A DNA stretch of 64,000 nucleotides from a virus, in the IMG/VR virus record IMGVR_UViG_3300042197_003184, positions 62,001 through 126,000 of that record; one strand, given 5' to 3'. The notes below the pieces were generated by a model. The model made no database searches and had not been told where the DNA came from. It worked only from the letters and a program-made list of their open reading frames with translations. Below, piece after piece: positions 1-64,000 of the stretch. Every line of letters starts with the position of its first letter. Position 1 is the stretch's first letter. A program made the position numbers and the translations under genes.

Positions 1-1184
1 CTAACGAAGATTGCAATAATAAAGACGCTTATTTTGCGGCATATAGAGAGGCACAAAAATGGGTTAAAGATAGATTAGATGTACCATGGGCTAATACTAC
101 CAATGAAAAAGGACCATTTGTGGGATCTTACAACGTTCCTCCAAATGCGGGTTTGTGGTTATTTAACCATGTGAGATCCACCAATTTTAGTATTACTGAT
201 GCGACATACGAGGTTGTGGATACCTGGCTCGCTATGCCCAGTGGTGTTTCTTATGTGGAAGATTATACTATAGAAATTAGTGGTGATGAAAAAAATATTA
301 AAAGCATTAAAGTACAGGGTACTATCAAAGGCTTAGATATTAAAGCAGACTCTTTGATTAAGGGAGATTCTAGCCTAGTTCCGGACACAGTTGGAAAAAT
401 AGACCTAGCCTCGACCTTAACTTCCAACAAGTCTGGTGGCTCTGTTTCTTTTCCCGACACCAATAATACCTCATCAGTTCAGCCCAATAAATATACCAAT
501 GCTCTTAATGCTTGGCATAGTGGAGTTAAACCACTATTATACAGACGAGCTAGTGCTGGTCTAAACAGAATCAGATATACTGGCGCTATTAATCCTAAAA
601 ATTATTTAAGAGAAAGTCCACCAGAGCAGCCCATTTATAGGATGGATTCATTCCTTAACATAAACCCAGTCTCATCATCAGAGAGCCACGACCCAAAAAG
701 AGGCGTGATTACATACGGTTATGAATTTAATAATAAATATACGGTATTGAGTGGGGTCTTATCTGAAAGCGTTTCGATCAACGATACCGGACCGGCCGAT
801 GTTGTGGCAGAAATTTTTGTATTAGGACGTAAATTAGGGCCGGTGTTACAGTCTTTAGGAGCGAAAACATCCTCCAAGAAAGAAATAAATATAGAGGTTA
901 CAGTTATACCGCCAACGTCCATAGCACAGTACCACATGAACTCTGCTGAATGCCCACTATATTTTAAAGGCACCATTTATTCTCAGATAGACTCATTGGT
1001 AGAGGGGTTGAAACCCTTTGGAATTAACGATACCTCTGTGGTAGTAGCTGCTGGGCCAACGCAGGGACAAGTTTATGTGGAAAGAGATAGTCAATCATGG
1101 AACCCCGTGGAAGGAAGATATACCAGAAGCGTAGCCTGGGTATACCAACACTGCAATAATAATAATTTCTATTTAGACCACTAG
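1..1184 (+). CDS. Virion structural protein, 5'-truncated by window edge
   Basis: The reading frame is open from base 3 with no stop, so the gene starts before the window. A GTG at 120 is an in-frame internal codon and probably not the true start. About 393 residues are visible. I recognise no family. The protein is Ser/Thr/Asn-rich, has no membrane segment, and its last third (ending in the motif VERDSQSWNPVEGRYTRS) looks like a beta-rich phage structural domain. It stops one base before the ATG of the next giant gene, so the two are cotranscribed and probably belong to the same particle structure, tail or baseplate. The role is inferred from position and size. Confidence 0.6.
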   Translation, partial: NEDCNNKDAYFAAYREAQKWVKDRLDVPWANTTNEKGPFVGSYNVPPNAGLWLFNHVRSTNFSITDATYEVVDTWLAMPSGVSYVEDYTIEISGDEKNIKSIKVQGTIKGLDIKADSLIKGDSSLVPDTVGKIDLASTLTSNKSGGSVSFPDTNNTSSVQPNKYTNALNAWHSGVKPLLYRRASAGLNRIRYTGAINPKNYLRESPPEQPIYRMDSFLNINPVSSSESHDPKRGVITYGYEFNNKYTVLSGVLSESVSINDTGPADVVAEIFVLGRKLGPVLQSLGAKTSSKKEINIEVTVIPPTSIAQYHMNSAECPLYFKGTIYSQIDSLVEGLKPFGINDTSVVVAAGPTQGQVYVERDSQSWNPVEGRYTRSVAWVYQHCNNNNFYLDH

Positions 1185-1185
1185 T

Positions 1186-4100
1186 ATGAATACTTGTACA
1201 ACTAATACTAAAGACATTGCACAAACATTGTTTCTAGGAGCTAGTGTAACTAGCTTTTTTTCTAATATGGGATGGTCAGGACAGCCGTCTCAGTTAACGG
1301 TTAATCTGGTTACAGATCAGACCCCGACCGTTTTTTGCTCTAACGACAATCAGTTTGTTGCTCCTGCTGGTTATGATGCGGACAACTATTACTATACGTG
1401 TTCTGGAGACGCTTGTTACGTGGATAGAGATGGTTCCACATGGAACAGTAGTGCCGCTAGTCGAGCACAACTCAGAGCTGATGGTACTACTATTCGTATG
1501 GATGACAAAATGATCCCTGGTAAATTAAGATATAAATTTGTTACCACGAACGGTATTGATCCTTTTGTTTCCAACTATTGGTACAGACAAGATCCTGGTT
1601 TCTTGGGTAGTCCCAATCTAATAAATACTGCTGGTTCTGTGATAGCAACTAAAAATAGTGGCTATGATATTATTGGCACTCCTGTATTTTTTAAAATGGG
1701 CAACTTTTCTTTTGGTGGAATTGTTCAGTCATGGGAGGAAAATCTTGGTAGTGGAGGCAATCAATATAAGGTCGTGATTGATGGTATGCACAGCGTATTG
1801 AGTAGTTGTTATTTGATTGTAGGAAACTATTCCGGAACCATTTTTAGTAAGCTCAATAGTGGTTCGGCATACGGATCTCCCAGAAATTATGTTGGTACAG
1901 GTAATGTTCATGCCGGTTCCATATCTCAGGGTAATATTCCTAATTTATTTAATGTTTATGGTTTTTTAGAGGCTTGTGGTCCAGAGAATTTTGGTGGGTC
2001 TAATTCCAATGACGATGGTTTGTCTGCTGCCAGTATTATGTTGGCTCTTAGAGCGCTAACGTCAACTATCGCTGGTGGTTCAAGGCTCTCTGCCGCTGCT
2101 AGTACTGGAAGTTTTTTGTCCGGACCCAAAACGGCCTTCTCTCCCTATGGACGTATTTTAGTAAAAAAGGCACAGACCTATGATTTTACCCCGATATCAA
2201 CCTCTTTTAATACATGGGGGGTTATCCCGCCACAAGTCAATGCTGAAAACGGAGGAGAATATTGTGAATTTTTGCTGGACTTGTCGGATTTACCAACACC
2301 TCCAGAAGATTTCAGAATAAGGGGTCCGGTAGTTAGTATCACTGATTTTCTTAATAGTGTTTCCGAAGCCACAGGGTATGATTATGGAGTAGACCTGATA
2401 CCCTTATGTTATAATTCTACAATTTATAATGTTATCAAAGTTAGACATTACTCTCGTTTAAAACAACCATCCACCAACGCCATAGCATCTACTGTTAAAA
2501 GCCTATACGACAGCGGATATAACGTATCATCTAGCACAATAGGAAAAGAAAAAAACGAAAGTCCAGCTAGATGTGTTTTGGTTGGCGGACCACAGCAAAG
2601 ACTATACCAAGCCAAAGCCTATAGACTGGCCTTTACACAAACAAATTTCATATACGATCCCAATAATGGTCGATTTGTAGACTACTTAGCTCTGGGTAAG
2701 ATAACTGCTAGCTATAGCTGTACCCCAGGTAGTAATAGTCTGACCAGAAACACATCGTCATCACCATTTAGGTTCGGGAAGATTAAATTTCCATCATGGC
2801 TATCCACAAGAAATCCATCACTATCTTCCTCAATAAACGGAGGACTAAGTGCTTTATTTGCCGATGATGAGACTATAAAAAATAATGTAGATGGTATTAA
2901 GTTTTCGGATATGGACACGAACTGGTCCGATTCAGAGATTGCCCCCGCTGGATACGCTCGTATAGCTGGTAACTATGAAAAATCCAGAAAATTTACATAT
3001 ACTTACGCATCAACATGGGGAACATCTGTTCCGCCAGCCAAGCTGAGTGTTCAAACAGACGGTAATGTCTCTTATATCTCAAAACCCCACACGCAAAGAT
3101 TCTTCCCTTTGTATAAAGACACCATATGTCCATTTTTTGGTTTTATGATGGACAAAGATGTTGATATTTCTACGTCTGCTGGTAATCGAGACCTTAGACG
3201 AGTTAGACCAGTCTTTTTGGATACATGGACCGGTCAAATCTGTGTGCTTTTTAGAGCTTCTGAGCTACCTTTGACCAGAGCTAATCTGAACGGACTATAC
3301 GGCGGGTACGGTTTATTCACCAGAGTTGCCAATCAAGTTAATGGCGCTGGTTTGTCTAGCACCTCGGGCAGTGGGTCTGGTGGTTCTGGAACAACATCAT
3401 CGACGAATATAGCTTCTGACAGAAAGGATTGGTTTTTTGTTATTACAGAATCAGAGATGAGAGCCGCTATGGTCGGGTCTGATGAGTTTTTGGTTTATTC
3501 ACTGGCCAAGCAATACAAAACAGACCTCTTCATCATGTTGAATTATGCTTACTATGCTAGTAAAGTTTTGGAATATCAACAAGCAGGAGTTGCCAATCCT
3601 CAAGCTAAAGCCAGAGCAGATACCAACTGGGAGTTTAGTCCAGCTAGAACAAACGTTTCTAATCCAGTATTAGGTGACCAGCCCATACATAATGATAGGG
3701 GTGACGGTTACGGAACAACCGACGAAAGCGCAAGACAAGACTTTGAAATTTTGCATGGATTTGTGAAAAATATAGCAGAAACCTATTATGGCAAAAAATA
3801 TATGGTGGCCGCTCCCTATGTTTCTGCTAGAAAAGACCAGTCGTACTCTAGTACTTTATCTACGGCGGTTGGTACTGCTTATGTGTACAGAGGCGGAGCG
3901 AGACTGACATATAATTATCAGCCTACCAATGACGGGGCATGGGAGGAATATGGAAATATTATAGATGACAGCATAGCTGTTGGAGCCAAAGAATGGCTTA
4001 GCTTAACCAATGAGCAAGGATTAATACAGCCTATTTTGGGATACAATGCATCCGACAGTTTTGACAATGCCAGATACCAGATGTGCAGAAGTGCTAACAC

Positions 4101-7100
4101 AGCCAATATTGACAATGCTCTTAATCCTTATTTTAATTACTATTCGTGGGAAAGATTAAAATTAGCAAAGCTCGGTAATTGTACCAGAAGTGATTTTATA
4201 TATCCTTCTTTGAATACTTCAAAATTAGATGCTTCTAGTTATGTTTTAATCAATACCGGACAAACAACAAATGACGCTTTCGGTGACGGCTCGGTGTCTT
4301 TATCTAAAAGAAAATTATATGTACAAACCCAAGTTTCAGATAAGTTTGTGTTCTTGGATCCCGAACAATTAAGAGATCCTAGAATAATAGTTGATGCTCC
4401 GTCTTTGACGCTTAATTCTTCTAGCGAAAGCTTTCAAGAGGATCCTAGCAAAAGCATGGTGTCTAACATAGCTGCTGAAGATTTGGCTATATATTTACGC
4501 TCCAAACCACCAGCCGATTGGGACTGTGAATTTATTAATTTGCAAACACAACGTATCGCTAAAGTTTTTACTAAGTATGGTTACGGTAGAGATAGCGGTC
4601 TAGACCGCAACACATCTGCTCGCAATGTTCGACTCGGCCCAAAGATGGCTCATCCGTTTTTTGCTGGTATACCCATTAAGTCTAATCAGTTTAATTATGG
4701 TCCATGGACTAATTATCCTGCTATTGATATTAATAATGAGGGTATTTTTCCTGATCATAACAATAGTCAGGCTATTAGCGCTATTAATAATTGGGTATTA
4801 CCAACAAACGTAGAGGTGGTTCCTGATTTTGTGCCCTGGAACTATGGAGGAATGAGCTTTCTAGATAGGGTCGCTTATAAAGAAGTAAAAAGTAGAATTA
4901 ATTATCAGTCTATCATCGAGACCGCTAATATTGAGATGGCCGGATTACCAATCTTTAATATTGGGGGAGCCTTCAATGATCAGGCTTTAAATAATGTTTT
5001 TCCTGTGACTGTCAGTACAGAAAATTTATATTACTCAGAAATTAAACGAACACTACCGGCCGGAGATTTTTCTGGATCTATAACAGAATTCAATCAGCTA
5101 TTAGATATAGATAACTGGACATACTCATCTATATCTACGCTAACATATAGCACATTAAAAACAACATATAATCACGGCTCCAATAGTCCTATTATTACTC
5201 ATATTAATATAGATATAGGATCCAATGGCATAAAAAGCTCGTATGGATTTAGAACCTATACTAGAAAACTTAGCTTATTTAATAAGGAATATTCTGATAG
5301 ACTAAAAAAGACAAGACAAGAGGCCATAGCACGAGATAGACAATTAGCTAAAATTAATCAACAGTTAATAAGTTCCAGATTTGCTCAAAGTAGCGACTTG
5401 GAAGCTCAAAGAAAAAGACAAGATACTAATTTGTCATCTATGAGGAGCAAATTAGCTGATTGGAGTCCTGTTGAAGTTATAGTAGCCTCTGCTGCTCCAT
5501 ATATCAAAGAACCCATAAGAAGTCCTAAATACGAAGCTGAGCAAAATAGTGTTATAGCACCAAAAGATTCTACTGGATCGTCGTCTTCTGTGTCCTATAG
5601 CGTACCATCAGATAATGATATCGGAACCAATGGTATTGTGAGTGATGGATTAGGTGAAGACGCTACTCGTATACCATATATGAGCAGTCGAGGACGAATG
5701 AAAACCCTAGCTCAAATCTATCAAATATCCGAATTGGATAACTTTTTACAGCAAGATTATGGAAGCAAATCGGCTATGAGTTTGGATGGTTTGTTTTCTC
5801 CTATATCTTTTTATCCTACAGATAATTTGTCTACTTTTAGTTTATCTAAATATGAAAGAAACACTTGTCCTGTTTGCAAAGGTACTGGTCAACGCACTTT
5901 GGATTTCAAAAAATTTAGTTCAACCGCGACCCTTAACGGAGGAACAACAGGAACCTACATTATTCCATGTAATGCTTGTTGTGATCCGTCTGATAAATTG
6001 CACTCTAAACTATATGCTAATAATTTTAAAAAGATATCCTCTCAGGCTTTACCTCCATATATTGTAACCAATGACACAGACATAAATGCTATTACTAATC
6101 TTAAAAATCTGACCGGTAGCGATTCTTACAATGGCTCGAATATTCCCATAAATCTGATTAGTTTACAGCCAATAGTTGTGCCTTATAGCGAATTTAAAAA
6201 TCCCAATATACAAAACTATGAGGGATCTCATCCAGAAGGGTACCACGGAGATCTTAAGGTCGGAACAAAAACTAGAATTTTTAAGGATCGATCTAGACAC
6301 AGTATATCTATTGTTGCTAGATCTGCTGTGCCACAAAAGGTATTGCAAATTTACAATACTATCGATGATCCTAAGTATATTGTTGAGTATGGTTCTGGTG
6401 GAGCAAAATATAATCCGGCTTTTTTTCATAAAGACTTAGCAGCAATAAAAAATCTTAAAGAAATAGACGCAACTAATTATGCCTCTACTGATGCAGAAAA
6501 TAACCAAAGATTTATAGGCTTTAGGGGGCCTCTGGTGGTTCATGGTTGGGGCTACGACACAGAAGGATACCCTGTGCCTAATGCAGCCGATGAGCCATTA
6601 GACATTGATCAGTATAATAGACCAAAAAGATTTAAAACAAAAATAACTCTTGGCAGCATGGTACAATACAAAGACCTGATGGTGGGTGATGTTTTTAGGA
6701 TAGCTATGGGTACTCAAGACTTAATTAAAGCTAAAAATTTAGAGATTCAAAACACCATAGGATACGGTCCAGGTGGCATAACCTCAACTACTTCTGTACA
6801 GAGAGTAACATACGAAGATGACCTAAAGGATCCCGGCGGTTTTGATGAAAATTATAAAGGTAGTATTATTAGTAAAACTCAGAGATACGATGCTACTAGT
6901 GGCATGTGGACAGAAAAACGCAAACTCAAAGAGTTTTATCTCAATTGGGCAGAACATCCAGAAAGTTGGCCCGTTGGTCCGGTTGATCTTAGATGGGACG
7001 AGAATAGGAAAGTTTGGACAGCCCAAAACCCAATCCCACAATACAAGCTCGTATACGTTACGCTTGAAGAAGACCTGCTAATAGGACCTAACACCACAGA

Positions 7101-7485
7101 GACATATTCTGCTAAAGGGTTTTTGGATGATGTAGAATATTCGGCTATTCCTTTAAATAACGGGTATCGTAGGATGGTTTTTGTCAGAGATAGAGCGGCT
7201 TATACCGCACCCAGAGGAGCTAAATTATTATGCAGATATGATTCGGATTCTGGTTATTACGAGCCAGTAAGCAAACCTTCTTTTTCTGTTATGGGCTTTA
7301 TAGGACAAGGTTCTGCCACAATCAGTATGTCTTATTTGGAGGGTATCAAAAAAGGGGAGAATGCGCCAACGATGCAAGTGGTTTACGACAATCCTCTGGG
7401 TTTTGAAATATCTTCGGACAACGAACAAAAGGGTATTTTTACTTTTATGGGTGGCAAATGGGCTTTAACAGCTACTAAGGGATAA
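1186..7485 (+). CDS. Giant virion structural protein (2099 aa)
   Basis: A 2099-residue protein starting with ATG one base after the previous stop. No signal peptide or membrane span is visible. A Ser/Gly linker lies near residues 724-743 and a charged coiled-coil-like stretch (DRLKKTRQEAIARDRQLAK) near 1368-1425. Near 1560-1597 is a small metal-binding-like element with CPVCKGTG followed about 33 residues later by CNACC, which resembles the CxxCxGxG repeats of DnaJ zinc fingers. Size and position in the late block point to a baseplate, tail or spike component. No enzyme motif was seen. The family is unrecognised and the virion role is inferred. Confidence 0.65.
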   Translation: MNTCTTNTKDIAQTLFLGASVTSFFSNMGWSGQPSQLTVNLVTDQTPTVFCSNDNQFVAPAGYDADNYYYTCSGDACYVDRDGSTWNSSAASRAQLRADGTTIRMDDKMIPGKLRYKFVTTNGIDPFVSNYWYRQDPGFLGSPNLINTAGSVIATKNSGYDIIGTPVFFKMGNFSFGGIVQSWEENLGSGGNQYKVVIDGMHSVLSSCYLIVGNYSGTIFSKLNSGSAYGSPRNYVGTGNVHAGSISQGNIPNLFNVYGFLEACGPENFGGSNSNDDGLSAASIMLALRALTSTIAGGSRLSAAASTGSFLSGPKTAFSPYGRILVKKAQTYDFTPISTSFNTWGVIPPQVNAENGGEYCEFLLDLSDLPTPPEDFRIRGPVVSITDFLNSVSEATGYDYGVDLIPLCYNSTIYNVIKVRHYSRLKQPSTNAIASTVKSLYDSGYNVSSSTIGKEKNESPARCVLVGGPQQRLYQAKAYRLAFTQTNFIYDPNNGRFVDYLALGKITASYSCTPGSNSLTRNTSSSPFRFGKIKFPSWLSTRNPSLSSSINGGLSALFADDETIKNNVDGIKFSDMDTNWSDSEIAPAGYARIAGNYEKSRKFTYTYASTWGTSVPPAKLSVQTDGNVSYISKPHTQRFFPLYKDTICPFFGFMMDKDVDISTSAGNRDLRRVRPVFLDTWTGQICVLFRASELPLTRANLNGLYGGYGLFTRVANQVNGAGLSSTSGSGSGGSGTTSSTNIASDRKDWFFVITESEMRAAMVGSDEFLVYSLAKQYKTDLFIMLNYAYYASKVLEYQQAGVANPQAKARADTNWEFSPARTNVSNPVLGDQPIHNDRGDGYGTTDESARQDFEILHGFVKNIAETYYGKKYMVAAPYVSARKDQSYSSTLSTAVGTAYVYRGGARLTYNYQPTNDGAWEEYGNIIDDSIAVGAKEWLSLTNEQGLIQPILGYNASDSFDNARYQMCRSANTANIDNALNPYFNYYSWERLKLAKLGNCTRSDFIYPSLNTSKLDASSYVLINTGQTTNDAFGDGSVSLSKRKLYVQTQVSDKFVFLDPEQLRDPRIIVDAPSLTLNSSSESFQEDPSKSMVSNIAAEDLAIYLRSKPPADWDCEFINLQTQRIAKVFTKYGYGRDSGLDRNTSARNVRLGPKMAHPFFAGIPIKSNQFNYGPWTNYPAIDINNEGIFPDHNNSQAISAINNWVLPTNVEVVPDFVPWNYGGMSFLDRVAYKEVKSRINYQSIIETANIEMAGLPIFNIGGAFNDQALNNVFPVTVSTENLYYSEIKRTLPAGDFSGSITEFNQLLDIDNWTYSSISTLTYSTLKTTYNHGSNSPIITHINIDIGSNGIKSSYGFRTYTRKLSLFNKEYSDRLKKTRQEAIARDRQLAKINQQLISSRFAQSSDLEAQRKRQDTNLSSMRSKLADWSPVEVIVASAAPYIKEPIRSPKYEAEQNSVIAPKDSTGSSSSVSYSVPSDNDIGTNGIVSDGLGEDATRIPYMSSRGRMKTLAQIYQISELDNFLQQDYGSKSAMSLDGLFSPISFYPTDNLSTFSLSKYERNTCPVCKGTGQRTLDFKKFSSTATLNGGTTGTYIIPCNACCDPSDKLHSKLYANNFKKISSQALPPYIVTNDTDINAITNLKNLTGSDSYNGSNIPINLISLQPIVVPYSEFKNPNIQNYEGSHPEGYHGDLKVGTKTRIFKDRSRHSISIVARSAVPQKVLQIYNTIDDPKYIVEYGSGGAKYNPAFFHKDLAAIKNLKEIDATNYASTDAENNQRFIGFRGPLVVHGWGYDTEGYPVPNAADEPLDIDQYNRPKRFKTKITLGSMVQYKDLMVGDVFRIAMGTQDLIKAKNLEIQNTIGYGPGGITSTTSVQRVTYEDDLKDPGGFDENYKGSIISKTQRYDATSGMWTEKRKLKEFYLNWAEHPESWPVGPVDLRWDENRKVWTAQNPIPQYKLVYVTLEEDLLIGPNTTETYSAKGFLDDVEYSAIPLNNGYRRMVFVRDRAAYTAPRGAKLLCRYDSDSGYYEPVSKPSFSVMGFIGQGSATISMSYLEGIKKGENAPTMQVVYDNPLGFEISSDNEQKGIFTFMGGKWALTATKG

Positions 7486-7490
7486 TACCA

Positions 7491-10400
7491 GTGTATGCAG
7501 ACAGAAACGACAACTCTTGTAATATATATGATTCTTCTTTTTTAGGAGACCTGAAACCATATACGTTTTTTGAAGATGATGCGTCTTTTGGATTCAAATA
7601 CGAAGACGGATCTCAGTCTACTGGCTTAGGTAGTAGATTATCATACATAAAAACCATAATAGATTCCAATACTCCTGCTTCTACTGATATTGACGATATT
7701 TGGTTGCCAGCTATAATAGACACTGGATCCTATGTCAATAATAAACAGGTTCTGATGGGTACTGTTATAGGTAATAGTGTTTTTGGGATAGAAAATGTCT
7801 TATCGTTTAGTAATCTTAAATTCAAAAATTGGAATATGCCTTCTGATGTTCAGCTTTCAATAGATTGGTTTATTAATACAGACCTATCTCCTATTGATAT
7901 AGATTATGGATTATTGTGTTGGTATAAAAAAAACACCAATCATGATCAAACCCATACTATCGAGAATGTGCCATCTAATATACCGCTTAAGTGTACAGTG
8001 GCCGTTAGTTATACCGAAAATGGTCAAACATATGAAATTCCAAAAGATACTATTGTTATTAAAATCGATAACTATAAACTAGAAAGAAAAGACACAAACG
8101 CCGTTATTGTATCCGACACAGTACGACCAAATCCCAATAGAATATTTCAATTTTCTAAGGTCACAAATTTTACATCACTAAGTATTTTTAAGATAGTAGA
8201 TAAGACTAACACCGTCGCCAGTAGTCTTAGTTCGTATAGTCTCTGGATACCAGACGGGGATGTGAATAGTTTCTATAATTCGTCTAAAGATAAAGCCAAA
8301 AGAATTTCAAAAAATATAGTATCTCAGACATATCTTTCCCCATCACTATATCACATATATAGATCTTTGTACCAAGCTCTTACCGTTAAAAAAATCAGAC
8401 CCTCGGTACCCGGATCGTCTCCATTAGATAAATCACAGTCTGGCAGACTTCGTAAGCTGTGTTCTTTTTTGGCAACATCACCGCTTATAGATAAGGTGTC
8501 TATTAATAGGCTCATAGATTCTTCTTTATATGATCAAATTTATAGTACCTATATATATGGTACTAACCCTAATACAGAAAAACAAGACCTAGTAAATGTT
8601 TTGTGTACCATATTTCAAAAATACCGCAATGAATCAATTAATTGGGGTAAAAAAAACCTATCAAATAACTACGTGTCTTCTAAACAAGAGCTATTCAATA
8701 AATTAACACAGAAATACGGCGCGTTCCTATCTATTAGCGGATCTAAAAATATAGACTTTGTACCTCCTTTATCTAATGGCGCCCACGCTCTTATCAATAT
8801 GGGTATTAGAACTTTTGTATCTAAAGCTGGATCTGGACCGTTTTATAACAACTGCTCTATTACATTGGGCAATATCAAAGCCCATACTAATATGTCTACA
8901 ACAAAATCTGAATGTCAATTTGCTTATATCAAAGAAAACAATACAGAAGAACCTTTGAAAACCCTTCCTCTAGCAGATATATCGATCAAGAGAAAAGATA
9001 AGCTCAAATTAGATATCGGTCCTGATCTGATATTACCGACTAATAGCAGTTACGATTTTAGTGTTTCAGATCTAGATAGTACAACAGCTACGGCTTATTG
9101 GTTTTTGCCGGATGGCCCTGACTGTATAAGATTTTCAGACTACAATATTACTCCAGCCCAAAGAGGAGGTAGACTATGGAGATTTAAGTCTTCCACTCAA
9201 ACAAATCCTACTATTTATACGAAAGATAGGGGGTGTTATACCCTGAGTTGTGTAGCCACAGAATCAGGAGCATTAAGAAAAAGCGATAGTATTAATGTAT
9301 ATGTTGTAGATGGTAATGGTGAGTATGCCCCAGGCAAAACCCCAACAGTCTTTGGTGGTTCAGACAATACTGTGTCTACTGAATATAAATGTATGTGCCC
9401 TAATTGGAGACAAATAGCAATCAACAAAAGAGGCATGGTTTGGTTCATTGATACCGATATGTATGTTACCCTTCAAGGGGCAGTGAGTTGGCTCAGAACT
9501 CCCGAACGATGTATAAATAAACAGATTCCTTTAGAGTATTTTACAGAATTAGACAGTGGTGGCTCATTAAAAGCTTCTATTGTGAATGCCAATGCTAATT
9601 TATCTATTAACCTTAACGCCAATAGTACTGTCATTAAGTTAAGTTATATTAGTTTACAAAACATGAGAGATAAAGATACTATTAATAGTGATAACTCAAT
9701 TACCAAATATAATGCTTGTGGTAGTTTTCATGAAGACAGAATATATCGCAAAAGAGAAACATTTTCTTCTAGTCAAGGAGCCATTACCGGAGCTATGCGA
9801 TATTATCGAAAATTTGACCATAGAGAATCATATTATAAATATACTACAGACAATAATATTGATTGGTTTATTTCTAATGAAACTGTTGAATTTAATTTTC
9901 CTCCACTATCTACTGTTTTTTCTCCTTCTGTACCTAGTTATGGAGGATATTCTCAACAAGTAATAAAAGATCTTGGCATAGACATCCCGTATCACCCGAT
10001 AAGAATTAATGATCAAGATGAGGTTTATGCCTCCGCTTCTAATCTTACCTGGGATTGTCCAGTGGGTTTAATGTGCGACGAACCAGCACACATGCCAGCT
10101 CTTTCCGACCACAATGATATGGGAGGTTCAGACCCAAACATTCGGTGTCATCTCAAAGAAATACCTATTAGTAATAGCTTAACATTCACAAAAGGATATT
10201 TTCATCCGGGATCGGGATGGATATATAATAATGATTCCAGATATGCTGAATTCAATAATAAAACATCGGTACAAAAATATCGTACAGAAGATTATGGATC
10301 TTATATCTTTTCTGGCACTAGCATTACGGATCTCAAGTCGTCTTATAACGACAAAGATAATATTTCTAATTTTATAGGCTCAAAAATCAGATTCAATGGA

Positions 10401-13400
10401 TCTATACCTTACAGCTCGACTTACGGCCTAGCCAGATACTATGGGTATCGATTGCCGAATGGTTATCTAAGAGGTATGATGCCCTATCAAGACGATATGT
10501 ATGTTGATGGAGAAGGTTTTTCGTATGTAGATTTTGTTTGTCCTTACGGAGATTATAGCAAATACTACAGTCTTATAGACCATCCGGACACTAGTAGTCT
10601 GACCATAGAAGACATAGAAGTGCGTGTTAATTTTTTGAATTATCCTAATCCCAAAAATCTAGTTATGTATTTGGAGGTTACCGGTAATAGTATGCCAAAT
10701 CCACAACCAGACTACACTAAGTTTTATAGAGAATACAAGGACGCTAGTACTCTTGGTCCAGTAGAATTACAAAACTATATTGGTGCCCTAAATACGATGA
10801 ATAGCGGCAATAGACTATATTTATTAAATGGAGACAATATAGATAATTATGGCTACTTTTTTTCCCTCAAGTTTTCCGATAACTATGGGAATAACGTAGT
10901 TCTAGATGATAAAAATAAAAAAACGACCAATATTTATGGAGACCAGGATATAGCTGATAGTTCCGTTCCGGTTAGACCCACCCTGTCTGCTCCAGGATAT
11001 AATGATTTAGATGTATCAAGATATGTTAACATCATTAATAATAATAACATGGTTATTCCTTCCTGTTCTTTTAGCAAATTTCGTGGCATGAATTTAACAG
11101 GTACGACATTTACGCTTTATGTTGGTACGACAGAAGAAACGGAACAAAGCTCTGCAAAAGATTATACAAGTGGCAATAATAATCTTTCTGGTTTGAGTAC
11201 TATTTATAATAGTCCTAACTCTAATAGTATAGTCAATAATATTTGTAGTTGGGAAATTATAGTACACACCAAGAAGAATAAACAATTTAATACTGCGGAT
11301 ATTTTAGGATTAATAAGTTATAGTGATCACAAAACCTACGATGGATATAATTTTATATGTGACATGACCAATAAGGAGTATATGATACCTTTTGTGAATA
11401 TGAATGCTCCTTTTAATTATTTAGCCAACATCAACTCTTGCTCATCTTCTGATCCGGACGACGCTTCTAAATCATTAACGTACAGAAAAATTGAATTTCC
11501 TTTCTTTTACTTACCGTTTACTCCATTCTTTACTCTTGTAGGCGCTTTGGTCGCCACCTTTGAGTTGCAACAAATTTTTGGGGCTGGAGGAAGATCTGAT
11601 CCTGTTGTAAATATGTTACTGGATCTTAGTTTTCAAAGGAGACAAGCAGAAGTGGAGAGCGCTGTTTTTCAGCCAATCTATACTAATTATGGCTATCCCT
11701 ACAAGGCTCCCGTTCAGATTAGTACAGACAACACTAACTGGGTACACTCTGACGTATCTATTTTCAAATATGACCACTGCCCTATTCTGACACAAAACAA
11801 ATACAAGTATATTAAATTAACTAGTAATTTTGGTATGGCTAAATTTATAGCTAAAAAAATTAAGTCTCTAAGAGAACTTATTGATCCAAAAACCATATGC
11901 GCTTCAATAACAGTCGCAACAGTACCACCAGCAGGATTGTCCGTAAGCGACACAGCAGGTAATCAGCATACATTTTATCAGGACGATATGGTAGAAGTTA
12001 ATGGAACGGTCTATGTTGTCAAATCTCAAAACTGGGTCGTGGCCCCAGACACCGCGTCTTTGCAATACTTGGCGACCAATAAAGTTGCTGGCAACACCAC
12101 ATTTACACAAGCTTATATTAGCGCTAAACAATTAGTTATGATAGATGGCGCTAGGGCATACTATTATTTTAGTGAAAATGATAATATAAAACACACAGAT
12201 GGTTCTACTAAGATAAATAAAAAAGCATTAATTAATATAGGTGGTCAATACAAAACGATACTAACCTTATCAGATCCGATACCCAACGATATACTAGAGA
12301 TATATAAAAACGATAATGACTCAAATGTTATTTTAGTTTATAAAGACTACATCACAGACAAAGACCTTGCACCAATCAGCAAATGGTCTTTTGCTAAAAC
12401 AGCACAACAAAGATCGGTTAACTTTCCAGTATTTCACTACCACTCGGCCCTTGGAGAAGGGTCATGGAGTTACGGTACTAATTTTTTGGAACCAGAAATT
12501 TTCCAGAAACTCTATCTATATGATAATGAGATATTAGATGCACCTGAAATGCTAGATTGTAAATATAATAATAAATATAAACCATATGATATTTCTGTTA
12601 TAGATGCTAGTAATGGAAATATTACTAAACTTATATTTGACCCTAAAAACGACGATGCAAAAAACAGCCTAACTGGTTATGCTTTTTCTACTAATGATTT
12701 TGGTTTAAATATACACGATAATTTTCTAGTCAACCATAAAATAATATCTCCCGTTAAATTTCAGGAAATAGAAAAAATTCTTAAACAGAATGTCGTGCTT
12801 GAATCTTCCAATGGTGCTCCGTTTTTTATGGACTTGAAATCCGATAAGTTTAAGTCTATACCAGCTTCAGGAGAGATTATTATAGAAGATGATTTTATAT
12901 CCAAAACACCACTCCCCAAACTGACAACAAGCGAACTTACTATGATTAGCGACAGACTCGCTACTCTAGAAAGCAGTATAAAAACTAGACTAACAGAATA
13001 CCATAAAACTCCGGAGGATCCTATAGACTGCCTTGCCTCTGAGCCAACTTCGGATTGTCCCAAGAAAGAATTATTGTCCACAATAAATAACTTAACAGAC
13101 GAGAGAAATAGCCTAAGAACGGTTTTATCGCAGAATGATAACGCCATAGATGGGCTGTCTTCTGTTTCTAGGACCATAACCCAGGATTCTACAACTAAGA
13201 AAATAAATATTCAATACGACTATAAAAACTACTATTGGATTAATATAGATAAAAATCAAGAATTTTTCCAATCGCAGGACGCTATACCAAAAATCTTATA
13301 TAAGATCAGATATAATTGTGTTCCAGTTGTAGAATTTTACACCCCACCGGCTTGTGATAGTATTTGCGGATCTTCTAGGCAGGGAAGTTTAAATACCAAT

Positions 13401-14060
13401 ATAGATGAAATCATGCAAAACTCTATAGAGTATACATTACCAGAGGATCAAATTGCCAAAGAAAAAGCCAAATACCCATCCGTAACAGATTGGGCTAAGG
13501 AAGGAAATAATAAGTATGCTATTTATGAAAAGAAATTCTTTCTTGTTTGTAACGACGCAGAAGCTGGTTATGGTAACTCTCCTGATGTTTTGGTATATGT
13601 TACAGAGGAGTATTTGTATCCTGTTGGCACTAATATGTTTGATTACGCTACCAACAAGAACTTAAATTTGGATAATAAAAATTCTATCAACTTAAGATTT
13701 AGAAATATACCCAGAAAATTAAAAACTATAGATCCTATATATTGGGTTTATAGGTATGATTATAATGGTAATCTTGGTAGAGACGTTACTCCTTCTCCCG
13801 GAGGTTTTATGTCAAGCAACCTTGCCTTTTGGCACTGTTTCGGTCATAATGATATTGGGGCTGAGATTCAGTCTGGCAATAATTTTTATGGTAAATTAGT
13901 TGAGCCTCCTGATTTCTATAAAATGCAAAATGAAATGATTTTTAGGGCATTTTTTGGTAGTGTAGATGGTGTGGAACACAAGAATAGCGATATTAGTAGC
14001 ACCAAGGAAATGTGGGAATGGATACCGTATGAATACTACAATAAGCCCTTTATAGAATAA
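7491..14060 (+). CDS. Giant virion structural protein (2189 aa)
   Basis: A 2189-residue protein with a GTG start five bases after the previous stop. Most of it is beta-rich, Asn/Ser/Tyr-rich sequence typical of phage tail or baseplate proteins. Residues about 513-610 look like an Ig/PKD-type beta-sandwich (ending SDSINVYVVDG). Residues about 1810-1885 form a probable coiled coil broken by a short Cys-containing turn (DCLASEPTSDC). It is similar in length to the gene before it, but I see no clear sequence similarity between them. It is probably a structural partner in the same assembly. No catalytic motif was recognised. Confidence 0.65.
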   Translation: MYADRNDNSCNIYDSSFLGDLKPYTFFEDDASFGFKYEDGSQSTGLGSRLSYIKTIIDSNTPASTDIDDIWLPAIIDTGSYVNNKQVLMGTVIGNSVFGIENVLSFSNLKFKNWNMPSDVQLSIDWFINTDLSPIDIDYGLLCWYKKNTNHDQTHTIENVPSNIPLKCTVAVSYTENGQTYEIPKDTIVIKIDNYKLERKDTNAVIVSDTVRPNPNRIFQFSKVTNFTSLSIFKIVDKTNTVASSLSSYSLWIPDGDVNSFYNSSKDKAKRISKNIVSQTYLSPSLYHIYRSLYQALTVKKIRPSVPGSSPLDKSQSGRLRKLCSFLATSPLIDKVSINRLIDSSLYDQIYSTYIYGTNPNTEKQDLVNVLCTIFQKYRNESINWGKKNLSNNYVSSKQELFNKLTQKYGAFLSISGSKNIDFVPPLSNGAHALINMGIRTFVSKAGSGPFYNNCSITLGNIKAHTNMSTTKSECQFAYIKENNTEEPLKTLPLADISIKRKDKLKLDIGPDLILPTNSSYDFSVSDLDSTTATAYWFLPDGPDCIRFSDYNITPAQRGGRLWRFKSSTQTNPTIYTKDRGCYTLSCVATESGALRKSDSINVYVVDGNGEYAPGKTPTVFGGSDNTVSTEYKCMCPNWRQIAINKRGMVWFIDTDMYVTLQGAVSWLRTPERCINKQIPLEYFTELDSGGSLKASIVNANANLSINLNANSTVIKLSYISLQNMRDKDTINSDNSITKYNACGSFHEDRIYRKRETFSSSQGAITGAMRYYRKFDHRESYYKYTTDNNIDWFISNETVEFNFPPLSTVFSPSVPSYGGYSQQVIKDLGIDIPYHPIRINDQDEVYASASNLTWDCPVGLMCDEPAHMPALSDHNDMGGSDPNIRCHLKEIPISNSLTFTKGYFHPGSGWIYNNDSRYAEFNNKTSVQKYRTEDYGSYIFSGTSITDLKSSYNDKDNISNFIGSKIRFNGSIPYSSTYGLARYYGYRLPNGYLRGMMPYQDDMYVDGEGFSYVDFVCPYGDYSKYYSLIDHPDTSSLTIEDIEVRVNFLNYPNPKNLVMYLEVTGNSMPNPQPDYTKFYREYKDASTLGPVELQNYIGALNTMNSGNRLYLLNGDNIDNYGYFFSLKFSDNYGNNVVLDDKNKKTTNIYGDQDIADSSVPVRPTLSAPGYNDLDVSRYVNIINNNNMVIPSCSFSKFRGMNLTGTTFTLYVGTTEETEQSSAKDYTSGNNNLSGLSTIYNSPNSNSIVNNICSWEIIVHTKKNKQFNTADILGLISYSDHKTYDGYNFICDMTNKEYMIPFVNMNAPFNYLANINSCSSSDPDDASKSLTYRKIEFPFFYLPFTPFFTLVGALVATFELQQIFGAGGRSDPVVNMLLDLSFQRRQAEVESAVFQPIYTNYGYPYKAPVQISTDNTNWVHSDVSIFKYDHCPILTQNKYKYIKLTSNFGMAKFIAKKIKSLRELIDPKTICASITVATVPPAGLSVSDTAGNQHTFYQDDMVEVNGTVYVVKSQNWVVAPDTASLQYLATNKVAGNTTFTQAYISAKQLVMIDGARAYYYFSENDNIKHTDGSTKINKKALINIGGQYKTILTLSDPIPNDILEIYKNDNDSNVILVYKDYITDKDLAPISKWSFAKTAQQRSVNFPVFHYHSALGEGSWSYGTNFLEPEIFQKLYLYDNEILDAPEMLDCKYNNKYKPYDISVIDASNGNITKLIFDPKNDDAKNSLTGYAFSTNDFGLNIHDNFLVNHKIISPVKFQEIEKILKQNVVLESSNGAPFFMDLKSDKFKSIPASGEIIIEDDFISKTPLPKLTTSELTMISDRLATLESSIKTRLTEYHKTPEDPIDCLASEPTSDCPKKELLSTINNLTDERNSLRTVLSQNDNAIDGLSSVSRTITQDSTTKKINIQYDYKNYYWINIDKNQEFFQSQDAIPKILYKIRYNCVPVVEFYTPPACDSICGSSRQGSLNTNIDEIMQNSIEYTLPEDQIAKEKAKYPSVTDWAKEGNNKYAIYEKKFFLVCNDAEAGYGNSPDVLVYVTEEYLYPVGTNMFDYATNKNLNLDNKNSINLRFRNIPRKLKTIDPIYWVYRYDYNGNLGRDVTPSPGGFMSSNLAFWHCFGHNDIGAEIQSGNNFYGKLVEPPDFYKMQNEMIFRAFFGSVDGVEHKNSDISSTKEMWEWIPYEYYNKPFIE

Positions 14061-14101
14061 ACAATAGGCTGGACTGCTAATATTTAGATTAACTAATCAT
14101 T

Positions 14102-17017
14102 ATGAATGATCCTTTATTTTTAATACGTTTTAGTGCTGATGTTGGTGCCTACGACAGTTCTTATCCGCAAAAGGATTTGAGTAGTTATAATCTTGCTTTT
14201 AATGTAGGGCTCGGCAGATTCACCGAGGCTGCATCATTTAATGGACAAGACAGTCATGTTTTGATTCATGATTCATTGCCCGCTAACGATTACACTATAG
14301 AGATATGGTTCTATACTATAAGCAGTAACAATAAACACGTATTATATCAATATAATAATCAAAATAATTCTAAAACAGTTATTGTTTATGCTTATAATCA
14401 AAATTTATATGTTAGCATTAATAATGTAACTAAATTAATTTTACCTATTACCTATAATCAATGGACACACTTTGCGTTAGTTAAAAAGCCTGACCTTATT
14501 AAGTGTTACATACAGGGAATACCCGGTGACAATACCATACCGGACATCATTAATGATACCGAAATTAACATGATCATAGGTAATACTTTCGGGTTGGGCA
14601 ATACAGCCAATAGCGATTTGTTTGGTTGGTACGGCTATATAGACGAAATCAGAGGAATGCCAGAAATAGTATACATAAATGGAGGATTTCCTGTACCAAC
14701 CGCCCCTTTTCCGGATGTGACCCCAAGTCCCATTCCAACGCCAACCAATAGCGAGACTCCAACTAACACCCCCACCATTACGCCCACTGAAACTCCAACA
14801 GAAACTCCAACAGAAACTCCAACAGTAACGCCAACCGAGACCCCAACGGCAACGCCAACAGCAACTACGACAGTTACTCCGACTGAAACGCCAACTACTA
14901 CTCCCACAGTAACTCCTACCACAACCCCAACCAATACTCCATCGATAACCCCAACCGAAACACCGACCAATACTCCAACAATAACGCCAACTGAGACCCC
15001 AACGGTTACGCCGACCAATACTCCAACAATAACGCCAACTGAGACCCCAACGGTTACGCCGACTAATACTCCAACAATAACGCCAACTGAGACCCCAACG
15101 GTTACGCCGACTAATACTCCAACAGTAACGCCAACTGAGACCCCAACGGTTACGCCGACTAATACTCCAACAATAACGCCAACTGAGACCCCAACGGTTA
15201 CGCCGACTAATACTCCAACAGTAACGCCAACCAAGACACCCACAAATACACCAACAACAACACCCACTACGACCCCCACAAATACTTCTACTCAAACACC
15301 GTGGTACACGCCGAGCACAACCCCCACAAACAGTCCGACTAACACCACGACTCCAACACCAACTGTTTCTTCTACAGCTACAGCTACCCCAACAGTATCG
15401 GTGTCGGTATCGTGTTCTGCGACCCCTTCTGCAACAGTTACTCCAACAGAAACCCCGACACCTACGGCTACTCATACCCCTGTTGTTTCCGTAACTCCTA
15501 CCCAGACTCCTTCCCCAACAGCAACAGCAACAAATACTCCTCAACCAACAGCAACACCAACAAAAACAGTCACCGCCACACCAACCAATACGCGTACACA
15601 GCCCATATCTGGTACTCCAACACAAACTCCAAACCCAACATCCACACCCACATCGACTCCCACTGTTTCTCCTACAGCTACTAGCACGCCCACTAAGACA
15701 GCCACACCCACCAGAACGCCATCAAGAACACCCAAACCCACCAGGGCTATTGTCACGAAACCCAAACTAAAGGGCTTGGGCACTAAAAACAACCCTGTTA
15801 TTGTTAATACCTTAAATAAAGACGAAATTATTACATTCTTTCCTAATCTCAATGGAGAAATCAAATATACTTCTGATATTTCTGGGGCTGTCATTGCTGC
15901 CAAAAAGAATGGCTTGGTTATAGCTTTAACAACCCCCACTCCTACGCCAACATCCACAAAAACACCGACACCAACCGCGACACCGACCAGAACAGCCACT
16001 TCTACTGTTACTCGTACGGTAACGCCAACAGTTTCTTCCACCCCTTCCAATACCCCAACAACATCCGTAACTGCGACCCCAACAACTACAGTAACCAACA
16101 CACCGTCTACCACTAATACCCCCACTGTAACCCCATCATTAACATCAACAGCTACGCCAACACCGTCTATTAGTCCGACAACAACAGTCACGGCAACACC
16201 AACATCCACAACATTTCGGACACCTACACCAACAACAACGGTCACTGTATCTAGTACTCCCACCACCACAGTTAGCGCTACGCCTACCGTAACACCCACC
16301 CCAACTACCACCGCCACCCCCACCTGTTCCGTAAGTCAATCAATAGGATATATACCTTCCCCCCAAAACATACCACCTACGGCAACTATAACTCCCACCA
16401 CTACGGTTACAGAAACCATAACACCCACCGTTACTACAACACTTACTGTCACGCCAACAGTTAGTATTACAACCAGTAATACAGAAACGCCATACCCAAC
16501 CGCCACACCAACGCCTACTATTACCACAACCAATACAACAACCCCAACAAGAACCGCTATTGCTACACCCACCCCAACCGGCACCGCATACGAAACGCCA
16601 ACCCCCACCCAGACAGTATCCTCAACCCCAACCGCTACCCTAACCTCAACAGCAACAATTACGCCGACACCCAGTATCACAGAATCTCAAACCCCAACTC
16701 CTTCGCCGACCAATACTCGCACCGCAACTCCCACCCCAACAAGCACCACTACCGGATCAACGACTCCCACGCCGACCAAAACACCAAGACCAGGAACAAA
16801 TACAGGTCCTGGATGTGCATTATTTGTTACAACAAGAGATCAGATACAGATTTATTTAGATGAGTCATTCACAGGAGAAAGCTCTAGCGGAGAGATTAAG
16901 ATATGGATAGAACCAAAAGTTAGTTGCAATTCTATTCCTAACAGAAGGGGTTTTTCTCCGCCACCCACCCCAACATCACAATCTTCTCAAACTAATTCAT
17001 CACCATCTACGAGTTGA
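14102..17017 (+). CDS. LamG-headed Thr-Pro-rich tail fibre
   Basis: A 971-residue protein. Residues 1-196 are a LamG/concanavalin-like sandwich ([33 protein letters not shown]), a fold that usually binds glycans. Residues about 203-548 and 609-898 are two long stalks of PTxTPTxT repeats. A small globular insert lies between them at about 548-608 ([20 protein letters not shown]). Residues 898-971 form a compact C-terminal domain with two Cys. The stalks should be extended and are rich in possible O-glycosylation sites. The gene lies at the end of the late structural block. Its role as a receptor-binding fibre or decoration is inferred. Confidence 0.7.
14965..15232 (+). repeat. 48-bp in-frame tandem repeat in fibre stalk
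   Basis: Five full 48-base units begin at 14965, 15013, 15061, 15109 and 15157, with a partial sixth from 15205. Each encodes 16 residues of the [16 protein letters not shown] type. The units differ by only a few bases (gaccaat/gactaat, aacaata/aacagta), so they probably arose by recent slippage or unequal recombination. Copy number could vary and change stalk length in 16-residue steps. Confidence 0.85.
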
Positions 17018-17019
17018 TT

Positions 17020-17412
17020 ATGCAGCATATTGTTCTGGATCAGTTTATATTTTGTAATTTTATTACTAACAATATGATAGACTTTACGTGCTCTATCTGT
17101 GGAAGAAAGATAAAAGCCCAAGAAATACAAACAGAGATACCAAAATTTATATGTTTGGGCTCTAAGAACGGAGAAGACATTATCGACAAAATTAAAACAA
17201 TATCTGCTATGTCTAATCAAAAGTCTTCGGGGTCATTATGTAATGATCAAGAGATACAAAAAAGATACAATATATGCCAATCATGTATACACTTCAACCA
17301 CAGCACATGCTCGTTGTGTGGGTGTCCATTGAGCAGAGAGAGGGATTTTGTCAATAAGTTAGCATTTAAAAAAGAAAAGTGTCCGGAAGGAAAATGGGAC
17401 CAAGAATCTTAG
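17020..17412 (+). CDS. Small Cys-rich putative zinc-binding phage protein
   Basis: About 130 residues from the ATG at 17020. An alternative ATG at 17074 gives a start MIDFTCSICGRK, which is more typical of such proteins, and neither start has a clear ribosome binding site. Four Cys pairs or clusters are visible: CSICG near the N-terminus, then CQSC, CSLCGC and a terminal CPEGKW. This layout resembles short phage zinc-ribbon proteins with an ending of the type CGC...CPxGKW. It is the last gene of the plus-strand block and shares its stop region with the opposing gene. Function unknown. Confidence 0.6.
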   Translation: MQHIVLDQFIFCNFITNNMIDFTCSICGRKIKAQEIQTEIPKFICLGSKNGEDIIDKIKTISAMSNQKSSGSLCNDQEIQKRYNICQSCIHFNHSTCSLCGCPLSRERDFVNKLAFKKEKCPEGKWDQES

Positions 17413-17428
17413 TTCTTGTCCTTGGTCC
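17397..17428. terminator. Hairpin over the convergent gene junction
   Basis: Arms GGACCAAG (17397-17404) and CTTGGTCC (17421-17428) are perfect reverse complements. The left arm can alternatively pair with TTCTTGTCC (17412-17420) with a one-base bulge. The hairpin covers both stop codons of the tail-to-tail genes. Short T-rich runs follow on each side (ATTTAT on plus, CATTTT on minus). This fits a bidirectional intrinsic terminator embedded in coding sequence, although the T-tracts are weak. Confidence 0.55.
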
Positions 17429-17732
17429 ATTTATGCCAACCCTTATTTTGCAAATAATTACCGTCGTCGTCTTTGCGTTTTGGAAAAAGAGTTCCTCCCT
17501 TTTTGTGTTGGCCAAAGGATAAAACACCCCCGCAACCATTACATCTGAGTTCGTAATAGTCGTTGCCATCAACATTCCTAACCACAAATCTCAGATTATC
17601 CTTATCGCACAATCCACAAGATTCTTCCGAGAAAATCTCTTGTATAAGAGCCAACTCCTTAAAAATTTCTTTTTGGCCCGAACCCTCTAATTCAAAAGAC
17701 AACCTATCATTTGCTTTAAAAAATACTTTCAT
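17409..17732 (-). CDS. Zinc-ribbon phage protein
   Basis: 107 residues from the ATG at 17732. An in-frame ATG at 17744 exists, but GGAAG lies 5 bases before the inner ATG and a start there (MKVFFKANDRLSFELEG) looks natural. A four-Cys ribbon is made by CGLC and, about 25 residues later, CNGCGG. The C-terminus is Lys/Trp-rich. Its stop TAA overlaps the opposing gene's TAG within the four bases TTAG. It follows the possible annealing protein with almost no gap. Probably a small DNA-metabolism accessory; function unknown. Confidence 0.65.
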   Translation of the reverse strand: MKVFFKANDRLSFELEGSGQKEIFKELALIQEIFSEESCGLCDKDNLRFVVRNVDGNDYYELRCNGCGGVLSFGQHKKGGTLFPKRKDDDGNYLQNKGWHKWTKDKN

Positions 17733-17734
17733 GA

Positions 17735-18481
17735 TTACTTCCATTCGTTGTGATAGCCAATAATATTTTCTGATATATTGGTCATATCTTGTTGGTATGA
17801 AGACAATAACCTAATAACCGTTACTGCATCATCATGGGACAGAGCATAGATATTCTGATTTTCCATGTTGTTTTCTTGCAGTAATTTGGTCACATTTATA
17901 TTAAGTCTTTTTGACAATACGTCAATGAAGTTAATCTGATTATTTGTAATTTTTGATACAGAATTGTGGTCAGGATGATCTTCGATATCTTTGGCCAATT
18001 CTTCAGCAGCCACCACTTTTCGTAACTTAAGAGCCCTTCTCAGAGCCCTACCTTCTGCTCTGGTTTCTGCTACGGCCACTGGATGATTACGATACACCTT
18101 ATCACAGTTACCCCAATAAACGTCTGCTGAGCCATCTATAGACACGGTATTTAATTCTGGTCTCTCCGGATTACCAGTATTTAAACAGTACGTTATGGAG
18201 TGAACCACAGTGGCTCTTTTTTCATTATCCGGACTAGGAGACTGAACCACAGAACTAGTAGACATAATAATCTTACAATCCAGAGCCTTCTCAAATACTC
18301 TCCTTAAACCATCCGTAGTAGGATTGCCACTAATTTTTTCATCATCGCTCAATAAGCTTAGAACATGATCTGTCCACTCCAGATCATTAGGTGTGACAGA
18401 TACCTGACTCGGTGTTGATATATTTTGTTCTTCTGTATTGACAACATCTTGCTGGGTTTCTTTCTTAGTAGCTTTAGCCAT
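17735..18481 (-). CDS. Possible ssDNA-annealing (Rad52/ERF-like) protein
   Basis: 248 residues. The N-terminus is polar. The core carries PTTDGLRRVFE and, near residues 135-150, AETRAEGRALRRALKL, which resembles the ETxAxGRALR signature of phage ERF/Rad52-like single-strand annealing proteins. A C-terminal segment (ITNNQINFIDVLSKRLNI through DDAVTVIRLLSSY) looks like the small helical domain that often ends such proteins. Position beside a zinc-ribbon gene and a nuclease, downstream of ssb and RecA-type genes, fits recombination. The assignment rests on motif resemblance only; a different DNA-binding family is possible. Confidence 0.45.
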   Translation of the reverse strand: MAKATKKETQQDVVNTEEQNISTPSQVSVTPNDLEWTDHVLSLLSDDEKISGNPTTDGLRRVFEKALDCKIIMSTSSVVQSPSPDNEKRATVVHSITYCLNTGNPERPELNTVSIDGSADVYWGNCDKVYRNHPVAVAETRAEGRALRRALKLRKVVAAEELAKDIEDHPDHNSVSKITNNQINFIDVLSKRLNINVTKLLQENNMENQNIYALSHDDAVTVIRLLSSYQQDMTNISENIIGYHNEWK

Positions 18482-18486
18482 ATAAT

Positions 18487-19293
18487 TTAATCCTCTATTA
18501 AAAACTTTCTATTGTCTGCTGTTGGAAATTGAGATGAAATTTGTTTGATAATATCCACTAAACGATTATAAATAATTGTGGCTCTGGTTTTTGAGAAGTC
18601 CTTGGTCTGCTTGATCCTGATTAAAACCATTCCTCTACCCAAGATCAGACCTTCTTTTTTTTGATCATATGCTATATTTTTTTGCAGAGCATCCTCTCCC
18701 CAAACTGGTAAAAAGTGAGACGGACCATCCACTTCTATAGCTGTAGATATGCTAGGAACAAACAGATCTATTTGCAACTTGGTATTTGATAGGGTTTGCT
18801 CTTTATGAAATTCAATCTTATAGCCGTCCTCCAATAACCTATTAAGCAAAAAACTCTCCAGTTTCGATCCTGTTTTACTGGCTTTTCTAACCGCGTTATT
18901 GGCTGATTTAGTAATGTTTTGTTTCACATTGTCGTCTAGGTTTTCCCAAGCCTCCTTGCATTTTCTTTTTCTATCGGCCAGCTCTTTTGACGTTAGATTT
19001 TCCCATGATGTCATAACGCCCATACCTATTTTTTGCTTGGTTAGTTCGTTCCTTTTTGATCCTTTGGTTGGATGTTTATGTTTACCTGTTTTCAAAGCAT
19101 TTTTTTGAGCATCAGATTTGTCTCTGATTGGTATTTTGAGAGATATAGCGTCTCTTCTGATTTTATTAGGGTATGTATTGTATTCGTGGGCTATATCGGC
19201 AAAGCTCTTATTCTGATTTATATACATACCTTGAATAAGGTCTTTTTTTTGATCCTTAGATAATTTATCATAGGATTTTGATAATTGATTCAT
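18487..19293 (-). CDS. Vsr/EDxHD-like endonuclease, probable free-standing homing type
   Basis: 268 residues. The start at 19293 has a strong GGAGG eight bases upstream and overlaps the preceding gene by 26 bases. Residues 10-60 look like a helix-turn-helix (DIAHEYNTYPNKIRRDAISL). Residues 60-125 hold Lys-rich NUMOD-like DNA-contact repeats. The C-terminal half is a PD-(D/E)XK-type nuclease: E in KLESFLLNRL, D in LQIDLFVP, then IEVDGPSHF, followed by QKKEGLILGRG and VLIRIKQ. This matches Vsr-related phage endonucleases. It interrupts the run between the glycosyltransferases and the annealing candidate, as selfish endonuclease genes often do. Its target is unknown. Confidence 0.65.
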   Translation of the reverse strand: MNQLSKSYDKLSKDQKKDLIQGMYINQNKSFADIAHEYNTYPNKIRRDAISLKIPIRDKSDAQKNALKTGKHKHPTKGSKRNELTKQKIGMGVMTSWENLTSKELADRKRKCKEAWENLDDNVKQNITKSANNAVRKASKTGSKLESFLLNRLLEDGYKIEFHKEQTLSNTKLQIDLFVPSISTAIEVDGPSHFLPVWGEDALQKNIAYDQKKEGLILGRGMVLIRIKQTKDFSKTRATIIYNRLVDIIKQISSQFPTADNRKFLIED

Positions 19294-19762
19294 GATTAAA
19301 TTCCTCCATAATACCTACCGGTGTTTTCCAGCATATGCTGTATATGTCATTAATTTCTTTATTTTTTGCTATTATACTCAAATTGTCTTTCATAAAAATA
19401 TCATACCATTCCTGATATGATCCGCTGATGTGTTCTGTCCATGGAATGTTTTCAGCATACCAATATCTAGCATGTATATTGGGACAATTTTGAGTGAGTA
19501 CGATAGATGTTATATCGAATAAAAAAAGATTTCCATAGAAGAATTTAGATTCATTTAAGTGCAATATTGGAACGTTATGCGTCGATATGCGTTCATTATA
19601 ACTAGCAAAAACACAAATATGTCTGTCTATTTCGGCGTCTATCAAAGACTTAACAGATCTTAGTATGTGATCATGGGCATTATTGTTTAATAGTTTTGGT
19701 ATTACAAATCCGATATCTTTTATGCTTGGATCGATTTTTCTTTTTTTTGTTTTAAGTGTCAT
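19268..19762 (-). CDS. Unknown protein of glycosyltransferase cluster
   Basis: 164 residues, coupled to the upstream gene by an ATGA overlap. The sequence starts with a basic tail, then IKDIGFVIPKLLNNNAHDHILRS-type alpha/beta sequence suggesting a Rossmann-like half domain. No catalytic motif was recognised. It is shorter than a complete glycosyltransferase and may be a fragment or accessory of the neighbouring transferases. Its end overlaps the start of the endonuclease gene by 26 bases, so the endonuclease gene may have intruded here. Confidence 0.45.
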   Translation of the reverse strand: MTLKTKKRKIDPSIKDIGFVIPKLLNNNAHDHILRSVKSLIDAEIDRHICVFASYNERISTHNVPILHLNESKFFYGNLFLFDITSIVLTQNCPNIHARYWYAENIPWTEHISGSYQEWYDIFMKDNLSIIAKNKEINDIYSICWKTPVGIMEEFNHESIIKIL

Positions 19763-20517
19763 GGTAATATATTTTTGGTTATGAAATCTGCATAAGATAC
19801 TGCCGAGGATAGTTTTTGTTTCCAGTATTTATTTTTATTGGTGTCTATTAAAAAATTCTTAGTTTTTGTGTTTTTCGATACGTTAGCAGAACTAACGAGG
19901 CTACAGCCGCACGACACAGCCTCTAATGAATAGTAATCATTGATATCTACAAAAAAACTACTTTTCTTCAATATGTTGGCCTTATGGAATTCATTTAATA
20001 AGCCTAAATTTTGTTTATGCTTGATATTGATGTTATTAAACATTTTTATAGGCAATTGACTATTAGGGTATAGGTATTTGGTCAAGGTGTCTGGAATCTC
20101 ATTACCACATTGATCCAAAAATACTGTAGCAAAATTTTCTTTAGTGGTTGTTTTGTCGGCTATAAACAACGATGTATTTAAAATATTTTCTGGGATAACT
20201 ATATTAGTATTATCGATAGCAGACCAATGAAAGGTTTTACAAACTCTATTAAAATCCATAAGTTCAGTATATTGACTATTATTAGGATAGTACAACATAA
20301 ATGTTTTGTTTTTATTATGATATTCTGATATGAATTGTGCTATTTCGTTTGAAAATAAATCTGATATAAAAACATATGCATCAAACTTATACAAATAGTC
20401 TAGCTTATAAAGAGTATTGTTTATATTGGCGGATATAGTTTCAGTAGATAATTGACGTAAAGATATAATTAGATTATTAATAAATTTATCATTAAATTGT
20501 TGTACAAATATTTTCAT
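19759..20517 (-). CDS. Putative GT-B-like glycosyltransferase
   Basis: 252 residues, linked by 4-base ATGA overlaps to the genes on both sides. The C-terminal third has DINDYYSLEAVSCGCSLVSS, which resembles the nucleotide-sugar-binding segment of GT-B enzymes (a Glu followed by a small-residue turn). The N-terminal half is alpha/beta. It is short for a two-domain GT-B enzyme and lacks a complete E-x7-E motif, so it may be divergent or inactive. Context is a run of transferase-like genes. Confidence 0.5.
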   Translation of the reverse strand: MKIFVQQFNDKFINNLIISLRQLSTETISANINNTLYKLDYLYKFDAYVFISDLFSNEIAQFISEYHNKNKTFMLYYPNNSQYTELMDFNRVCKTFHWSAIDNTNIVIPENILNTSLFIADKTTTKENFATVFLDQCGNEIPDTLTKYLYPNSQLPIKMFNNINIKHKQNLGLLNEFHKANILKKSSFFVDINDYYSLEAVSCGCSLVSSANVSKNTKTKNFLIDTNKNKYWKQKLSSAVSYADFITKNILP

Positions 20518-21200
20518 ATAAATGCCTTGGCTTTGGATATGTCCTTAAGACCAGTTACTTTCATAATTTTTTGCTTAGGTATGATACAGCTATCAAAACC
20601 ATGACCAGAGTCTATCAAAAGATTAATAATCTCGAACAGATATAGCTGATCCATATTGTGTTTGTCCAACAGGGATTTTAGTCTGGTTATTGCAGAACTA
20701 TTGAGATATACGCATTCTGACCATTTTTGGGGAAGATCATAAAATAGATAATCCACCGTTGTTGTGTCATGACACCCAACATCAAAATAGTTTTTAGGTT
20801 TACTGAGTATATAAATTCTAGAATGTTTTTTATTGATCGTAAAAACATGCTTAAACATAATTCCACTACTTAATATTAAAGCATTGTCGAGCTTGCCAGA
20901 AACTATACACTGCACAATACCCTTGCCCTGATTACTGTTTTTATAGTCCTGATTATACATTATTTCTATATTTTTATACTGTTGTGCTATTTTATGTATT
21001 TTTTCAGACTCAAACCCTGTAGAAATGTATATTTTACTACCAGGATAAAATTTTTGTAGTGATATGATTTGGTGTTCTATTAAAGATGTTGAGTTCTTAA
21101 GTTTTAGCAAAGACTTGGAACCAACCGACTTCATGCCTTTGGTGATCTCGGCTGCTGTAATAATAATATTAAGTTGTTCTTTTTTATGTTCCATATTCAT
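20514..21200 (-). CDS. Putative sugar nucleotidylyltransferase-like protein
   Basis: About 229 residues from the ATG at 21200. An ATG at 21194 is also possible; an upstream ATG at 21233 would extend 50 bases into the previous gene. The start region LNIIITAAEITKGMKSVGSK followed by LLKLKNSTSLIEHQI resembles the NTP-transferase (GT-A-like) signature in which a glycine-rich loop and a Lys bind the nucleotide. The canonical GGxGTR is replaced, so activity is uncertain. It could supply an activated sugar to the neighbouring transferases. It ends in an ATGA overlap with the next gene. Confidence 0.5.
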   Translation of the reverse strand: MNMEHKKEQLNIIITAAEITKGMKSVGSKSLLKLKNSTSLIEHQIISLQKFYPGSKIYISTGFESEKIHKIAQQYKNIEIMYNQDYKNSNQGKGIVQCIVSGKLDNALILSSGIMFKHVFTINKKHSRIYILSKPKNYFDVGCHDTTTVDYLFYDLPQKWSECVYLNSSAITRLKSLLDKHNMDQLYLFEIINLLIDSGHGFDSCIIPKQKIMKVTGLKDISKAKAFI

Positions 21201-21945
21201 ATGAAATAATTTCTGGCGTACTATTAATAGCATTCAAAATATTTTCTTCTGCTCTCCGTGCCGTAAAATAGTTTGTATAAGATATTAATAAGCCAGTAAA
21301 GTCAGTATTATCATGGCCTCTTTTTTTCATAACATGGAAATCTCTTTGTTCTATAATACAAATGGTATTGATTTCGTTAATGTCTTGTTCTAGTTCTGAT
21401 GATTTATCAATATTGTAAATCAGGACAAACTTAGCGCCATTAGCGTTTTTATTTCCACCGATTATAGAATGTAATGCTTCGGTGTATGAAGTGCCTTCTA
21501 AAAATACATGAGTCTTCCATGGAATGTCCAATGCTAGTGTTTTACGTATAGTTTCTATTTTTTCTTGATTGTGTTTACTATGAGAAAATAAACAGAACGA
21601 TATAAATTTGGGGAGTATAGACCCACCACTGATGGTTTGACAGTGTTTTGTCAGAGTTTCTGTATTAATATCTGTAATATCTAAGACGAGATGTATTTGA
21701 ATAGCAGCATTATTTAATATAGATCTTTTAATATCTTCTATAGAAATAGAGTCTTTGTTAGTTTCGAAAGTCTCTTTGGAGAAACCCATTCTACACTGGT
21801 AGTCTTCTATTTCGTAGTATTCATCTACTACTGATAGTTTTTTATGGTTTGTAGACAGCAGATGTTCGACAACTCCGTGCTCGCAGGCTTCGTTTTGTAA
21901 CGCTGGGTGTGCAAAAAGACATTTTCTACATGATGTTTTTTTCAT
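21184..21945 (-). CDS. Cys-motif protein of glycosyltransferase cluster
   Basis: 253 residues. The first 55 residues hold a Cys-rich element (CRKC, CEHG, YQCRMGFS) that probably binds a metal or Fe-S cluster. The remainder (IQIHLVLDITDIN, FISFCLFSHSKHNQEKIETI) looks like an alpha/beta GT-A-type fold, but no DXD motif stands out. It is coupled by ATGA overlap to the 137-residue gene upstream and overlaps the nucleotidyltransferase-like gene downstream. Function not known; a role in sugar transfer is inferred from context. Confidence 0.45.
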   Translation of the reverse strand: MKKTSCRKCLFAHPALQNEACEHGVVEHLLSTNHKKLSVVDEYYEIEDYQCRMGFSKETFETNKDSISIEDIKRSILNNAAIQIHLVLDITDINTETLTKHCQTISGGSILPKFISFCLFSHSKHNQEKIETIRKTLALDIPWKTHVFLEGTSYTEALHSIIGGNKNANGAKFVLIYNIDKSSELEQDINEINTICIIEQRDFHVMKKRGHDNTDFTGLLISYTNYFTARRAEENILNAINSTPEIISYEYGT

Positions 21946-22355
21946 ATAAGATTGATTCTAGTAATAGTTGCTAATATATGATAGTCTTGATATTCTATTC
22001 TTGAAATAATAAAATTATCATCAATTAAAGCGTTTAATTTATCAATACTGAGTAATGACTTGTTATCCTGAAAAAATAACACAATATCATCATCTGATAT
22101 GCTATTATCATAGTAGGCTTTAGTAATAATTTTCGCATTAATAAATTTGAATACGGCAGTACCCCCAACCCTAATTTTAGACATAATGGATGATACTAGG
22201 TTTTGTCTTTGCTCGTTATTTAATTCATTAATATTATCGCAATATAAAGTATCTACGGAATGATTGATTATTCTATCGACCATACCAACAGAGATACTAT
22301 CGAAATTAGCAATTGATCCTTGTTTATTCCCATAAAGATAAATATTTCTACTCAT
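21942..22355 (-). CDS. Truncated methyltransferase-like protein
   Basis: 137 residues with ATGA overlaps on both sides. The middle (VDTLYCDNINELN, then SSIMSKIRVGGTAVFKFINA) resembles the post-motif half of class I SAM-dependent methyltransferases, where a carboxylate-bearing strand is followed by an LxxGGxxxF turn. The usual N-terminal glycine-rich SAM-binding motif is absent, so it is either a degenerate enzyme or a repurposed half fold. It could belong to nucleotide or glycan decoration with the surrounding genes. Confidence 0.45.
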   Translation of the reverse strand: MSRNIYLYGNKQGSIANFDSISVGMVDRIINHSVDTLYCDNINELNNEQRQNLVSSIMSKIRVGGTAVFKFINAKIITKAYYDNSISDDDIVLFFQDNKSLLSIDKLNALIDDNFIISRIEYQDYHILATITRINLI

Positions 22356-23197
22356 ATTGTAAATGGCTCCCCTGCTTGTTTAATAAAAATCTCCGATATA
22401 GCTCCATCAAATACCTCAAAGCTATGAGACTGTAAAAGGCGGTTTCTTATATCTAGGTTTCTTTTTTTATCGTAATTTTTTATGGATTTCTGTATACTGT
22501 CATTCAGGCTATTACTGTCTTTAAAGGTTAGTATATGATCATGATCATAGGTATGATTAGATATAATAGAACATCCACAAACAGAGGCAAACAAAGTATT
22601 AACATAACCATCAAATATCAGAGCAACTTTATATTGATTCAGATTGTCCGCTATACTGTCTAAATTATTAAATTCCGTTATTATACCCGCATCTGGTAGT
22701 ATATCTAAAATTTGCTGATGAATAATTCTGCATTGTCTTATATTCTGATTGGATACTAATACTATAGATTTTCTGTTCTGTTCATTGATAGGGTATTCTG
22801 GAATACCAATTTTCATAGTATCTATTTTTATGGGCCAAGCTTTAGCTACAGACTCATTGAAACATATCTTGGTTATGTTTTTAAGAGAGTTATTCAATAT
22901 AATGAGGTCTTCTTTTTTTAAATAGGTCGCCGGTAAATTATCTATAAATACTAGACCATTAATATATTCTTGAAACATAATGGTTTTGATACTTTGATGA
23001 TCTAAGTAGTTGGTAGATACGCACAGTGACCAGTCTGTGCTTACTCCGCAACTAGAGTGTAGTATGTTAGCTTTTTTTATTTTGTATAATATTAGGTCTA
23101 TAATAGAACTATTTGAGTTGCTAATAATATTCAAACCATGATTGTGTTTAATCTTGGCTGCTGTATTAATAATATTGGCTGTGGCTGAGTGTTGCAT
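22352..23197 (-). CDS. Putative GT-B-like glycosyltransferase
   Basis: 281 residues, coupled by ATGA overlap to the next gene. An N-terminal alpha/beta half ends near KIGIPEYPI. A second Rossmann-like half starts at SIVLVSNQNIRQCRI and carries DGYVNTLFASVCGCSIISNH, parallel to the SLEAVSCGCSLVSS segment of the other putative transferase in this cluster. The two may be distant paralogs. The sugar and acceptor cannot be read from the sequence. Confidence 0.5.
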   Translation of the reverse strand: MQHSATANIINTAAKIKHNHGLNIISNSNSSIIDLILYKIKKANILHSSCGVSTDWSLCVSTNYLDHQSIKTIMFQEYINGLVFIDNLPATYLKKEDLIILNNSLKNITKICFNESVAKAWPIKIDTMKIGIPEYPINEQNRKSIVLVSNQNIRQCRIIHQQILDILPDAGIITEFNNLDSIADNLNQYKVALIFDGYVNTLFASVCGCSIISNHTYDHDHILTFKDSNSLNDSIQKSIKNYDKKRNLDIRNRLLQSHSFEVFDGAISEIFIKQAGEPFTI

Positions 23198-23198
23198 A

Positions 23199-24206
23199 TT
23201 ATATTAATCTAGATATCGGTATAGTATTTTTTTGACGAGGTTTTTCTGGTTGTTTATAGACAAATTCTCTCATATTGTTAATCAAAGAGTTGGTGAGAAC
23301 AGAAGCGTGATTATCATCTGGTAAATATTTTCTATGTTCGTTAGAGTAGCACGGAACGTCAACAATAACGGTATTATCTTCATCCATAATATGATTATTC
23401 ACAACTTCTGCAATTTCTTTGTGAAGAACTGTCGTACTACGAGAAAAACAAAGCAGGGTTTCACAAGTTTTATGTAAGGCAATTTGGTCTTGTATGCTCA
23501 TAGGGGTGAATAAGAACAGCTCTACTAGACTCTTATTAGATACATTAATATTGAGTTCTTGTTTGGTTTGTTGAATAAATCTGGTCAGATCCTTCTGGTC
23601 CTCAGAGTCTCCGGTAATTGACAGAATAATACTCTGTCCATCTCTGCATCTAAAAGCTATGTAGAAAGATAGTAGTATTTTTTTTATTAAGTCGTGTTCA
23701 CGCTTATAGTGAAAAAAACCATAGAATTTATGGTTGTAGTTGTGTGCCCCAAAATTAAATCTTTTATCTCCTATCGCAGATATTGTTTCAGATAAATCCA
23801 CGTCTGTTTTAAGTATTTTAGACTTGATCTCCGACTTTAGCAATAGGCTTATATCCTGATCTGTATTAACTATAACTTTATCAAACCTATTTAAATTTTC
23901 GATAATACGATCATCTGTTATATTAGAGTAGCCTCCAAATATTGGTATCGCAACGTGTTGTGGAAAAAAACCAGAATAAGCTAGTTTATCTATTGGGAGA
24001 TGCTGTATGCAGCAATCATATTTCTCAGACCCGGACGTTTTTTCTAGTTTAGAGATTGATTCGTTAATGGGACTATATGGGTTATTTTCCAAATAAAATG
24101 GTCTTAAATGTAACATATGACTATCTTGTAACGTTTTTATATACCGACGACTAATTTCGCCATAGTGCGTGTCGTCCCTATATGGTCCCAGATATAAAAT
24201 ATTCAT
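23199..24206 (-). CDS. Putative GT-B-like glycosyltransferase
   Basis: 335 residues beginning MNILYLGPYRDDTHYGEISR, a typical GT-B N-terminal strand and loop. A linker region (FNFGAHNYNHKFYGFFHYKR) leads into a second half with SIILSITGDSEDQKDL. A late segment HKTCETLLCFSRSTTVLHKEIAE occupies the place of the donor-binding E-x7-E motif. It overlaps the upstream 556-residue transferase by four bases (ATGA), so the two are translationally coupled. Substrates unknown. Confidence 0.55.
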   Translation of the reverse strand: MNILYLGPYRDDTHYGEISRRYIKTLQDSHMLHLRPFYLENNPYSPINESISKLEKTSGSEKYDCCIQHLPIDKLAYSGFFPQHVAIPIFGGYSNITDDRIIENLNRFDKVIVNTDQDISLLLKSEIKSKILKTDVDLSETISAIGDKRFNFGAHNYNHKFYGFFHYKREHDLIKKILLSFYIAFRCRDGQSIILSITGDSEDQKDLTRFIQQTKQELNINVSNKSLVELFLFTPMSIQDQIALHKTCETLLCFSRSTTVLHKEIAEVVNNHIMDEDNTVIVDVPCYSNEHRKYLPDDNHASVLTNSLINNMREFVYKQPEKPRQKNTIPISRLI

Positions 24207-25873
24207 GAAGACCCCTTGATTCTAGCATACTCTAAGTAGTCATCATTGAATACAACCTTACCATGCCTTACTCTCTCCGAATTATTGATGTTATCTATAT
24301 AAGTAGAGATAGTTTCTTCCATATTGTTGAGGCCGTATGAATCGATAGTGGTTCCGCTTTGAACGAATCCATAATCTAAATCCTTAAGCATATCTAGAAA
24401 AAACATAGAAGACATTAGTTGATAGTTGTGTAGATGGTTATTGCATATGTTTATTAGAAGATCAAAATATTGACCATTAATTTGTTGTTTATCTAGGGAT
24501 TGGATAGGTACCAAATGTCTGGGATCAATATCCCAATTTGATCTGAAACCTTTGGCATCTAATTTATCTAGATACGCCTCCCACTTTTTTGCAACATCAT
24601 CCCAGTTATAATATTTTTCTGTGAGTTTTCTGGTTTTAGTTTTGATCTTATCGAGTTCCTCCGAAGACATAGCCAACAAACACAATAACTTATCTGCTAA
24701 ATCGTCGTTATCGGGGTAGGCCCTAAAGGCTTTAGTTTCTAGCTCTTTGAATTTTGTCTGTACTTTAATTTTTTGAGCCCCTAACTTTTCTATAATATCC
24801 ACCATAGCGCTATAATCAACAGTTAGAATTGGTAATCCACTAGCACCAGCTTCTACTTGTGGCATACCGGCTCCTTCGCATATGGCATATTGTACATAAT
24901 AGTCGAATATGTTATATATAGAAGCTAGTTGTTTGCTACTAATTCCTCTGGTCACAGTGGGAAAAGCACATGAAACCTCCATACAATTTTGGCAACCCGT
25001 AGCTGGACCACAAAATGTTTTGGCTATAATGTCATTACATTTTTTACAAGAATAGGTAAAAAAGACCCTATTAGATAGTCTATTAGATTTCAGTAGTTCT
25101 GGTATATCCCATCCGATATCTGGATAGCTTGTATGTAGATATAGAAAAGTTTTATTATATAGTGGGGAATTTTGTTTCTTTAGGTTGTCAAGTACTTTGC
25201 GAAAAGATATCAATAGATCTGGGATGAGTTTTCTTTTTTGGTTCCTCATAACGGACCCAACGATTACAGAATCTTCTGGTAACCCAAGATTTTGTTTAAT
25301 AGTGCGCTTTATAGAATCATTAACGGGTTTAAATGTCTCAAGATCCACACCCGGGGCTGCTGTATCAATATAATTTATTTGATTCGATGTTTGGTCTAAT
25401 AAAACCTTCGCACCCCAGTCCGAATATGTAAAGACGGCATCCGCGGAGAGATACGTGTCTAGCCATGATTCTTGTTGAGGGGCCGAATCAACTGTTGGCA
25501 TTAGTATCCAATGAAAATATTTTCTCAGAGGAGATGTTGCCTGATAATGGCTCATCCAGTAGTCTCTTACGTCTATTACTACATCTGGTTTAAAGTCCAA
25601 CAGAACCTTTTCGAATCTCCATCTACCAAATTGGTTATCTGGTCTAGATGTATATTCCTTATGTCTGGGGTCGTCGTTACCGACAGCATTGGCATAATAT
25701 CTCCATTTGATGGTTACGTCCTTGGGATCATTCACCAAGCCATACGAAGCAAATTCAGCTATTTCATATTTGTTGGTGGAGTGTAGCCGAGATAAAAGCT
25801 CTTTTGCATAGATTGCGAATCCGGAACTCAGGAAGCTTGCTTCGGAGCACATCAAAATTTTCATCTTAGACAT
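24203..25873 (-). CDS. GT4-like glycosyltransferase with Cys-rich insert
   Basis: 556 residues from the ATG at 25873 (SD-like GAGAG). An in-frame ATG at 25918 lies inside a GC-rich hairpin and is unlikely. Two-domain GT-B retaining transferase: N-terminal KILMCSEASFLSSGFAIYAK, and donor-site EGAGMPQVEAGASGLPI with an intact E-x7-E. Between the two sits an insert with CKKCND, CGPATGCQNC and MEVSC, probably a structural zinc site. A helical C-terminal extension of about 130 residues follows. This is the most complete transferase of the cluster and heads it. It could modify DNA bases, virion proteins or host glycans; the sequence does not decide. Confidence 0.75.
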   Translation of the reverse strand: MSKMKILMCSEASFLSSGFAIYAKELLSRLHSTNKYEIAEFASYGLVNDPKDVTIKWRYYANAVGNDDPRHKEYTSRPDNQFGRWRFEKVLLDFKPDVVIDVRDYWMSHYQATSPLRKYFHWILMPTVDSAPQQESWLDTYLSADAVFTYSDWGAKVLLDQTSNQINYIDTAAPGVDLETFKPVNDSIKRTIKQNLGLPEDSVIVGSVMRNQKRKLIPDLLISFRKVLDNLKKQNSPLYNKTFLYLHTSYPDIGWDIPELLKSNRLSNRVFFTYSCKKCNDIIAKTFCGPATGCQNCMEVSCAFPTVTRGISSKQLASIYNIFDYYVQYAICEGAGMPQVEAGASGLPILTVDYSAMVDIIEKLGAQKIKVQTKFKELETKAFRAYPDNDDLADKLLCLLAMSSEELDKIKTKTRKLTEKYYNWDDVAKKWEAYLDKLDAKGFRSNWDIDPRHLVPIQSLDKQQINGQYFDLLINICNNHLHNYQLMSSMFFLDMLKDLDYGFVQSGTTIDSYGLNNMEETISTYIDNINNSERVRHGKVVFNDDYLEYARIKGSS

Positions 25874-25896
25874 AATTAGCTCTCTATACGAATAAG

Positions 25897-25917
25897 GGGG
25901 CGCGTGATACGCCCCCA
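25897..25917 (-). terminator. GC-rich hairpin between ssb and glycosyltransferase cluster
   Basis: A perfect 7-bp stem GGGGGCG/CGCCCCC with a 7-base loop stands out in an AT-rich setting, 22 bases after the ssb stop and before the glycosyltransferase start. On the minus strand it is followed by TTATTCG, a weak T-tract. It fits an intrinsic terminator or attenuator that would let ssb be expressed above the downstream cluster. Confidence 0.6.
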
Positions 25918-25939
25918 TATCGCTTCATCTTTTTAGATA

Positions 25940-26314
25940 TTAGAAACTAACAGGTTCCTCTTCAGCAGAAGCCTTCGATGGCTTGCTTAGCTTAGTAATC
26001 TTAGAGAAATTATTTACTCTAACCTTGAGACTACTATGCTTAACTCCGTCCTTTTCCCAGGAATCATTCCTTAAAGAACCCTCTACCAATACCAAGTCGC
26101 CCTTCTTAAAGGATGAACCTATAATCTCTGCTCCAGTATCCCATGCTTCGCAGTTAATAAAAGAAGCAACCTTATCCTTTTCTCCGTTGGACTTAGTATA
26201 CTCTCTAGACACTGCAACTGTGAAATTAACCACAGATGTCTGCTTACCGCCGGTATTAACCACTCTTAGTTCTGGATCACGAGCTAGGTTACCTCTCAGA
26301 ATTGTAATATTCAT
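25940..26314 (-). CDS. ssb: Single-stranded DNA-binding protein
   Basis: 124 residues. Typical OB-fold SSB: MNITILRGNLARDPELR start, VVNFTVAVSREY, SFINCEAWDTGAEII, KGDLVLVEGSLRNDSWEKDG. A short acidic tail ends EEEPVSF, resembling the protein-interaction tip of bacterial SSBs (usually DDDIPF). The start has AAGGAG six bases upstream and a sigma70-like promoter before it. It coats single strands during replication and recombination and probably recruits the phage replisome proteins encoded just upstream. Confidence 0.95.
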   Translation of the reverse strand: MNITILRGNLARDPELRVVNTGGKQTSVVNFTVAVSREYTKSNGEKDKVASFINCEAWDTGAEIIGSSFKKGDLVLVEGSLRNDSWEKDGVKHSSLKVRVNNFSKITKLSKPSKASAEEEPVSF

Positions 26315-26355
26315 ATCTATCTCCTTGAATCAAAAATTAAAAAACACAACACTCT

Positions 26356-26383
26356 ATCATAAAACGCCGCGCACGGGTGTCAA
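26356..26383 (-). promoter_or_regulatory. Sigma70-like promoter for ssb
   Basis: Read on the minus strand: TTGACA at 26383-26378, a 16-base spacer, then TATGAT at 26361-26356, both near consensus. Transcription would start near 26348, about 35 bases before the ssb ATG. The -35 box overlaps the stop of the polymerase C-half gene. This is the clearest promoter seen in the window and suggests use of the host housekeeping polymerase. Confidence 0.7.
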
Positions 26384-28005
26384 GACGATGGAATAAAACA
26401 CTTATCTACAACGAAAGCGTCTTTATTCTTGGTTTTGCTACCAATAAAAACCAGCACATTACCACTAAAGATATGGTGCTTATATTCTATCCACTTTTCT
26501 GGAAACAGTACAACAGAATCCACAATACCCGTATTATCCTCTATGGTTGTGAAAGCCATTTCTTGACCTGGATTTTTCCCCTTTTTTGTTTTCACTATAT
26601 TAACATTTGTAACTTCTCCAGCAATAATTATATTCTGTGATACTGTAGAGTTTTTTAGTTCTTTGCAATTAGCATTGGTCATACTAATGTCGTACGTATC
26701 CAATTTTGAACAGGTTATGGCTGCACCAAGTAGGGAACTTTCCGAATCGGATAGCCATTCTATCTTGTCAATTAAGGAATATGGCGGCTTCTTTATAAGG
26801 TTTACTAAATTAGATATAACGTCTTTTCTGTTCTTGTTGATCTTTCCATACTGTATAATATGTTCTAATGAGTGTATAATGTTTGTATTATTAGTCGCGT
26901 ATGCTGTAGAGAATTGTTCGAGTTCTTTTTTTGTAAGAGTTGATAGTATGTCGAAGTCGAATAACATCTCAGTTCTGTTTTTCTTAAAATAGTCAAAAGC
27001 CCCACACGATATTAGTGCTTTAGCTGCTGTGGATGTTATATTCATTAATACTTTAGTTAGAATATCTAACCAGCTATATGTATTGATATCTTGATTTTTG
27101 ACCAAATCTGTTAACTTGGCATATACAGAATCCCCCACACCTTTAATGTCTGTGAGACCAAAGTATATTTTATTGTCTTTGATCAGAAATAATTTATTCA
27201 TATTTCTAATATCTGGAATATGAATATCAATATTCATCTCATTAGCATTACGTACCAATTCTTTGATTTCTTGCTGAGGATCTATTTTATCTTTAGCAAA
27301 TCTTAAATACGAAGCAAAGAAAACTTTTGGAAAGTGGGCTTTGGTATATGCAGATAAATATGCATTGATAGCGTACGATACAGCATGGCTTTTATTAAAT
27401 GAATATCTCTGGCTTTTTTCGATCCAGCTAAAAATCTCATCGGCCTGATCGTCGGTTACCACTCCTTGTGTTTTGGCTCCTACTATAAACTTCTGTTTGA
27501 TCTTGGCCATTTCTTCTGGTTTCTTTTTACCAATGGCCTTTCTTAACATGTCTGCCTCTTTAAGATCGAATCCTGCTATGTTTTGTGCTATTTCCATAGC
27601 TTGTTCCTGATAAATCATCTCCCCGTATGTTGCACCAAGGGTGGTTTCCAAAGATGCATGAAAATGGTCTATGCTTTCTTGTCCATTTTTTCTGTCTATG
27701 TAGTGATTGGACACGCTTTTGCCATCTCTGATAGCCTCTAAGCACCCAGGTCTTAATATACTAATAAGAGCAGATAGTTGTTCTATATTTTCTGGACGTA
27801 ATTTTTTTGCCATAGATTGCCCAAGTCTGCTCTCCAGCTGAAAACACCCTTTGGTATTACCGCTAGATATTAAATCCCATGTTCTGTGACAATCCAAATT
27901 TATTGCTTCGATTCTAGGATCGAAATCCAAACTAACAGTACCGTCTTGTTTTTTTTCCAAAACTTTAAATTTACAACCACAATCAAATGACAAAAAATCA
28001 GGCAT
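26380..28005 (-). CDS. dnaE: DNA polymerase III alpha, C-terminal half (split DnaE)
   Basis: 541 residues that align by eye to the finger, beta-clamp-binding and OB-fold part of bacterial DnaE: CFQLESRLGQSMAKKLRPEN, ISILRPGCLEAIRDGKS, YGEMIYQEQAMEIAQNIAGF, the conserved SFNKSHAVSYAINAYL near residue 203, and a late OB fold (MAFTTIEDNTGIVDSVVLFP). The first 35 residues (FDCGCKFKVLE) are not DnaE-like and may be a small metal-binding or docking element. It lacks the PHP domain and catalytic Asps, which are in the gene at 28868-30736. Its ATG overlaps the exonuclease stop by 8 bases. It must associate with the N-half to work. Confidence 0.9.
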   Translation of the reverse strand: MPDFLSFDCGCKFKVLEKKQDGTVSLDFDPRIEAINLDCHRTWDLISSGNTKGCFQLESRLGQSMAKKLRPENIEQLSALISILRPGCLEAIRDGKSVSNHYIDRKNGQESIDHFHASLETTLGATYGEMIYQEQAMEIAQNIAGFDLKEADMLRKAIGKKKPEEMAKIKQKFIVGAKTQGVVTDDQADEIFSWIEKSQRYSFNKSHAVSYAINAYLSAYTKAHFPKVFFASYLRFAKDKIDPQQEIKELVRNANEMNIDIHIPDIRNMNKLFLIKDNKIYFGLTDIKGVGDSVYAKLTDLVKNQDINTYSWLDILTKVLMNITSTAAKALISCGAFDYFKKNRTEMLFDFDILSTLTKKELEQFSTAYATNNTNIIHSLEHIIQYGKINKNRKDVISNLVNLIKKPPYSLIDKIEWLSDSESSLLGAAITCSKLDTYDISMTNANCKELKNSTVSQNIIIAGEVTNVNIVKTKKGKNPGQEMAFTTIEDNTGIVDSVVLFPEKWIEYKHHIFSGNVLVFIGSKTKNKDAFVVDKCFIPSS

Positions 28006-28693
28006 TTACAAAAGATCCTTTAAATTTTACCTTTTTGGACATGTTACGATGTAATTTAAGAAATCTAATCAACAAGTTTGCTGTATCCTTAACGTCTTTT
28101 AAAGCGTCGTGAGAACCTTCGGCACTTAAGCCAAAATATTCTCTTACATGATCCAGAGTATAGTTCTTAAGTTCGTTGTTTCCTTCAAACCAATAAAACA
28201 TCATGTTCATAAGATCTATAACGTCTCTAGGATAAAAAAGAGAACTTCTGCCTTCTTTATTAAGGTTATTATATTTGATACTAAGTCTTTCTACAATTCT
28301 TAGATCGAATCTGTTTATGTTGTAACCAGCAGCTATAGGAGCAGTAAAGCAAGATTTTTTATCGGATCTTGTATGATACATGCTCAGATAAGAAACAAAC
28401 ATTTGCCATCCCTGATCCTGTTTTTGGAATTCTTTCCAGCTGTCCAGAATAGCAGCCTTAGTAGAGTTACGAACCTTGGCATGAAAGTCTAGCACATCAC
28501 TATCGGCGTAGTCATAGTCTGGATTGTCTTGTAGAGCAGACGGTTTGAGACTTATATTGAATTCTGAGTCTTTTACTATCTCTAACTTGAGAGGGTCCAC
28601 AATCACAGCAGCTATTTGAACTGGACTACAAATATCCGGATTCGCCCCGTCTGTTTCGAGATCGAAAACGCACAGTTTTTGAAAATTAGCCAT
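27998..28693 (-). CDS. DnaQ-like 3'-5' exonuclease
   Basis: 231 residues. DEDD exonuclease signatures: FDLETDGANPD near residue 10 (motif I, DxE), AAGYNINRFDLRIVERL (motif II), and a late GSHDALKDVKDTANLL (motif III with H and D, DEDDh type). It probably provides proofreading for the split polymerase. The gene lies exactly between the two polymerase halves, its ATG overlaps the stop of the 59-residue gene, and its own stop overlaps the C-half start. An exonuclease inside a PolIII-type unit recalls PolC, where it is fused in place. Confidence 0.85.
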   Translation of the reverse strand: MANFQKLCVFDLETDGANPDICSPVQIAAVIVDPLKLEIVKDSEFNISLKPSALQDNPDYDYADSDVLDFHAKVRNSTKAAILDSWKEFQKQDQGWQMFVSYLSMYHTRSDKKSCFTAPIAAGYNINRFDLRIVERLSIKYNNLNKEGRSSLFYPRDVIDLMNMMFYWFEGNNELKNYTLDHVREYFGLSAEGSHDALKDVKDTANLLIRFLKLHRNMSKKVKFKGSFVNA

Positions 28694-28865
28694 TAAATGT
28701 TACCTTTGTGTCGTCTGAAAAATATGTCTGATTATTTGGGTTGGTAACCGCCTGAGCATTGGTCACCTTACAACAGCTAATTCTGTTATCTTGCGTTCTG
28801 ATATACTCGATATCGTTATACAGGAAGCGCTGTCCAACCCCGATATCCCTAAAGTTTTTCTCCAT
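28686..28865 (-). CDS. Small 59-aa phage protein between polymerase halves
   Basis: A 59-codon ORF starting ATG at 28865 (MEKNFRDIGVGQRFLYNDIE) and ending TAA at 28686-28688, overlapping the exonuclease ATG. The start lies three bases before the stop end of the polymerase N-half gene, so it fits the operon exactly. The pattern of a short IGVGQRFLYNDIEYIR strand set with an RISCCKV turn and AQAV resembles small beta-barrel proteins common in phages. Function unknown; position suggests a replisome accessory. Confidence 0.7.
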   Translation of the reverse strand: MEKNFRDIGVGQRFLYNDIEYIRTQDNRISCCKVTNAQAVTNPNNQTYFSDDTKVTFNG

Positions 28866-28867
28866 AA

Positions 28868-30736
28868 TTAAATTGCTCCAGTTTTTAAAATATCTGATAT
28901 GGCCATAATTTTATCTAACATTGCTATACCCAATACGTCAAATTTAATAATACCCAAAGCTTCCAGGTCTTGCATTTCCATCCCGGCTATAGGTTGTTTG
29001 TTTTTGGTATCGTAGACCATTGGACATAGATCGCTTAATTTATCATTACTAATAACTATGCCAGCGGCATGTTTAGACTGGTTGGACTTGGTGCCCTCCA
29101 ATCTTATTGCTTGCTCAAACCTTTTAGATAACGGTCCCGAAAGCTGGCCTTCACTATCAATATAACACCACTCCTTTAGTTTGTCAACGTTGTTTTCCAA
29201 CGCCCATCTGATAATGGAAGCTTCTCCGGTATCTTCTTTCATTTCCTGAAGTTCGTCAGCAATCTTGGCTTCGTCCGGTATGCATTTGGTAATACGATTC
29301 ATCTCTTCAAAGGATATATTTCCGTAAACCCTTAAAACCTCTTTTAATGCTCCTCTCCCTTTCATAGTATTAAAAGTGATCATCTGAGATACTTTATCTG
29401 ATCCGTATTTATTTTTTATATACTCTATGATTTCTTCTCTTTTGTTAATAGGAACATCTACGTCAATATCTGGCATAGAAATTCTATCTGTTGTGTTTCT
29501 ACCAGCATTATAAAATCTCTCAAAAATTAAGTTATATTTTATGGGATCTATAGATGTAATACCTACTAAATATGAGACCAAACACCCTGCTGCCGAACCT
29601 CTTCCTGGGCCCGGTAGCCAACCCTCTTTTCTGACTTTATCCAGAATATCACCAACTATTAAAAAGTAACTAGATAAACCCGCACCTTGTAAAACTTCTA
29701 GCTCATATTTTATTCTGTCGGTATAGGTGTTTTGTTGGTCTTTATCTATGATGTTGGATATTTTTTCTCTCCATCCTTTGCGACAAAGTTCTCTTAGATA
29801 TTCATCTGGATTTGTATTATTAGGACACGAAAATGGAGGTAGGACTGGTTTGCTTAATATGTCATATTCTTCGCATAAACTATCTACGTATATAGTATTT
29901 TCTATTTCTTCCGAAGTATGAAGTTCTTGTATTTCCTCAGGCGATAGAATATGGAAATTCTCTGATCTAAAAAAACATTCCATCGGTATTTTTTCATTAT
30001 TTAGCATCTTTTTGTTAATATCTACCAACGTGGTTTTTAGATTATTACAAAGTAATATACGTTGGTCTATTGCGTCTTCTTTCTCGCAATAGTGGGCATC
30101 TGGCGTACAGATAACCTTAGTGTTGGTATTTTTTCCCAGCCTGCGAATCATGTCTGTGACTTCTTGTTGTATTGGGGTGTGGACAACATCCATTAGCTGG
30201 GACTCTAAGAAGAAATTATCTTTGCCAAAAATCTCTTTCATTTTATCAACATAGCTAGTGCCTATGTTCATAGCGTCGTCTTTGTTTTGTAGCATAAGGT
30301 CCGTAATATGGGATCCCAAGTGCCCGGCTATGCCTATCATATTACCGTCTAGCAGGCCGGATAAGGTTTCGATATCGAGTCTAGGCTTATGGTAAAAGTT
30401 ACCAGCTTCGTTGGATGCTGATACTATGCGTATCAGGGTTTTCCATCCTTCATGGTTTTTGGCCAGTACGATAAAATGACTTAGATCGCTATTGTCGCTA
30501 TTTTTTATAGTACAATTCTGGTGCGAAACATAAATTTCGCAACCCAAAATAGGCTTGATACCGGCAGATTTCATTACTTGGTAAAACTGTACAGTGCCAG
30601 AGATAGTACCATGGTCTGTTAATGCACAAGACTTAACTCCTATTTTTTTGCACCTATCAGCAATTTGTTGCGGTTTACTAAGCCCATCCAATAAAGAATA
30701 ATGAGAATGTACATGCAAAGGAATATATGGTTTCAT
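28868..30736 (-). CDS. dnaE: DNA polymerase III alpha, N-terminal half (split DnaE)
   Basis: 622 residues. PHP domain at the start: HVHSH (residues 8-12), ALTDHG near 38, and CTPDAHY later. Polymerase palm: GPGRGSAAGCLVSYLVG, then MPDIDVDVP near 419 with two catalytic Asps, and KFDVLGI near 599 with the third. The protein stops about 20 residues after that motif, before the conserved CFQLES region found in the gene at 26380-28005. No intein sequence is visible at the break, which differs from the cyanobacterial DnaE split site (at FNKSHS). The two polypeptides must assemble non-covalently. Coupled to the nuclease upstream by ATGA. Confidence 0.92.
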   Translation of the reverse strand: MKPYIPLHVHSHYSLLDGLSKPQQIADRCKKIGVKSCALTDHGTISGTVQFYQVMKSAGIKPILGCEIYVSHQNCTIKNSDNSDLSHFIVLAKNHEGWKTLIRIVSASNEAGNFYHKPRLDIETLSGLLDGNMIGIAGHLGSHITDLMLQNKDDAMNIGTSYVDKMKEIFGKDNFFLESQLMDVVHTPIQQEVTDMIRRLGKNTNTKVICTPDAHYCEKEDAIDQRILLCNNLKTTLVDINKKMLNNEKIPMECFFRSENFHILSPEEIQELHTSEEIENTIYVDSLCEEYDILSKPVLPPFSCPNNTNPDEYLRELCRKGWREKISNIIDKDQQNTYTDRIKYELEVLQGAGLSSYFLIVGDILDKVRKEGWLPGPGRGSAAGCLVSYLVGITSIDPIKYNLIFERFYNAGRNTTDRISMPDIDVDVPINKREEIIEYIKNKYGSDKVSQMITFNTMKGRGALKEVLRVYGNISFEEMNRITKCIPDEAKIADELQEMKEDTGEASIIRWALENNVDKLKEWCYIDSEGQLSGPLSKRFEQAIRLEGTKSNQSKHAAGIVISNDKLSDLCPMVYDTKNKQPIAGMEMQDLEALGIIKFDVLGIAMLDKIMAISDILKTGAI

Positions 30737-31815
30737 TCTGTGCTTCCTGGGGCTTTATATTTTCCAAATGAGTGAGACGGATTCTTATATTGTTGTACCA
30801 CAAAATCCATGCCGTGCAAGTCCATATCGTGTTTGACTTGTTCGCATTTGGTCATAGAGGAACCCATATTGCATATTTGTTTTTCTCTATATTCGATTTG
30901 TGGAGAAATGTGAGAGTTTTCAAATGTGGTCTTTCCAAAATGACACAATTTGGTACACATCCAGCTTTTGTTGAGTCTGGGTTTTCTGGTGTTTTTTACT
31001 ATTTCAAATTTTTGTCTTAACATTTCCTCCGTAGCCTTAAGGTCAGATTTGTCAAAACATATAGAAAAAGGACCGCCATCATTAATAAAATATATTGAGA
31101 ATATAATATGGTTTATATGAGGGTATAAATGATTTATGGCATAGTGATATATTCTTAACTGAGGGTCTTTCTCTAGTTTCTCTTGGGTTTTTTCTTGACC
31201 CGTTGCCCAATCAAGCCTTCTTCCTGTTTTCCAGTCTATTATCTCTATCGTGTCTTCGTTGACTAATGTAATTAAGTCTATAGTACCTTTAATAGCCAGA
31301 TTACCTTCTAGTTTGCCTTCATTGGTATCATAAGAATACGCAGACCAAGGTTTTTTGATTTCTATATCAAAATGTTGTTCAGGACATAGTATAAGTCTGT
31401 TTCTTGGATCGAACATACCCCCATTAAAATTGATAGCCTTATAAACCCAACTATGACAATCTTTGTAATCTTTTAGTGACCACTTGTGATGTGTTGTGGC
31501 GTCTGTATAGTGTTTATATACTTTTTCTATTAGGGTGTCCAAACTATACTTATCGCAATTGATGTTACCAACCACATCGTCGGTAACCTCATTTATATTG
31601 TCTTGCTGTGCTTTTTTTATTACCGCCAGAATCTCTAATACTTTATGTACAATGGTTCCTTTGTCTGCCTTTTGACCCGAAGGCCCACGATAGCCAAGAA
31701 CGTACTCAAGAAAATACTGTTGTTCGCACATGGAGTGCGTGTTATAAGAACTACTCCTAAAATATGTGACTATAATGATAAGGTCTCCTGTAAAAACTTT
31801 TGAATATCCATGCAT
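30733..31815 (-). CDS. RecB/Cas4-like PD-(D/E)XK nuclease
   Basis: 360 residues as drawn. RecB-family signatures: SSSYNTHSMCEQQYFLEYVL, KGTIVHKVLE (His motif), AIKGTIDLITL and EIIDWKTGRR (D and ExK catalytic motif), then QLRIYHYAINHLYP. The early Cys plus CTKLCHFG and a later Cys suggest an Fe-S cluster as in Cas4/AddB. The first ATG (31815) lies 46 bases inside the preceding kinase gene. The next ATG would remove the conserved YFRSSS segment, so a non-AUG start near 31777 after AGGAG is also possible. Likely end-processing exonuclease in replication or recombination. Confidence 0.8.
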   Translation of the reverse strand: MHGYSKVFTGDLIIIVTYFRSSSYNTHSMCEQQYFLEYVLGYRGPSGQKADKGTIVHKVLEILAVIKKAQQDNINEVTDDVVGNINCDKYSLDTLIEKVYKHYTDATTHHKWSLKDYKDCHSWVYKAINFNGGMFDPRNRLILCPEQHFDIEIKKPWSAYSYDTNEGKLEGNLAIKGTIDLITLVNEDTIEIIDWKTGRRLDWATGQEKTQEKLEKDPQLRIYHYAINHLYPHINHIIFSIYFINDGGPFSICFDKSDLKATEEMLRQKFEIVKNTRKPRLNKSWMCTKLCHFGKTTFENSHISPQIEYREKQICNMGSSMTKCEQVKHDMDLHGMDFVVQQYKNPSHSFGKYKAPGSTE

Positions 31816-32513
31816 TGATCATATATTGTCATGTTTTCATTATTGATAATATAATCAAAATTAGTCCAATCATAATTGTAAGAGTCTAGTGCTGCTTCGG
31901 CTGTAGCAGACGAATTGAATGGGTTTCTTGTCAAACGTATAATTTTACCACCGTGGGTCTTAATACTATCTACTTCATTCGGAAACCTACAATCAACTAT
32001 CACAGCAATCTCTGCTTTATCTTGCTGTATTTTACGTAAAGTTGTGGATACCCATACATCGCCTTTTATTTTGCGAAACAGGTCCGTTCCAACAACCTCC
32101 ATAACTTCTCTGGCTGTCATAGGTCCTTGTTTGGATATATTTCCTGGTATGTTTTCCCAAAAGATATCTGTTATACTGTTTTTGTCGTCGTCCGAACCAT
32201 AACACTGATCATATGATAGTCCTAGCATATTCATGCATATGTCCTGTTTAAGAGGATCAGCAAAGCTATATACTTTGATATATGGATCAAGAAGATTATA
32301 CAGCTTATTTAGCATAAAATCATTATTTCTTACTGATATGTCTAGTATACCCGAATAATTTTTATCACCAAATAAATCCGACACTACTATGCGTCCACAG
32401 TGGTCAATGTCTATTTTCTCACAAATGCCGAGTTCGGCCAATTTGAGTGATACAATAAAATTACCTGTGGTTGTTTTTCCCGATTGTTTACGTCCAGAAA
32501 TACCAATTATCAC
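31770..32513 (-). CDS. Deoxynucleoside monophosphate kinase
   Basis: 247 residues. P-loop GISGRKQSGKTTTGNF at the start. The middle holds YSFADPLKQDICMNMLGL and MTAREVMEVVGTDLFRK, and later VIVDCRFPNEVDSIKTHGG, all typical of the T4 gp1-like dNMP kinase family. It phosphorylates dNMPs to dNDPs in the cytoplasm and works with the ribonucleotide reductase, dUTPase and dCMP deaminase in this window. The length matches the family. Confidence 0.85.
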   Translation of the reverse strand: MIIGISGRKQSGKTTTGNFIVSLKLAELGICEKIDIDHCGRIVVSDLFGDKNYSGILDISVRNNDFMLNKLYNLLDPYIKVYSFADPLKQDICMNMLGLSYDQCYGSDDDKNSITDIFWENIPGNISKQGPMTAREVMEVVGTDLFRKIKGDVWVSTTLRKIQQDKAEIAVIVDCRFPNEVDSIKTHGGKIIRLTRNPFNSSATAEAALDSYNYDWTNFDYIINNENMTIYDQCMDIQKFLQETLSL

Positions 32514-32520
32514 AAATACC

Positions 32521-33678
32521 TCATCTGATTAGAGAAATAATATTATTACGAATATAATCCACACTGAGTTCTCCAACATCATCAGCAGGAATTTCTATGT
32601 TTTTAACGTTGTATGTTTTGTGGCACTTTTGCCTGATTTGTTCTGTGGCTTTGTGACCAGCAGTATCGTTGTCCATCATAGTAATGATAGTCATGGCTCC
32701 TGATGCATCAAGTATCATTTTTTGTCTATCGCTCAACGAAGAACCGAATATCGCTACGCTGTTTTGTATACCTGCCTCTGCCAAGCGCCATACATTACCA
32801 GGGCTCTCTACAAGAATTACGACGCCAGTTTCCAAAATAGATTGCTTAGCGAACCATATGTTATATAGGTGGTTCTGAGACTGAAAATTAAAACTATGCT
32901 TCCATTTCGAGTAGAACCTTTGATTTTCCGCAGATGGGCACGATTCGGGCTCTGGATGATAGGCAGAGCACTTAGGACACTTATCAAATATGCTTCTGCC
33001 TGTGCATCCGACCATATATTGGTATTTATGATCATAAATAGGAACCACTATTCTATTGCTCATTTCTTTATTTGGTTTATCACATAGTCCCACGTCATAT
33101 CTGTCTAGTATTTCTTGCGAATACCCCCTATCGAGATAATATTGTGCTGGTATTTTGAGATTTTGTCTAATTTTGACTCTAGTGATTTTATTATTATCTT
33201 CTGGTGTTTTGGTCACAGACATATGTTTTATAGCACCAATAAAAGACTTCTTATTGCGTTCAGTATGAGATATACGAATCTTACTAAGATCCTTATTAAT
33301 AAAGCTTAGACAAAAAGCCAGAGCTTCCTGAAAAGAACACTGATTGTCTCCTGGCTTTGTCCATCCATACTTAACGTTGGATATAACACCCCTAATGAAG
33401 CCTATGATAGATCCTTTAAAATGCTTTTCACACCCGTGTGTTCGGCATTTCCAATTACCTCTATATACTTCTCCATCCGGATATATATTTAATGCTGATT
33501 GGTTATCTCCTCCATGTATAGGACATGGCATTATAATCATTTTACCATTGGAATTGTATTCCAAATTAAAATGATCCAAAATCGGCTCTATTTGATCACA
33601 AATGTCATCGCAAACAACTTTTAGTTTTGCTTGATCATTCGAAGAGTATTTCTTCTTCATCGCTAGTGTCTGTTTCAT
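32521..33678 (-). CDS. DnaG-type DNA primase
   Basis: 385 residues. The N-terminal zinc finger has CPIHGGDNQSALNIY with later WKCRTHGCEKHF (CHC2-like). An RNA polymerase-like basic domain follows (YLDRGYSQEILDRYDVGLCD). A second four-Cys knuckle, CPKCSAYHPEPESC, is inserted near residue 225. The TOPRIM domain has VILVESPGNVWRL and MMDNDTAGH. It makes primers for the phage replisome. Its start overlaps the helicase gene by 44 bases, so the pair is coupled. An ATG six codons in (33660) is an alternative start. Confidence 0.88.
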   Translation of the reverse strand: MKQTLAMKKKYSSNDQAKLKVVCDDICDQIEPILDHFNLEYNSNGKMIIMPCPIHGGDNQSALNIYPDGEVYRGNWKCRTHGCEKHFKGSIIGFIRGVISNVKYGWTKPGDNQCSFQEALAFCLSFINKDLSKIRISHTERNKKSFIGAIKHMSVTKTPEDNNKITRVKIRQNLKIPAQYYLDRGYSQEILDRYDVGLCDKPNKEMSNRIVVPIYDHKYQYMVGCTGRSIFDKCPKCSAYHPEPESCPSAENQRFYSKWKHSFNFQSQNHLYNIWFAKQSILETGVVILVESPGNVWRLAEAGIQNSVAIFGSSLSDRQKMILDASGAMTIITMMDNDTAGHKATEQIRQKCHKTYNVKNIEIPADDVGELSVDYIRNNIISLIR

Positions 33679-35101
33679 TGACTAAAAATCCACCTTTATC
33701 TTGTTTATTATTGTGCATTAGTTCCAGTCGTGTTTGACCTTCTGTAATTTTAGCACACCAACCCTTCATATGACAATTAATATAATCGTTATCGTCCAAA
33801 CCTCCGCCATGACGACTAATTAAGGGAACCAATTTACGATTACCATGATTAGGTCCGTCTTCAGCTATTTCCTCGTCCGATTTTCTTTTGAAAATAGAGA
33901 AGTTGCTACATAACCAAATAATCCTGTCCGAACCGCTTGCCGTATCAGTGCTTTCTTTGGTGATGCCGTCTCGATTTAATTGTATGAATGCCACTATTGG
34001 TACTTGATATCTAACGGCAAAATTATGTAGTGCAGTCATCATAAATCCAAGCACCTGATATTCTTTGAGATCCTGACTAATCCCAGCACTATCCATAAGT
34101 TTTAGGTAGTCATAAAATATCACGCATTCTTTTGCTGTTCCGTCGTCATTTAAGCCAACCTCTTTAAGAAGCCACCTTCTCATAATCGCTAATTGTTCCT
34201 CGAATGGTTTTCCGGCTATAGATTTATGATACCATCTGCTTTTCTTAAGCACCCCAGCGGCCTGCTCTATTTTAGCTTTCTTGTCTGGAGAATCTGCAAA
34301 TTTACCTGTTTCTATAGCATTAATTTCTGTTTCTGTCATCATGGCTAAAATTCTATGAATATGATCCTCTTTATTCATTTCTGTATCCATATTCAAAACA
34401 GGCAACCCTGCTGTATTAGCTATGTATTGACCCATATTGTCTGATAAAAGAGTTTTACCTGTTTTTGGTCTGGCAGCAATAACATTTACAGTACCCTTTC
34501 TTAAGCCTCCTCCGATTGACTGGTCGTATATAGGAAAACCTGTGGATATACCAACCTGATCAACTTTATTGTCAACTAATCGAACCAAATAATCATCTAT
34601 GTCTTTACCAAAACATACAGGATGATTGTCTGTATCATTTAGTAAAGAAGAGAAATTAAAAACGGTGTCTTCCGCTATTCCTAATATAGAGGCTATTGGT
34701 TCGCTACCGTTGATCTCTAATAGCTTGTCTTGTGCCTGCTCTAGCTGTTTGCGTAAAAGCCTAGTGATTTCTAGCTTTCTAATTTTAGCAGCAAATTTCC
34801 TAACATTTTCTATGTTAACAGGAAAATCTATTATGGCTTTCAGATGTTGAATTTCTTCTTTTTTGGATAAGATGTGTCCAAAATTTAATTCTTGTGCTAC
34901 AGAAAAAATCGAAGCTATATCTATGCTTGGTTTGTGTTCTTTTTCGCATATGGTTTTAAGACAAGTATATATGATACTATTGCTGTCGATAGTAAAAGTC
35001 GAGGGTTGTAGAATATCTGTCACATCCAGATATGCGTCTTCTCCAAACTTACATATACCAGCCAATACGGCTCTTTCAGCCGAAGGATCGCACAAAATCA
35101 T
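33635..35101 (-). CDS. DnaB-like replicative helicase
   Basis: 488 residues. The DnaB N-terminal helical domain (SAERAVLAGICKFGED) leads into a RecA-fold helicase core: STGFPIYDQSIGGGLRKG, Walker A ARPKTGKTLLSDN, LNMDTEMNKED, a Walker B-like VIFYDYLKLMD, and VPIVAFIQLNRD. Hexameric 5'-3' unwinding ahead of the polymerase is the expected role, with the adjacent primase as partner. AAGGA precedes the ATG. An acidic tail ends DEEEILFE. Confidence 0.9.
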   Translation of the reverse strand: MILCDPSAERAVLAGICKFGEDAYLDVTDILQPSTFTIDSNSIIYTCLKTICEKEHKPSIDIASIFSVAQELNFGHILSKKEEIQHLKAIIDFPVNIENVRKFAAKIRKLEITRLLRKQLEQAQDKLLEINGSEPIASILGIAEDTVFNFSSLLNDTDNHPVCFGKDIDDYLVRLVDNKVDQVGISTGFPIYDQSIGGGLRKGTVNVIAARPKTGKTLLSDNMGQYIANTAGLPVLNMDTEMNKEDHIHRILAMMTETEINAIETGKFADSPDKKAKIEQAAGVLKKSRWYHKSIAGKPFEEQLAIMRRWLLKEVGLNDDGTAKECVIFYDYLKLMDSAGISQDLKEYQVLGFMMTALHNFAVRYQVPIVAFIQLNRDGITKESTDTASGSDRIIWLCSNFSIFKRKSDEEIAEDGPNHGNRKLVPLISRHGGGLDDNDYINCHMKGWCAKITEGQTRLELMHNNKQDKGGFLVNETDTSDEEEILFE

Positions 35102-35114
35102 AACGGTTCCTTAT

Positions 35115-35498
35115 TTATCCAGCTTGTGTTGCACAATTATTGCACTTGTATCTTTCTGGTGCCTCAAATAACAGTGATGGGCTTATGGTTTCTTTTCTGC
35201 CACACACACGGCACGTTACATCAATCATATGAAAAGATCTGGATCGTGCAACGGGAGGAAACTTAGACAGTTTCTTATCCACTGAGATGTCGTCTTTATG
35301 CATATCTTTTTCCGACATTTGCAAAAACTTATTACTTGATTGTTCGCCAGCCTTTGTTTTTCTTCTGCCTCTAGTTTTTATAGGAGAAGACTGTTTTTCG
35401 CTGGTAATATTGCTATCGTCGCTAGGTAACATACTTTGTAACAAAGTTATGAGACTTTTTAGTTGGTCGGGATTTTTAGTTAAATCATTGAGATCCAT
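35115..35498 (-). CDS. Zinc-ribbon protein next to helicase
   Basis: 127 residues. The N-terminal part is a helix then a Lys/Arg-rich disordered linker (KTRGRRKTKAG). The last 45 residues form a four-Cys ribbon, CRVCG and CNNC, separated by about 23 residues. AAAGG precedes the ATG, and the start overlaps the preceding gene by 14 bases. It could be a DNA-binding replication accessory. Family not recognised. Confidence 0.6.
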   Translation of the reverse strand: MDLNDLTKNPDQLKSLITLLQSMLPSDDSNITSEKQSSPIKTRGRRKTKAGEQSSNKFLQMSEKDMHKDDISVDKKLSKFPPVARSRSFHMIDVTCRVCGRKETISPSLLFEAPERYKCNNCATQAG

Positions 35499-35970
35499 GT
35501 TTCACCTTTGTTTTTTGAATTGACAACATAATATCCGATAAGTGTTTTATACTATTAGCCAAATATTGAAGTCTATCGCTGCGTTGTTTGGCGTACTTTT
35601 TGATCTTATTTAAGGCAGTAGCTTTCTCATTATTATTGATGGCTTGACCAGCCTTTTCAACGTACCCATACCCTTTATAATTATTCAATTCATTGGCTAT
35701 GGTTTCTTTGATGGTTTCGTCAGCCCAATTCAAACGAGATATTTCTCGATTAATGGATCTTTGCACATGAAAAGCAAATTGTCCTAATCTGTAGGCTATT
35801 TCACCGCAAGTCTCCGGTGTAGTTTTCTCCAGTTCGTCCCTACTCATCTGAAAATAATTGTTAAGTTCTTCCTCAGGAAAAGCATCGGCTCTGTATGTTC
35901 CAAGACCGATACTTTTTTCGTATTCGTCTAGAACTTTATCCCACTCATTCACTTGTTCTTTAGTGTTCAT
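35485..35970 (-). CDS. Conserved hypothetical helical phage protein
   Basis: 161 residues from the ATG at 35970, which has AAGGA six bases upstream. An ATG at 36027 would run deep into the nuclease gene. The sequence is all-helical: EELNNYFQMSRDELEKTTPE, then GEIAYRLGQFAFHVQRSINR and a Lys-rich C-terminal coiled coil. I do not recognise a function. It lies between the nuclease that follows RecA and the zinc-ribbon gene beside the helicase, so a recombination or replication accessory role is plausible. Confidence 0.6.
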   Translation of the reverse strand: MNTKEQVNEWDKVLDEYEKSIGLGTYRADAFPEEELNNYFQMSRDELEKTTPETCGEIAYRLGQFAFHVQRSINREISRLNWADETIKETIANELNNYKGYGYVEKAGQAINNNEKATALNKIKKYAKQRSDRLQYLANSIKHLSDIMLSIQKTKVKHGSQ

Positions 35971-36367
35971 TTTTGATCCTTGATACCCACTGTTCCATTT
36001 GGTCGAACGGTAATTCGATATATTCAATACCGTTTAATTCACACCAATCTTTTTTGTCTTGATCTCTTTTCTTGTGTCTTATGAAGCCTAATGCTGTGTT
36101 ATGGAAAAACCTACTAAATTTGTAATGTTGTTCGCCATGAACTTCTACGCACCGTTTAATTAGTGGCAAATAAAAGTCTAAATATAAAGTTTCTGATCTT
36201 CTAACATTAACGGGTACTTCTTCTAATACTTGCAGTGTTGGAAAACACTCATGAATTAAATTTCTGGCCTGTAAATGTAGACTAGATTTATTTTGAATAG
36301 ATCCATGAGCAATATTACCAATTAGTTGCCAATTATAAGAATTACCATCTAAATCTTTTACTTGCAT
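35960..36367 (-). CDS. Small Vsr/PD-(D/E)XK-like endonuclease
   Basis: 135 residues. Core nuclease pattern: Glu in VLEEVPVN, Asp in LYLDFYLP, then CVEVHGEQHYKF, then KKRDQDKKDWCELNGIEYIEL. This E...D...ExxGxxH layout matches short Vsr-like phage nucleases and recalls the IEVDGPSH motif of the longer enzyme at 18487-19293. It overlaps the RecA-like gene by 10 bases. It may process recombination intermediates or be a selfish nuclease. Confidence 0.65.
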   Translation of the reverse strand: MQVKDLDGNSYNWQLIGNIAHGSIQNKSSLHLQARNLIHECFPTLQVLEEVPVNVRRSETLYLDFYLPLIKRCVEVHGEQHYKFSRFFHNTALGFIRHKKRDQDKKDWCELNGIEYIELPFDQMEQWVSRIKNEH

Positions 36368-37377
36368 TTGATTCCCATAGTATCCTTAACCTTTGTCCAT
36401 AAGTCTTCATAGACTTCGGGATGATCAACTAGATATTGTCTCGTTTTTTCAAGTCCCTGGAACTTGGGCTTGTCCTCAACAGACGACATAGTATACCATG
36501 CTCCGCCCTTTGACACAAGCCCCAAATCTACAGCCAGAGTCAATAATTCCATCTGCTTATCAATTCCCTGTCCGTATCTGATATAGCTGGTAATCTTGCC
36601 TCCGGGAGCACCCAAAGCAGAACAAACTACCTGCCAATGTACCTCTTGTCCAATCTGAGGACTATCAGTACTTAATGTCCATGGACTAAAATAATTAGCT
36701 TTAAGCTTTATGTCTGTCTGATATGCAATGGCCTGACCTGATTTCTCTTTCCATTCGCTATGACCCATACCAGGATTACCCATTTGGTGAGTGATTCCTA
36801 TCACAATATTTCTATTAACAGGGATAACATTAGCCACCTTCCTGCAAAACTTAGCTAATAACTTAGCACCATCAGCTCTTTGCATCTTGTTCATTTCACT
36901 AGTAATCTCAGCTTCTGTACAAAGAGCAGAATAAGAGTCTATAATCACCACAGACCCAGGAATCTCATTAATAATTCTTTCACCTATCTGTAGATATTCT
37001 TCTGCATGTAAAATCTTACCTTCTTGAGATCCTATAATATTGAATCTGTCTAGATCTAATCCTGGTATACCTTCTAGATCTCTCTTTTTCAATCTACCTT
37101 CGATATTTAGGTAGTACACTTCTCTACCATCCTTGAATGATCCGTGGGCGTACTCTTTCTTTTGAGCGGTGGCACAGAAGTCCAAAGATGTTGTAGTCTT
37201 GCCGCATTTGGGCTGTCCCGTAAAGATAACAAAACTTCCCTCTGGGATACCCCCATTTAAAACAACGTCCAGTGCGGGGCTGACCGGAATATTGATCAGC
37301 TTTTTATCGATAACAGAATTAGCTGTCAACATAATATTGTCGCCAAAATTTTTCTTTACGTCTTCTTTAAGTGCCAT
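36358..37377 (-). CDS. RecA/UvsX-like recombinase
   Basis: 339 residues. RecA-fold ATPase: SPALDVVLNGGIPEGSFVIF, Walker A GQPKCGKTTTSLDF, Walker B GSVVIIDSYSALC, and a VIGITHQMGNPGMG segment at the place of the L2/motif 4 region. The length and lack of the bacterial C-terminal tail suggest a phage UvsX-type enzyme. It should load on SSB-coated DNA for strand exchange and recombination-dependent replication. Confidence 0.88.
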   Translation of the reverse strand: MALKEDVKKNFGDNIMLTANSVIDKKLINIPVSPALDVVLNGGIPEGSFVIFTGQPKCGKTTTSLDFCATAQKKEYAHGSFKDGREVYYLNIEGRLKKRDLEGIPGLDLDRFNIIGSQEGKILHAEEYLQIGERIINEIPGSVVIIDSYSALCTEAEITSEMNKMQRADGAKLLAKFCRKVANVIPVNRNIVIGITHQMGNPGMGHSEWKEKSGQAIAYQTDIKLKANYFSPWTLSTDSPQIGQEVHWQVVCSALGAPGGKITSYIRYGQGIDKQMELLTLAVDLGLVSKGGAWYTMSSVEDKPKFQGLEKTRQYLVDHPEVYEDLWTKVKDTMGIKCK

Positions 37378-37792
37378 CGTCTAGGTCCTTTAATTTGGAA
37401 AGTATATTTTTTTTGTCGATACTATTGATTTTGTATGTTTTGTTTTCTTTTCTGTCAAGCTCCAGACTTAGTGTCTGGTTTTGGCTGTCTAGAATTTTCT
37501 GTTGTTGCTCTATAATAGGTAAGAGATGAGGAGCACGTAAGGAATAAATTTTTGATGCTTCCGGTGTGTTCAATGCCTTAACTATTGCCATTTCCGAATA
37601 TGTTTTTAGCAGCTTATTGGCGCTGCCGATTTGATTCCTATAATAAGCAGCCCATTTGGCACTGGCCCAAAACCTGTGATGCAAGTCTTGGCCTGTCATT
37701 TTAGCCTTCTTCTCGCATATGATCTCTGTGATGTATTGTGCCGCAGAAACTAGCTTACCATTCGAATATTTCGAAGGGTATTTATTGGCCAT
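37367..37792 (-). CDS. Conserved hypothetical phage protein
   Basis: 141 residues. Helical sequence (LVSAAQYITEIICEKKA, RFWASAKWAAYYRNQ, SANKLLKTYSEMAIVKALN) followed by a Lys-rich tail. It resembles a small phage protein type that I cannot tie to a function. Its end overlaps the RecA-like gene by 11 bases, so they are coupled; a recombination accessory role would be inference. Confidence 0.6.
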   Translation of the reverse strand: MANKYPSKYSNGKLVSAAQYITEIICEKKAKMTGQDLHHRFWASAKWAAYYRNQIGSANKLLKTYSEMAIVKALNTPEASKIYSLRAPHLLPIIEQQQKILDSQNQTLSLELDRKENKTYKINSIDKKNILSKLKDLDDGT

Positions 37793-37795
37793 GGA

Positions 37796-38146
37796 TCATC
37801 CGTTGGGTCTAAAAATATTTTTCTGGATATTAGGATTCGTTTGATATTGCTGTCGAGCGTGATCGTTTACTTCGGACGCTTCTTTTGTCATAATAGCCAC
37901 ACTGTTGGTTTTTTTAGCAGAAGTGTGTCTTATCATTAAATCTTTGGATGATTGTTTAGTGTTTTGACCAACGGGTTCTGCTTTGGTCGGTATGCTAGCA
38001 TTATTTGCTAAATTTACATTTTTTTCCAAGACACTATTGATTTGTTTATTTTCTAGACTTAATTCTGTTGATATATCATCAACGGACATGCCAGTGCTAT
38101 TTAACCATAAAATTGCATATTTTTGTGTTTTATTTAGTCTAGCCAT
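37796..38146 (-). CDS. Small protein with N-terminal HTH-like segment
   Basis: 116 residues. The first 40 residues (KTQKYAILWLNSTGMSVDDI then STELSLENKQINSVLEK) look like a helix-turn-helix of the kind that detects DNA by a second helix. The rest is polar and probably disordered. It is coupled to the upstream gene through a one-base TAATG overlap. Possibly a regulator; not recognised. Confidence 0.55.
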   Translation of the reverse strand: MARLNKTQKYAILWLNSTGMSVDDISTELSLENKQINSVLEKNVNLANNASIPTKAEPVGQNTKQSSKDLMIRHTSAKKTNSVAIMTKEASEVNDHARQQYQTNPNIQKNIFRPNG

Positions 38147-38529
38147 TACAAAATCTCTCTTTCTGCATTATGTAACCATGATGTGTTTTTGGTTCTTAAA
38201 AAACTAATATACATATCAAAAACCTTTTGGTTTACTTCTCGGAATTTAGATCCAGGTTTACAAACCCTGTCTAGGAAACTACTGGTTTTATCTCCATATA
38301 AAGATATTGGATTATAAATATTGCCATTAATGTTGATCTTAATATAGTTTTTATGTGTCCCGTCCGCCCTATAAACCTTCTTAGCTAATACTTGATCTGT
38401 TTCTTCTGATAATCTTGGATTATTATCATTATCTTTATAGTCTTCTGTGCCCGTTATGGTATAGAATTCATCTGGTTTGGACTTATTAGAAACAGTATTT
38501 TGTTTTGGTTGGTATATGTATTCACTCAT
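38146..38529 (-). CDS. Hypothetical protein, paralog of 39233-39637
   Basis: 127 residues. The segment FYTITGTEDYKDNDNNPRL and the end SFLDRVCKPGSKFREVNQKV ... HNAEREI closely match the gene at 39233-39637, so the two arose by duplication. The middle (KINI then YNPISLYGD) is a beta-rich part, and the end is helical. No known family. Confidence 0.65.
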   Translation of the reverse strand: MSEYIYQPKQNTVSNKSKPDEFYTITGTEDYKDNDNNPRLSEETDQVLAKKVYRADGTHKNYIKININGNIYNPISLYGDKTSSFLDRVCKPGSKFREVNQKVFDMYISFLRTKNTSWLHNAEREIL

Positions 38530-38896
38530 TAATAGAGTCCTTAGATGTGGTTTTTAGTTCCGCTTGTTCTATAGAAGCCTGTAAGGTTGTTTCAAAAAAA
38601 CCAAAGAAAGCATCCATATACTCTTTATAGTCTTTGTGTGGAGGTATGGGAATGTGGTATGTTCTAACACAAAGCTCTTTGGATCCTATTGTTTGTCCGT
38701 CTTCGTTTTGTTCTAATACATTAGCATTAATAGAAAATACAATTTCGTGTGGACAATCTATAAGTTTAGTGTCCTCAGGAAAAAAATTCGATTCTCCTTC
38801 AAAAATTCTTTCTTTGATAAGTTCGTATTGTTCTGGGTCCAGAATACCCCTAAGTTTATCTAGGATATCTCCATTATGATTTTCGTTTATGTCCAT
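38522..38896 (-). CDS. Hypothetical acidic protein
   Basis: 124 residues, acidic, with 8- and 10-base overlaps with its neighbours. An early helix (DILDKLRGILDPEQYELIKE) is followed by beta-like sequence (HEIVFSINANVLEQNEDG, CVRTYHIPIPPH) and a C-terminal helix. No domain recognised. It sits between the two members of the paralog pair. Confidence 0.55.
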   Translation of the reverse strand: MDINENHNGDILDKLRGILDPEQYELIKERIFEGESNFFPEDTKLIDCPHEIVFSINANVLEQNEDGQTIGSKELCVRTYHIPIPPHKDYKEYMDAFFGFFETTLQASIEQAELKTTSKDSINE

Positions 38897-39231
38897 TTAG
38901 TTCCTTTACTTTTTTGCATTCTTGTCATACCGCTTGGCAAATCCGACAAAGGCCCGGTATCTCTATAGGCGTTGTGTTTTGTATGTAAGGCTTGTTTTTG
39001 GTCTTCACTCATTCTGTCCCTATTCCTATTTGCCAGATCTCCAAGTGTTTTTAATTCGCTGTCTGTCTTTATAACAGAAGCGGCCATATTAGTTAAGTCA
39101 TCTTGATACGATCTGTATGTTTGAGAAGCTTTGCAATGAGCACATTGTGGATTCTCTTTGTATTGAGCAATGGTGAAGAATAGTTCGAATTTGTGATGAC
39201 ATTTATCACATTGATATGTATATGTCGGCAT
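38887..39231 (-). CDS. FmdB-like zinc-ribbon protein
   Basis: 114 residues from the ATG at 39231, chosen because FmdB-type proteins start MPxYxYxCxxC; an ATG at 39255 adds eight residues. The ribbon is YQCDKCHHKFELFF with CAHCKAS about 20 residues later. The rest is helical and Lys-rich. Small regulatory or nucleic-acid-binding role is usual for this ribbon type; not known here. Confidence 0.7.
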   Translation of the reverse strand: MPTYTYQCDKCHHKFELFFTIAQYKENPQCAHCKASQTYRSYQDDLTNMAASVIKTDSELKTLGDLANRNRDRMSEDQKQALHTKHNAYRDTGPLSDLPSGMTRMQKSKGTKWT

Positions 39232-39232
39232 T

Positions 39233-39637
39233 TTATCTAATTTCTCTTTGAGCACTAATTAGCCATTGTGTGCTCTTGGTTTTTAAATAGTTAATATACT
39301 TATTGAATATAGATTCACTCACTTCTCTAAAATCTGATTCTGTTTTACATATCTTATCTATAAAAGAAGCTTTGGGTTTTTCTATGGTATATAGTTGCAC
39401 GGGGTCTACTATATTTTTATTAGGGTCTGTTCTGATATAAAATCGATAACCATAGGTTGTGCTGTTCATATGTTTCGATTGTTTATTCTTAATAGCTTTT
39501 GCAAACACTTTGGTATTCTCTGTGTTTAGTCTAGGTGCTCCATCGTCGTCGTAGAAGTCTTGTGAGCCATTAACGGTATAAAACTTGGTATCTGGTTCTG
39601 TTTGTTTGGTGTTGAATTCTTGTAAATTAACTCGCAT
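39233..39637 (-). CDS. Hypothetical protein, paralog of 38146-38529
   Basis: 134 residues. Shares FYTVNGSQDFYDDDGAPRL and a C-terminal SFIDKICKTESDFREVSESI ... ISAQREI with the gene at 38146-38529. The similarity covers the full length, with an extra insert (KNKQSKHMNSTTYGYRF) here. It overlaps the HNH gene start by 11 bases. Function unknown. Confidence 0.65.
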   Translation of the reverse strand: MRVNLQEFNTKQTEPDTKFYTVNGSQDFYDDDGAPRLNTENTKVFAKAIKNKQSKHMNSTTYGYRFYIRTDPNKNIVDPVQLYTIEKPKASFIDKICKTESDFREVSESIFNKYINYLKTKSTQWLISAQREIR

Positions 39638-40232
39638 AATATGTACTGTAAAAAGGATATGAGTCTGGTAAAAATAGTTTCCACTCTTGTGGTATGTCTG
39701 ATCTTATCCTAACTAAAAACGATGAGATTGGCAAGTACTTAGGTCCTTTATTTGGTATGGTAGGTAAATTTTTTAATGGCATATTTGCTTGTTTGGGTGT
39801 TTTATTTCCCTTTTTATGGTTACAGCTTATACAGGCAGTTACTATGTTTTGCCAGTTAGTAGGCGACCCTTTTTCATAATTCCATGCAGATTTTGGTATA
39901 ACATGATCGTATGTCAACATTTTAATATGATATTTATCGCCACAATATTGACACGTAAAATCATCTCTAATGAAAAGATTTTTTCGAGAAAAATTAACCT
40001 TCTGATTATGCAAACGAAAATACTTTGCAGTTTTTACTACTGCTGGTATTGGAATTTTTTTATTATTAACACCACATATAAAATCATCTTTATAAAAATC
40101 AATGATTTCCACCCCCAGTTGGGGGTTGTGTTCGTGTGTTACAGACCAAACTATAGCTCTTTTCCAGTCTATTATACTTAGTGGAGAATAATCAGCATTA
40201 AGTACTAGACATTTACTGTTGCGAATTTGCAT
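39627..40232 (-). CDS. HNH endonuclease
   Basis: 201 residues. The N-terminal CLVLNADYSPLSIIDWKRAI is typical of a bacterial/phage HNH family. The HNH core is FTCQYCGDKYHIKMLTYDHV with IPKSAW, then NIVTACISCNHKKGNKTP; it contains two CxxC zinc knuckles, DH, N and H. It overlaps PhoH by 20 bases. Could act in DNA packaging, host DNA breakdown or homing; the length is normal for the family. Confidence 0.88.
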   Translation of the reverse strand: MQIRNSKCLVLNADYSPLSIIDWKRAIVWSVTHEHNPQLGVEIIDFYKDDFICGVNNKKIPIPAVVKTAKYFRLHNQKVNFSRKNLFIRDDFTCQYCGDKYHIKMLTYDHVIPKSAWNYEKGSPTNWQNIVTACISCNHKKGNKTPKQANMPLKNLPTIPNKGPKYLPISSFLVRIRSDIPQEWKLFLPDSYPFYSTYYAS

Positions 40233-40944
40233 TTTCGTATGAGTCTAATCGTCCTATGATTTTTCCTATAATTGGATGTCTAACAATATCTGAGTGATCC
40301 AGTCTGGATACTCCTATACCTTCTAGACCTTCCAGAACACTGATCATATTATAGAAGCCTCCCTGCATATGTCTATGTAGGTCTGATTGGCTTACGTCTC
40401 CTGTCAGTACCATCTTACTGTTATTGCCTATTCTTGTCAATAACATTTTAAGTTGGTCATATGAGGCATTTTGACATTCATCCGCAACGATAAACGCATT
40501 ATGAAAATTACGACCCCTCATCAGTCCCAATGGCACTATTTCTATTTTATTATTAGTTTTCAAACCTGTATATTGCGATGTAGATATAAAGTGATTAACC
40601 TCATCTAATAAAGGCAATAAATATGGATGTATCTTTTCTTCGGCTGTTCCTGGTAAATAACCTATTTTTTCTCCGGACTCTACTACTGGTCTGGTGATAA
40701 CAATCTTAGATATTTTTTCATCTAACAAATATTCTAAAGCCATACCTATAGCAATATGTGTTTTGCCACTACCGGCAACACCTTGACAAAAGGTAATAAC
40801 GTTTTCAGCAACAGTACGAATATATTCTTTTTGATTAACTGTTCTGGGTTTTAATCTGTTTCTATAGATTGGTGAGGAAGGGAGGAGATCATTGGTGGCG
40901 TCGATAACCTTATTTTTTTTCTTAGAGTTTTTTCTGTTTCTCAA
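40213..40944 (-). CDS. phoH: PhoH-like P-loop ATPase
   Basis: 243 residues. Walker A GVAGSGKTHIA, then KIVITRPVVESGEKIGYLPG, LGLMRGRNFHNAFIVADECQ (Walker B with DECQ) and KMVLTGDVSQSDL. These are the PhoH hallmarks common in phages. The biological role in phages is unclear; RNA/ATP-dependent helicase-like functions are proposed for the family. A basic N-terminal tail (NRKNSKKKNK) precedes the core. Confidence 0.92.
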   Translation of the reverse strand: MRNRKNSKKKNKVIDATNDLLPSSPIYRNRLKPRTVNQKEYIRTVAENVITFCQGVAGSGKTHIAIGMALEYLLDEKISKIVITRPVVESGEKIGYLPGTAEEKIHPYLLPLLDEVNHFISTSQYTGLKTNNKIEIVPLGLMRGRNFHNAFIVADECQNASYDQLKMLLTRIGNNSKMVLTGDVSQSDLHRHMQGGFYNMISVLEGLEGIGVSRLDHSDIVRHPIIGKIIGRLDSYENANSQQ

Positions 40945-41014
40945 GTTATGCCCTTTACTACAGAGGATTAGTGTACCAACATACTATTAATATACACCGC
41001 TTACTGTAGTTATG

Positions 41015-41443
41015 TTATTTTATACCACTAGAACCAAATCCATTAACCGATCTATTAGAATCAGTCAAATCTTCTACTTCGGTCAAAGGTAGACAAAGAT
41101 GTTGTTCAAATATAATTTGAGCAATCCTGTCTCCTTGTTTGATTTCATATGTGTTGTCTTTGTCTGTATTGAAAAGCAGAACACATATTTCTCCTCTATA
41201 TCCGGAATCTACAACACCGGCTAACACATCAATACCGCGCTTTAATGCAAGGCCCGATCTTGGGGCTATTCTTCCGTAAATTGATTGTGATGGTATCTCT
41301 AGACTGATTCCCGTATGTATCAATGCTCGTGACAAAGGCGGAATGTCAATATTTTCAATCGAGTATAAATCGGCACCAGCATCTGTCTCATTAGCTCTTT
41401 TGGGTATTGTTGCTAACGGATGGATTTTTTTGACTTTAATCAT
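41015..41443 (-). CDS. dut: dUTPase (dUTP diphosphatase)
   Basis: 142 residues from the ATG at 41443, which overlaps the reductase stop as TAATG. ATGs at 41455 and 41470 are less likely. The five trimeric dUTPase motifs are present: ADLYSIE, GRIAPRSGLALKRG, GVVDSGYRGEI, KQGDRIAQIIFEQ and, at the C-terminus, NRSVNGFGSSG. It hydrolyses dUTP to dUMP, keeping uracil out of DNA and feeding thymidylate synthesis. Confidence 0.93.
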   Translation of the reverse strand: MIKVKKIHPLATIPKRANETDAGADLYSIENIDIPPLSRALIHTGISLEIPSQSIYGRIAPRSGLALKRGIDVLAGVVDSGYRGEICVLLFNTDKDNTYEIKQGDRIAQIIFEQHLCLPLTEVEDLTDSNRSVNGFGSSGIK

Positions 41444-43638
41444 TATAGTAAACATGCCCCGCCAGCACAACTTATCTCTTCAATACCTGCCGTATTGTCT
41501 TCTGTTTCCAATAGTTGTGTATAGTCTACCTTCTTAAAGCTATTAAATAGATCACAATATATTTTCCAATTATAAACATCTTTCATACAATAGGTTAATC
41601 GTTTAACATCTCCTTCAAAATACTTACCTGCAAAATTCTTCATTTTAGTAACAAACTTTAACCTACTAGCGTCATCATCTTCTTTTGCTTGATTCATACT
41701 AACATAGTCGCAGGCTGCCCATAGATTATTATTAAAAGCATTTAAACCCAACTCTATTAGTCCAGAACACCACAAAGCCGCATCTCCGTATTCTTTTACT
41801 ATCTCACGACTAGAATAAACCGTAGTAAATGGAGCTTGTGGATAATCCTTATCTCCGCTTTGAGGAATAAGACTAATTCCGGCAAAATACTTTCTATTAT
41901 TGTAGATATATTTTGTTACATCATCCCATTCATCAGGTTTAACGGTAACGGTATTACTCACATTATGACTCAGATATTCCTGAGTACACAATGATCGATT
42001 TTTACCAGAATAGACCCAATTCTTTTGAGTATCTTTGACTATAGATAGCATTTCTACTGCTGGTAATTGATTCTTTAGTTTTGCACCATCTGGGACCTCT
42101 ATTGGGAATTTAACAACCTCATCTGTATTATTGGCCGACCACGAAGACTTCTCACAGGCTTGTGGGTTATAAGATTTAAAGTGTTGGTATGGTGCTTCTA
42201 AAATATTGGCTTGTACGTGTCTTATATATCGTTTAGCGTGATGCGGATGAATACCAGACGATGTTCCCAACATAGAACTAGAAGTTCCTTCTGGCTTTAA
42301 GCAGGTTACTCTAGCGGCCTGATTGATACCAATCTTTTTAGATATTTCCTTGTTAGTTTCTACCGCTATTTTAGCCCCTTGCTTGAGAGTTTTTTCTGTT
42401 AGTACAACATCATGCTTTTCCATAATACCGGTCAATGATACTCCTAGCAAAGCTTCTCTTTCAAAGATTTTTTGGCTAATTTCGCCCAAATAATCTAACT
42501 TGGTAAAACCAGCTTGTAATGTACCTATAATTGCAGCAGCCTTGCAACGCTCATAAAAATCGTCCTCATCTGCAACACTAGAGCAATTAATGGTTGATAG
42601 ATTACAGCCCTGCCACCCACTCTTTCCGCTTTCCTCATCCACCGGCCACATACCCACCTCTACACACGGATTAAAAGTCATCTCTGTGGAATCGCTCCAT
42701 ATAAATCCTGGCTCTCCGAATTCTTTAACGCTTTCCATTAGAGTTTGAAATTCTTCTAGAGATGTATCGTCTTTGAGTAATAAGGCTGAATTGTTGCTTC
42801 TTGCTCTTTGGGGATTTTCCATATACCAATTACCGGTTTTGGCTTTTGCCATTTCTTCATCATTAGCACTAAATAAAGCTAATGACGCACTACGCCGAAC
42901 ACCACCCGATAGGACAGCATCACTGCTGTGCATAATAATATCATATGCGTCTAGCGGACGTAGTTTCTTTTGTCCAGATGCTACACATCTATCTAATAGC
43001 GCTCTAATTTTTTCAAGACCATTTTGTAACGGTTCAAATCCTGGAGCTTTGCCTACTCCAGACGATAAAGAGGCGCCTTTAGATCTAATATTAGAATAAT
43101 CAAAAACTACATAATGATCTTTGTATTCTTTGAAACGATCTTCTGCTGGTTTAACAAAATATGAGCTTAATAGAACACCAAGAGCATCTGCCCAGCCTTC
43201 GATACTATCTTCAATAACATATTTCTTGCCTTGTTCAGCTTTTGGTTCGTGAGATAATGCTGGTAGTTTAGCCACATGGTGCTTCTGCACACTAAATCCT
43301 GTGCCGCTACCACACAACAATAACCAAAAACACTCTTGGAAAAATCGTAGACGATCACAGTAAGAGCTTGTACAGTTATAGATCTTGGCGTGACGCTTTA
43401 GAATAGGGTCTCCGCCAAACTGTAGGGCTCTTTGAGATCCTAATACTTTCTTTTTATACATCATGTCGTATGCCCAATCTATATCATTTCCGATATTTTT
43501 ATCAGCATACATAGTGTGCATCATATCTCGCACTCTATCAACTGCTTCTTTCCATGTTTCTCTGCGATTCTTGTCTTCTAACCAACGAGCATATTTACTA
43601 ACAAATGTATAGTTCTGTAATTCTTGAAGCGCAGACAT
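41443..43638 (-). CDS. nrdJ: Class II (B12-dependent) ribonucleotide reductase
   Basis: 731 residues, matching the monomeric adenosylcobalamin ribonucleoside-triphosphate reductase type. Visible features: YNCTSSYCDRLRFFQECFWL, GSGTGFSVQ, the radical-site Cys in FNPCVEVGMW, GCNLSTINCSS, RVTCLKPEGTSSSMLGTSSG, and a C-terminal redox Cys pair CAGGAC. It reduces ribonucleoside triphosphates to deoxy forms independent of oxygen, and needs host B12. AGGAG is 5 bases before the ATG, and it is coupled to the 47-residue gene upstream and the dUTPase downstream. Confidence 0.92.
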   Translation of the reverse strand: MSALQELQNYTFVSKYARWLEDKNRRETWKEAVDRVRDMMHTMYADKNIGNDIDWAYDMMYKKKVLGSQRALQFGGDPILKRHAKIYNCTSSYCDRLRFFQECFWLLLCGSGTGFSVQKHHVAKLPALSHEPKAEQGKKYVIEDSIEGWADALGVLLSSYFVKPAEDRFKEYKDHYVVFDYSNIRSKGASLSSGVGKAPGFEPLQNGLEKIRALLDRCVASGQKKLRPLDAYDIIMHSSDAVLSGGVRRSASLALFSANDEEMAKAKTGNWYMENPQRARSNNSALLLKDDTSLEEFQTLMESVKEFGEPGFIWSDSTEMTFNPCVEVGMWPVDEESGKSGWQGCNLSTINCSSVADEDDFYERCKAAAIIGTLQAGFTKLDYLGEISQKIFEREALLGVSLTGIMEKHDVVLTEKTLKQGAKIAVETNKEISKKIGINQAARVTCLKPEGTSSSMLGTSSGIHPHHAKRYIRHVQANILEAPYQHFKSYNPQACEKSSWSANNTDEVVKFPIEVPDGAKLKNQLPAVEMLSIVKDTQKNWVYSGKNRSLCTQEYLSHNVSNTVTVKPDEWDDVTKYIYNNRKYFAGISLIPQSGDKDYPQAPFTTVYSSREIVKEYGDAALWCSGLIELGLNAFNNNLWAACDYVSMNQAKEDDDASRLKFVTKMKNFAGKYFEGDVKRLTYCMKDVYNWKIYCDLFNSFKKVDYTQLLETEDNTAGIEEISCAGGACLL

Positions 43639-43639
43639 A

Positions 43640-43783
43640 TTATCTCCTACTTGATAATGCTAAAAATGCTAGGGTAATGGTGATCAAAATATTCATCATG
43701 ATTGTGCTGTTTGAATCACCTTTGTATATTGAATGAATAGAGCACATTAAAGATATGAAAAAACAAACCGTAGATGTATTCAT
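43640..43783 (-). CDS. 47-aa small membrane protein
   Basis: An ORF of 47 codons that fills the space between the deaminase and the reductase. Its ATG overlaps the deaminase stop as ATGA, and its TAA lies one base before the reductase ATG with AGGAG inside its last codons. Two hydrophobic stretches, VCFFISLMCSI and MNILITITLAFLALS, are joined by a polar loop (YKGDSNS). It is probably a small inner-membrane protein; a holin-like or regulatory role is possible. The perfect fit of both ends is the main evidence. Confidence 0.65.
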   Translation of the reverse strand: MNTSTVCFFISLMCSIHSIYKGDSNSTIMMNILITITLAFLALSSRR

Positions 43784-44247
43784 AATACACCACAGAGGTT
43801 CTTGATCCAAGATAGATCTGGTGTTACTTTAGAAATTTTTATACCACTCATCTCAACAAAAGTATCAAATATTTTTTTTGCATTTTCATCGAACAAGTGA
43901 GTACCATGATCATCGATCATATAAACTGTTTGAACTCCTTCTTGCCATAAGGCCATAATACAATCATTACAGCATTGACCAGTAACATAAGCGATGCCGT
44001 TGTCTGGCCTTACAACACAGTTGGACAAGGCGTTTCTTTCACTATGAACCATCCACGGATATTTATCCGGGCGATTTTTGGGCAGCTTTGAATCATCCAA
44101 TCCTCTTGGATAACCATTATATCCTACGCCCAGAATTCTATTATGTTGATCAGTAATTACACAACCGTGCTGGGTGTGTATATCATGACTTCTTTGGGAA
44201 ATAACTTTTGCTAATCCCAAAAAATAATCTGTCCAGTTTGGTCTCAT
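43780..44247 (-). CDS. dCMP deaminase
   Basis: 155 residues. Zinc-dependent cytidine/deoxycytidylate deaminase fold: GCVITDQHNRILGVGYNGYP, VHSERNALSNC (His and catalytic Glu), and GQCCNDCIMALWQ (CxxC zinc ligands). It converts dCMP to dUMP, feeding the thymidylate pathway with the neighbouring dUTPase. The length fits the phage family. Confidence 0.9.
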   Translation of the reverse strand: MRPNWTDYFLGLAKVISQRSHDIHTQHGCVITDQHNRILGVGYNGYPRGLDDSKLPKNRPDKYPWMVHSERNALSNCVVRPDNGIAYVTGQCCNDCIMALWQEGVQTVYMIDDHGTHLFDENAKKIFDTFVEMSGIKISKVTPDLSWIKNLCGVL

Positions 44248-44262
44248 TCCTTTTGTTTTTGA

Positions 44263-44508
44263 CTATTTTTCTAAGAGTTTTTTGTAAAATACCAAAGAAG
44301 CCACTGCTCCTGCGACTCCCATGATTACGCCAGATGGTTGTAAGGGCGTCATGCCCAACAGATAGGTTATTATACCACCGGCGTACGATCCTGCAACCCC
44401 TAGTGCTATAGTTTTCCAGAAACCGAAATTTTCTTCCCCTGGAACTATACTCTTGGCTATGGACCCTACAAATAAACCATAAACACTCCAGACCATTAGA
44501 CTAAACAT
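44263..44508 (-). CDS. GlsB/YeaQ/YmgE-like small membrane protein
   Basis: 81 residues with three hydrophobic helices and a charged end (YKKLLEK). The pattern GLFVGSIAKSIVPGEENFGF then GVAGSYAGG matches the transglycosylase-associated membrane protein family. GGAGG lies six bases before the ATG, and the start overlaps the upstream gene. The true function of the family is unclear. In a phage a three-helix protein of this size could also be a holin, but no endolysin is next to it. Confidence 0.75.
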   Translation of the reverse strand: MFSLMVWSVYGLFVGSIAKSIVPGEENFGFWKTIALGVAGSYAGGIITYLLGMTPLQPSGVIMGVAGAVASLVFYKKLLEK

Positions 44509-44896
44509 TTGCTGCCTCCACTAAAGTAGCTACCTCATCATCCGTGAGAAATTCTCCTGTATCTAACAAAGCACTCAATATCGGTATAGAATACTTATTA
44601 TAATCTTCTTTGCTCATTTCCTTTCGAAGAATTTTTTTAATTCTCATTTTAGTAAACCATCCCTTGCGTATGCTATATGAGCGTATTTGTTCGCCATATA
44701 ATTGACATTTTTTTTGAGCCGTACAATATTCGTCGGCTTTGTCTTTGTTGCATTCTTGTAATATGCGAACACAAGTTAATACTATACTGATAATCATTAA
44801 AACGGTGATAATAGCAAAACCGTAATTATCTTCTTTTGGTATATTGGTTTTAGATAGTATTTTAACGGCAATATTTTTTAGTTTTTCATTAGGCAT
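44501..44896 (-). CDS. Hypothetical single-span membrane protein
   Basis: 131 residues. One membrane helix near residues 27-47 (AIITVLMIISIVLTCVRI) is followed by a Cys-containing loop (ECNKDKADEYCTAQKKCQLYG) and a basic helical domain. The C-terminus is acidic. It is coupled to the three-helix protein downstream. No family recognised; possibly part of a membrane or lysis-associated set. Confidence 0.6.
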   Translation of the reverse strand: MPNEKLKNIAVKILSKTNIPKEDNYGFAIITVLMIISIVLTCVRILQECNKDKADEYCTAQKKCQLYGEQIRSYSIRKGWFTKMRIKKILRKEMSKEDYNKYSIPILSALLDTGEFLTDDEVATLVEAANV

Positions 44897-44943
44897 TCTG
44901 TTGTTCTTTCTTAAATATTGGTAGTATATTATACACCATAGAA

Positions 44944-46074
44944 CTATCTAATATATATCTCTACTCTCATGCTACGATTAAGTCCTTGAGTACCGGCGGT
45001 AGAATACCAGTCACCAGCGGAGTATGATGCTCCATTGACAGATAAGCCTATTCCACCACTAGCATCACAAGTATTAGCGTCATTTTCATTATTCCACACA
45101 AATCCCCACCTAGCATTAACAGAAGATCCAGAAGTATTCCCTATCATATTAAATCCATATCTTTTATATCCTGTTTGATGACTCCAGATAGCAGTATTCA
45201 TACCAGGAAAATTTAGAGCATTATTAGAAATTTCTCTGGTATTTTGAAATAGATTTAATAGGGTAGATGGAGTAGTTATATCTTCTTTCCATATCCATCC
45301 ATAAGACGGGGCGTATAGACTACCGCCTACCACTCCAACATCAGGCCAAACAGCCATAACCTGAGTACCTACATAAGTATTGAAAATATGGTACTTAGCA
45401 TCAGCGTCGTTTCTGGTGGTATCGCTTGGATTTAAAGTATTGTTGGTGGTCCAATAATTGCTGGAATAATTAAATGTTGTGTCTCTGGTAGCTTTCATAG
45501 CAAGCATCCAGCCACCGTTTTCCAAAGAAGGATCCATTAAGCAATAGGTGTTTTGTCCGTTGATTAGATAGGTTCCGTTATTGGCCGTGCCGCCCGATCT
45601 GTCTAGTATGGTTTTTGCGTTTGGCCAATTATATTCAGATGTCAACATTAAATCTCCACTTAAAATCCATTTATTAGTATCTATTTTAGAGATTGCTGCT
45701 ATGCCATAATTAATAATGTAATCACCTAGAGAGGAATTTATGGTTACTCCTGTATCCCCGACTATTCTTAAAGACGACAGACTATTATTGGAGATATCTA
45801 TAGATGCACCAATAGGAATATTTTCATTATCATTATTGGGTAAAATAATCTGAATATTGGATCCCTGAGTAGGATTAAAAACTATTAGGGATTTTCTGTC
45901 CGAATCTGTTAAGGTATAATCTACCGTACGATAGTATGCTTCTTTTCCAACTATAAAATCAGCAACGTTTTTAAGAGAAACCTTGTAGGTCTTATTGTTG
46001 TTCGTTGCTGGAAACACCATAGATTCGCCGATGTTAACAACGTCTGGTAATAAACTGAGCTTATTATTAATCAT
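44944..46074 (-). CDS. Tail-fibre protein with fibrinogen-like domain (1)
   Basis: 376 residues. The N-terminal 150 residues resemble a phage fibre shaft or attachment region (NNSLSSLRIVGDTGVTINSS). The C-terminal 220 residues are fibrinogen-related: GTYLINGQNTYCLMDPS, then GGWMLAMKA, and a late Asp-rich NENDANTCDASGG typical of the calcium-binding segment. The domain usually binds glycans or acetyl groups. It is a paralog of the domain in the gene at 46359. Probably a receptor-binding tip. Confidence 0.75.
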   Translation of the reverse strand: MINNKLSLLPDVVNIGESMVFPATNNNKTYKVSLKNVADFIVGKEAYYRTVDYTLTDSDRKSLIVFNPTQGSNIQIILPNNDNENIPIGASIDISNNSLSSLRIVGDTGVTINSSLGDYIINYGIAAISKIDTNKWILSGDLMLTSEYNWPNAKTILDRSGGTANNGTYLINGQNTYCLMDPSLENGGWMLAMKATRDTTFNYSSNYWTTNNTLNPSDTTRNDADAKYHIFNTYVGTQVMAVWPDVGVVGGSLYAPSYGWIWKEDITTPSTLLNLFQNTREISNNALNFPGMNTAIWSHQTGYKRYGFNMIGNTSGSSVNARWGFVWNNENDANTCDASGGIGLSVNGASYSAGDWYSTAGTQGLNRSMRVEIYIR

Positions 46075-46075
46075 T

Positions 46076-46345
46076 TCAGAGAATTTCTATATTAAACAAA
46101 TTCTGTAATCCATTTTGTAGATCTTCGCCCAAAACCTCTAATACTCTATCTTCTAATTGAGCTTGAGTATAGTCTCCAGCGTTATCATACTCCGGACCTC
46201 TCCACACCATTAGTGGTCGGGCTGCTGGATGAAGTCTAACTAATACTGTTTTTCTTGACGGATGATCAAAAATAACAATATCTAGATCGTCAAGCACTAT
46301 TTCCGAACCATTTGCATTAACCGTAATTGGATTATTTAATTTCAT
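46076..46345 (-). CDS. Small hypothetical protein between fibre genes
   Basis: 89 residues: a beta-rich N-terminus (ITVNANGSEIVLDDLDIVIF, then TVLVRLHP) and a helical acidic end (AQLEDRVLEVLGEDLQNGL). It sits between two fibrinogen-like fibre genes, one base before the next ATG. It may be a fibre accessory or chaperone. Not recognised. Confidence 0.6.
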   Translation of the reverse strand: MKLNNPITVNANGSEIVLDDLDIVIFDHPSRKTVLVRLHPAARPLMVWRGPEYDNAGDYTQAQLEDRVLEVLGEDLQNGLQNLFNIEIL

Positions 46346-46358
46346 AATTGATACCCTT

Positions 46359-47213
46359 TTATCTAACGTAAATTTCTACTCTCATACTTCTATTGTATCT
46401 TTGCGTCCCAGCGGTATTGTATTTATCTCCAGCAGAATAATTCACTCCATAGCTCATACCAATTCCACCACTAGCATCACAACTATTAGCGTCATTTTCA
46501 CCATTCCACACAAATCCCCACCGAGCTGCTGCTGAACCAGCACCACTTACTCCATTATGTCCGCCAGAAGCCCCCTGAACATTAAAGCCATATTGTCTAT
46601 ATCCGTCTTGATAACTCCAAACATTACTATTAAAACCACCAAAATTAAATCCTGTGCCATAATATGTAGTGGTTTGAAATAGATTTAATAATGTAGATGC
46701 TGTTGGCATGGTTTGTTTCCATATCCATCCATATGCTGGTGCATTTATACTACCACCTGTCACATTTAAATCTGGCCATATAGCCATAACTTCAGTACCA
46801 ACAAAAGTATTAAATATATGATATTTAGCATCAGCATCATTTCTGGTAACATCTGTTGCATTTAGTATGTTATTAGTAGTCCAATAATTTGCACTATAAT
46901 TGAATGTTGTACCTCTCGTAGCTTTCATAGCCAACATCCATCCTCCTCCGTCTACCGCACTATCCATAATACAGTAAGTTGGGTTATTATTAATTATATA
47001 AGATCCATTGTCTGCTGATGGTATAATATTTTTAAGAGCAGAGGCACTATTCCAAGATGTTTCTGTTAAGTCCGTAAATCCTCCAGAATATGGAACTACA
47101 CCAGTAACTGCTGTGGAATAATTTCCTGTGCCTATTGGGTTTACGGCTGCCACTTGGAATGAGTAGGACAAATCGTTAGTTAGTCCTGTAAGTAGTTTAT
47201 TGAGTTTGGCCAT
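46359..47213 (-). CDS. Tail-fibre protein: half FN3 plus fibrinogen-like domain (2)
   Basis: 284 residues. It starts in the middle of an FN3 domain (LTGLTNDLSYSFQVAAVNPI then GTGNYSTAV), lacking the first strands. A fibrinogen-related domain covers residues about 65-284: GSYIINNNPTYCIMDSAVDG, GGWMLAMKA, NENDANSCDASGG, ending in NRSMRVEIYVR. Most of this domain matches the gene at 44944 closely. A probable receptor-binding tip; the truncated FN3 start is shared with other adhesin genes here. Confidence 0.75.
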   Translation of the reverse strand: MAKLNKLLTGLTNDLSYSFQVAAVNPIGTGNYSTAVTGVVPYSGGFTDLTETSWNSASALKNIIPSADNGSYIINNNPTYCIMDSAVDGGGWMLAMKATRGTTFNYSANYWTTNNILNATDVTRNDADAKYHIFNTFVGTEVMAIWPDLNVTGGSINAPAYGWIWKQTMPTASTLLNLFQTTTYYGTGFNFGGFNSNVWSYQDGYRQYGFNVQGASGGHNGVSGAGSAAARWGFVWNGENDANSCDASGGIGMSYGVNYSAGDKYNTAGTQRYNRSMRVEIYVR

Positions 47214-47221
47214 ATATTCTC

Positions 47222-49102
47222 CTAGAATGTGATGCTCCCGCTGCCTGTGAACGTGTAGTATGTGTATCCGCCGCTCTCGGTGCGCGTTGGCGAGCCGGTT
47301 GTAGACGCAGCAGTCACGGAGCCAAGCGTTCGCAAAATCACAACGCCAGAACCGCCAGCGCCGCCGCTTCCAGCAACGCCACTGCTTGACCCACCACCAC
47401 CGCCGCCCGTGTTAGCGATTCCAGCCGAACCGGGATTGTTGGGATTCCCATTTCCGCCGGCACCGCCTCCGCCGAGTCCGGCTGCGCCGACCGTGCCGCC
47501 GTCCCACAGACCCCCAGAGCCACCGCCCGCGTAGTAGGTTCCGTTGAGCCACTGCGACCCGTTGCCACCAGCGCCGGAGTACCCAGTATTAGATGCACCA
47601 CTTGCAGCACCGCCAGCGGCACCTGCGCCACCACCGCCACCACCGTGTCCAGCGGTTGCGTCGGACGAACCTGCGCCGCCGCTGTTGCCCTGTCCTGACG
47701 TGCCGGTGCCAGCCGTTGTGGGATTTGTTCCAGCCCCGCCACCACCGGAGCCTCCGGTGCCGCCAGCGTAGGTTTGCCCGGTGCTTATGCGAGTGCCGCC
47801 GCCACCACCGCCGGCCGATGTAACCGTGAAGGCCGATGAGTTGCTTCCAGCAACACCAGCGCCGCCGATGTTTACCCCGCCAGCGCCACCAGAACCGACC
47901 GTTACCGTGTATTGAGTACCGGCCGTCAACGTCGTTGAGCCAGACCGATACCCGCCAGCGCCGCCGCCACCGCCGTGCGAGCCGCCGCCACCGCCACCGC
48001 CTGCTATGACGAGGTATTCAACCGTAATGGATCCAGATGAAGAAACAATTAACGTTGCAACACTGCTAATGAGGCTCACTCCTCCTGTTGATTTGACTAT
48101 ACAACGATAAATTTCTCCATTATTATCAGCTTCAGTTAAATTTGATAAAGATAATGTACTGCTAGTGGCTCCAGAAATATTAGAAAAAGATGAATTGCCT
48201 TTCTTTTTCTGCCACTGATAACTTAGTGTTGCTCCTAATGTAACACTAGCGGTTATGCTAAATGAAGCATTTCCAGCACTAACAGTTTGATTAGATGGTT
48301 GAGAGCTTATGGTAATAATTGGAGAAACTGGGAATGGTACAGGTGATGGTGTGAAGTTGGATGAATAACGGGCTATTCCTTTGGTTATTCTGATTTCGTC
48401 AATATATCCTGATAATAGATAGTTAGTATCATAATATCCTCCAACACAAAGATGTTGACCAGAACAGTTGCCACTAGCTGTGCCAGAAGCTGCAAGATTA
48501 CCATTGACAAATATTCTAATAATCCCAGACTGTCTACAGACCGCAATATGATACCACTGATTAGTATTGATCAACGATGCTGGTGTTGCGATGCTTGTTC
48601 CGGCAACATTTACTCTAAGAGCACCATTATTATAATTGATTATAATGCCGGTTGTATATGAGGTTGATAGTCCTCCGGACTGATTAGTGGTTTGGATCCA
48701 GCCTCTTTGGGTAGTAGAAGATACATCACTGGAATAAACCCAAGCTTCTACTGTAAAATCACCAGTATCAAAAGCAAAAGACGAACTACTAGCCGACAAA
48801 TAATCTCCAGACCCATCAAAATAAGCCGAAGACCCACCGAACTTGCTCTGATCTGACGATTGAGTAGCATCCCCCGATACTGTTAACGTATGATTATACG
48901 ACGAACTATCAACAAAAGAATTTCCAGTTCCGTCCATATGCATCAACAAACTCACATTACCAAAATAAGGATCTGGTACTGGCATAGCAGTATATAATGT
49001 ATTGTAAGCTCCTTGTCCAATACTATTAAGAGCAGCAACTCTAAAAATATAGTCGCCACTAGGAAGAGGAGAAATATTAGCTGTAGTATTAAGTGTTGTC
49101 AT
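47222..49102 (-). CDS. Adhesin: half FN3, LamG, Ig-like, Gly-rich domain
   Basis: 626 residues from the ATG at 49102, which overlaps the previous stop as TAATG. Order: second half of an FN3 (PSGDYIFRVAALNSIGQG), LamG (VSLLMHMDGTGNSF to IDEIRITKGIARYSSNF), Ig-like domain (ISSQPSNQTVSAG to GEIYRCIVKS), and a Gly-rich domain starting VEYLVIAGGGGGG and ending YTYYTFTGSGSITF. The Gly-rich part is written in GC-rich codons, unlike the rest. The Gly-rich domain type is known from phage adhesins such as the gp38 family. Probable receptor-binding protein. Confidence 0.8.
   Translation of the reverse strand: MTTLNTTANISPLPSGDYIFRVAALNSIGQGAYNTLYTAMPVPDPYFGNVSLLMHMDGTGNSFVDSSSYNHTLTVSGDATQSSDQSKFGGSSAYFDGSGDYLSASSSSFAFDTGDFTVEAWVYSSDVSSTTQRGWIQTTNQSGGLSTSYTTGIIINYNNGALRVNVAGTSIATPASLINTNQWYHIAVCRQSGIIRIFVNGNLAASGTASGNCSGQHLCVGGYYDTNYLLSGYIDEIRITKGIARYSSNFTPSPVPFPVSPIITISSQPSNQTVSAGNASFSITASVTLGATLSYQWQKKKGNSSFSNISGATSSTLSLSNLTEADNNGEIYRCIVKSTGGVSLISSVATLIVSSSGSITVEYLVIAGGGGGGGSHGGGGGAGGYRSGSTTLTAGTQYTVTVGSGGAGGVNIGGAGVAGSNSSAFTVTSAGGGGGGTRISTGQTYAGGTGGSGGGGAGTNPTTAGTGTSGQGNSGGAGSSDATAGHGGGGGGAGAAGGAASGASNTGYSGAGGNGSQWLNGTYYAGGGSGGLWDGGTVGAAGLGGGGAGGNGNPNNPGSAGIANTGGGGGGSSSGVAGSGGAGGSGVVILRTLGSVTAASTTGSPTRTESGGYTYYTFTGSGSITF
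47225..48025 (-). other. GC-rich island encoding the Gly-rich domain
   Basis: About 800 bases at the 3' end of the adhesin gene use G/C third positions (GGC, GCG) and differ sharply from the AT-rich first part of the same ORF. The change occurs close to the start of the Gly-rich domain. A Gly-rich sequence at about 59700-60450 in this window uses mainly GGT/GGA codons, so amino acid content alone does not explain it. Best explained as a domain acquired from a high-GC source. Confidence 0.65.
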
Positions 49103-52100
49103 TATACTATACCCCATTTAGATATTAGATACGCTTCAACAAGGTCGGCTTCGGCGTCGCTGATTTTGCTGTTATAGGCGACGATCTCGCAGATGTACCC
49201 GCTCCACGGATATTCATTGTTATAGGGGTATGCGCCGATCTGCGTCGGTTGGTTTGTTGTTGTAATGCCAGAAACGTTAGTATCTGCCGTGCCGTCAACA
49301 CCATTTAGGCCCACAAATCCGTTGTCGGCACCCAGCCTGAGCGCGGCTAGGAATGTCGTGTTTGCAGAAATACTGCCCTTCGTTGGCGCGCGAAGACTCG
49401 GGGTCCACCAATGCGTTTCAACATTAGACCCGTTGATGCGAAGAAACTGATGGGCGCGTGGGTTGACATTAGGGTTGTCCTTGTTCACCAGCAAACCAAT
49501 GCTTGACGTGGATGTTTTTTGTGCGACAACAAACAGCGACACATGCCCAGACCCGTTTTCAATATTGCCACTGAACTCCAGCCCGTCGTTACTGCCGTCA
49601 AAAAACAGCGCATCCTTAGCGCTGACGACGCCCGCCTTTCGCAGCGGCCGATTTGCACTCGTCCCCTGCGTCGCGTGCCGCCCGTTCCCCGACTTGTCCT
49701 CCCACCGCGCCACGCTGCCATCGGCTGCGACGAGACTGCCCCCACTAGTCGAATCATAGAGCGTAGAAGCATCACTACTATCTAGCCACAACTGCAATCC
49801 TGATATTGAGCTGGGACTAAATGTTGGGGGTGTTGGCGGCGTTTCAATATGAGAAGTCCAATTATTTCCTCCATCATTACTATATTGTACTAAGTATCCA
49901 GTTATTGCTGGTAACACTAGTTCATTAGACCAATTTAATTGGACACCACTAACAGAAGTTTGGTTAATAGTAAAGTTTGGTGGAGGTGGAGGAACTTCTT
50001 GATAATCTATCCAATTATTACCACCGTCAGTAGAGTATCTAACATTATAAGAAATTGGCAATGAACGACCATCATCCGCTGGACTGTCCCAAGTTAATAA
50101 TGCTCTACTATCACCAGCAGCTCCTGTCAAGTTGTTGATGATTGAAGGCACAGTAGCCTCAGAAATATTAGGAGTAGCAGAAATTATAGAGGTATAGCTA
50201 CTTGAACCAACACTATTTACAGCTTTCATTCTGAAATAATATGTTGTTCCATTGGTTAGTCCCGTAACATAAATACCACTATTTGAAAATGCTAAAGTAT
50301 CAGTAAAAGTAGTCCAATTAGTTTGATCAGTACTATATTCTATAGAATACGTTGTGCTAGATGGCAATCCACCGCTATTTCCTTTTGTCCAAGATAGTGC
50401 TACTAGCTGATCTCCTGGATCAGCAGCAAAATTAGTTACTGATGATGGGACTATAGCGGTAAAGTCTATGTAAAAATAATTATTGTAACCGTCTTGAACT
50501 ACAGAATACTCGGATTCTGTTGTGGAACTTGACCCGTTAGTAATACCACTATACGGCCATAAGTCTTTTAATACTGTTCTAAAATATACTCTTCCACTCA
50601 GATCTACCAATGGAGTTAAATGATTATCAGTATTTCCGTATGATATATATTTAAGATTTATGTCGTTTGCAGAGTTTGTGTATGTCCATAATCCTTCGGC
50701 AGGATTTAATGAATATTGGAATTTTAGAGCCGTATCATTGCCTGTATACCAACTATTGTCTGGCGTTGGACCATATCCATTAGCGTATACACCTATATTA
50801 AGTCTTTCATTAGCATTAGCATACAAACCAAAATAAGATTTATTATTTATAGTTTCATATTGTCCGGTATGTCTATTATAATCATGATAGAACTCATAAT
50901 TATAATAATTGTAACTTAGATTGACTAATCTAACAGCTGGTGTTACCACAGTTGTTGAGTATGCAGAAGTTACTACGCATCTTACAGGATCTTTTCCTGC
51001 TGGACTATTATAAGAATAGTTATTTGCAGCATTAAATGATTGAGTATTAATAGTTAAACTTGATGATGTGGCACCATCAATATTTTGCCAACTTCTTCCA
51101 TAGTCTCCATAATAGTTATTAATGTCTGTATCGTATTTTTGCCACTGATATGTTAATGCAGAATTGTCCGGGATTGTCGCGGTAACAGTGAAAGTTGTGC
51201 TTTCATTATAGCTTATTACTCTATCGTTTTTCGGTGCTGAAGTTATTGTTAGTACTGGAGGAGGAGCAACCAGAGTCGAAGAGCTTGTTAGATAATTGCT
51301 ATATCCTCCACTATTTTGTGCTCTAACTCTGAAGATATAATTTTTATTATTTGGCAAGTTAATTACTCTAGCATTAGCAAATTCCGTACTGAACACAGCC
51401 GTAAATGCTTCTGTGTACAATGCCTCTCCAACGGTATATCTTAATTCGTCTAGTCTTCCTAGTATATAGTTGTTTGGATTATGAGATGCTGATTCTCCTC
51501 CCATAATAACAAGACCTCCGGATGAGAAATTGTCATTATTAGTATCTGCTATTTCTAATATCTTTGCTCCTTCGAGGAAAATTCTCATTGTTCCATTATT
51601 GCGACAAAAGGCTAAGTGTATTGGTTTCTTATTGTATTGACCGACACCGTAATTATTTGTATTACCTCTTAATGAACCAGATACATTGACACTATAAACG
51701 GAAGACCCATTAACATATTTATGAATTCTAACAGTATTCCAGTCAATATTTTGTATACCAAAATATGATCCAGATGAACCGTTGTGGGAGCCAAATAGTC
51801 TACCTATACCACCAACAGCATATGGTTCATCAAACATGACAAACATTTCAAGAGTGTAATTCCCTGTCCCGGGATTTAGATCACTAGAACTGTCAACTTT
51901 AACAATATAAGGAGAAGAGTATCCTGATGTTCTATTGTATTGTATGTCTAAACATCCTGTTCCAAATTTTTGATATGTACCAGCAGATGATGCTCCTCCA
52001 ATGAATGCTGGATTGTTATTAGTATTCCAAAGAACATTTCTATTATAAAGAGAATAATCTTTAACTTTAGCATTACCTCTAATATCCCCCTTATTAAAGT

Positions 52101-53874
52101 GGAGCAATAGTCTGGTTGGAGATGACGAAACCGATGTCCATGATTGGGGATCTGTATCTTCTGTATATTGTAGATCATAAGATACTAATACTGATTTGTC
52201 GCTTGGAGGAGCAGAGAAGTCTATTTCTGCCGAAGCATCTCTACCATAAGCTGTTATACTAGGTGGAGCTTCTGGAGCAGTTATGGTTGGGGCTATATTT
52301 GAGAATGGTAGGGTTGGAGGTGTGAATATTGTGCCATCCGGATATCTGCATACTCCGCGAGTAATACGAATATCATCTAGATAACCTGCATAAAATGCAG
52401 TGTTATGGTATCTTCCAATATTTAAAGGACCAGTACCAGTAGCTATTCTACCACTAGAAGATCTTGTTGTTATTTGAGTACCATTCTGATAAGTTCTTAA
52501 AGTATTGCCTTGTCGAACAACAGCATAATGAACCCAATTATTTAAACTAATAGCGCCCATATCCATTTCGCTAGCAATATTCCAATTGTCATAGTTAGGA
52601 TCTTGACAAAAATAAGCCCGAACTCTGTTATTAGCTGCATAGCCTATTAAAAATGGGTTATATCCTTGATCGGTATTTGTGCGACACATTACTGATCTAC
52701 CACTAGTACTATCAGTTCTATATTCCCAATACTCTATTGTGAAATCTTCAGCACCAAAATCAAATCCAGGATGATCCGGAATCGTCACATAGTCTCCACT
52801 ACCATCAAAATACATACTTGATCCACCAAATTTATTTCGTGCAATACTGATTTTGGCATCGCCTTGAGCTGTGGAAGTTTTGGGTAAGTACGATGAGTCT
52901 ACAATGTTTGTACTATTATGACTTTCGTCAAAATGCAATAACAGCGAAGTGCTGTAGAAATATGGGTCTGGGTTGGTGTCAACTGCTGGTTCTGCTGGAA
53001 CTAGATTTGATTCGCTAACATATGAACCAATACCAGTATAATTAACAGCACCCACTCTAACGCTATATGTTGTGCCGTTTGTGAGTCCCGTAACACTAAT
53101 AGCAGGAACAACACTGGGAGAGTGAGCAAAATCCGTCCAGTTAGTGCCGTCTGTTGAATATTGGATACTATAATCAGTTATTATTCCACCATTATCCTCA
53201 GCGGGTGCTGTCCAAATCATATTAATTTTTTGTACCAATGGACCAGCGATAAGCTCTGTTGGAGCATTGGGCGGGGTGACAGGAGTTCCAGTAGAAGGAA
53301 ATGGAGCATGTAGTGTTTTGATATCAAAATTAGATGTATATTTGGCAGATCCTATGCCTTTGGTGATTCTGATTTCGTCCATAAAGCCACTAAAGGTTTC
53401 ACTACCATTAGTACGTCCCCCAATGAATAATGACTTGCTTGCTCCTAGATCACCACCATTACTAATAGACAATGATGCTGTACCATTAATAAAAACCTTA
53501 ACGGTGCTGCCGCTTCTAACAAGAGCCAAATGACTCCAAGAGTTTAAAGGAACATTGCCAGGATTCCAATTATATTGAGAGTTATTAATATATAGATTAT
53601 CACCACCAGTACCCATTCTCCATAGTATACCGCTTGTATAAGATCCTATTTCAAATAATGTTCTCCAATTATTATTATCATAAGCGTAAACCCATAATTC
53701 TACTGTAAAATCACCGGTTCCGAAACCAAAATCAGTATTATCAGCAACTGAAGCATAAGCCCCATTATTCAAGTATAAAGAAGCTCCACCAAATCGACTT
53801 CTTAGGGAGCTGATAGCTGCTCCATTATTTAGTGTGACGGTTTTAGGTTTTGGTGACGAATCTATTATACTCAT
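49102..53874 (-). CDS. Giant adhesin with nested LamG and FN3 modules (1590 aa)
   Basis: Order: LamG lacking its first strand (residues 1-190), FN3 (about 200-300), LamG (305-530), then an FN3 interrupted by a third LamG (first half before RLLLHFNKGD, second half from ARVINLPNNKNYIFRVRAQN), an Ig-like part (TYQWQKYDTDINNYY), a Tyr/Asn-rich domain near 980-1140, two FN3s, the first half of another FN3, and a final LamG-like domain (SGLQLWLDSSDAS to AYLISKWGIV). The start ATG has no good ribosome binding site and follows two in-frame stops. The last domain is GC-rich. Probable host-binding protein. Confidence 0.75.
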   Translation of the reverse strand: MSIIDSSPKPKTVTLNNGAAISSLRSRFGGASLYLNNGAYASVADNTDFGFGTGDFTVELWVYAYDNNNWRTLFEIGSYTSGILWRMGTGGDNLYINNSQYNWNPGNVPLNSWSHLALVRSGSTVKVFINGTASLSISNGGDLGASKSLFIGGRTNGSETFSGFMDEIRITKGIGSAKYTSNFDIKTLHAPFPSTGTPVTPPNAPTELIAGPLVQKINMIWTAPAEDNGGIITDYSIQYSTDGTNWTDFAHSPSVVPAISVTGLTNGTTYSVRVGAVNYTGIGSYVSESNLVPAEPAVDTNPDPYFYSTSLLLHFDESHNSTNIVDSSYLPKTSTAQGDAKISIARNKFGGSSMYFDGSGDYVTIPDHPGFDFGAEDFTIEYWEYRTDSTSGRSVMCRTNTDQGYNPFLIGYAANNRVRAYFCQDPNYDNWNIASEMDMGAISLNNWVHYAVVRQGNTLRTYQNGTQITTRSSSGRIATGTGPLNIGRYHNTAFYAGYLDDIRITRGVCRYPDGTIFTPPTLPFSNIAPTITAPEAPPSITAYGRDASAEIDFSAPPSDKSVLVSYDLQYTEDTDPQSWTSVSSSPTRLLLHFNKGDIRGNAKVKDYSLYNRNVLWNTNNNPAFIGGASSAGTYQKFGTGCLDIQYNRTSGYSSPYIVKVDSSSDLNPGTGNYTLEMFVMFDEPYAVGGIGRLFGSHNGSSGSYFGIQNIDWNTVRIHKYVNGSSVYSVNVSGSLRGNTNNYGVGQYNKKPIHLAFCRNNGTMRIFLEGAKILEIADTNNDNFSSGGLVIMGGESASHNPNNYILGRLDELRYTVGEALYTEAFTAVFSTEFANARVINLPNNKNYIFRVRAQNSGGYSNYLTSSSTLVAPPPVLTITSAPKNDRVISYNESTTFTVTATIPDNSALTYQWQKYDTDINNYYGDYGRSWQNIDGATSSSLTINTQSFNAANNYSYNSPAGKDPVRCVVTSAYSTTVVTPAVRLVNLSYNYYNYEFYHDYNRHTGQYETINNKSYFGLYANANERLNIGVYANGYGPTPDNSWYTGNDTALKFQYSLNPAEGLWTYTNSANDINLKYISYGNTDNHLTPLVDLSGRVYFRTVLKDLWPYSGITNGSSSTTESEYSVVQDGYNNYFYIDFTAIVPSSVTNFAADPGDQLVALSWTKGNSGGLPSSTTYSIEYSTDQTNWTTFTDTLAFSNSGIYVTGLTNGTTYYFRMKAVNSVGSSSYTSIISATPNISEATVPSIINNLTGAAGDSRALLTWDSPADDGRSLPISYNVRYSTDGGNNWIDYQEVPPPPPNFTINQTSVSGVQLNWSNELVLPAITGYLVQYSNDGGNNWTSHIETPPTPPTFSPSSISGLQLWLDSSDASTLYDSTSGGSLVAADGSVARWEDKSGNGRHATQGTSANRPLRKAGVVSAKDALFFDGSNDGLEFSGNIENGSGHVSLFVVAQKTSTSSIGLLVNKDNPNVNPRAHQFLRINGSNVETHWWTPSLRAPTKGSISANTTFLAALRLGADNGFVGLNGVDGTADTNVSGITTTNQPTQIGAYPYNNEYPWSGYICEIVAYNSKISDAEADLVEAYLISKWGIV
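49120..49760 (-). other. GC-rich island encoding C-terminal LamG-like domain
   Basis: About 640 bases with G/C-ending codons inside an otherwise AT-rich 4.8-kb gene. The island matches closely a single module, from about GGSLVAADGSVARWEDKSGN to near the C-terminus, of the LamG-like type with SGLQLWLDSSDAS. Flanks return to AT-rich codons within a few codons. Best explained as a recent import of one domain. Confidence 0.65.
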
Positions 53875-53889
53875 TTTATTATGGCCCTA

Positions 53890-56800
53890 TTAATTTGAAT
53901 CTAAATGTAATAGTAATCTTGTTTTGTTATATGTGTTGTCTTCTCTAAGAACCGTTAGTGTCGGAGAAACCGTTGAAACATAACTTCCTGTACCAGCTAT
54001 ATTAATCGCTGCTACCCTGAAAGAGTAGCTAGTACCAACAGTTAATCCGTCAACCACAATAGATGTACTTATACTAGGACTATGAATATAGTCTGTCCAT
54101 GTGCTTCCATTATCTGATGAATATTGTACGGAATAGTCTTTGATAGCCGAATTATTAGCTGTTGGAGCTGTCCAACTTAAATAAGCTCTATCGCTGTCTG
54201 GTATAACATTAAGGTTTGTTGGTGCTCCTAAAGTACTGATAGCGCTAGTGGTTGAAGAACTATAATTACTAGCTCCTATAGCATTAACTGATCGTGCTCT
54301 AAAAGTATATGGAGTACCAATTGTGGATAGTCCGGTTATTCTATTAGCAGGGGCCTGTGGTAGTGATCTTGGGTCAAAATTACTTGTATATCTTGCTACC
54401 CCTTTAGTGATTCGTATATCGTTCATGTGTCCATAAAAATATTCATTTCCAGCAGGCCAGCCACCAACATACACCTTACGATTAGTATTATAGACAGTAT
54501 CTGCAACAAAATTTAATACCGAAATACCATTAAGATACAGAGTTATGATTCTGCCACTACGCACAACAGCAACATGATTCCAAACATTAGCATACGGTAC
54601 GGCACTGCTTTCTTGTTGACCGCCAGTTACGGCGGTATAAAAAGATAGCACACCAGTACTCTGTCTCAAATATAGCTGCCAGTCTCCGTCCGTGCCTTCG
54701 CTTCCACCATTACCTCGTTTACTTATGACGGTATTGTATTTACTCCAATCTCCTGTTGGCCTTATCCAACCCTCTATAGTCCAGTCTTGATTACGCAAAT
54801 CAAAAGCCGAGTTATTTTCTATTACTAAATTATCATTAGATCCATCAAATACTACGCTACCATTACTAAACCACCCTTGAGATGTAGTAATTTTTGTATC
54901 TCCAACAATACTAACATTATGATTGTGTTTTGAATCATCAATAATATCAAAAGAGTTATTGGTTCCCGTCATTGGTAACAATAATGATACCTTGTCATAA
55001 TAAGGATCAGAAACTACTGACAAGTTATTCCATGTTGATCCGTCTTCCGAATACTGAAAATTATAAGCCGTTATAGGAGAACGACCATCGTTTGTTGGTG
55101 GAGTCAAGGACACTTTAAAGATATTGTCTCTTTCGGTAACAGCTAATCCGCTAGGAGATGATGGTGCTGTTGGGGCAGGACCAAGGTTTGGTGCGGGGGC
55201 TGCTGGTTTTGTAAAGCTTGAGGTGTATCTTGATATTCCTTTGGTTATTCTAAGGTCGTCAATATATCCTTTATAATTATCTGTTATAGAGTTACTAGAT
55301 GATCGACTAGCTCCTACTGTTAGACCGTTGGAGTTGATTCTGTTTATGTTATCTGTAAATGGTCCTTGGTTTGGAAATGAACTGCTGGGTGGAGTAAAAT
55401 TAGAAGTATAGCGAGCTATACCTTTAGTGATACGAATCTCATCAATAAAGCCACCACCCCACGACGGATAACCAGAACTTCGTCGTCCTGCAACATCTCC
55501 AATCCACAAAGCCTGACCATTCAAATTAGCATTGCCAATATCAGCTGGGGTTCCGGCCACGCCATTAACCCATATGGTTGCGATACTACCGCTTCTGGTC
55601 ATAGCAATATGAGTCCATTGACCAACAGCCAAGCCAGTAGAATGAGAAGCGTAACTTGCTGTGACAGCGAAATATGTGGACATACCATTCGTACCTCCTG
55701 CCAAAACCCAAGGACTGCCCACTGCCGAAGAACGAAAATCCATAATGTTTCTAGAATCGAACCCAACATCAAGATAAATCCATGCCTCTATCGTAAAATC
55801 GCTCGTTCCTAGTTGTAGATCCGAGTCGCTGGCAACAGAGATAGCTCCGTCTGTACCAAGGCTTAGACTAGTTGCTCCAAACTTGCTTTGTGCTGTCGAA
55901 AGTTTAGCAGTTCCATGGACAGAGATGGCTCTTGTGTCAAGACTGGAGTCTGTTAAAGAAATAGCTTCATCGACCCCATCCATATGCAACAATAACGACA
56001 CATTACTATAGTATGGGTCTACTGCGGATGTTCCTAGTTCGTTGCCGTCTAAGAATAGCTTCAAACTATCGCTAGAACGACTGGCGGCTAAATGATACCA
56101 TGTTCCAGAAGCTAATGGAGGAGATACTTCTTTTTCTACTATTGTAGTATTGCCATTTCGGAATTGTACGATAGAAGAATTTACTGTGCAGCCCAGTATC
56201 TCTTTACGTGTGTACGAGAAAGCTCCTCCACCACCACTTTGCCAGCTCGTAAACTTAATTGCCCAATATCTATTGGTGGGTACATGCTTCATTATGAGTT
56301 CTTTACCAACCATCTCTGGAGTAGAATAACAGCTTCTTACAATGCCATAGTCTCTCCAATTACCATATGTTCGTGTGGTGTAATTACAAATATTGGTCCA
56401 GTTATTAGCATCTTCAACGCAACAATTATAATTATCTGATTGATATTGTCTACATCTATTCCAAACAGTATTAGCAGGAGAAGAACTCTGACTATAACCA
56501 CCTTCTATAGCACTATTATATATACCTTGCCCATCTCCTCGTGTAATTTCCAAAACGCCAGGAATAATCACATCCACTTCATTACCATAGTTTGTTGCAG
56601 TAAAGGAGACCTCTGGTCCGTAATTGACCGTGCCACCAGTAGACGGCGAGCCTACTGCTAATCTCCAACCCCCATCAGCTCCATCATAATTACCAACAAT
56701 AGCTTTGGTGCCATTCATATCATCTGGATTGATCCAAGCTTCTACGGTAAAGTCATCTGTACCTAATTGCCAAGCCTTATCTCCTGGAACGCTCAGATAA

Positions 56801-57447
56801 GAATTGCCGTCGAAATATGCGCTAGTTCCACCAAATTTACTTTGTGCCGAACTAATAACAACAGGACCTTTGTTTCCTACTGGTTTATCAAAACGTGAGC
56901 CGTCATCAAACGAAGAAATTGTTGCAGGATCGAGGGGGTTGGGTACAAAATTAGCAGTGTATCTTGCAACACCCTTACTAATGCGCAATCCGTCTATCCA
57001 CCCATCAATAGGATAAGATCCTGTATCTCCGTTACCTATGGCTAAATTTCTAGAACTGTCATTAACTAATGAGGAGCTGTTGTTCCATGATGATGTAAGA
57101 GATCCGTTTACAAATGTTCGAAAAGTTGAACCTGATCTTGTAACAGCAACGTGGTACCATGTATTCAGAGTTATGCTAGGCGCAACAGTTTGATTATTAG
57201 CAATGTCCCAGCTTGATCCGTTGCTAGAAGCATAAAATGCTATTCTAGAATCTCCTGTGGCATATATTAAAAAAGCACCAGTATGAGAAGGCCAGCCTTT
57301 GGTTACTATACCTCTGTCATTAAGCCAGCTATTAAACTTTACCCAACACTCTATAGTAAAATCCCCTGAGCCAAAGTTAAAGTCTTCGCTATGAGGAACT
57401 CTTAAAGATGAACTATTAGATACTCTAAGACTACTAGGTAATGGCAT
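53890..57447 (-). CDS. Giant adhesin with multiple LamG/FN3 modules (1185 aa)
   Basis: Starts inside a LamG (SLRVPHSEDFNFGSGDFTIE) without its first strands. Next: a partial LamG carrying a Cys-rich insert (NRCRQYQSDNYNCCVEDANN, then SWQSGGGGAFSYTR), a LamG cut short before a new one (DPYYSNVSLLLHMDG), a C-terminal LamG remnant (NYKGYIDDLRITKGISRYTS), then an FN3 interrupted by a full LamG, a second FN3, and a final LamG first strand (KTRLLLHLDSN) before TAA TAG. The interrupted end continues in frame in the next gene. Probable host-recognition protein with many recombination scars. Confidence 0.72.
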   Translation of the reverse strand: MPLPSSLRVSNSSSLRVPHSEDFNFGSGDFTIECWVKFNSWLNDRGIVTKGWPSHTGAFLIYATGDSRIAFYASSNGSSWDIANNQTVAPSITLNTWYHVAVTRSGSTFRTFVNGSLTSSWNNSSSLVNDSSRNLAIGNGDTGSYPIDGWIDGLRISKGVARYTANFVPNPLDPATISSFDDGSRFDKPVGNKGPVVISSAQSKFGGTSAYFDGNSYLSVPGDKAWQLGTDDFTVEAWINPDDMNGTKAIVGNYDGADGGWRLAVGSPSTGGTVNYGPEVSFTATNYGNEVDVIIPGVLEITRGDGQGIYNSAIEGGYSQSSSPANTVWNRCRQYQSDNYNCCVEDANNWTNICNYTTRTYGNWRDYGIVRSCYSTPEMVGKELIMKHVPTNRYWAIKFTSWQSGGGGAFSYTRKEILGCTVNSSIVQFRNGNTTIVEKEVSPPLASGTWYHLAASRSSDSLKLFLDGNELGTSAVDPYYSNVSLLLHMDGVDEAISLTDSSLDTRAISVHGTAKLSTAQSKFGATSLSLGTDGAISVASDSDLQLGTSDFTIEAWIYLDVGFDSRNIMDFRSSAVGSPWVLAGGTNGMSTYFAVTASYASHSTGLAVGQWTHIAMTRSGSIATIWVNGVAGTPADIGNANLNGQALWIGDVAGRRSSGYPSWGGGFIDEIRITKGIARYTSNFTPPSSSFPNQGPFTDNINRINSNGLTVGASRSSSNSITDNYKGYIDDLRITKGISRYTSSFTKPAAPAPNLGPAPTAPSSPSGLAVTERDNIFKVSLTPPTNDGRSPITAYNFQYSEDGSTWNNLSVVSDPYYDKVSLLLPMTGTNNSFDIIDDSKHNHNVSIVGDTKITTSQGWFSNGSVVFDGSNDNLVIENNSAFDLRNQDWTIEGWIRPTGDWSKYNTVISKRGNGGSEGTDGDWQLYLRQSTGVLSFYTAVTGGQQESSAVPYANVWNHVAVVRSGRIITLYLNGISVLNFVADTVYNTNRKVYVGGWPAGNEYFYGHMNDIRITKGVARYTSNFDPRSLPQAPANRITGLSTIGTPYTFRARSVNAIGASNYSSSTTSAISTLGAPTNLNVIPDSDRAYLSWTAPTANNSAIKDYSVQYSSDNGSTWTDYIHSPSISTSIVVDGLTVGTSYSFRVAAINIAGTGSYVSTVSPTLTVLREDNTYNKTRLLLHLDSN

Positions 57448-57459
57448 TATAATCTTTCC

Positions 57460-57822
57460 TTATGTTGTTAGTTCTACCCAATTTTGAGACTCTTCATCCC
57501 ACTTGTAAACCTTGCCGTCTGTTGGGTGGTCTACTGGGGCTTTCCATCGACAACTGTTAGTATCCAAAGTCCATGAAGCAAAAGGCTGGGGAGCAACAAA
57601 AGCATCCAAACCCTCATTATAACTATACCCTATACCAGCATAATTTTTCCTAATTTTGCCGTTGTACGATGTTTGTTTCCATCTATTATGACCAAATAAA
57701 GAGGCTAAGAAATTTACTCCTTTGCTCTCACTTTCTTCTCCATTATCAATTAATTCATTATTGTTAACAACAATCACTTGAGTTACAATATTATTGTCAT
57801 CTAATTCAGCAAAATGGGCCAT
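57460..57822 (-). CDS. Small tail-fibre-associated protein
   Basis: 120 residues. Recognisable phage pattern: MAHFAELDDNNIVTQVIVVN start, FGHNRWKQTSYNGKIRKNYA, AFVAPQPFASWTLD, and WDEESQNWVEL at the end. Proteins of this type are common beside fibre genes in aquatic phages. Probably virion-associated; exact role not known. It stands between two giant adhesin genes with short spacers. Confidence 0.75.
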   Translation of the reverse strand: MAHFAELDDNNIVTQVIVVNNNELIDNGEESESKGVNFLASLFGHNRWKQTSYNGKIRKNYAGIGYSYNEGLDAFVAPQPFASWTLDTNSCRWKAPVDHPTDGKVYKWDEESQNWVELTT

Positions 57823-57835
57823 TTTATTCTCCTTC

Positions 57836-60800
57836 TTAGAATGTTATAGAACCTGTTCCTGTGAAAATATAAAGTTTACCACCGTCACTGTTAGAATCAG
57901 GGAATTGGGAATCCGGTACGCTTATAGAGGATCCTGTATAATTCCTGCCACTGCCGATAGTAAATCTTACATCATCTATATAGTAGTTGGGTGATGACCA
58001 GCCATAACCAGTAAAATCAAAATTTGCTCCTATAAACCCATACGGTAAACTAGCTAGATTATAGTTGTTGTTATCTGTGGTACTATCCACTAGTATTCCG
58101 TCCACATAGGTTCTAGTAGTACCAGATGTGCGAGCAATAGCAATATAAACCCATTGAGATAAAGGCAGGGTAGCGATCCATTGTCTACCATTAGATGGTA
58201 AATTTAAAGATAGTCTTCTGCTCTGATCTATTTCTACATTAAATCCTGTGACACCCGGATATCGAAAATCGAAAAGAGCACTATTATCAGATTGAGACCC
58301 AGCAATAAATACCCAGCTTTCCAGTGTGAAATCTTGAGTTCCTATGTTAGACATAGAGCCTATTCTTAAATAAGATCCATTACCTAATAATGCTGCGCTT
58401 TTACCTCCCCATTTAGATTGAGTCGATGACTGTGTAGCAGAACCGAATGCCGTAATAGTCTTTGGATTTGGTGAGACATCTGTAAATACTGATGCATTGT
58501 CGTTCATATGTAATAATATTGATACATCTTTAAAATAAAGATCACTAGCTGGACTAATAATAGGGGATCCGGTTGTTGATGTTGCTGCTACAGAAGATTT
58601 GATTACTACTACGCCAGAGGCACCTGAGCCAGCAGCGTTGTTGCCGGAACCTCCAGCGCCTCCACCTCCGCCGGTATTTGCGACGGCTGCTGTTCCGGTA
58701 CTTCCGGCTCCTCCTGTGCCGCCACCCCCACTACCGCCAGAACCAGCCGTTGCGCTGCCGGTATTGGTACCTCCACCACCACCACCTGCGTATGTTGTTC
58801 CGTACCACGACCTACCATTGCCTCCAGAACCACCTACAGAGCTGGTTCCATTGCTGCCAGCCGTCTCTGCCCCGCCACCGCCACCTCCTCCATATGCTGG
58901 GGAATTATAGTTTGACGATCCCCCGTTATTTCCGTATCCTATAAATGGTCCGGAACTGGTTTGTGTAGCGGTGCCGCCAACAGATCCTTCGTTATTTGAT
59001 CCTCCGCCAGAACCTCCGTTTTTGCCGTTGGCATTAGGAGAACATCCGCCACCACCACCACCATTCGCCGTATGACCAGCAAACGTAGAATCAGATCCGG
59101 TATTGCCAGCATTGCTGGATACTGCTGTTCCACCAGCACCAACAGAAACAATGTAGGTTTCTCCCACAGTAAGAGATAAAGCAGTAGCTTCTAACAAACC
59201 TCCAGCGCCGCCGCCACCGCCTCCACCATTACCAGAACCGCCAGCGCCGCCTCCTGCCACAACTAAGGCTTCAACAGAAACGTCTGGAATTGGTAGAGTT
59301 ACTGACTTAGCTTTCCAACCTCCTTGGCCATTACTATTAATGGCCGCCACTCTAAAATAGTAGTTTCCATCAGCTAGTCCAGAAATTGTAACACTATTGG
59401 TGCTAGATGTTCCGTCGTTTACGGTAGTCCAATTAGATTCGTTTTCTGTACGGTATTGAATCACATAATCAGTAGCTCCGTCTATAGAGTCCCATGATAG
59501 GGTCGCCTCTCCTGGAGTGCTAGAGCTGGCAGTTATATTGGTTGGAGGAGTAGGGGGAGATGCTGATGGAAAAGTTATGGATCCAGTACCAGTAAACATA
59601 TAAATATTGTATAAACCATCAGCTGATACTGTTGGGCTTCCTGTTGTTGAAGTTGCGGTGGCTTTTGTTCTTAGAATAACAGCACCAGAACCTCCAGTTC
59701 CTCCATAGTTATTAGAATTGTAATGAGAGCCTCCACCACCACCTCCTCCAGTATTAGCTCCACCATTTCCACCAGGAGTATTAGTTTGAGAATTTGTACT
59801 ACCTCCACCTCCAGATGCTCCATTATTTATGCCAGCTCCACCAACCGTTGTACCAACAGCCCCGCCACCTCCACCACCAATACCTCCGTCTCCTCCGGTA
59901 GTAGTATAACCAGAACCACCGCCGCCACCTGCCCAGTAATAAAGAGTTCCTAATATTCTGCTAAGTACTCCAGGACCGCCGTGGCCTCTTACGCTACCAT
60001 TTCCAATACCAGCACCTCCGGCTCCACCACCGCCACCAGGATACCAGTGTGGTCCGCTGCCAGCACCATCATATCCTTGTTTGGCAGTACCGCTTCCAGG
60101 CAAGCCACCATAACTACTACCGTTTTGACGACCACCTGATCCACCACCACCACAACCTCCACTATTTGCATTCCATCCGTTACCGTTATGTTGACTAGCC
60201 CCGTAACCTCCGCCTAGTGCTGTAACCAGAGCGTTGCCTATTACGGAAATAATACTGTTACCTCCATTGGTGCCTGACCCACCACTACCAGCAGGTGCTC
60301 CAGACCCACCAGCACCCACAACCACATTCAGAGTACTAACATTTGCTAAATACATAGGAGATTCTGCTGTTGATCCTCCGCCAGAAGTTGCTCCCTCAAC
60401 GTTGGTGATCAAACCACCGGCACCACCGCCACCACCCATATCGTTACCTCCGCCTCCTCCACCAGCGACCACTAGATATTCAACAGAAATTCCTGTTAAT
60501 GGCAGAGCTAGATCTATAGAAGTCCAAGAACTTTGTAGATCTCCATTGGTACCAGCTATTCTAAAAGTATATGTTCCATTGGGTAAATTATTGATAGTGG
60601 TACTATTATTAGATGATACTCCGTCATTAACGGTTGTCCAAACTATTCCTCCGTCTGTGCTGTACTGAATAATATAGTCTGATGCTCCTGGAGGTAGTGT
60701 GGGTGCTGTCCAAGACAGCGTTAACGACCCACTTTGTGGTTGAGATGGTACAATATTAGTTGGTGCAGGTAGCGGGCCTGAGTACGTTGATGTTGAGGGG

Positions 60801-61765
60801 CCGTTAATGGCATAAATAGTTTTGGGGTTAGGAGACAAATCTCTAAAAGGATTAGAAGGATTAGGATATGCCGAAGTGGGTAATGTAATATTACGAGCAA
60901 CACCGTTGGTGAATCTGAATTCATCTATCTGACCATCAAAACCACCAACACTAGCCACCCTACCAACACTAAATCCATTCTGATTAAAATTAGTAGAAGA
61001 GAAAATAGTACTATTACTTACTGTTTGTTCTACTCCATCAATAAATATTTTTATAGTACCGCTTTGTCTAAGTATGGCTAAGTGATACCACGTATTTGTT
61101 GAAGCAGACCACGGGGAGGTGCAATAATTACTCGTGGCGTGTTGTCCAACCATCAGATTACCAGAACTATACTGAATATACCATTTGCCACCATCTGCAC
61201 CATTAGGGTCTGATGTTGGATTACAAATAGGGTTTGCACTATTGATAGATCTAAACTTAACAAATAACTCAACAGTAAAATCTCCTGTCCCAACACTAAA
61301 ATCATTAGACGAATCAAAAGTTAGATAATTAGACCCATTAAAAGATAAAGAGCCTGTGCCAAATCTACTGTCGGATATTGTTTGAACTGGTACGGCCCCG
61401 TTAGTATAAACATTTTTGTTACCAAGAGAAGAGTCTGTTAAAGCTATACCATCGCCATGTAATAACAATTTTGTTTCTAAAGAATAGGGATCATCATTAG
61501 GACCGTATTGAGTTGTTCCCAGGATAAAAGCATCATTGCCATAATATGAGTCTCCATTAATTACCTCATCCATATTTAGCAATAATTCTACATTATGATA
61601 ATTGTCGTCTATAGCAAATAAAGACGGCGTTGCTAATACATAGTCTGTAAATGGGCCAACGCCTATAGAATTTACTGCTGCTACTCTAACTCGATAAGTA
61701 ACATCGTTAGTTAAGCCGGTAATAGTGTAACTTCTATTAGCACTATTGGTATTAATAGTTGGCAT
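57836..61765 (-). CDS. Giant adhesin: FN3, LamG and two Gly-rich domains (1309 aa)
   Basis: Order: second half of FN3 (ITGLTNDVTYRVRVAAVNSI), a remnant of LamG (VELLLNMDEVINGDS), a full LamG (98-310), FN3, first Gly-rich domain (from VEYLVVAGGGGGG), FN3, second Gly-rich domain (from VEALVVAGGGAGG). A LamG then interrupts the last hairpin of that Gly-rich domain: GSPIISPA before it and KLYIFTGTGSITF after it. No signal peptide. Probable large host-binding fibre protein. The ATG follows the recombinase gene after a 55-base gap. Confidence 0.78.
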   Translation of the reverse strand: MPTINTNSANRSYTITGLTNDVTYRVRVAAVNSIGVGPFTDYVLATPSLFAIDDNYHNVELLLNMDEVINGDSYYGNDAFILGTTQYGPNDDPYSLETKLLLHGDGIALTDSSLGNKNVYTNGAVPVQTISDSRFGTGSLSFNGSNYLTFDSSNDFSVGTGDFTVELFVKFRSINSANPICNPTSDPNGADGGKWYIQYSSGNLMVGQHATSNYCTSPWSASTNTWYHLAILRQSGTIKIFIDGVEQTVSNSTIFSSTNFNQNGFSVGRVASVGGFDGQIDEFRFTNGVARNITLPTSAYPNPSNPFRDLSPNPKTIYAINGPSTSTYSGPLPAPTNIVPSQPQSGSLTLSWTAPTLPPGASDYIIQYSTDGGIVWTTVNDGVSSNNSTTINNLPNGTYTFRIAGTNGDLQSSWTSIDLALPLTGISVEYLVVAGGGGGGNDMGGGGGAGGLITNVEGATSGGGSTAESPMYLANVSTLNVVVGAGGSGAPAGSGGSGTNGGNSIISVIGNALVTALGGGYGASQHNGNGWNANSGGCGGGGSGGRQNGSSYGGLPGSGTAKQGYDGAGSGPHWYPGGGGGAGGAGIGNGSVRGHGGPGVLSRILGTLYYWAGGGGGSGYTTTGGDGGIGGGGGGAVGTTVGGAGINNGASGGGGSTNSQTNTPGGNGGANTGGGGGGGSHYNSNNYGGTGGSGAVILRTKATATSTTGSPTVSADGLYNIYMFTGTGSITFPSASPPTPPTNITASSSTPGEATLSWDSIDGATDYVIQYRTENESNWTTVNDGTSSTNSVTISGLADGNYYFRVAAINSNGQGGWKAKSVTLPIPDVSVEALVVAGGGAGGSGNGGGGGGGAGGLLEATALSLTVGETYIVSVGAGGTAVSSNAGNTGSDSTFAGHTANGGGGGGCSPNANGKNGGSGGGSNNEGSVGGTATQTSSGPFIGYGNNGGSSNYNSPAYGGGGGGGAETAGSNGTSSVGGSGGNGRSWYGTTYAGGGGGGTNTGSATAGSGGSGGGGTGGAGSTGTAAVANTGGGGGAGGSGNNAAGSGASGVVVIKSSVAATSTTGSPIISPASDLYFKDVSILLHMNDNASVFTDVSPNPKTITAFGSATQSSTQSKWGGKSAALLGNGSYLRIGSMSNIGTQDFTLESWVFIAGSQSDNSALFDFRYPGVTGFNVEIDQSRRLSLNLPSNGRQWIATLPLSQWVYIAIARTSGTTRTYVDGILVDSTTDNNNYNLASLPYGFIGANFDFTGYGWSSPNYYIDDVRFTIGSGRNYTGSSISVPDSQFPDSNSDGGKLYIFTGTGSITF

Positions 61766-61820
61766 ATTTATCCTAAAAAGAAAGCGTATGACTAAACTTA
61801 GTTATTTATGCATACACCTT

Positions 61821-62678
61821 TTATGATATTAACTGCGGAGTTTGTGGAATTCTAGTAGTAATTTGACCATAATCAATATAGCTTTTTTCTGCTAATCCAC
61901 TAGATCGGTGTCCTAGGTGAAATTTAGCCATACCCGGCTGGTTTATTTCTATATGGGTAGCTCCGCTACGTCTTAAGAATTTACTGGAGCCTTTTATATT
62001 GCAGAATTTAAGAAAATCATACATAATAATTTGAGCCCTTCTTTTACCACACAACCATCCTAATATTCTATTGTCGTCAGAAGATTTGTATGATAATAAT
62101 TCATTAATACTATCTACGCAAGCGGAGCTTAAGACCTTAGTCATAGGATCGCCAGTTTTGCTCATGGTCCAGCGTAATATGTTGTTATCAATATGGTCTA
62201 TTGTAAAAGTTAATAAGTCTCCAAAACGAGCACCACTTTCATAACCTAATAATAACCATGCTCTAATAAAACATCCTAATGGAACTCCTTTTTTACTAAT
62301 TTTATCAAATTCATAACTTTTATCTATCAACATTTTACACTCATCAATCGTCCAAGCTTTTGTTGGGGCTTTTCTAGCTTTAATAGACACAATATTTTTG
62401 GGAGCAAATTTTACCAAATTATTTTCATAAGCATAATTCCATAAGGTTAACAAAATGGTACGCTCTGATTTAACAGTAATAGAACTAGCTTTAGTTAGAC
62501 GATCTTTTAAATAGTTATTAACAACATCTTTTAAGATATATTTACATCTTTTAGCAATTCTATAAACATTGCTCTCATATTCTTTAGACACTATATGATT
62601 ATTCATATAATGCTTAACAATACTAACAAAAGTTACATTCTTAGTTTTAGTCTTGGTCTTGGTCCTGGTCTTAGTCAT
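61821..62678 (-). CDS. Tyrosine recombinase (integrase-like)
   Basis: 285 residues, with a low-complexity Thr-Lys N-terminal tail. A SAM-like core-binding region spans 20-110. Catalytic domain: Arg in YESGARFGDLLTF, Lys in WTMSKTGDPM, KFLRRSGATHIEI in place of HxxR, LGHRSSG, and nucleophile Tyr in EKSYIDY. The His of HxxR is Lys here. A strong AAGGAGG lies about 8 bases before the ATG. It sits among adhesin genes, next to a sharp GC change. It could mediate integration or rearrangement of the host-range region. Confidence 0.82.
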   Translation of the reverse strand: MTKTRTKTKTKTKNVTFVSIVKHYMNNHIVSKEYESNVYRIAKRCKYILKDVVNNYLKDRLTKASSITVKSERTILLTLWNYAYENNLVKFAPKNIVSIKARKAPTKAWTIDECKMLIDKSYEFDKISKKGVPLGCFIRAWLLLGYESGARFGDLLTFTIDHIDNNILRWTMSKTGDPMTKVLSSACVDSINELLSYKSSDDNRILGWLCGKRRAQIIMYDFLKFCNIKGSSKFLRRSGATHIEINQPGMAKFHLGHRSSGLAEKSYIDYGQITTRIPQTPQLIS

Positions 62679-62699
62679 ATTAATATCCTCCTTAGAGGT

Positions 62700-62730
62700 A
62701 TTATAAGACTTTGTAACGAATAGTCAGCAA
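62700..62730 (-). promoter_or_regulatory. Possible promoter for the recombinase
   Basis: On the minus strand: TTGCTG at 62730-62725, 19-base spacer, perfect TATAAT at 62705-62700. The start would fall just before the AAGGAGG site, leaving a very short leader. The spacer is longer than ideal. The -35 lies inside the loop of the inverted repeat at 62714-62748. Confidence 0.4.
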
Positions 62731-62748
62731 CGCTTTTATTATTCGTTA
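62714..62748. repeat. 9-bp inverted repeat upstream of the recombinase
   Basis: Arms TAACGAATA (62714-62722) and TATTCGTTA (62740-62748) are perfect reverse complements separated by 17 bases. The repeat lies between the recombinase start and the GC-rich gene, at the compositional break. It could be a recombinase binding site, an operator, or a weak terminator for the upstream gene. Confidence 0.5.
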
Positions 62749-62766
62749 TCTTTGTCGTATAGCGCA

Positions 62767-63777
62767 CTAGGCGCCAGGGAACGCTTCCGTGGGCGGCGTG
62801 AACGTCGTGCCGTTGGGATAGCGACACGCGGCAGTGAGTCGCACATCGTCAAAGCTATGGGTCTGCCACAGAACCAGATTGGACATCGCAATATTTGTGA
62901 ACTCACCAGAGTGTATCTGCTGACCGTTGTAATACCACCTGCCGGTGCTGCCCTGTCGCACGAACGCAAAGTGATACCACTGTCCGTTCGTTGCGGCGGA
63001 GGTGGACACGTATCCGCCATCAAAGTTTTCCACTTGGAAACCACTGGTCGTTACTTGTAACTCAAGAAACAGCCCGGAGCCTATATTGCCCAGCAAAACC
63101 GCCCTGTTGCCGACGCCGCCGTTGAATTTTTTGACCCAGAACTCCAACGTGAAATCTGTGGACGCCGGAGCCGTGACTCCGTAGGTAAGTTGAGTGTTTG
63201 AAGAGAGAGTTGCCGCATTTCCAAATTTACCTGCGGCATACGAGATATTGCTGTAACCCAGATTGGTATATGACGGCAGGCGACTGTCTGGCCCAATGTC
63301 GTTCGGAGTATTGTCAAATGGAACGAGCAGCAGAACGTCTCCCCACAGAGGGTCGCCGGGCGAAACGGTCAGCGTGGCGCTGCTGCTCGTCACGCTCTCG
63401 GCACCACCCGTTGCGCTGACCACCACTCGGTACACATCGCCGTCGTCATCGGCGTGCGTCAGGCCGGACAGCGCGAGAGTGCTACTTGTCGCGCCGCCCA
63501 CGTTAGTGAACGAACCAGAACCGCTTTCTTGCTTCTGCCACTGGTAAGACAGGGTGGCATTTTGCGTGACCGTCGCCGAAACGCTAAACGCGGCACTGCC
63601 GCTAGAGGCTGTTTGATTGCCGGGCTGGCTGGTGATGGTGATAGCCGGTGCCACTGGCCACGCTGCCGCCCGTTTCTGCCGCTCGGCCGTCCGCAAGTCC
63701 CAGATGCCGCTGGCGACACTCGTCGTCGGCCCATCCGGTCGCGGCCCGATGTACGAACCGTTCGCTCGCAGACTCAT
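62767..63777 (-). CDS. Ig-like plus LamG tail protein, GC-rich
   Basis: 336 residues. An Ala/Arg-rich N-terminus is followed by an Ig-like domain (residues about 48-138: ITSQPGNQTASSG, LSYQWQKQESGSGSF) and a LamG (about 145-330: VLLLVPFDNTPNDIG, WYHFAFVRQGSTGRWYYNGQ, FDDVRLTAACRYPNG). The Ig domain is clearly related to the one in the AT-rich gene at 47222, but is written in GC-rich codons. Its ATG overlaps the upstream stop as ATGA. Probable tail or host-binding protein. Confidence 0.75.
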   Translation of the reverse strand: MSLRANGSYIGPRPDGPTTSVASGIWDLRTAERQKRAAAWPVAPAITITSQPGNQTASSGSAAFSVSATVTQNATLSYQWQKQESGSGSFTNVGGATSSTLALSGLTHADDDGDVYRVVVSATGGAESVTSSSATLTVSPGDPLWGDVLLLVPFDNTPNDIGPDSRLPSYTNLGYSNISYAAGKFGNAATLSSNTQLTYGVTAPASTDFTLEFWVKKFNGGVGNRAVLLGNIGSGLFLELQVTTSGFQVENFDGGYVSTSAATNGQWYHFAFVRQGSTGRWYYNGQQIHSGEFTNIAMSNLVLWQTHSFDDVRLTAACRYPNGTTFTPPTEAFPGA

Positions 63778-64000
63778 TCCGCACCTCCCGCGCTCAACGC
63801 CGCCCGAGCCGCACCATACGCGAGCATCAGCGGCTCAAACTCCGCGAACGTCATGGTGTGCCGCTCGCCCGCCATGTCGGTGACGATGACCGGCTGCGAC
63901 ACGCCCAACTCGGCCGCCCGAGCCGCCAGCACATAGAGGCCGGTGAGCAACGCCACGTCGTCAGGCTGCCACGCGAGCCGCCAGCCGCCTGGCGTCTCCC
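63774..64000 (-). CDS. Phage tail-associated protein, 5' part outside window
   Basis: The frame is open to the window edge (about 75 residues visible), so the gene starts beyond base 64000; a GTG at 63956 is internal. The visible part is PGGWRLAWQPDDVALLTGLY then PVIVTDMAGERHTMTFAEFE and an Ala-rich helix. This D-x-x-G-x-x-H-x-(L/M)-T pattern with a following helix is common in small C-terminal domains of phage tail-assembly proteins. Coupled by ATGA to the Ig/LamG gene. Confidence 0.6.
   Translation of the reverse strand, partial: ETPGGWRLAWQPDDVALLTGLYVLAARAAELGVSQPVIVTDMAGERHTMTFAEFEPLMLAYGAARAALSAGGAE

Follow-up and report, generated by a model that had tools for sequence, protein, structure and literature searches.

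A putative DnaE-type replicative polymerase encoded in two pieces, with an exonuclease gene between them, in a lineage of uncultured bacterial viruses

The stretch of DNA analyzed here (the window, 64,000 nucleotides) comes from an IMG/VR virus record that is 139,964 bases long. It carries four contiguous genes on the minus strand, all found where a first-pass annotation of the sequence had placed them. In the direction of transcription these encode an N-terminal half of a DnaE-type DNA polymerase III alpha subunit (N-half, 28868..30736, 622 aa), a 59-aa protein (28686..28865), a DnaQ-like 3'-5' exonuclease (27998..28693, 231 aa), and a C-terminal half of the alpha subunit (C-half, 26380..28005, 541 aa). 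The starts and stops, described in that annotation as overlapping throughout, do overlap at two of the three junctions, by 8 bases each on the minus strand: the stop of the 59-aa gene with the start of the exonuclease gene (28686..28693, ATGGCTAA), and the stop of the latter with the start of the C-half (27998..28005, ATGCCTGA). The N-half and the 59-aa gene, however, are separated by a 2-base gap. A spacing of -8 is also the commonest one at both overlapping junctions in relatives (88 of about 160 relatives from the best-80 scan sets described below, for the 59-aa gene and the exonuclease), and an SD-like purine run precedes each of the four gene starts. Conserved synteny extends to the next genes on the same strand, a PD-(D/E)XK nuclease upstream (30733..31815, PF12705) and a single-strand DNA-binding protein (SSB) downstream (25940..26314, PF00436); in relatives, RecA-like, DnaB, primase, kinase, and PD-(D/E)XK genes are found upstream and the SSB gene downstream. 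Directly downstream of the SSB gene, the window continues with a minus-strand gene block (19759-25918) of which several members look glycosyltransferase-like by eye.

The Pfam domains of the two polymerase halves complement each other exactly. The N-half comprises the PHP domain (PF02811, 1e-40) and the palm (DNA_pol3_alpha, PF07733, 4e-75), and the C-half the fingers (DNA_pol3_finger, PF17657, 2e-45), a helix-hairpin-helix domain (HHH_6, PF14579, 1e-11), and an OB fold (PF01336) that stays below Pfam's cut-off but is aligned to DnaE by structure search. The domain contents proposed for both halves, including all three catalytic aspartates in the N-half, are thus borne out: D425, D427, and D600 are the counterparts of the catalytic residues of Escherichia coli alpha and are invariant among 108 distinct N-halves. 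The PHP ligands (H8, H10, D17, H42, E67, H87, H139, D213, H215) are conserved in N-halves as well, and their series HHDHEHHDH fits HHDHEH[C/H]DH, the motif by which PHP domains are classed as active (PMC12926913). The N-half scores 288 bits against Taq DnaE, 239 against that of E. coli (about 238-250 for the E. coli and M. tuberculosis enzymes), and 88 against PolC. For the C-half, DnaE chains are the only matches in sequence searches, and the best PDB matches of its predicted fold are the alpha subunits of Taq, M. tuberculosis, and E. coli, the model being of moderate quality (pLDDT 79, pTM 0.56). The C-half ends near the equivalent of E. coli residue 1071 and so lacks the region corresponding to the C-terminal, tau-binding domain; a counterpart of the E. 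coli clamp-binding motif QADMF was not seen.

By alignment, the break between the halves maps between E. coli residues ~566 and ~586 (positions read from the reference Salmonella DnaE, L187, which is annotated about 16 residues short, were shifted by +16 to E. coli numbering). On its N-terminal side is the helix next after the third catalytic aspartate, and on its C-terminal side the strand that leads into the fingers; the loop between them, which joins palm to fingers, varies in length among one-gene DnaEs. The N-half does not stop right after KFDVLGI, as had been thought, but continues for about 19 residues and retains the palm helix. Beyond the break, the C-half opens with a CGC segment (C9 and C11, present in 91% of 85 distinct sequences) and carries C39, found in all of them. 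This tail may bind a metal. The suggestion that it aids reassembly does not hold as a general device, since a subclade (L065, L073, L096-L098, L105, and L111-L114) stays split without the CGC segment; the invariant cysteine is Cys39.

As for the two genes lying between the halves, the exonuclease call agrees with the initial description: it matches RNase_T (PF00929, 6e-9) and phrog_192 (DNA polymerase exonuclease subunit), it occupies the same place in relatives, and at least 98% of 92 distinct sequences retain its DEDDh motif (D11, E13, D130, H195, D200). In reference phages, its only relatives are in Bacteroides phages, at about 26% identity. With the PHP ligands and the DEDDh residues kept, both proofreaders are predicted from their motifs to be active. 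Two proofreading nucleases with complete motifs thus share one replication operon (28868-30736; 27998-28693). The 59-aa protein is confidently predicted to fold as a small SH3/KOW-like beta barrel (AlphaFold2, pLDDT 94). Among solved structures, the SH3/KOW-like first domains of EF-P and eIF5A resemble it most, at a non-significant E of 0.07. Its closest predicted viral folds are small uncharacterized phage proteins (TM ~0.8, best E 3.5e-4), and no credible relatives by sequence were found in reference phages. A Cys-Cys pair (Cys31-Cys32) is present in 160 of 160 relatives from the best-80 scan sets.

Two scans of viral contigs for the N-half, the second of them alignment-based, gave 213 and 459 relatives, respectively, and the best 80 of each were kept. 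The order N-half, 59-aa gene, exonuclease, C-half is found in all 149 loci that hold both halves, with no fused case; these loci are mostly uncultured viral contigs from the best-80 sets, some fetched twice, and a single one of them (L062) gave no match for the 59-aa gene. Three more split cases come from contigs binned into bacterial genomes of three different bacterial groups, and a distant gammaproteobacterial DnaE is a single gene, as expected. No one-gene relative was seen inside the clade among the best 80 of 213 and the best 80 of 459. The terminase has remote matches only (24%, Bacillus phages Slash and Stahl). As far as sequences can tell, the arrangement is fixed in a large, abundant, uncultured lineage of bacterial viruses, and the claim of a genuine two-gene alpha subunit finds support both in the complementary domains and in the separation of the halves at every locus holding the two.

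Phage genomes were also searched for this break, as the first-pass annotation had advised, and the DnaE of Rossellomorea phage phiT1 (PV767480) proved to be cut in the same loop, with gp20 corresponding to the N-half, gp18 to the C-half, and a small gene in between. Unlike in the window clade, this small gene encodes a sequence-unrelated protein of 49 aa, there is no exonuclease at the break, and the CGC tail is lacking. In our tree the window clade forms one group (100/100) on a long branch, and phiT1 groups (100/96) with Brevibacillus phage Sundance, whose one-gene polymerase is itself long-branched and of uncertain exact place. No relatives of phiT1 gp20 were found in viral contigs. The simpler reading of these sequences would be that the breaks of phiT1 and of the window clade are independent.

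Very likely, in our view, the phage has a replicative polymerase of its own whose core is the product of these four genes, with a DnaE-type alpha subunit made as two polypeptides. The N-half would contribute the PHP domain and all three catalytic aspartates, and the C-half the fingers, the helix-hairpin-helix, and the OB-fold DNA binding. The cut falls in the variable loop that separates the palm helix from the strand into the fingers, and the two polypeptides would come together again without a covalent bond, through the usual contact surface of palm and fingers, to work as a single alpha subunit. The neighbouring, partly overlapping cistrons would favour the assembly of the halves. Since the arrangement is kept in every relative found, the halves very probably assemble into one working machine. 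Such non-covalent reassembly is inferred by analogy with Aeromonas phage 25, in which the products of the split gene 43 (43A and 43B) co-purify and are active (PMC2988022). From the gene neighbourhood, we suggest that the exonuclease is the proofreading subunit of the split polymerase and that the 59-aa barrel serves as a small accessory or assembly subunit, or as a nucleic-acid contact.

The two halves might also form the polymerase by themselves, leaving the exonuclease and the 59-aa protein as mere neighbours outside the enzyme. Phage replication operons are indeed populated by many unrelated small genes, and at the phiT1 break the exonuclease is lacking and the 49-aa gene is unrelated; yet in the window clade the exonuclease sits in this exact place throughout, as does the 59-aa gene with one undetected case, and DnaE usually has a DEDDh exonuclease as its partner, which makes this reading rather unlikely. 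A stronger version of the preferred reading appears similarly doubtful to us: a four-subunit family C core in which the 59-aa barrel would be obligatory and hold the exonuclease and both parts of alpha in one complex, perhaps by way of cysteines that bind a metal (the Cys-Cys of the barrel, and Cys39 and CGC of the C-half being possible candidates), with two active proofreaders.

It seems very improbable that the halves are covalently joined, whether through a split intein or through RNA splicing of an intron containing the genes for the 59-aa protein and the exonuclease. The idea has a precedent in cyanobacteria, where the DnaE halves are joined by a split intein, and the C-half of two relatives (L155 and L173) does contain HNH-containing cis inteins. 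These lie elsewhere, far from the gene break, between the RPG and the C of an RPGC motif (CISGDT...VVHN, then C) that is uninterrupted in the window. At either end of the break itself there is neither space for nor trace of intein halves, so that the junction sequences of the window genes agree with the earlier remark that no intein residues are visible; the C-half begins at a start of its own, which overlaps the stop of the exonuclease gene. An intron at the break was likewise rejected, no Rfam match being obtained up to E = 1. The break was also rightly said to differ from the cyanobacterial one: both systems encode DnaE in two genes, but the cyanobacterial cut, at the FNKSH motif (about E. 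coli residue 757), comes some 175-190 residues after that of the window (~566-586) and goes with intein joining, whereas the window genes are cut earlier and without an intein.

That the halves are the inactive remains of a decaying or sequencing-broken dnaE, the phage using the host polymerase instead, is hardly credible. Stops that cut a polymerase gene often mean decay, and no beta clamp was found by Pfam in the home record and 12 related records of 175-244 kb, so some components must come from the host. Against this reading, the identical cut recurs across many independent contigs, the halves have their own start codons and SD-like sites, every catalytic motif is retained, and purifying selection is strong: for computable pairs, dN/dS is 0.01-0.06 for the N-half, the C-half, and the exonuclease and 0.05-0.24 for the 59-aa gene (dS being saturated or incomputable for the window/L010 pair and for two genes of L096/L065). 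A second replicative polymerase together with decay of the halves had been named as the finding that would overturn the proposal. Neither was found: dN/dS is far below 1, and Pfam detected no other polymerase of family C, A, or B in the same 13 records, a result to be read with the possibility of an overlooked one, as Pfam misses very divergent polymerases and the records are possibly incomplete. Judging from these data, the locus is a fixed two-piece DnaE-type polymerase and not a product of decay. The further proposal of a PolC taken apart into a palm half, an exonuclease, and a fingers half, which the position of the exonuclease gene inside the stretch coding for the alpha subunit might evoke, can practically be dismissed given the score of 288 bits for DnaE versus 88 for PolC and a continuous PHP domain, a separate exonuclease, and an OB fold after the fingers here, where PolC has a PHP interrupted by the exonuclease and an N-terminal OB fold.

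Split phage polymerases are already known, and the present arrangement is a further variant, for which we found no paper in the open-access literature searched (most subscription journals and all preprints lie outside it). As in the window, the T4-like Aeromonas phages encode their replicative polymerase in two genes, 43A and 43B, whose products must assemble, but that polymerase belongs to family B and the present one to family C, and what separates the halves is a homing endonuclease in phage 25 and an untranslated segment in 44RR, instead of an exonuclease and an SH3-like protein (PMC2988022). Closer in family, a split Pol III has already been reported in group 2.2 jumbo phages, where the family C catalytic subunit is likewise distributed over two phage proteins; these amount to a minimal module that lacks the remaining Pol III domains, are encoded by distant genes, and occur alongside a family B polymerase (PMC7824862). 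The window polymerase, in contrast, extends from PHP to OB fold in neighbouring genes, with no PF00136 in the 13 records. Compared with the bacterial Pol III core, which also combines a DnaE alpha with a DEDDh exonuclease gene (epsilon), alpha consists here of two chains, the PHP and DnaQ motifs are both intact, and the C-terminal domain region is missing. A bacterial-type replicative polymerase can thus, it appears, persist as two chains throughout an abundant phage lineage. The palm-fingers loop, cut apparently independently in phiT1, would be a natural site for building a split Pol III and a place to study how palm and fingers assemble, and the two apparent proofreading active sites in one enzyme would make their division of labour directly testable.

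A likely candidate for the origin of the break is an old insertion, perhaps of a homing endonuclease, into a one-gene dnaE. No homing endonuclease gene is found at the break in the window, but in one relative, and only this one, an HNH endonuclease gene stands free at the junction of the N-half with the 59-aa gene (L152, about 2108-2812). Bacillus phage vB_BauM_KLEB27-3 (L184) has two annotated dnaE genes with an HNH endonuclease gene between them and a cut at about E. coli residue 614, an interruption that could be an unannotated intron. Together with the inteins of L155 and L173, these cases indicate that homing elements visit these genes. In Bacillus phage Jayan (L183), two annotated polymerase genes are separated by a 76-aa ORF, with the cut immediately ahead of the catalytic DxD, at about E. 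coli residue 400; this looks like an insertion or an intron.

Elsewhere in the window, a 971-aa ORF (14102-17017) consists mainly of Thr-Pro repeats, and the single tRNA called by ARAGORN (Pro, 16894-16974, minus strand) lies inside it and may be false. The minus strand of the region 47222-63777 encodes several very long proteins with repeated similar segments, which are tail-fibre- or adhesin-like.

Follow-up and report, generated by a model that had tools for sequence, protein, structure and literature searches.

A LamG domain within the terminal hairpin of a glycine-rich domain in a predicted phage adhesin

The architectures that appear closest to the one described here are those of the split-domain RTX adhesins and of the evolved Dits with carbohydrate-binding modules. 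In the RTX adhesins AhLap, FrhA, and MpIBP, split domains display the ligand-binding domains, and some inserts are nested in others (PMC12077191, PMC10865825). The ligand-binding module buds mid-domain, often from a split Ig-like β-sandwich, and the termini of the insert lie on one side, with the binding face turned from the stalk. The evolved Dits of lactococcal and other Gram-positive phages hold a carbohydrate-binding module within a phage host-recognition protein, both flanks of which align to the uninterrupted form (PMC10688798, PMC6669499), and work with recombinant phages has shown that the inserted module aids adsorption (PMC10688798). In cyanophage Pam3, the glycine-rich domain has been assigned to the tip that recognises the host (PMC9608196).

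We analyzed a window of 64,000 bases, which covers bases 62001-126000 of a 139,964-base record, a contig of an uncultured virus. One of its ORFs encodes an adhesin-like protein of 1309 residues that carries a LamG domain in the hairpin of its second glycine-rich (Gly-rich) domain. By analogy, this protein may work like the RTX adhesins and the evolved Dits, and it belongs to neither by the features tested, since neither an RTX family nor the Dit family is found among its Pfam matches. It resembles the RTX adhesins in the budding of a module mid-domain and in the nesting of inserts. However, RTX adhesins are bacterial and secreted, whereas the hosts here are Gly-rich, FN3, and LamG domains of a phage, and the insert is a LamG with putative ligand binding. 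In the evolved Dits, a different carbohydrate-binding module is inserted, and it is the distal tail protein that receives it, with a function that has been demonstrated, while that of the LamG is putative. No direct precedent for LamG insertion in phage adhesins was found in the open-access literature.

The split glycine-rich domain

The 1309-residue ORF comprises, in this order, a half FN3, a LamG, an FN3, a first Gly-rich domain (Gly-rich 1), another FN3, and a second Gly-rich domain (Gly-rich 2) with a LamG in its hairpin (Table 1). Gly-rich 2 matches PF21722 (Gly_rich_2) with 67.8 bits (cut-off 24.3), and the hairpin LamG matches PF13385 (Laminin_G_3 / ConA-like lectin) with 57 bits (cut-off 27.6). 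The C-terminal end of Gly-rich 1 reads ...AVILRTKATATSTTGSPTVSADGLYNIYMFTGTGSITF with no break, its hairpin being TTGSPTVSADGLYNIYMFTGTGSITF, and the typical end of the domain among relatives is TTGSPTVTTSGGYRIYTFTGSGSITF. Gly-rich 2 instead runs from ...VVVIKSSVAATSTTGSPIISPAS into the LamG (DLYFKDVSILLHM to SVPDSQFP), which is followed by DSNSDGGKLYIFTGTGSITF and the stop codon. The STTGSP directly before the break point is common to all three Gly-rich domains of the phage, and the FTG(T/S)GSITF motif resumes after it. The initial annotation had described both an unbroken end of Gly-rich 1 and a complete LamG between TTGSPIISPAS and the final motif of Gly-rich 2, and each description holds.

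Table 1. Positions of the domains discussed, numbered within the window
Feature	Position	Strand	Remarks
1309-residue adhesin-like ORF	57836..61765	-	carries the hairpin LamG
Gly-rich domain 1 (residues 425-732)	59570..60493	-	hairpin intact; internal control
Gly-rich domain 2, core (residues 829-1058)	58592..59281	-	PF21722; predicted, pLDDT 89-98
Terminal hairpin, first arm TTGSPIISPAS (residues 1064-1074)	58544..58576	-	conserved TTGSP motif; two predicted strands (model-2 residues 238-240, 244-247)
Hairpin LamG insert (residues 1075-1289)	57899..58543	-	PF13385; ConA-like jelly roll in model 1
Terminal hairpin, second arm DSNSDGGKLYIFTGTGSITF (residues 1290-1309)	57839..57898	-	like the end of intact Gly-rich domains; two predicted strands (model-2 residues 472-476, 480-483), pLDDT 96-98
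Gly-rich domain 3, in the 631-residue ORF (47222-49117)	47225..48028	-	hairpin intact; internal control
Outer LamG, parts preceding the inner LamG, 1185-residue ORF	56023..56916	-	interrupted by ~140 cysteine-containing residues
Inner LamG nested in another LamG, 1185-residue ORF	55372..56019	-	complete LamG
Outer LamG, final part after the inner LamG, 1185-residue ORF	55189..55344	-	profile positions 169-219
FN3, first half, 1185-residue ORF	55021..55164	-	
LamG inside FN3, 1185-residue ORF	54355..55008	-	
FN3, second half, 1185-residue ORF	54247..54351	-	
FN3, first half, 1590-residue ORF	52117..52275	-	
LamG inside FN3, 1590-residue ORF	51394..52116	-	
FN3, second half, 1590-residue ORF	51271..51396	-	LamG border uncertain by 1-2 residues

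The spacing between TTGSP and FTxSG was compared in 44 related domains. It amounts to 12 residues in 38 of them and 14 in three, while the value of 232 is found in the window domain only; the remaining two domains are not matched by the spacing pattern, and their hairpins are visibly intact by eye. In a larger set, for which the spacing exceptions were judged by eye, 86 Gly-rich hits extend to the hairpin end, and a LamG occurs in the hairpin of the window domain only. A further 36 hits end earlier: one is the window domain, and in the other 35 the ORF stops at the core or close to it, or the chain continues into other sequence that is devoid of the motif. When Gly-rich rows alone, with no LamG rows, were aligned by MAFFT, all 32 intact hairpins were divided, unprompted, with one half on each side of the LamG. 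Because the spacing is 12 residues in 38/44 domains against 232 here, and 86 hairpins are intact against one, the break around the LamG is, judged from these alignments, more than a chance occurrence. The anatomy of the split domain and its rarity can both be read directly from the sequences. Gly-rich domains also vary in another way: in L150, L398, L226, and others, an FT-GTFT strand stands either before or after the core, which resembles a circular permutation.

Searches for further cases, among them the survey of Gly-rich hairpins for LamG proposed in the initial annotation, left the window case standing and returned no second one. DNA patterns that combine a LamG end with the hairpin had no match in either viral or genome contigs, at a sensitivity of ~30% jointly on known examples (196/381 LamG ends, 53/87 hairpins), which is probably an overestimate as part of the hairpins had been gathered with a similar pattern. 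Patterns keyed on FP...FTxxG likewise reported no LamG followed by the hairpin among the loci inspected from the matches listed. These results point to an arrangement that is rare, and do not extend to its being unique. Two viral proteins annotated as ConA-like lectin, A0A6J7WA22 and A0A6J5L2W1, also match the Gly-rich model and may contain both LamG-like and Gly-rich domains. A pattern for a LamG with a half FN3 was dropped, as it missed the window's own cases.

Two AlphaFold2 models were obtained, of which model 1 was read for the LamG only and model 2 for the Gly-rich part only. The Gly-rich part of model 1 was excluded, as the Gly-rich rows of its alignment were displaced onto LamG columns, and attempts at one alignment with rows of both kinds in place retained at most 6 Gly-rich rows. 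In model 1, the LamG (model residues 247-463) is predicted with pLDDT values mostly of 84-97 over blocks of 10 residues, the lowest within the domain being 71-76. It adopts a jelly-roll fold, with Z ~20 to ConA-like domains such as domain 4 of AbnA (5hon). Many of the structure matches listed for it are chains of clostridial neurotoxin complexes, which reflects a common shared fold and is silent on toxicity.

The alignment of model 2 comprises 73 sequences (72 Gly-rich relatives and the query), with the core placed in 72/72 and the hairpin-end pattern in 65/72. The Gly-rich core has a predicted pLDDT of 89-98, and on the far side of the LamG the final 14 residues reach 96-98. Strands are predicted at residues 1063-1065 and 1069-1072 before the LamG and, after it, at KLYIF (1297-1301) and GSIT (1305-1308). 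The LamG is poor in model 2 because its alignment holds no LamG relatives, and no single model renders both domains confidently. The core resembles the phage-tip fold, with Z 14.9 to the tail tip of mycobacteriophage Bxb1 (9d93) and 13.9 to the gp24 fibre of cyanophage Pam3 (7ypx), which exhibit the same glycine-rich fold as Gly-rich 2. Both alignments stop short of the hairpin, at model residue 233-238; in the window protein, a LamG occupies this C-terminal hairpin.

Gly-rich 2 is thus predicted to close across the LamG, its last strands being confident in an alignment with the Gly-rich family. The initial annotation had the last 15 residues pair with the strand that precedes the LamG, and in model 2 the final 14 residues are predicted confidently, with strands, so the refuting outcome named there did not appear; from the strand positions and homologous hairpins we infer that KLYIF (1297-1301) would pair with IISP (1069-1072).

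Nested and split domains elsewhere in the adhesin cluster

The other adhesins of the window were examined with profiles built in this analysis, by which 441 LamG hits in 179 ORFs, out of 384 sequences, were compared with FN3 and Gly-rich domains. In the 1185-residue and 1590-residue ORFs, a LamG interrupts an FN3 at profile positions 48-56. The joined FN3 halves of the 1185-residue ORF score 36.3 bits against Pfam, and 19.4 and 13.9 alone; those of the 1590-residue ORF score 30.3 bits joined, and alone yield no match and 16.3, for a cut-off of 25 in both cases. As in the split-domain display of the RTX adhesins, the inserts emerge from domains whose two parts would make one fold: the end of Gly-rich 2 is predicted with confidence across its insert, and neither FN3 half exceeds the Pfam cut-off until the two are joined. 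In other phages, LamG and FN3 occur together in eleven ORFs. The FN3 is whole and beside the LamG in 10 of them, and the eleventh, L197, has only one FN3 match, which is incomplete but not split around a LamG.

The 1185-residue ORF also contains a LamG nested in another LamG. Once its inserts are removed, the outer LamG scores 78.6 bits across the whole PF13385 profile. No Pfam family is listed for the stretch of ~140 residues with several cysteines that it contains (56193-56620). Moreover, the first LamG of the 1309-residue ORF (60854-61492) seems, by eye, to be nested in the start of another LamG, with NYHNVELLLNMDE before it and FRDLSPNPKTI after it, and the partial LamG at the beginning of the 1185-residue ORF may be what remains of this host.

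Several domains are cut at gene borders. At 53850-53890, the 1185-residue ORF ends with TRLLLHLDSN and the next ORF begins with MSIIDSSPKPKT, which divides a LamG between the two. The N-terminus of the 1309-residue ORF (61630-61765) is the second half of an FN3; an upstream ORF (2735-3640 of L407) contains, by eye, an apparent FN3 first half followed by TPTP repeats, and several genes lie between the two. Between 46359 and 50136, FN3 domains appear divided among genes, with first halves near the end of the 1590-residue ORF and second halves at the start of the 631-residue and 284-residue ORFs. Joined across genes, they score 33.0 bits (1590 with 631) and 35.3 bits (1590 with 284), both above the Pfam cut-off; these pairings, chosen as complementary halves in order, are the sole ones scored and leave the assignment of partners unestablished. 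A broader reading, in which these adhesins are built mainly by nested insertion into turns, and FN3 halves on different genes (1590 with 631 and 284) reunite to staple chains into one fibre, we regard as unlikely.

The surroundings of the cluster offer further observations. Directly after the 1309-residue gene, a 120-residue ORF (57460-57822) corresponds to phrog_7759, of unknown function. The gene at 61821-62678, within the adhesin cluster, is tyrosine-recombinase-like (phrog_1, integrase), its score against Pfam Phage_integrase being slightly under the cut-off. The segment 62001-64000, with a LamG- and Ig-type ORF, has a higher G+C (0.49) and could have come, as a module, from a different phage. 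Farther away (26380-30736), DNA polymerase III alpha is encoded in two ORFs, one with the PHP and NTPase part and the other with the finger and OB part, with an RNase_T-type exonuclease ORF between them. No close isolate phage was found, the best polymerase match being 35% identical, and an Rfam scan of the window gave no match.

Nature of the insert and alternative explanations

The hairpin LamG belongs to a subtype with the signature QSKWGGKS...YTGSxIxVP..FP. It is 23-34% identical to five other aligned LamGs of the window, whereas its identity to one LamG from a different phage is 44%, or 42% when aligned a second time. In a quick tree, read for nearest neighbours only and without regard to support values, the window LamGs are long-branched and the inserted ones form no evident group; they are about as distant from one another as from the LamGs of other phages. 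The initial annotation had the same LamG type entering both an unrelated host and FN3. A LamG does lie inside FN3 as well, in two cases with one frame each, but the subtype is not the same. The LamG had also been viewed as an insertable cassette with fixed ends. Because the C-terminal ends vary (RNYTGSSISVPDSQFP vs RYTSNF..FP), no DNA motif beyond that required by shared residues is common to the ends of seven LamGs, and no direct repeat flanking the LamG borders exceeds chance (the longest being of 7-8 bases), these fixed ends are, by this comparison, the borders of a protein domain; what stands of the proposal is a module bounded in the protein. The third-position G+C of the insert (0.25) equals that of its ORF (0.25), so the hairpin LamG does not look freshly acquired, and we see no sign of a recent cassette at the DNA level.

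That such a LamG would be a mobile cassette whose ends are fixed in the DNA, perhaps moved by the tyrosine-recombinase-like gene at 61821-62678, is suggested by the several LamGs that this one phage carries within host domains of three kinds and by the presence of this integrase-like gene in the same adhesin cluster. The absence of an end motif shared by the seven LamGs, the chance level of the flanking repeats, and the mutual distances of the window LamGs, about as great as those to LamGs of other phages, make it very improbable. A chimera of metagenome assembly is, in our estimate, scarcely credible: the 1309-residue frame is open across both junctions, the insert sits exactly at the turn with the third-position G+C of the host gene, and in-frame insertions at domain turns occur repeatedly in the cluster, even though the evidence comes from one contig of an uncultured virus, the arrangement was not found in a second genome, and neighbouring genes appear interrupted too.

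The LamG might also be merely appended to a Gly-rich domain truncated within its hairpin, the last 15 residues forming an independent tail outside the Gly-rich fold. Such a reading could draw on the 35 other Gly-rich domains that are devoid of a C-terminal hairpin, and on the strand pairing being itself inferred. Yet the tail retains the consensus YxIYxFTGSGSITF of intact relatives, which would not be expected of a tail without a job, and it is predicted in strands with pLDDT 96-98 when aligned with these relatives; we hold this explanation to be rather improbable. We consider it probable, with good confidence, that the C-terminal part of the 1309-residue protein is a Gly-rich adhesin domain split around a complete LamG, giving a likely glycan-binding-type head, and that further nested insertions accompany this one in the adhesin cluster.

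Proposed assembly and significance

The split domain could assemble as follows. Formation would begin with the Gly-rich core and the first hairpin strand; the chain would then exit at the hairpin turn, fold a complete LamG jelly roll, and re-enter to supply the final strands of the Gly-rich domain. In LamG, as in other ConA-type jelly rolls, the first and last strands are neighbouring. Because the jelly roll begins and ends on neighbouring strands, a LamG can fit in a hairpin turn. Should the strands follow the fibre axis and enter the glycine loops, in the way described for Pam3, the turn would lie on the same side as these loops. The outcome would be a second head, of a putative glycan-binding type, on a phage host-recognition protein. 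Glycan binding by the LamG and a role in adsorption are plausible on this basis, and the orientation of the LamG and its route at the DNA level may likewise only be surmised.

Because nested insertions recur in the cluster, with LamG in FN3 twice and LamG in LamG once, insertion into turns seems to have enlarged these phage adhesins, besides end-to-end domain addition. Phage adhesins are usually treated as strings of domains, and the present case suggests that the turns of these folds admit whole lectin-type modules. Domain-by-domain annotation will list half domains as missing or degenerate. If the arrangement is general, searches for split domains, as carried out for bacterial RTX adhesins, would flag likely receptor-binding modules of uncultured phages.
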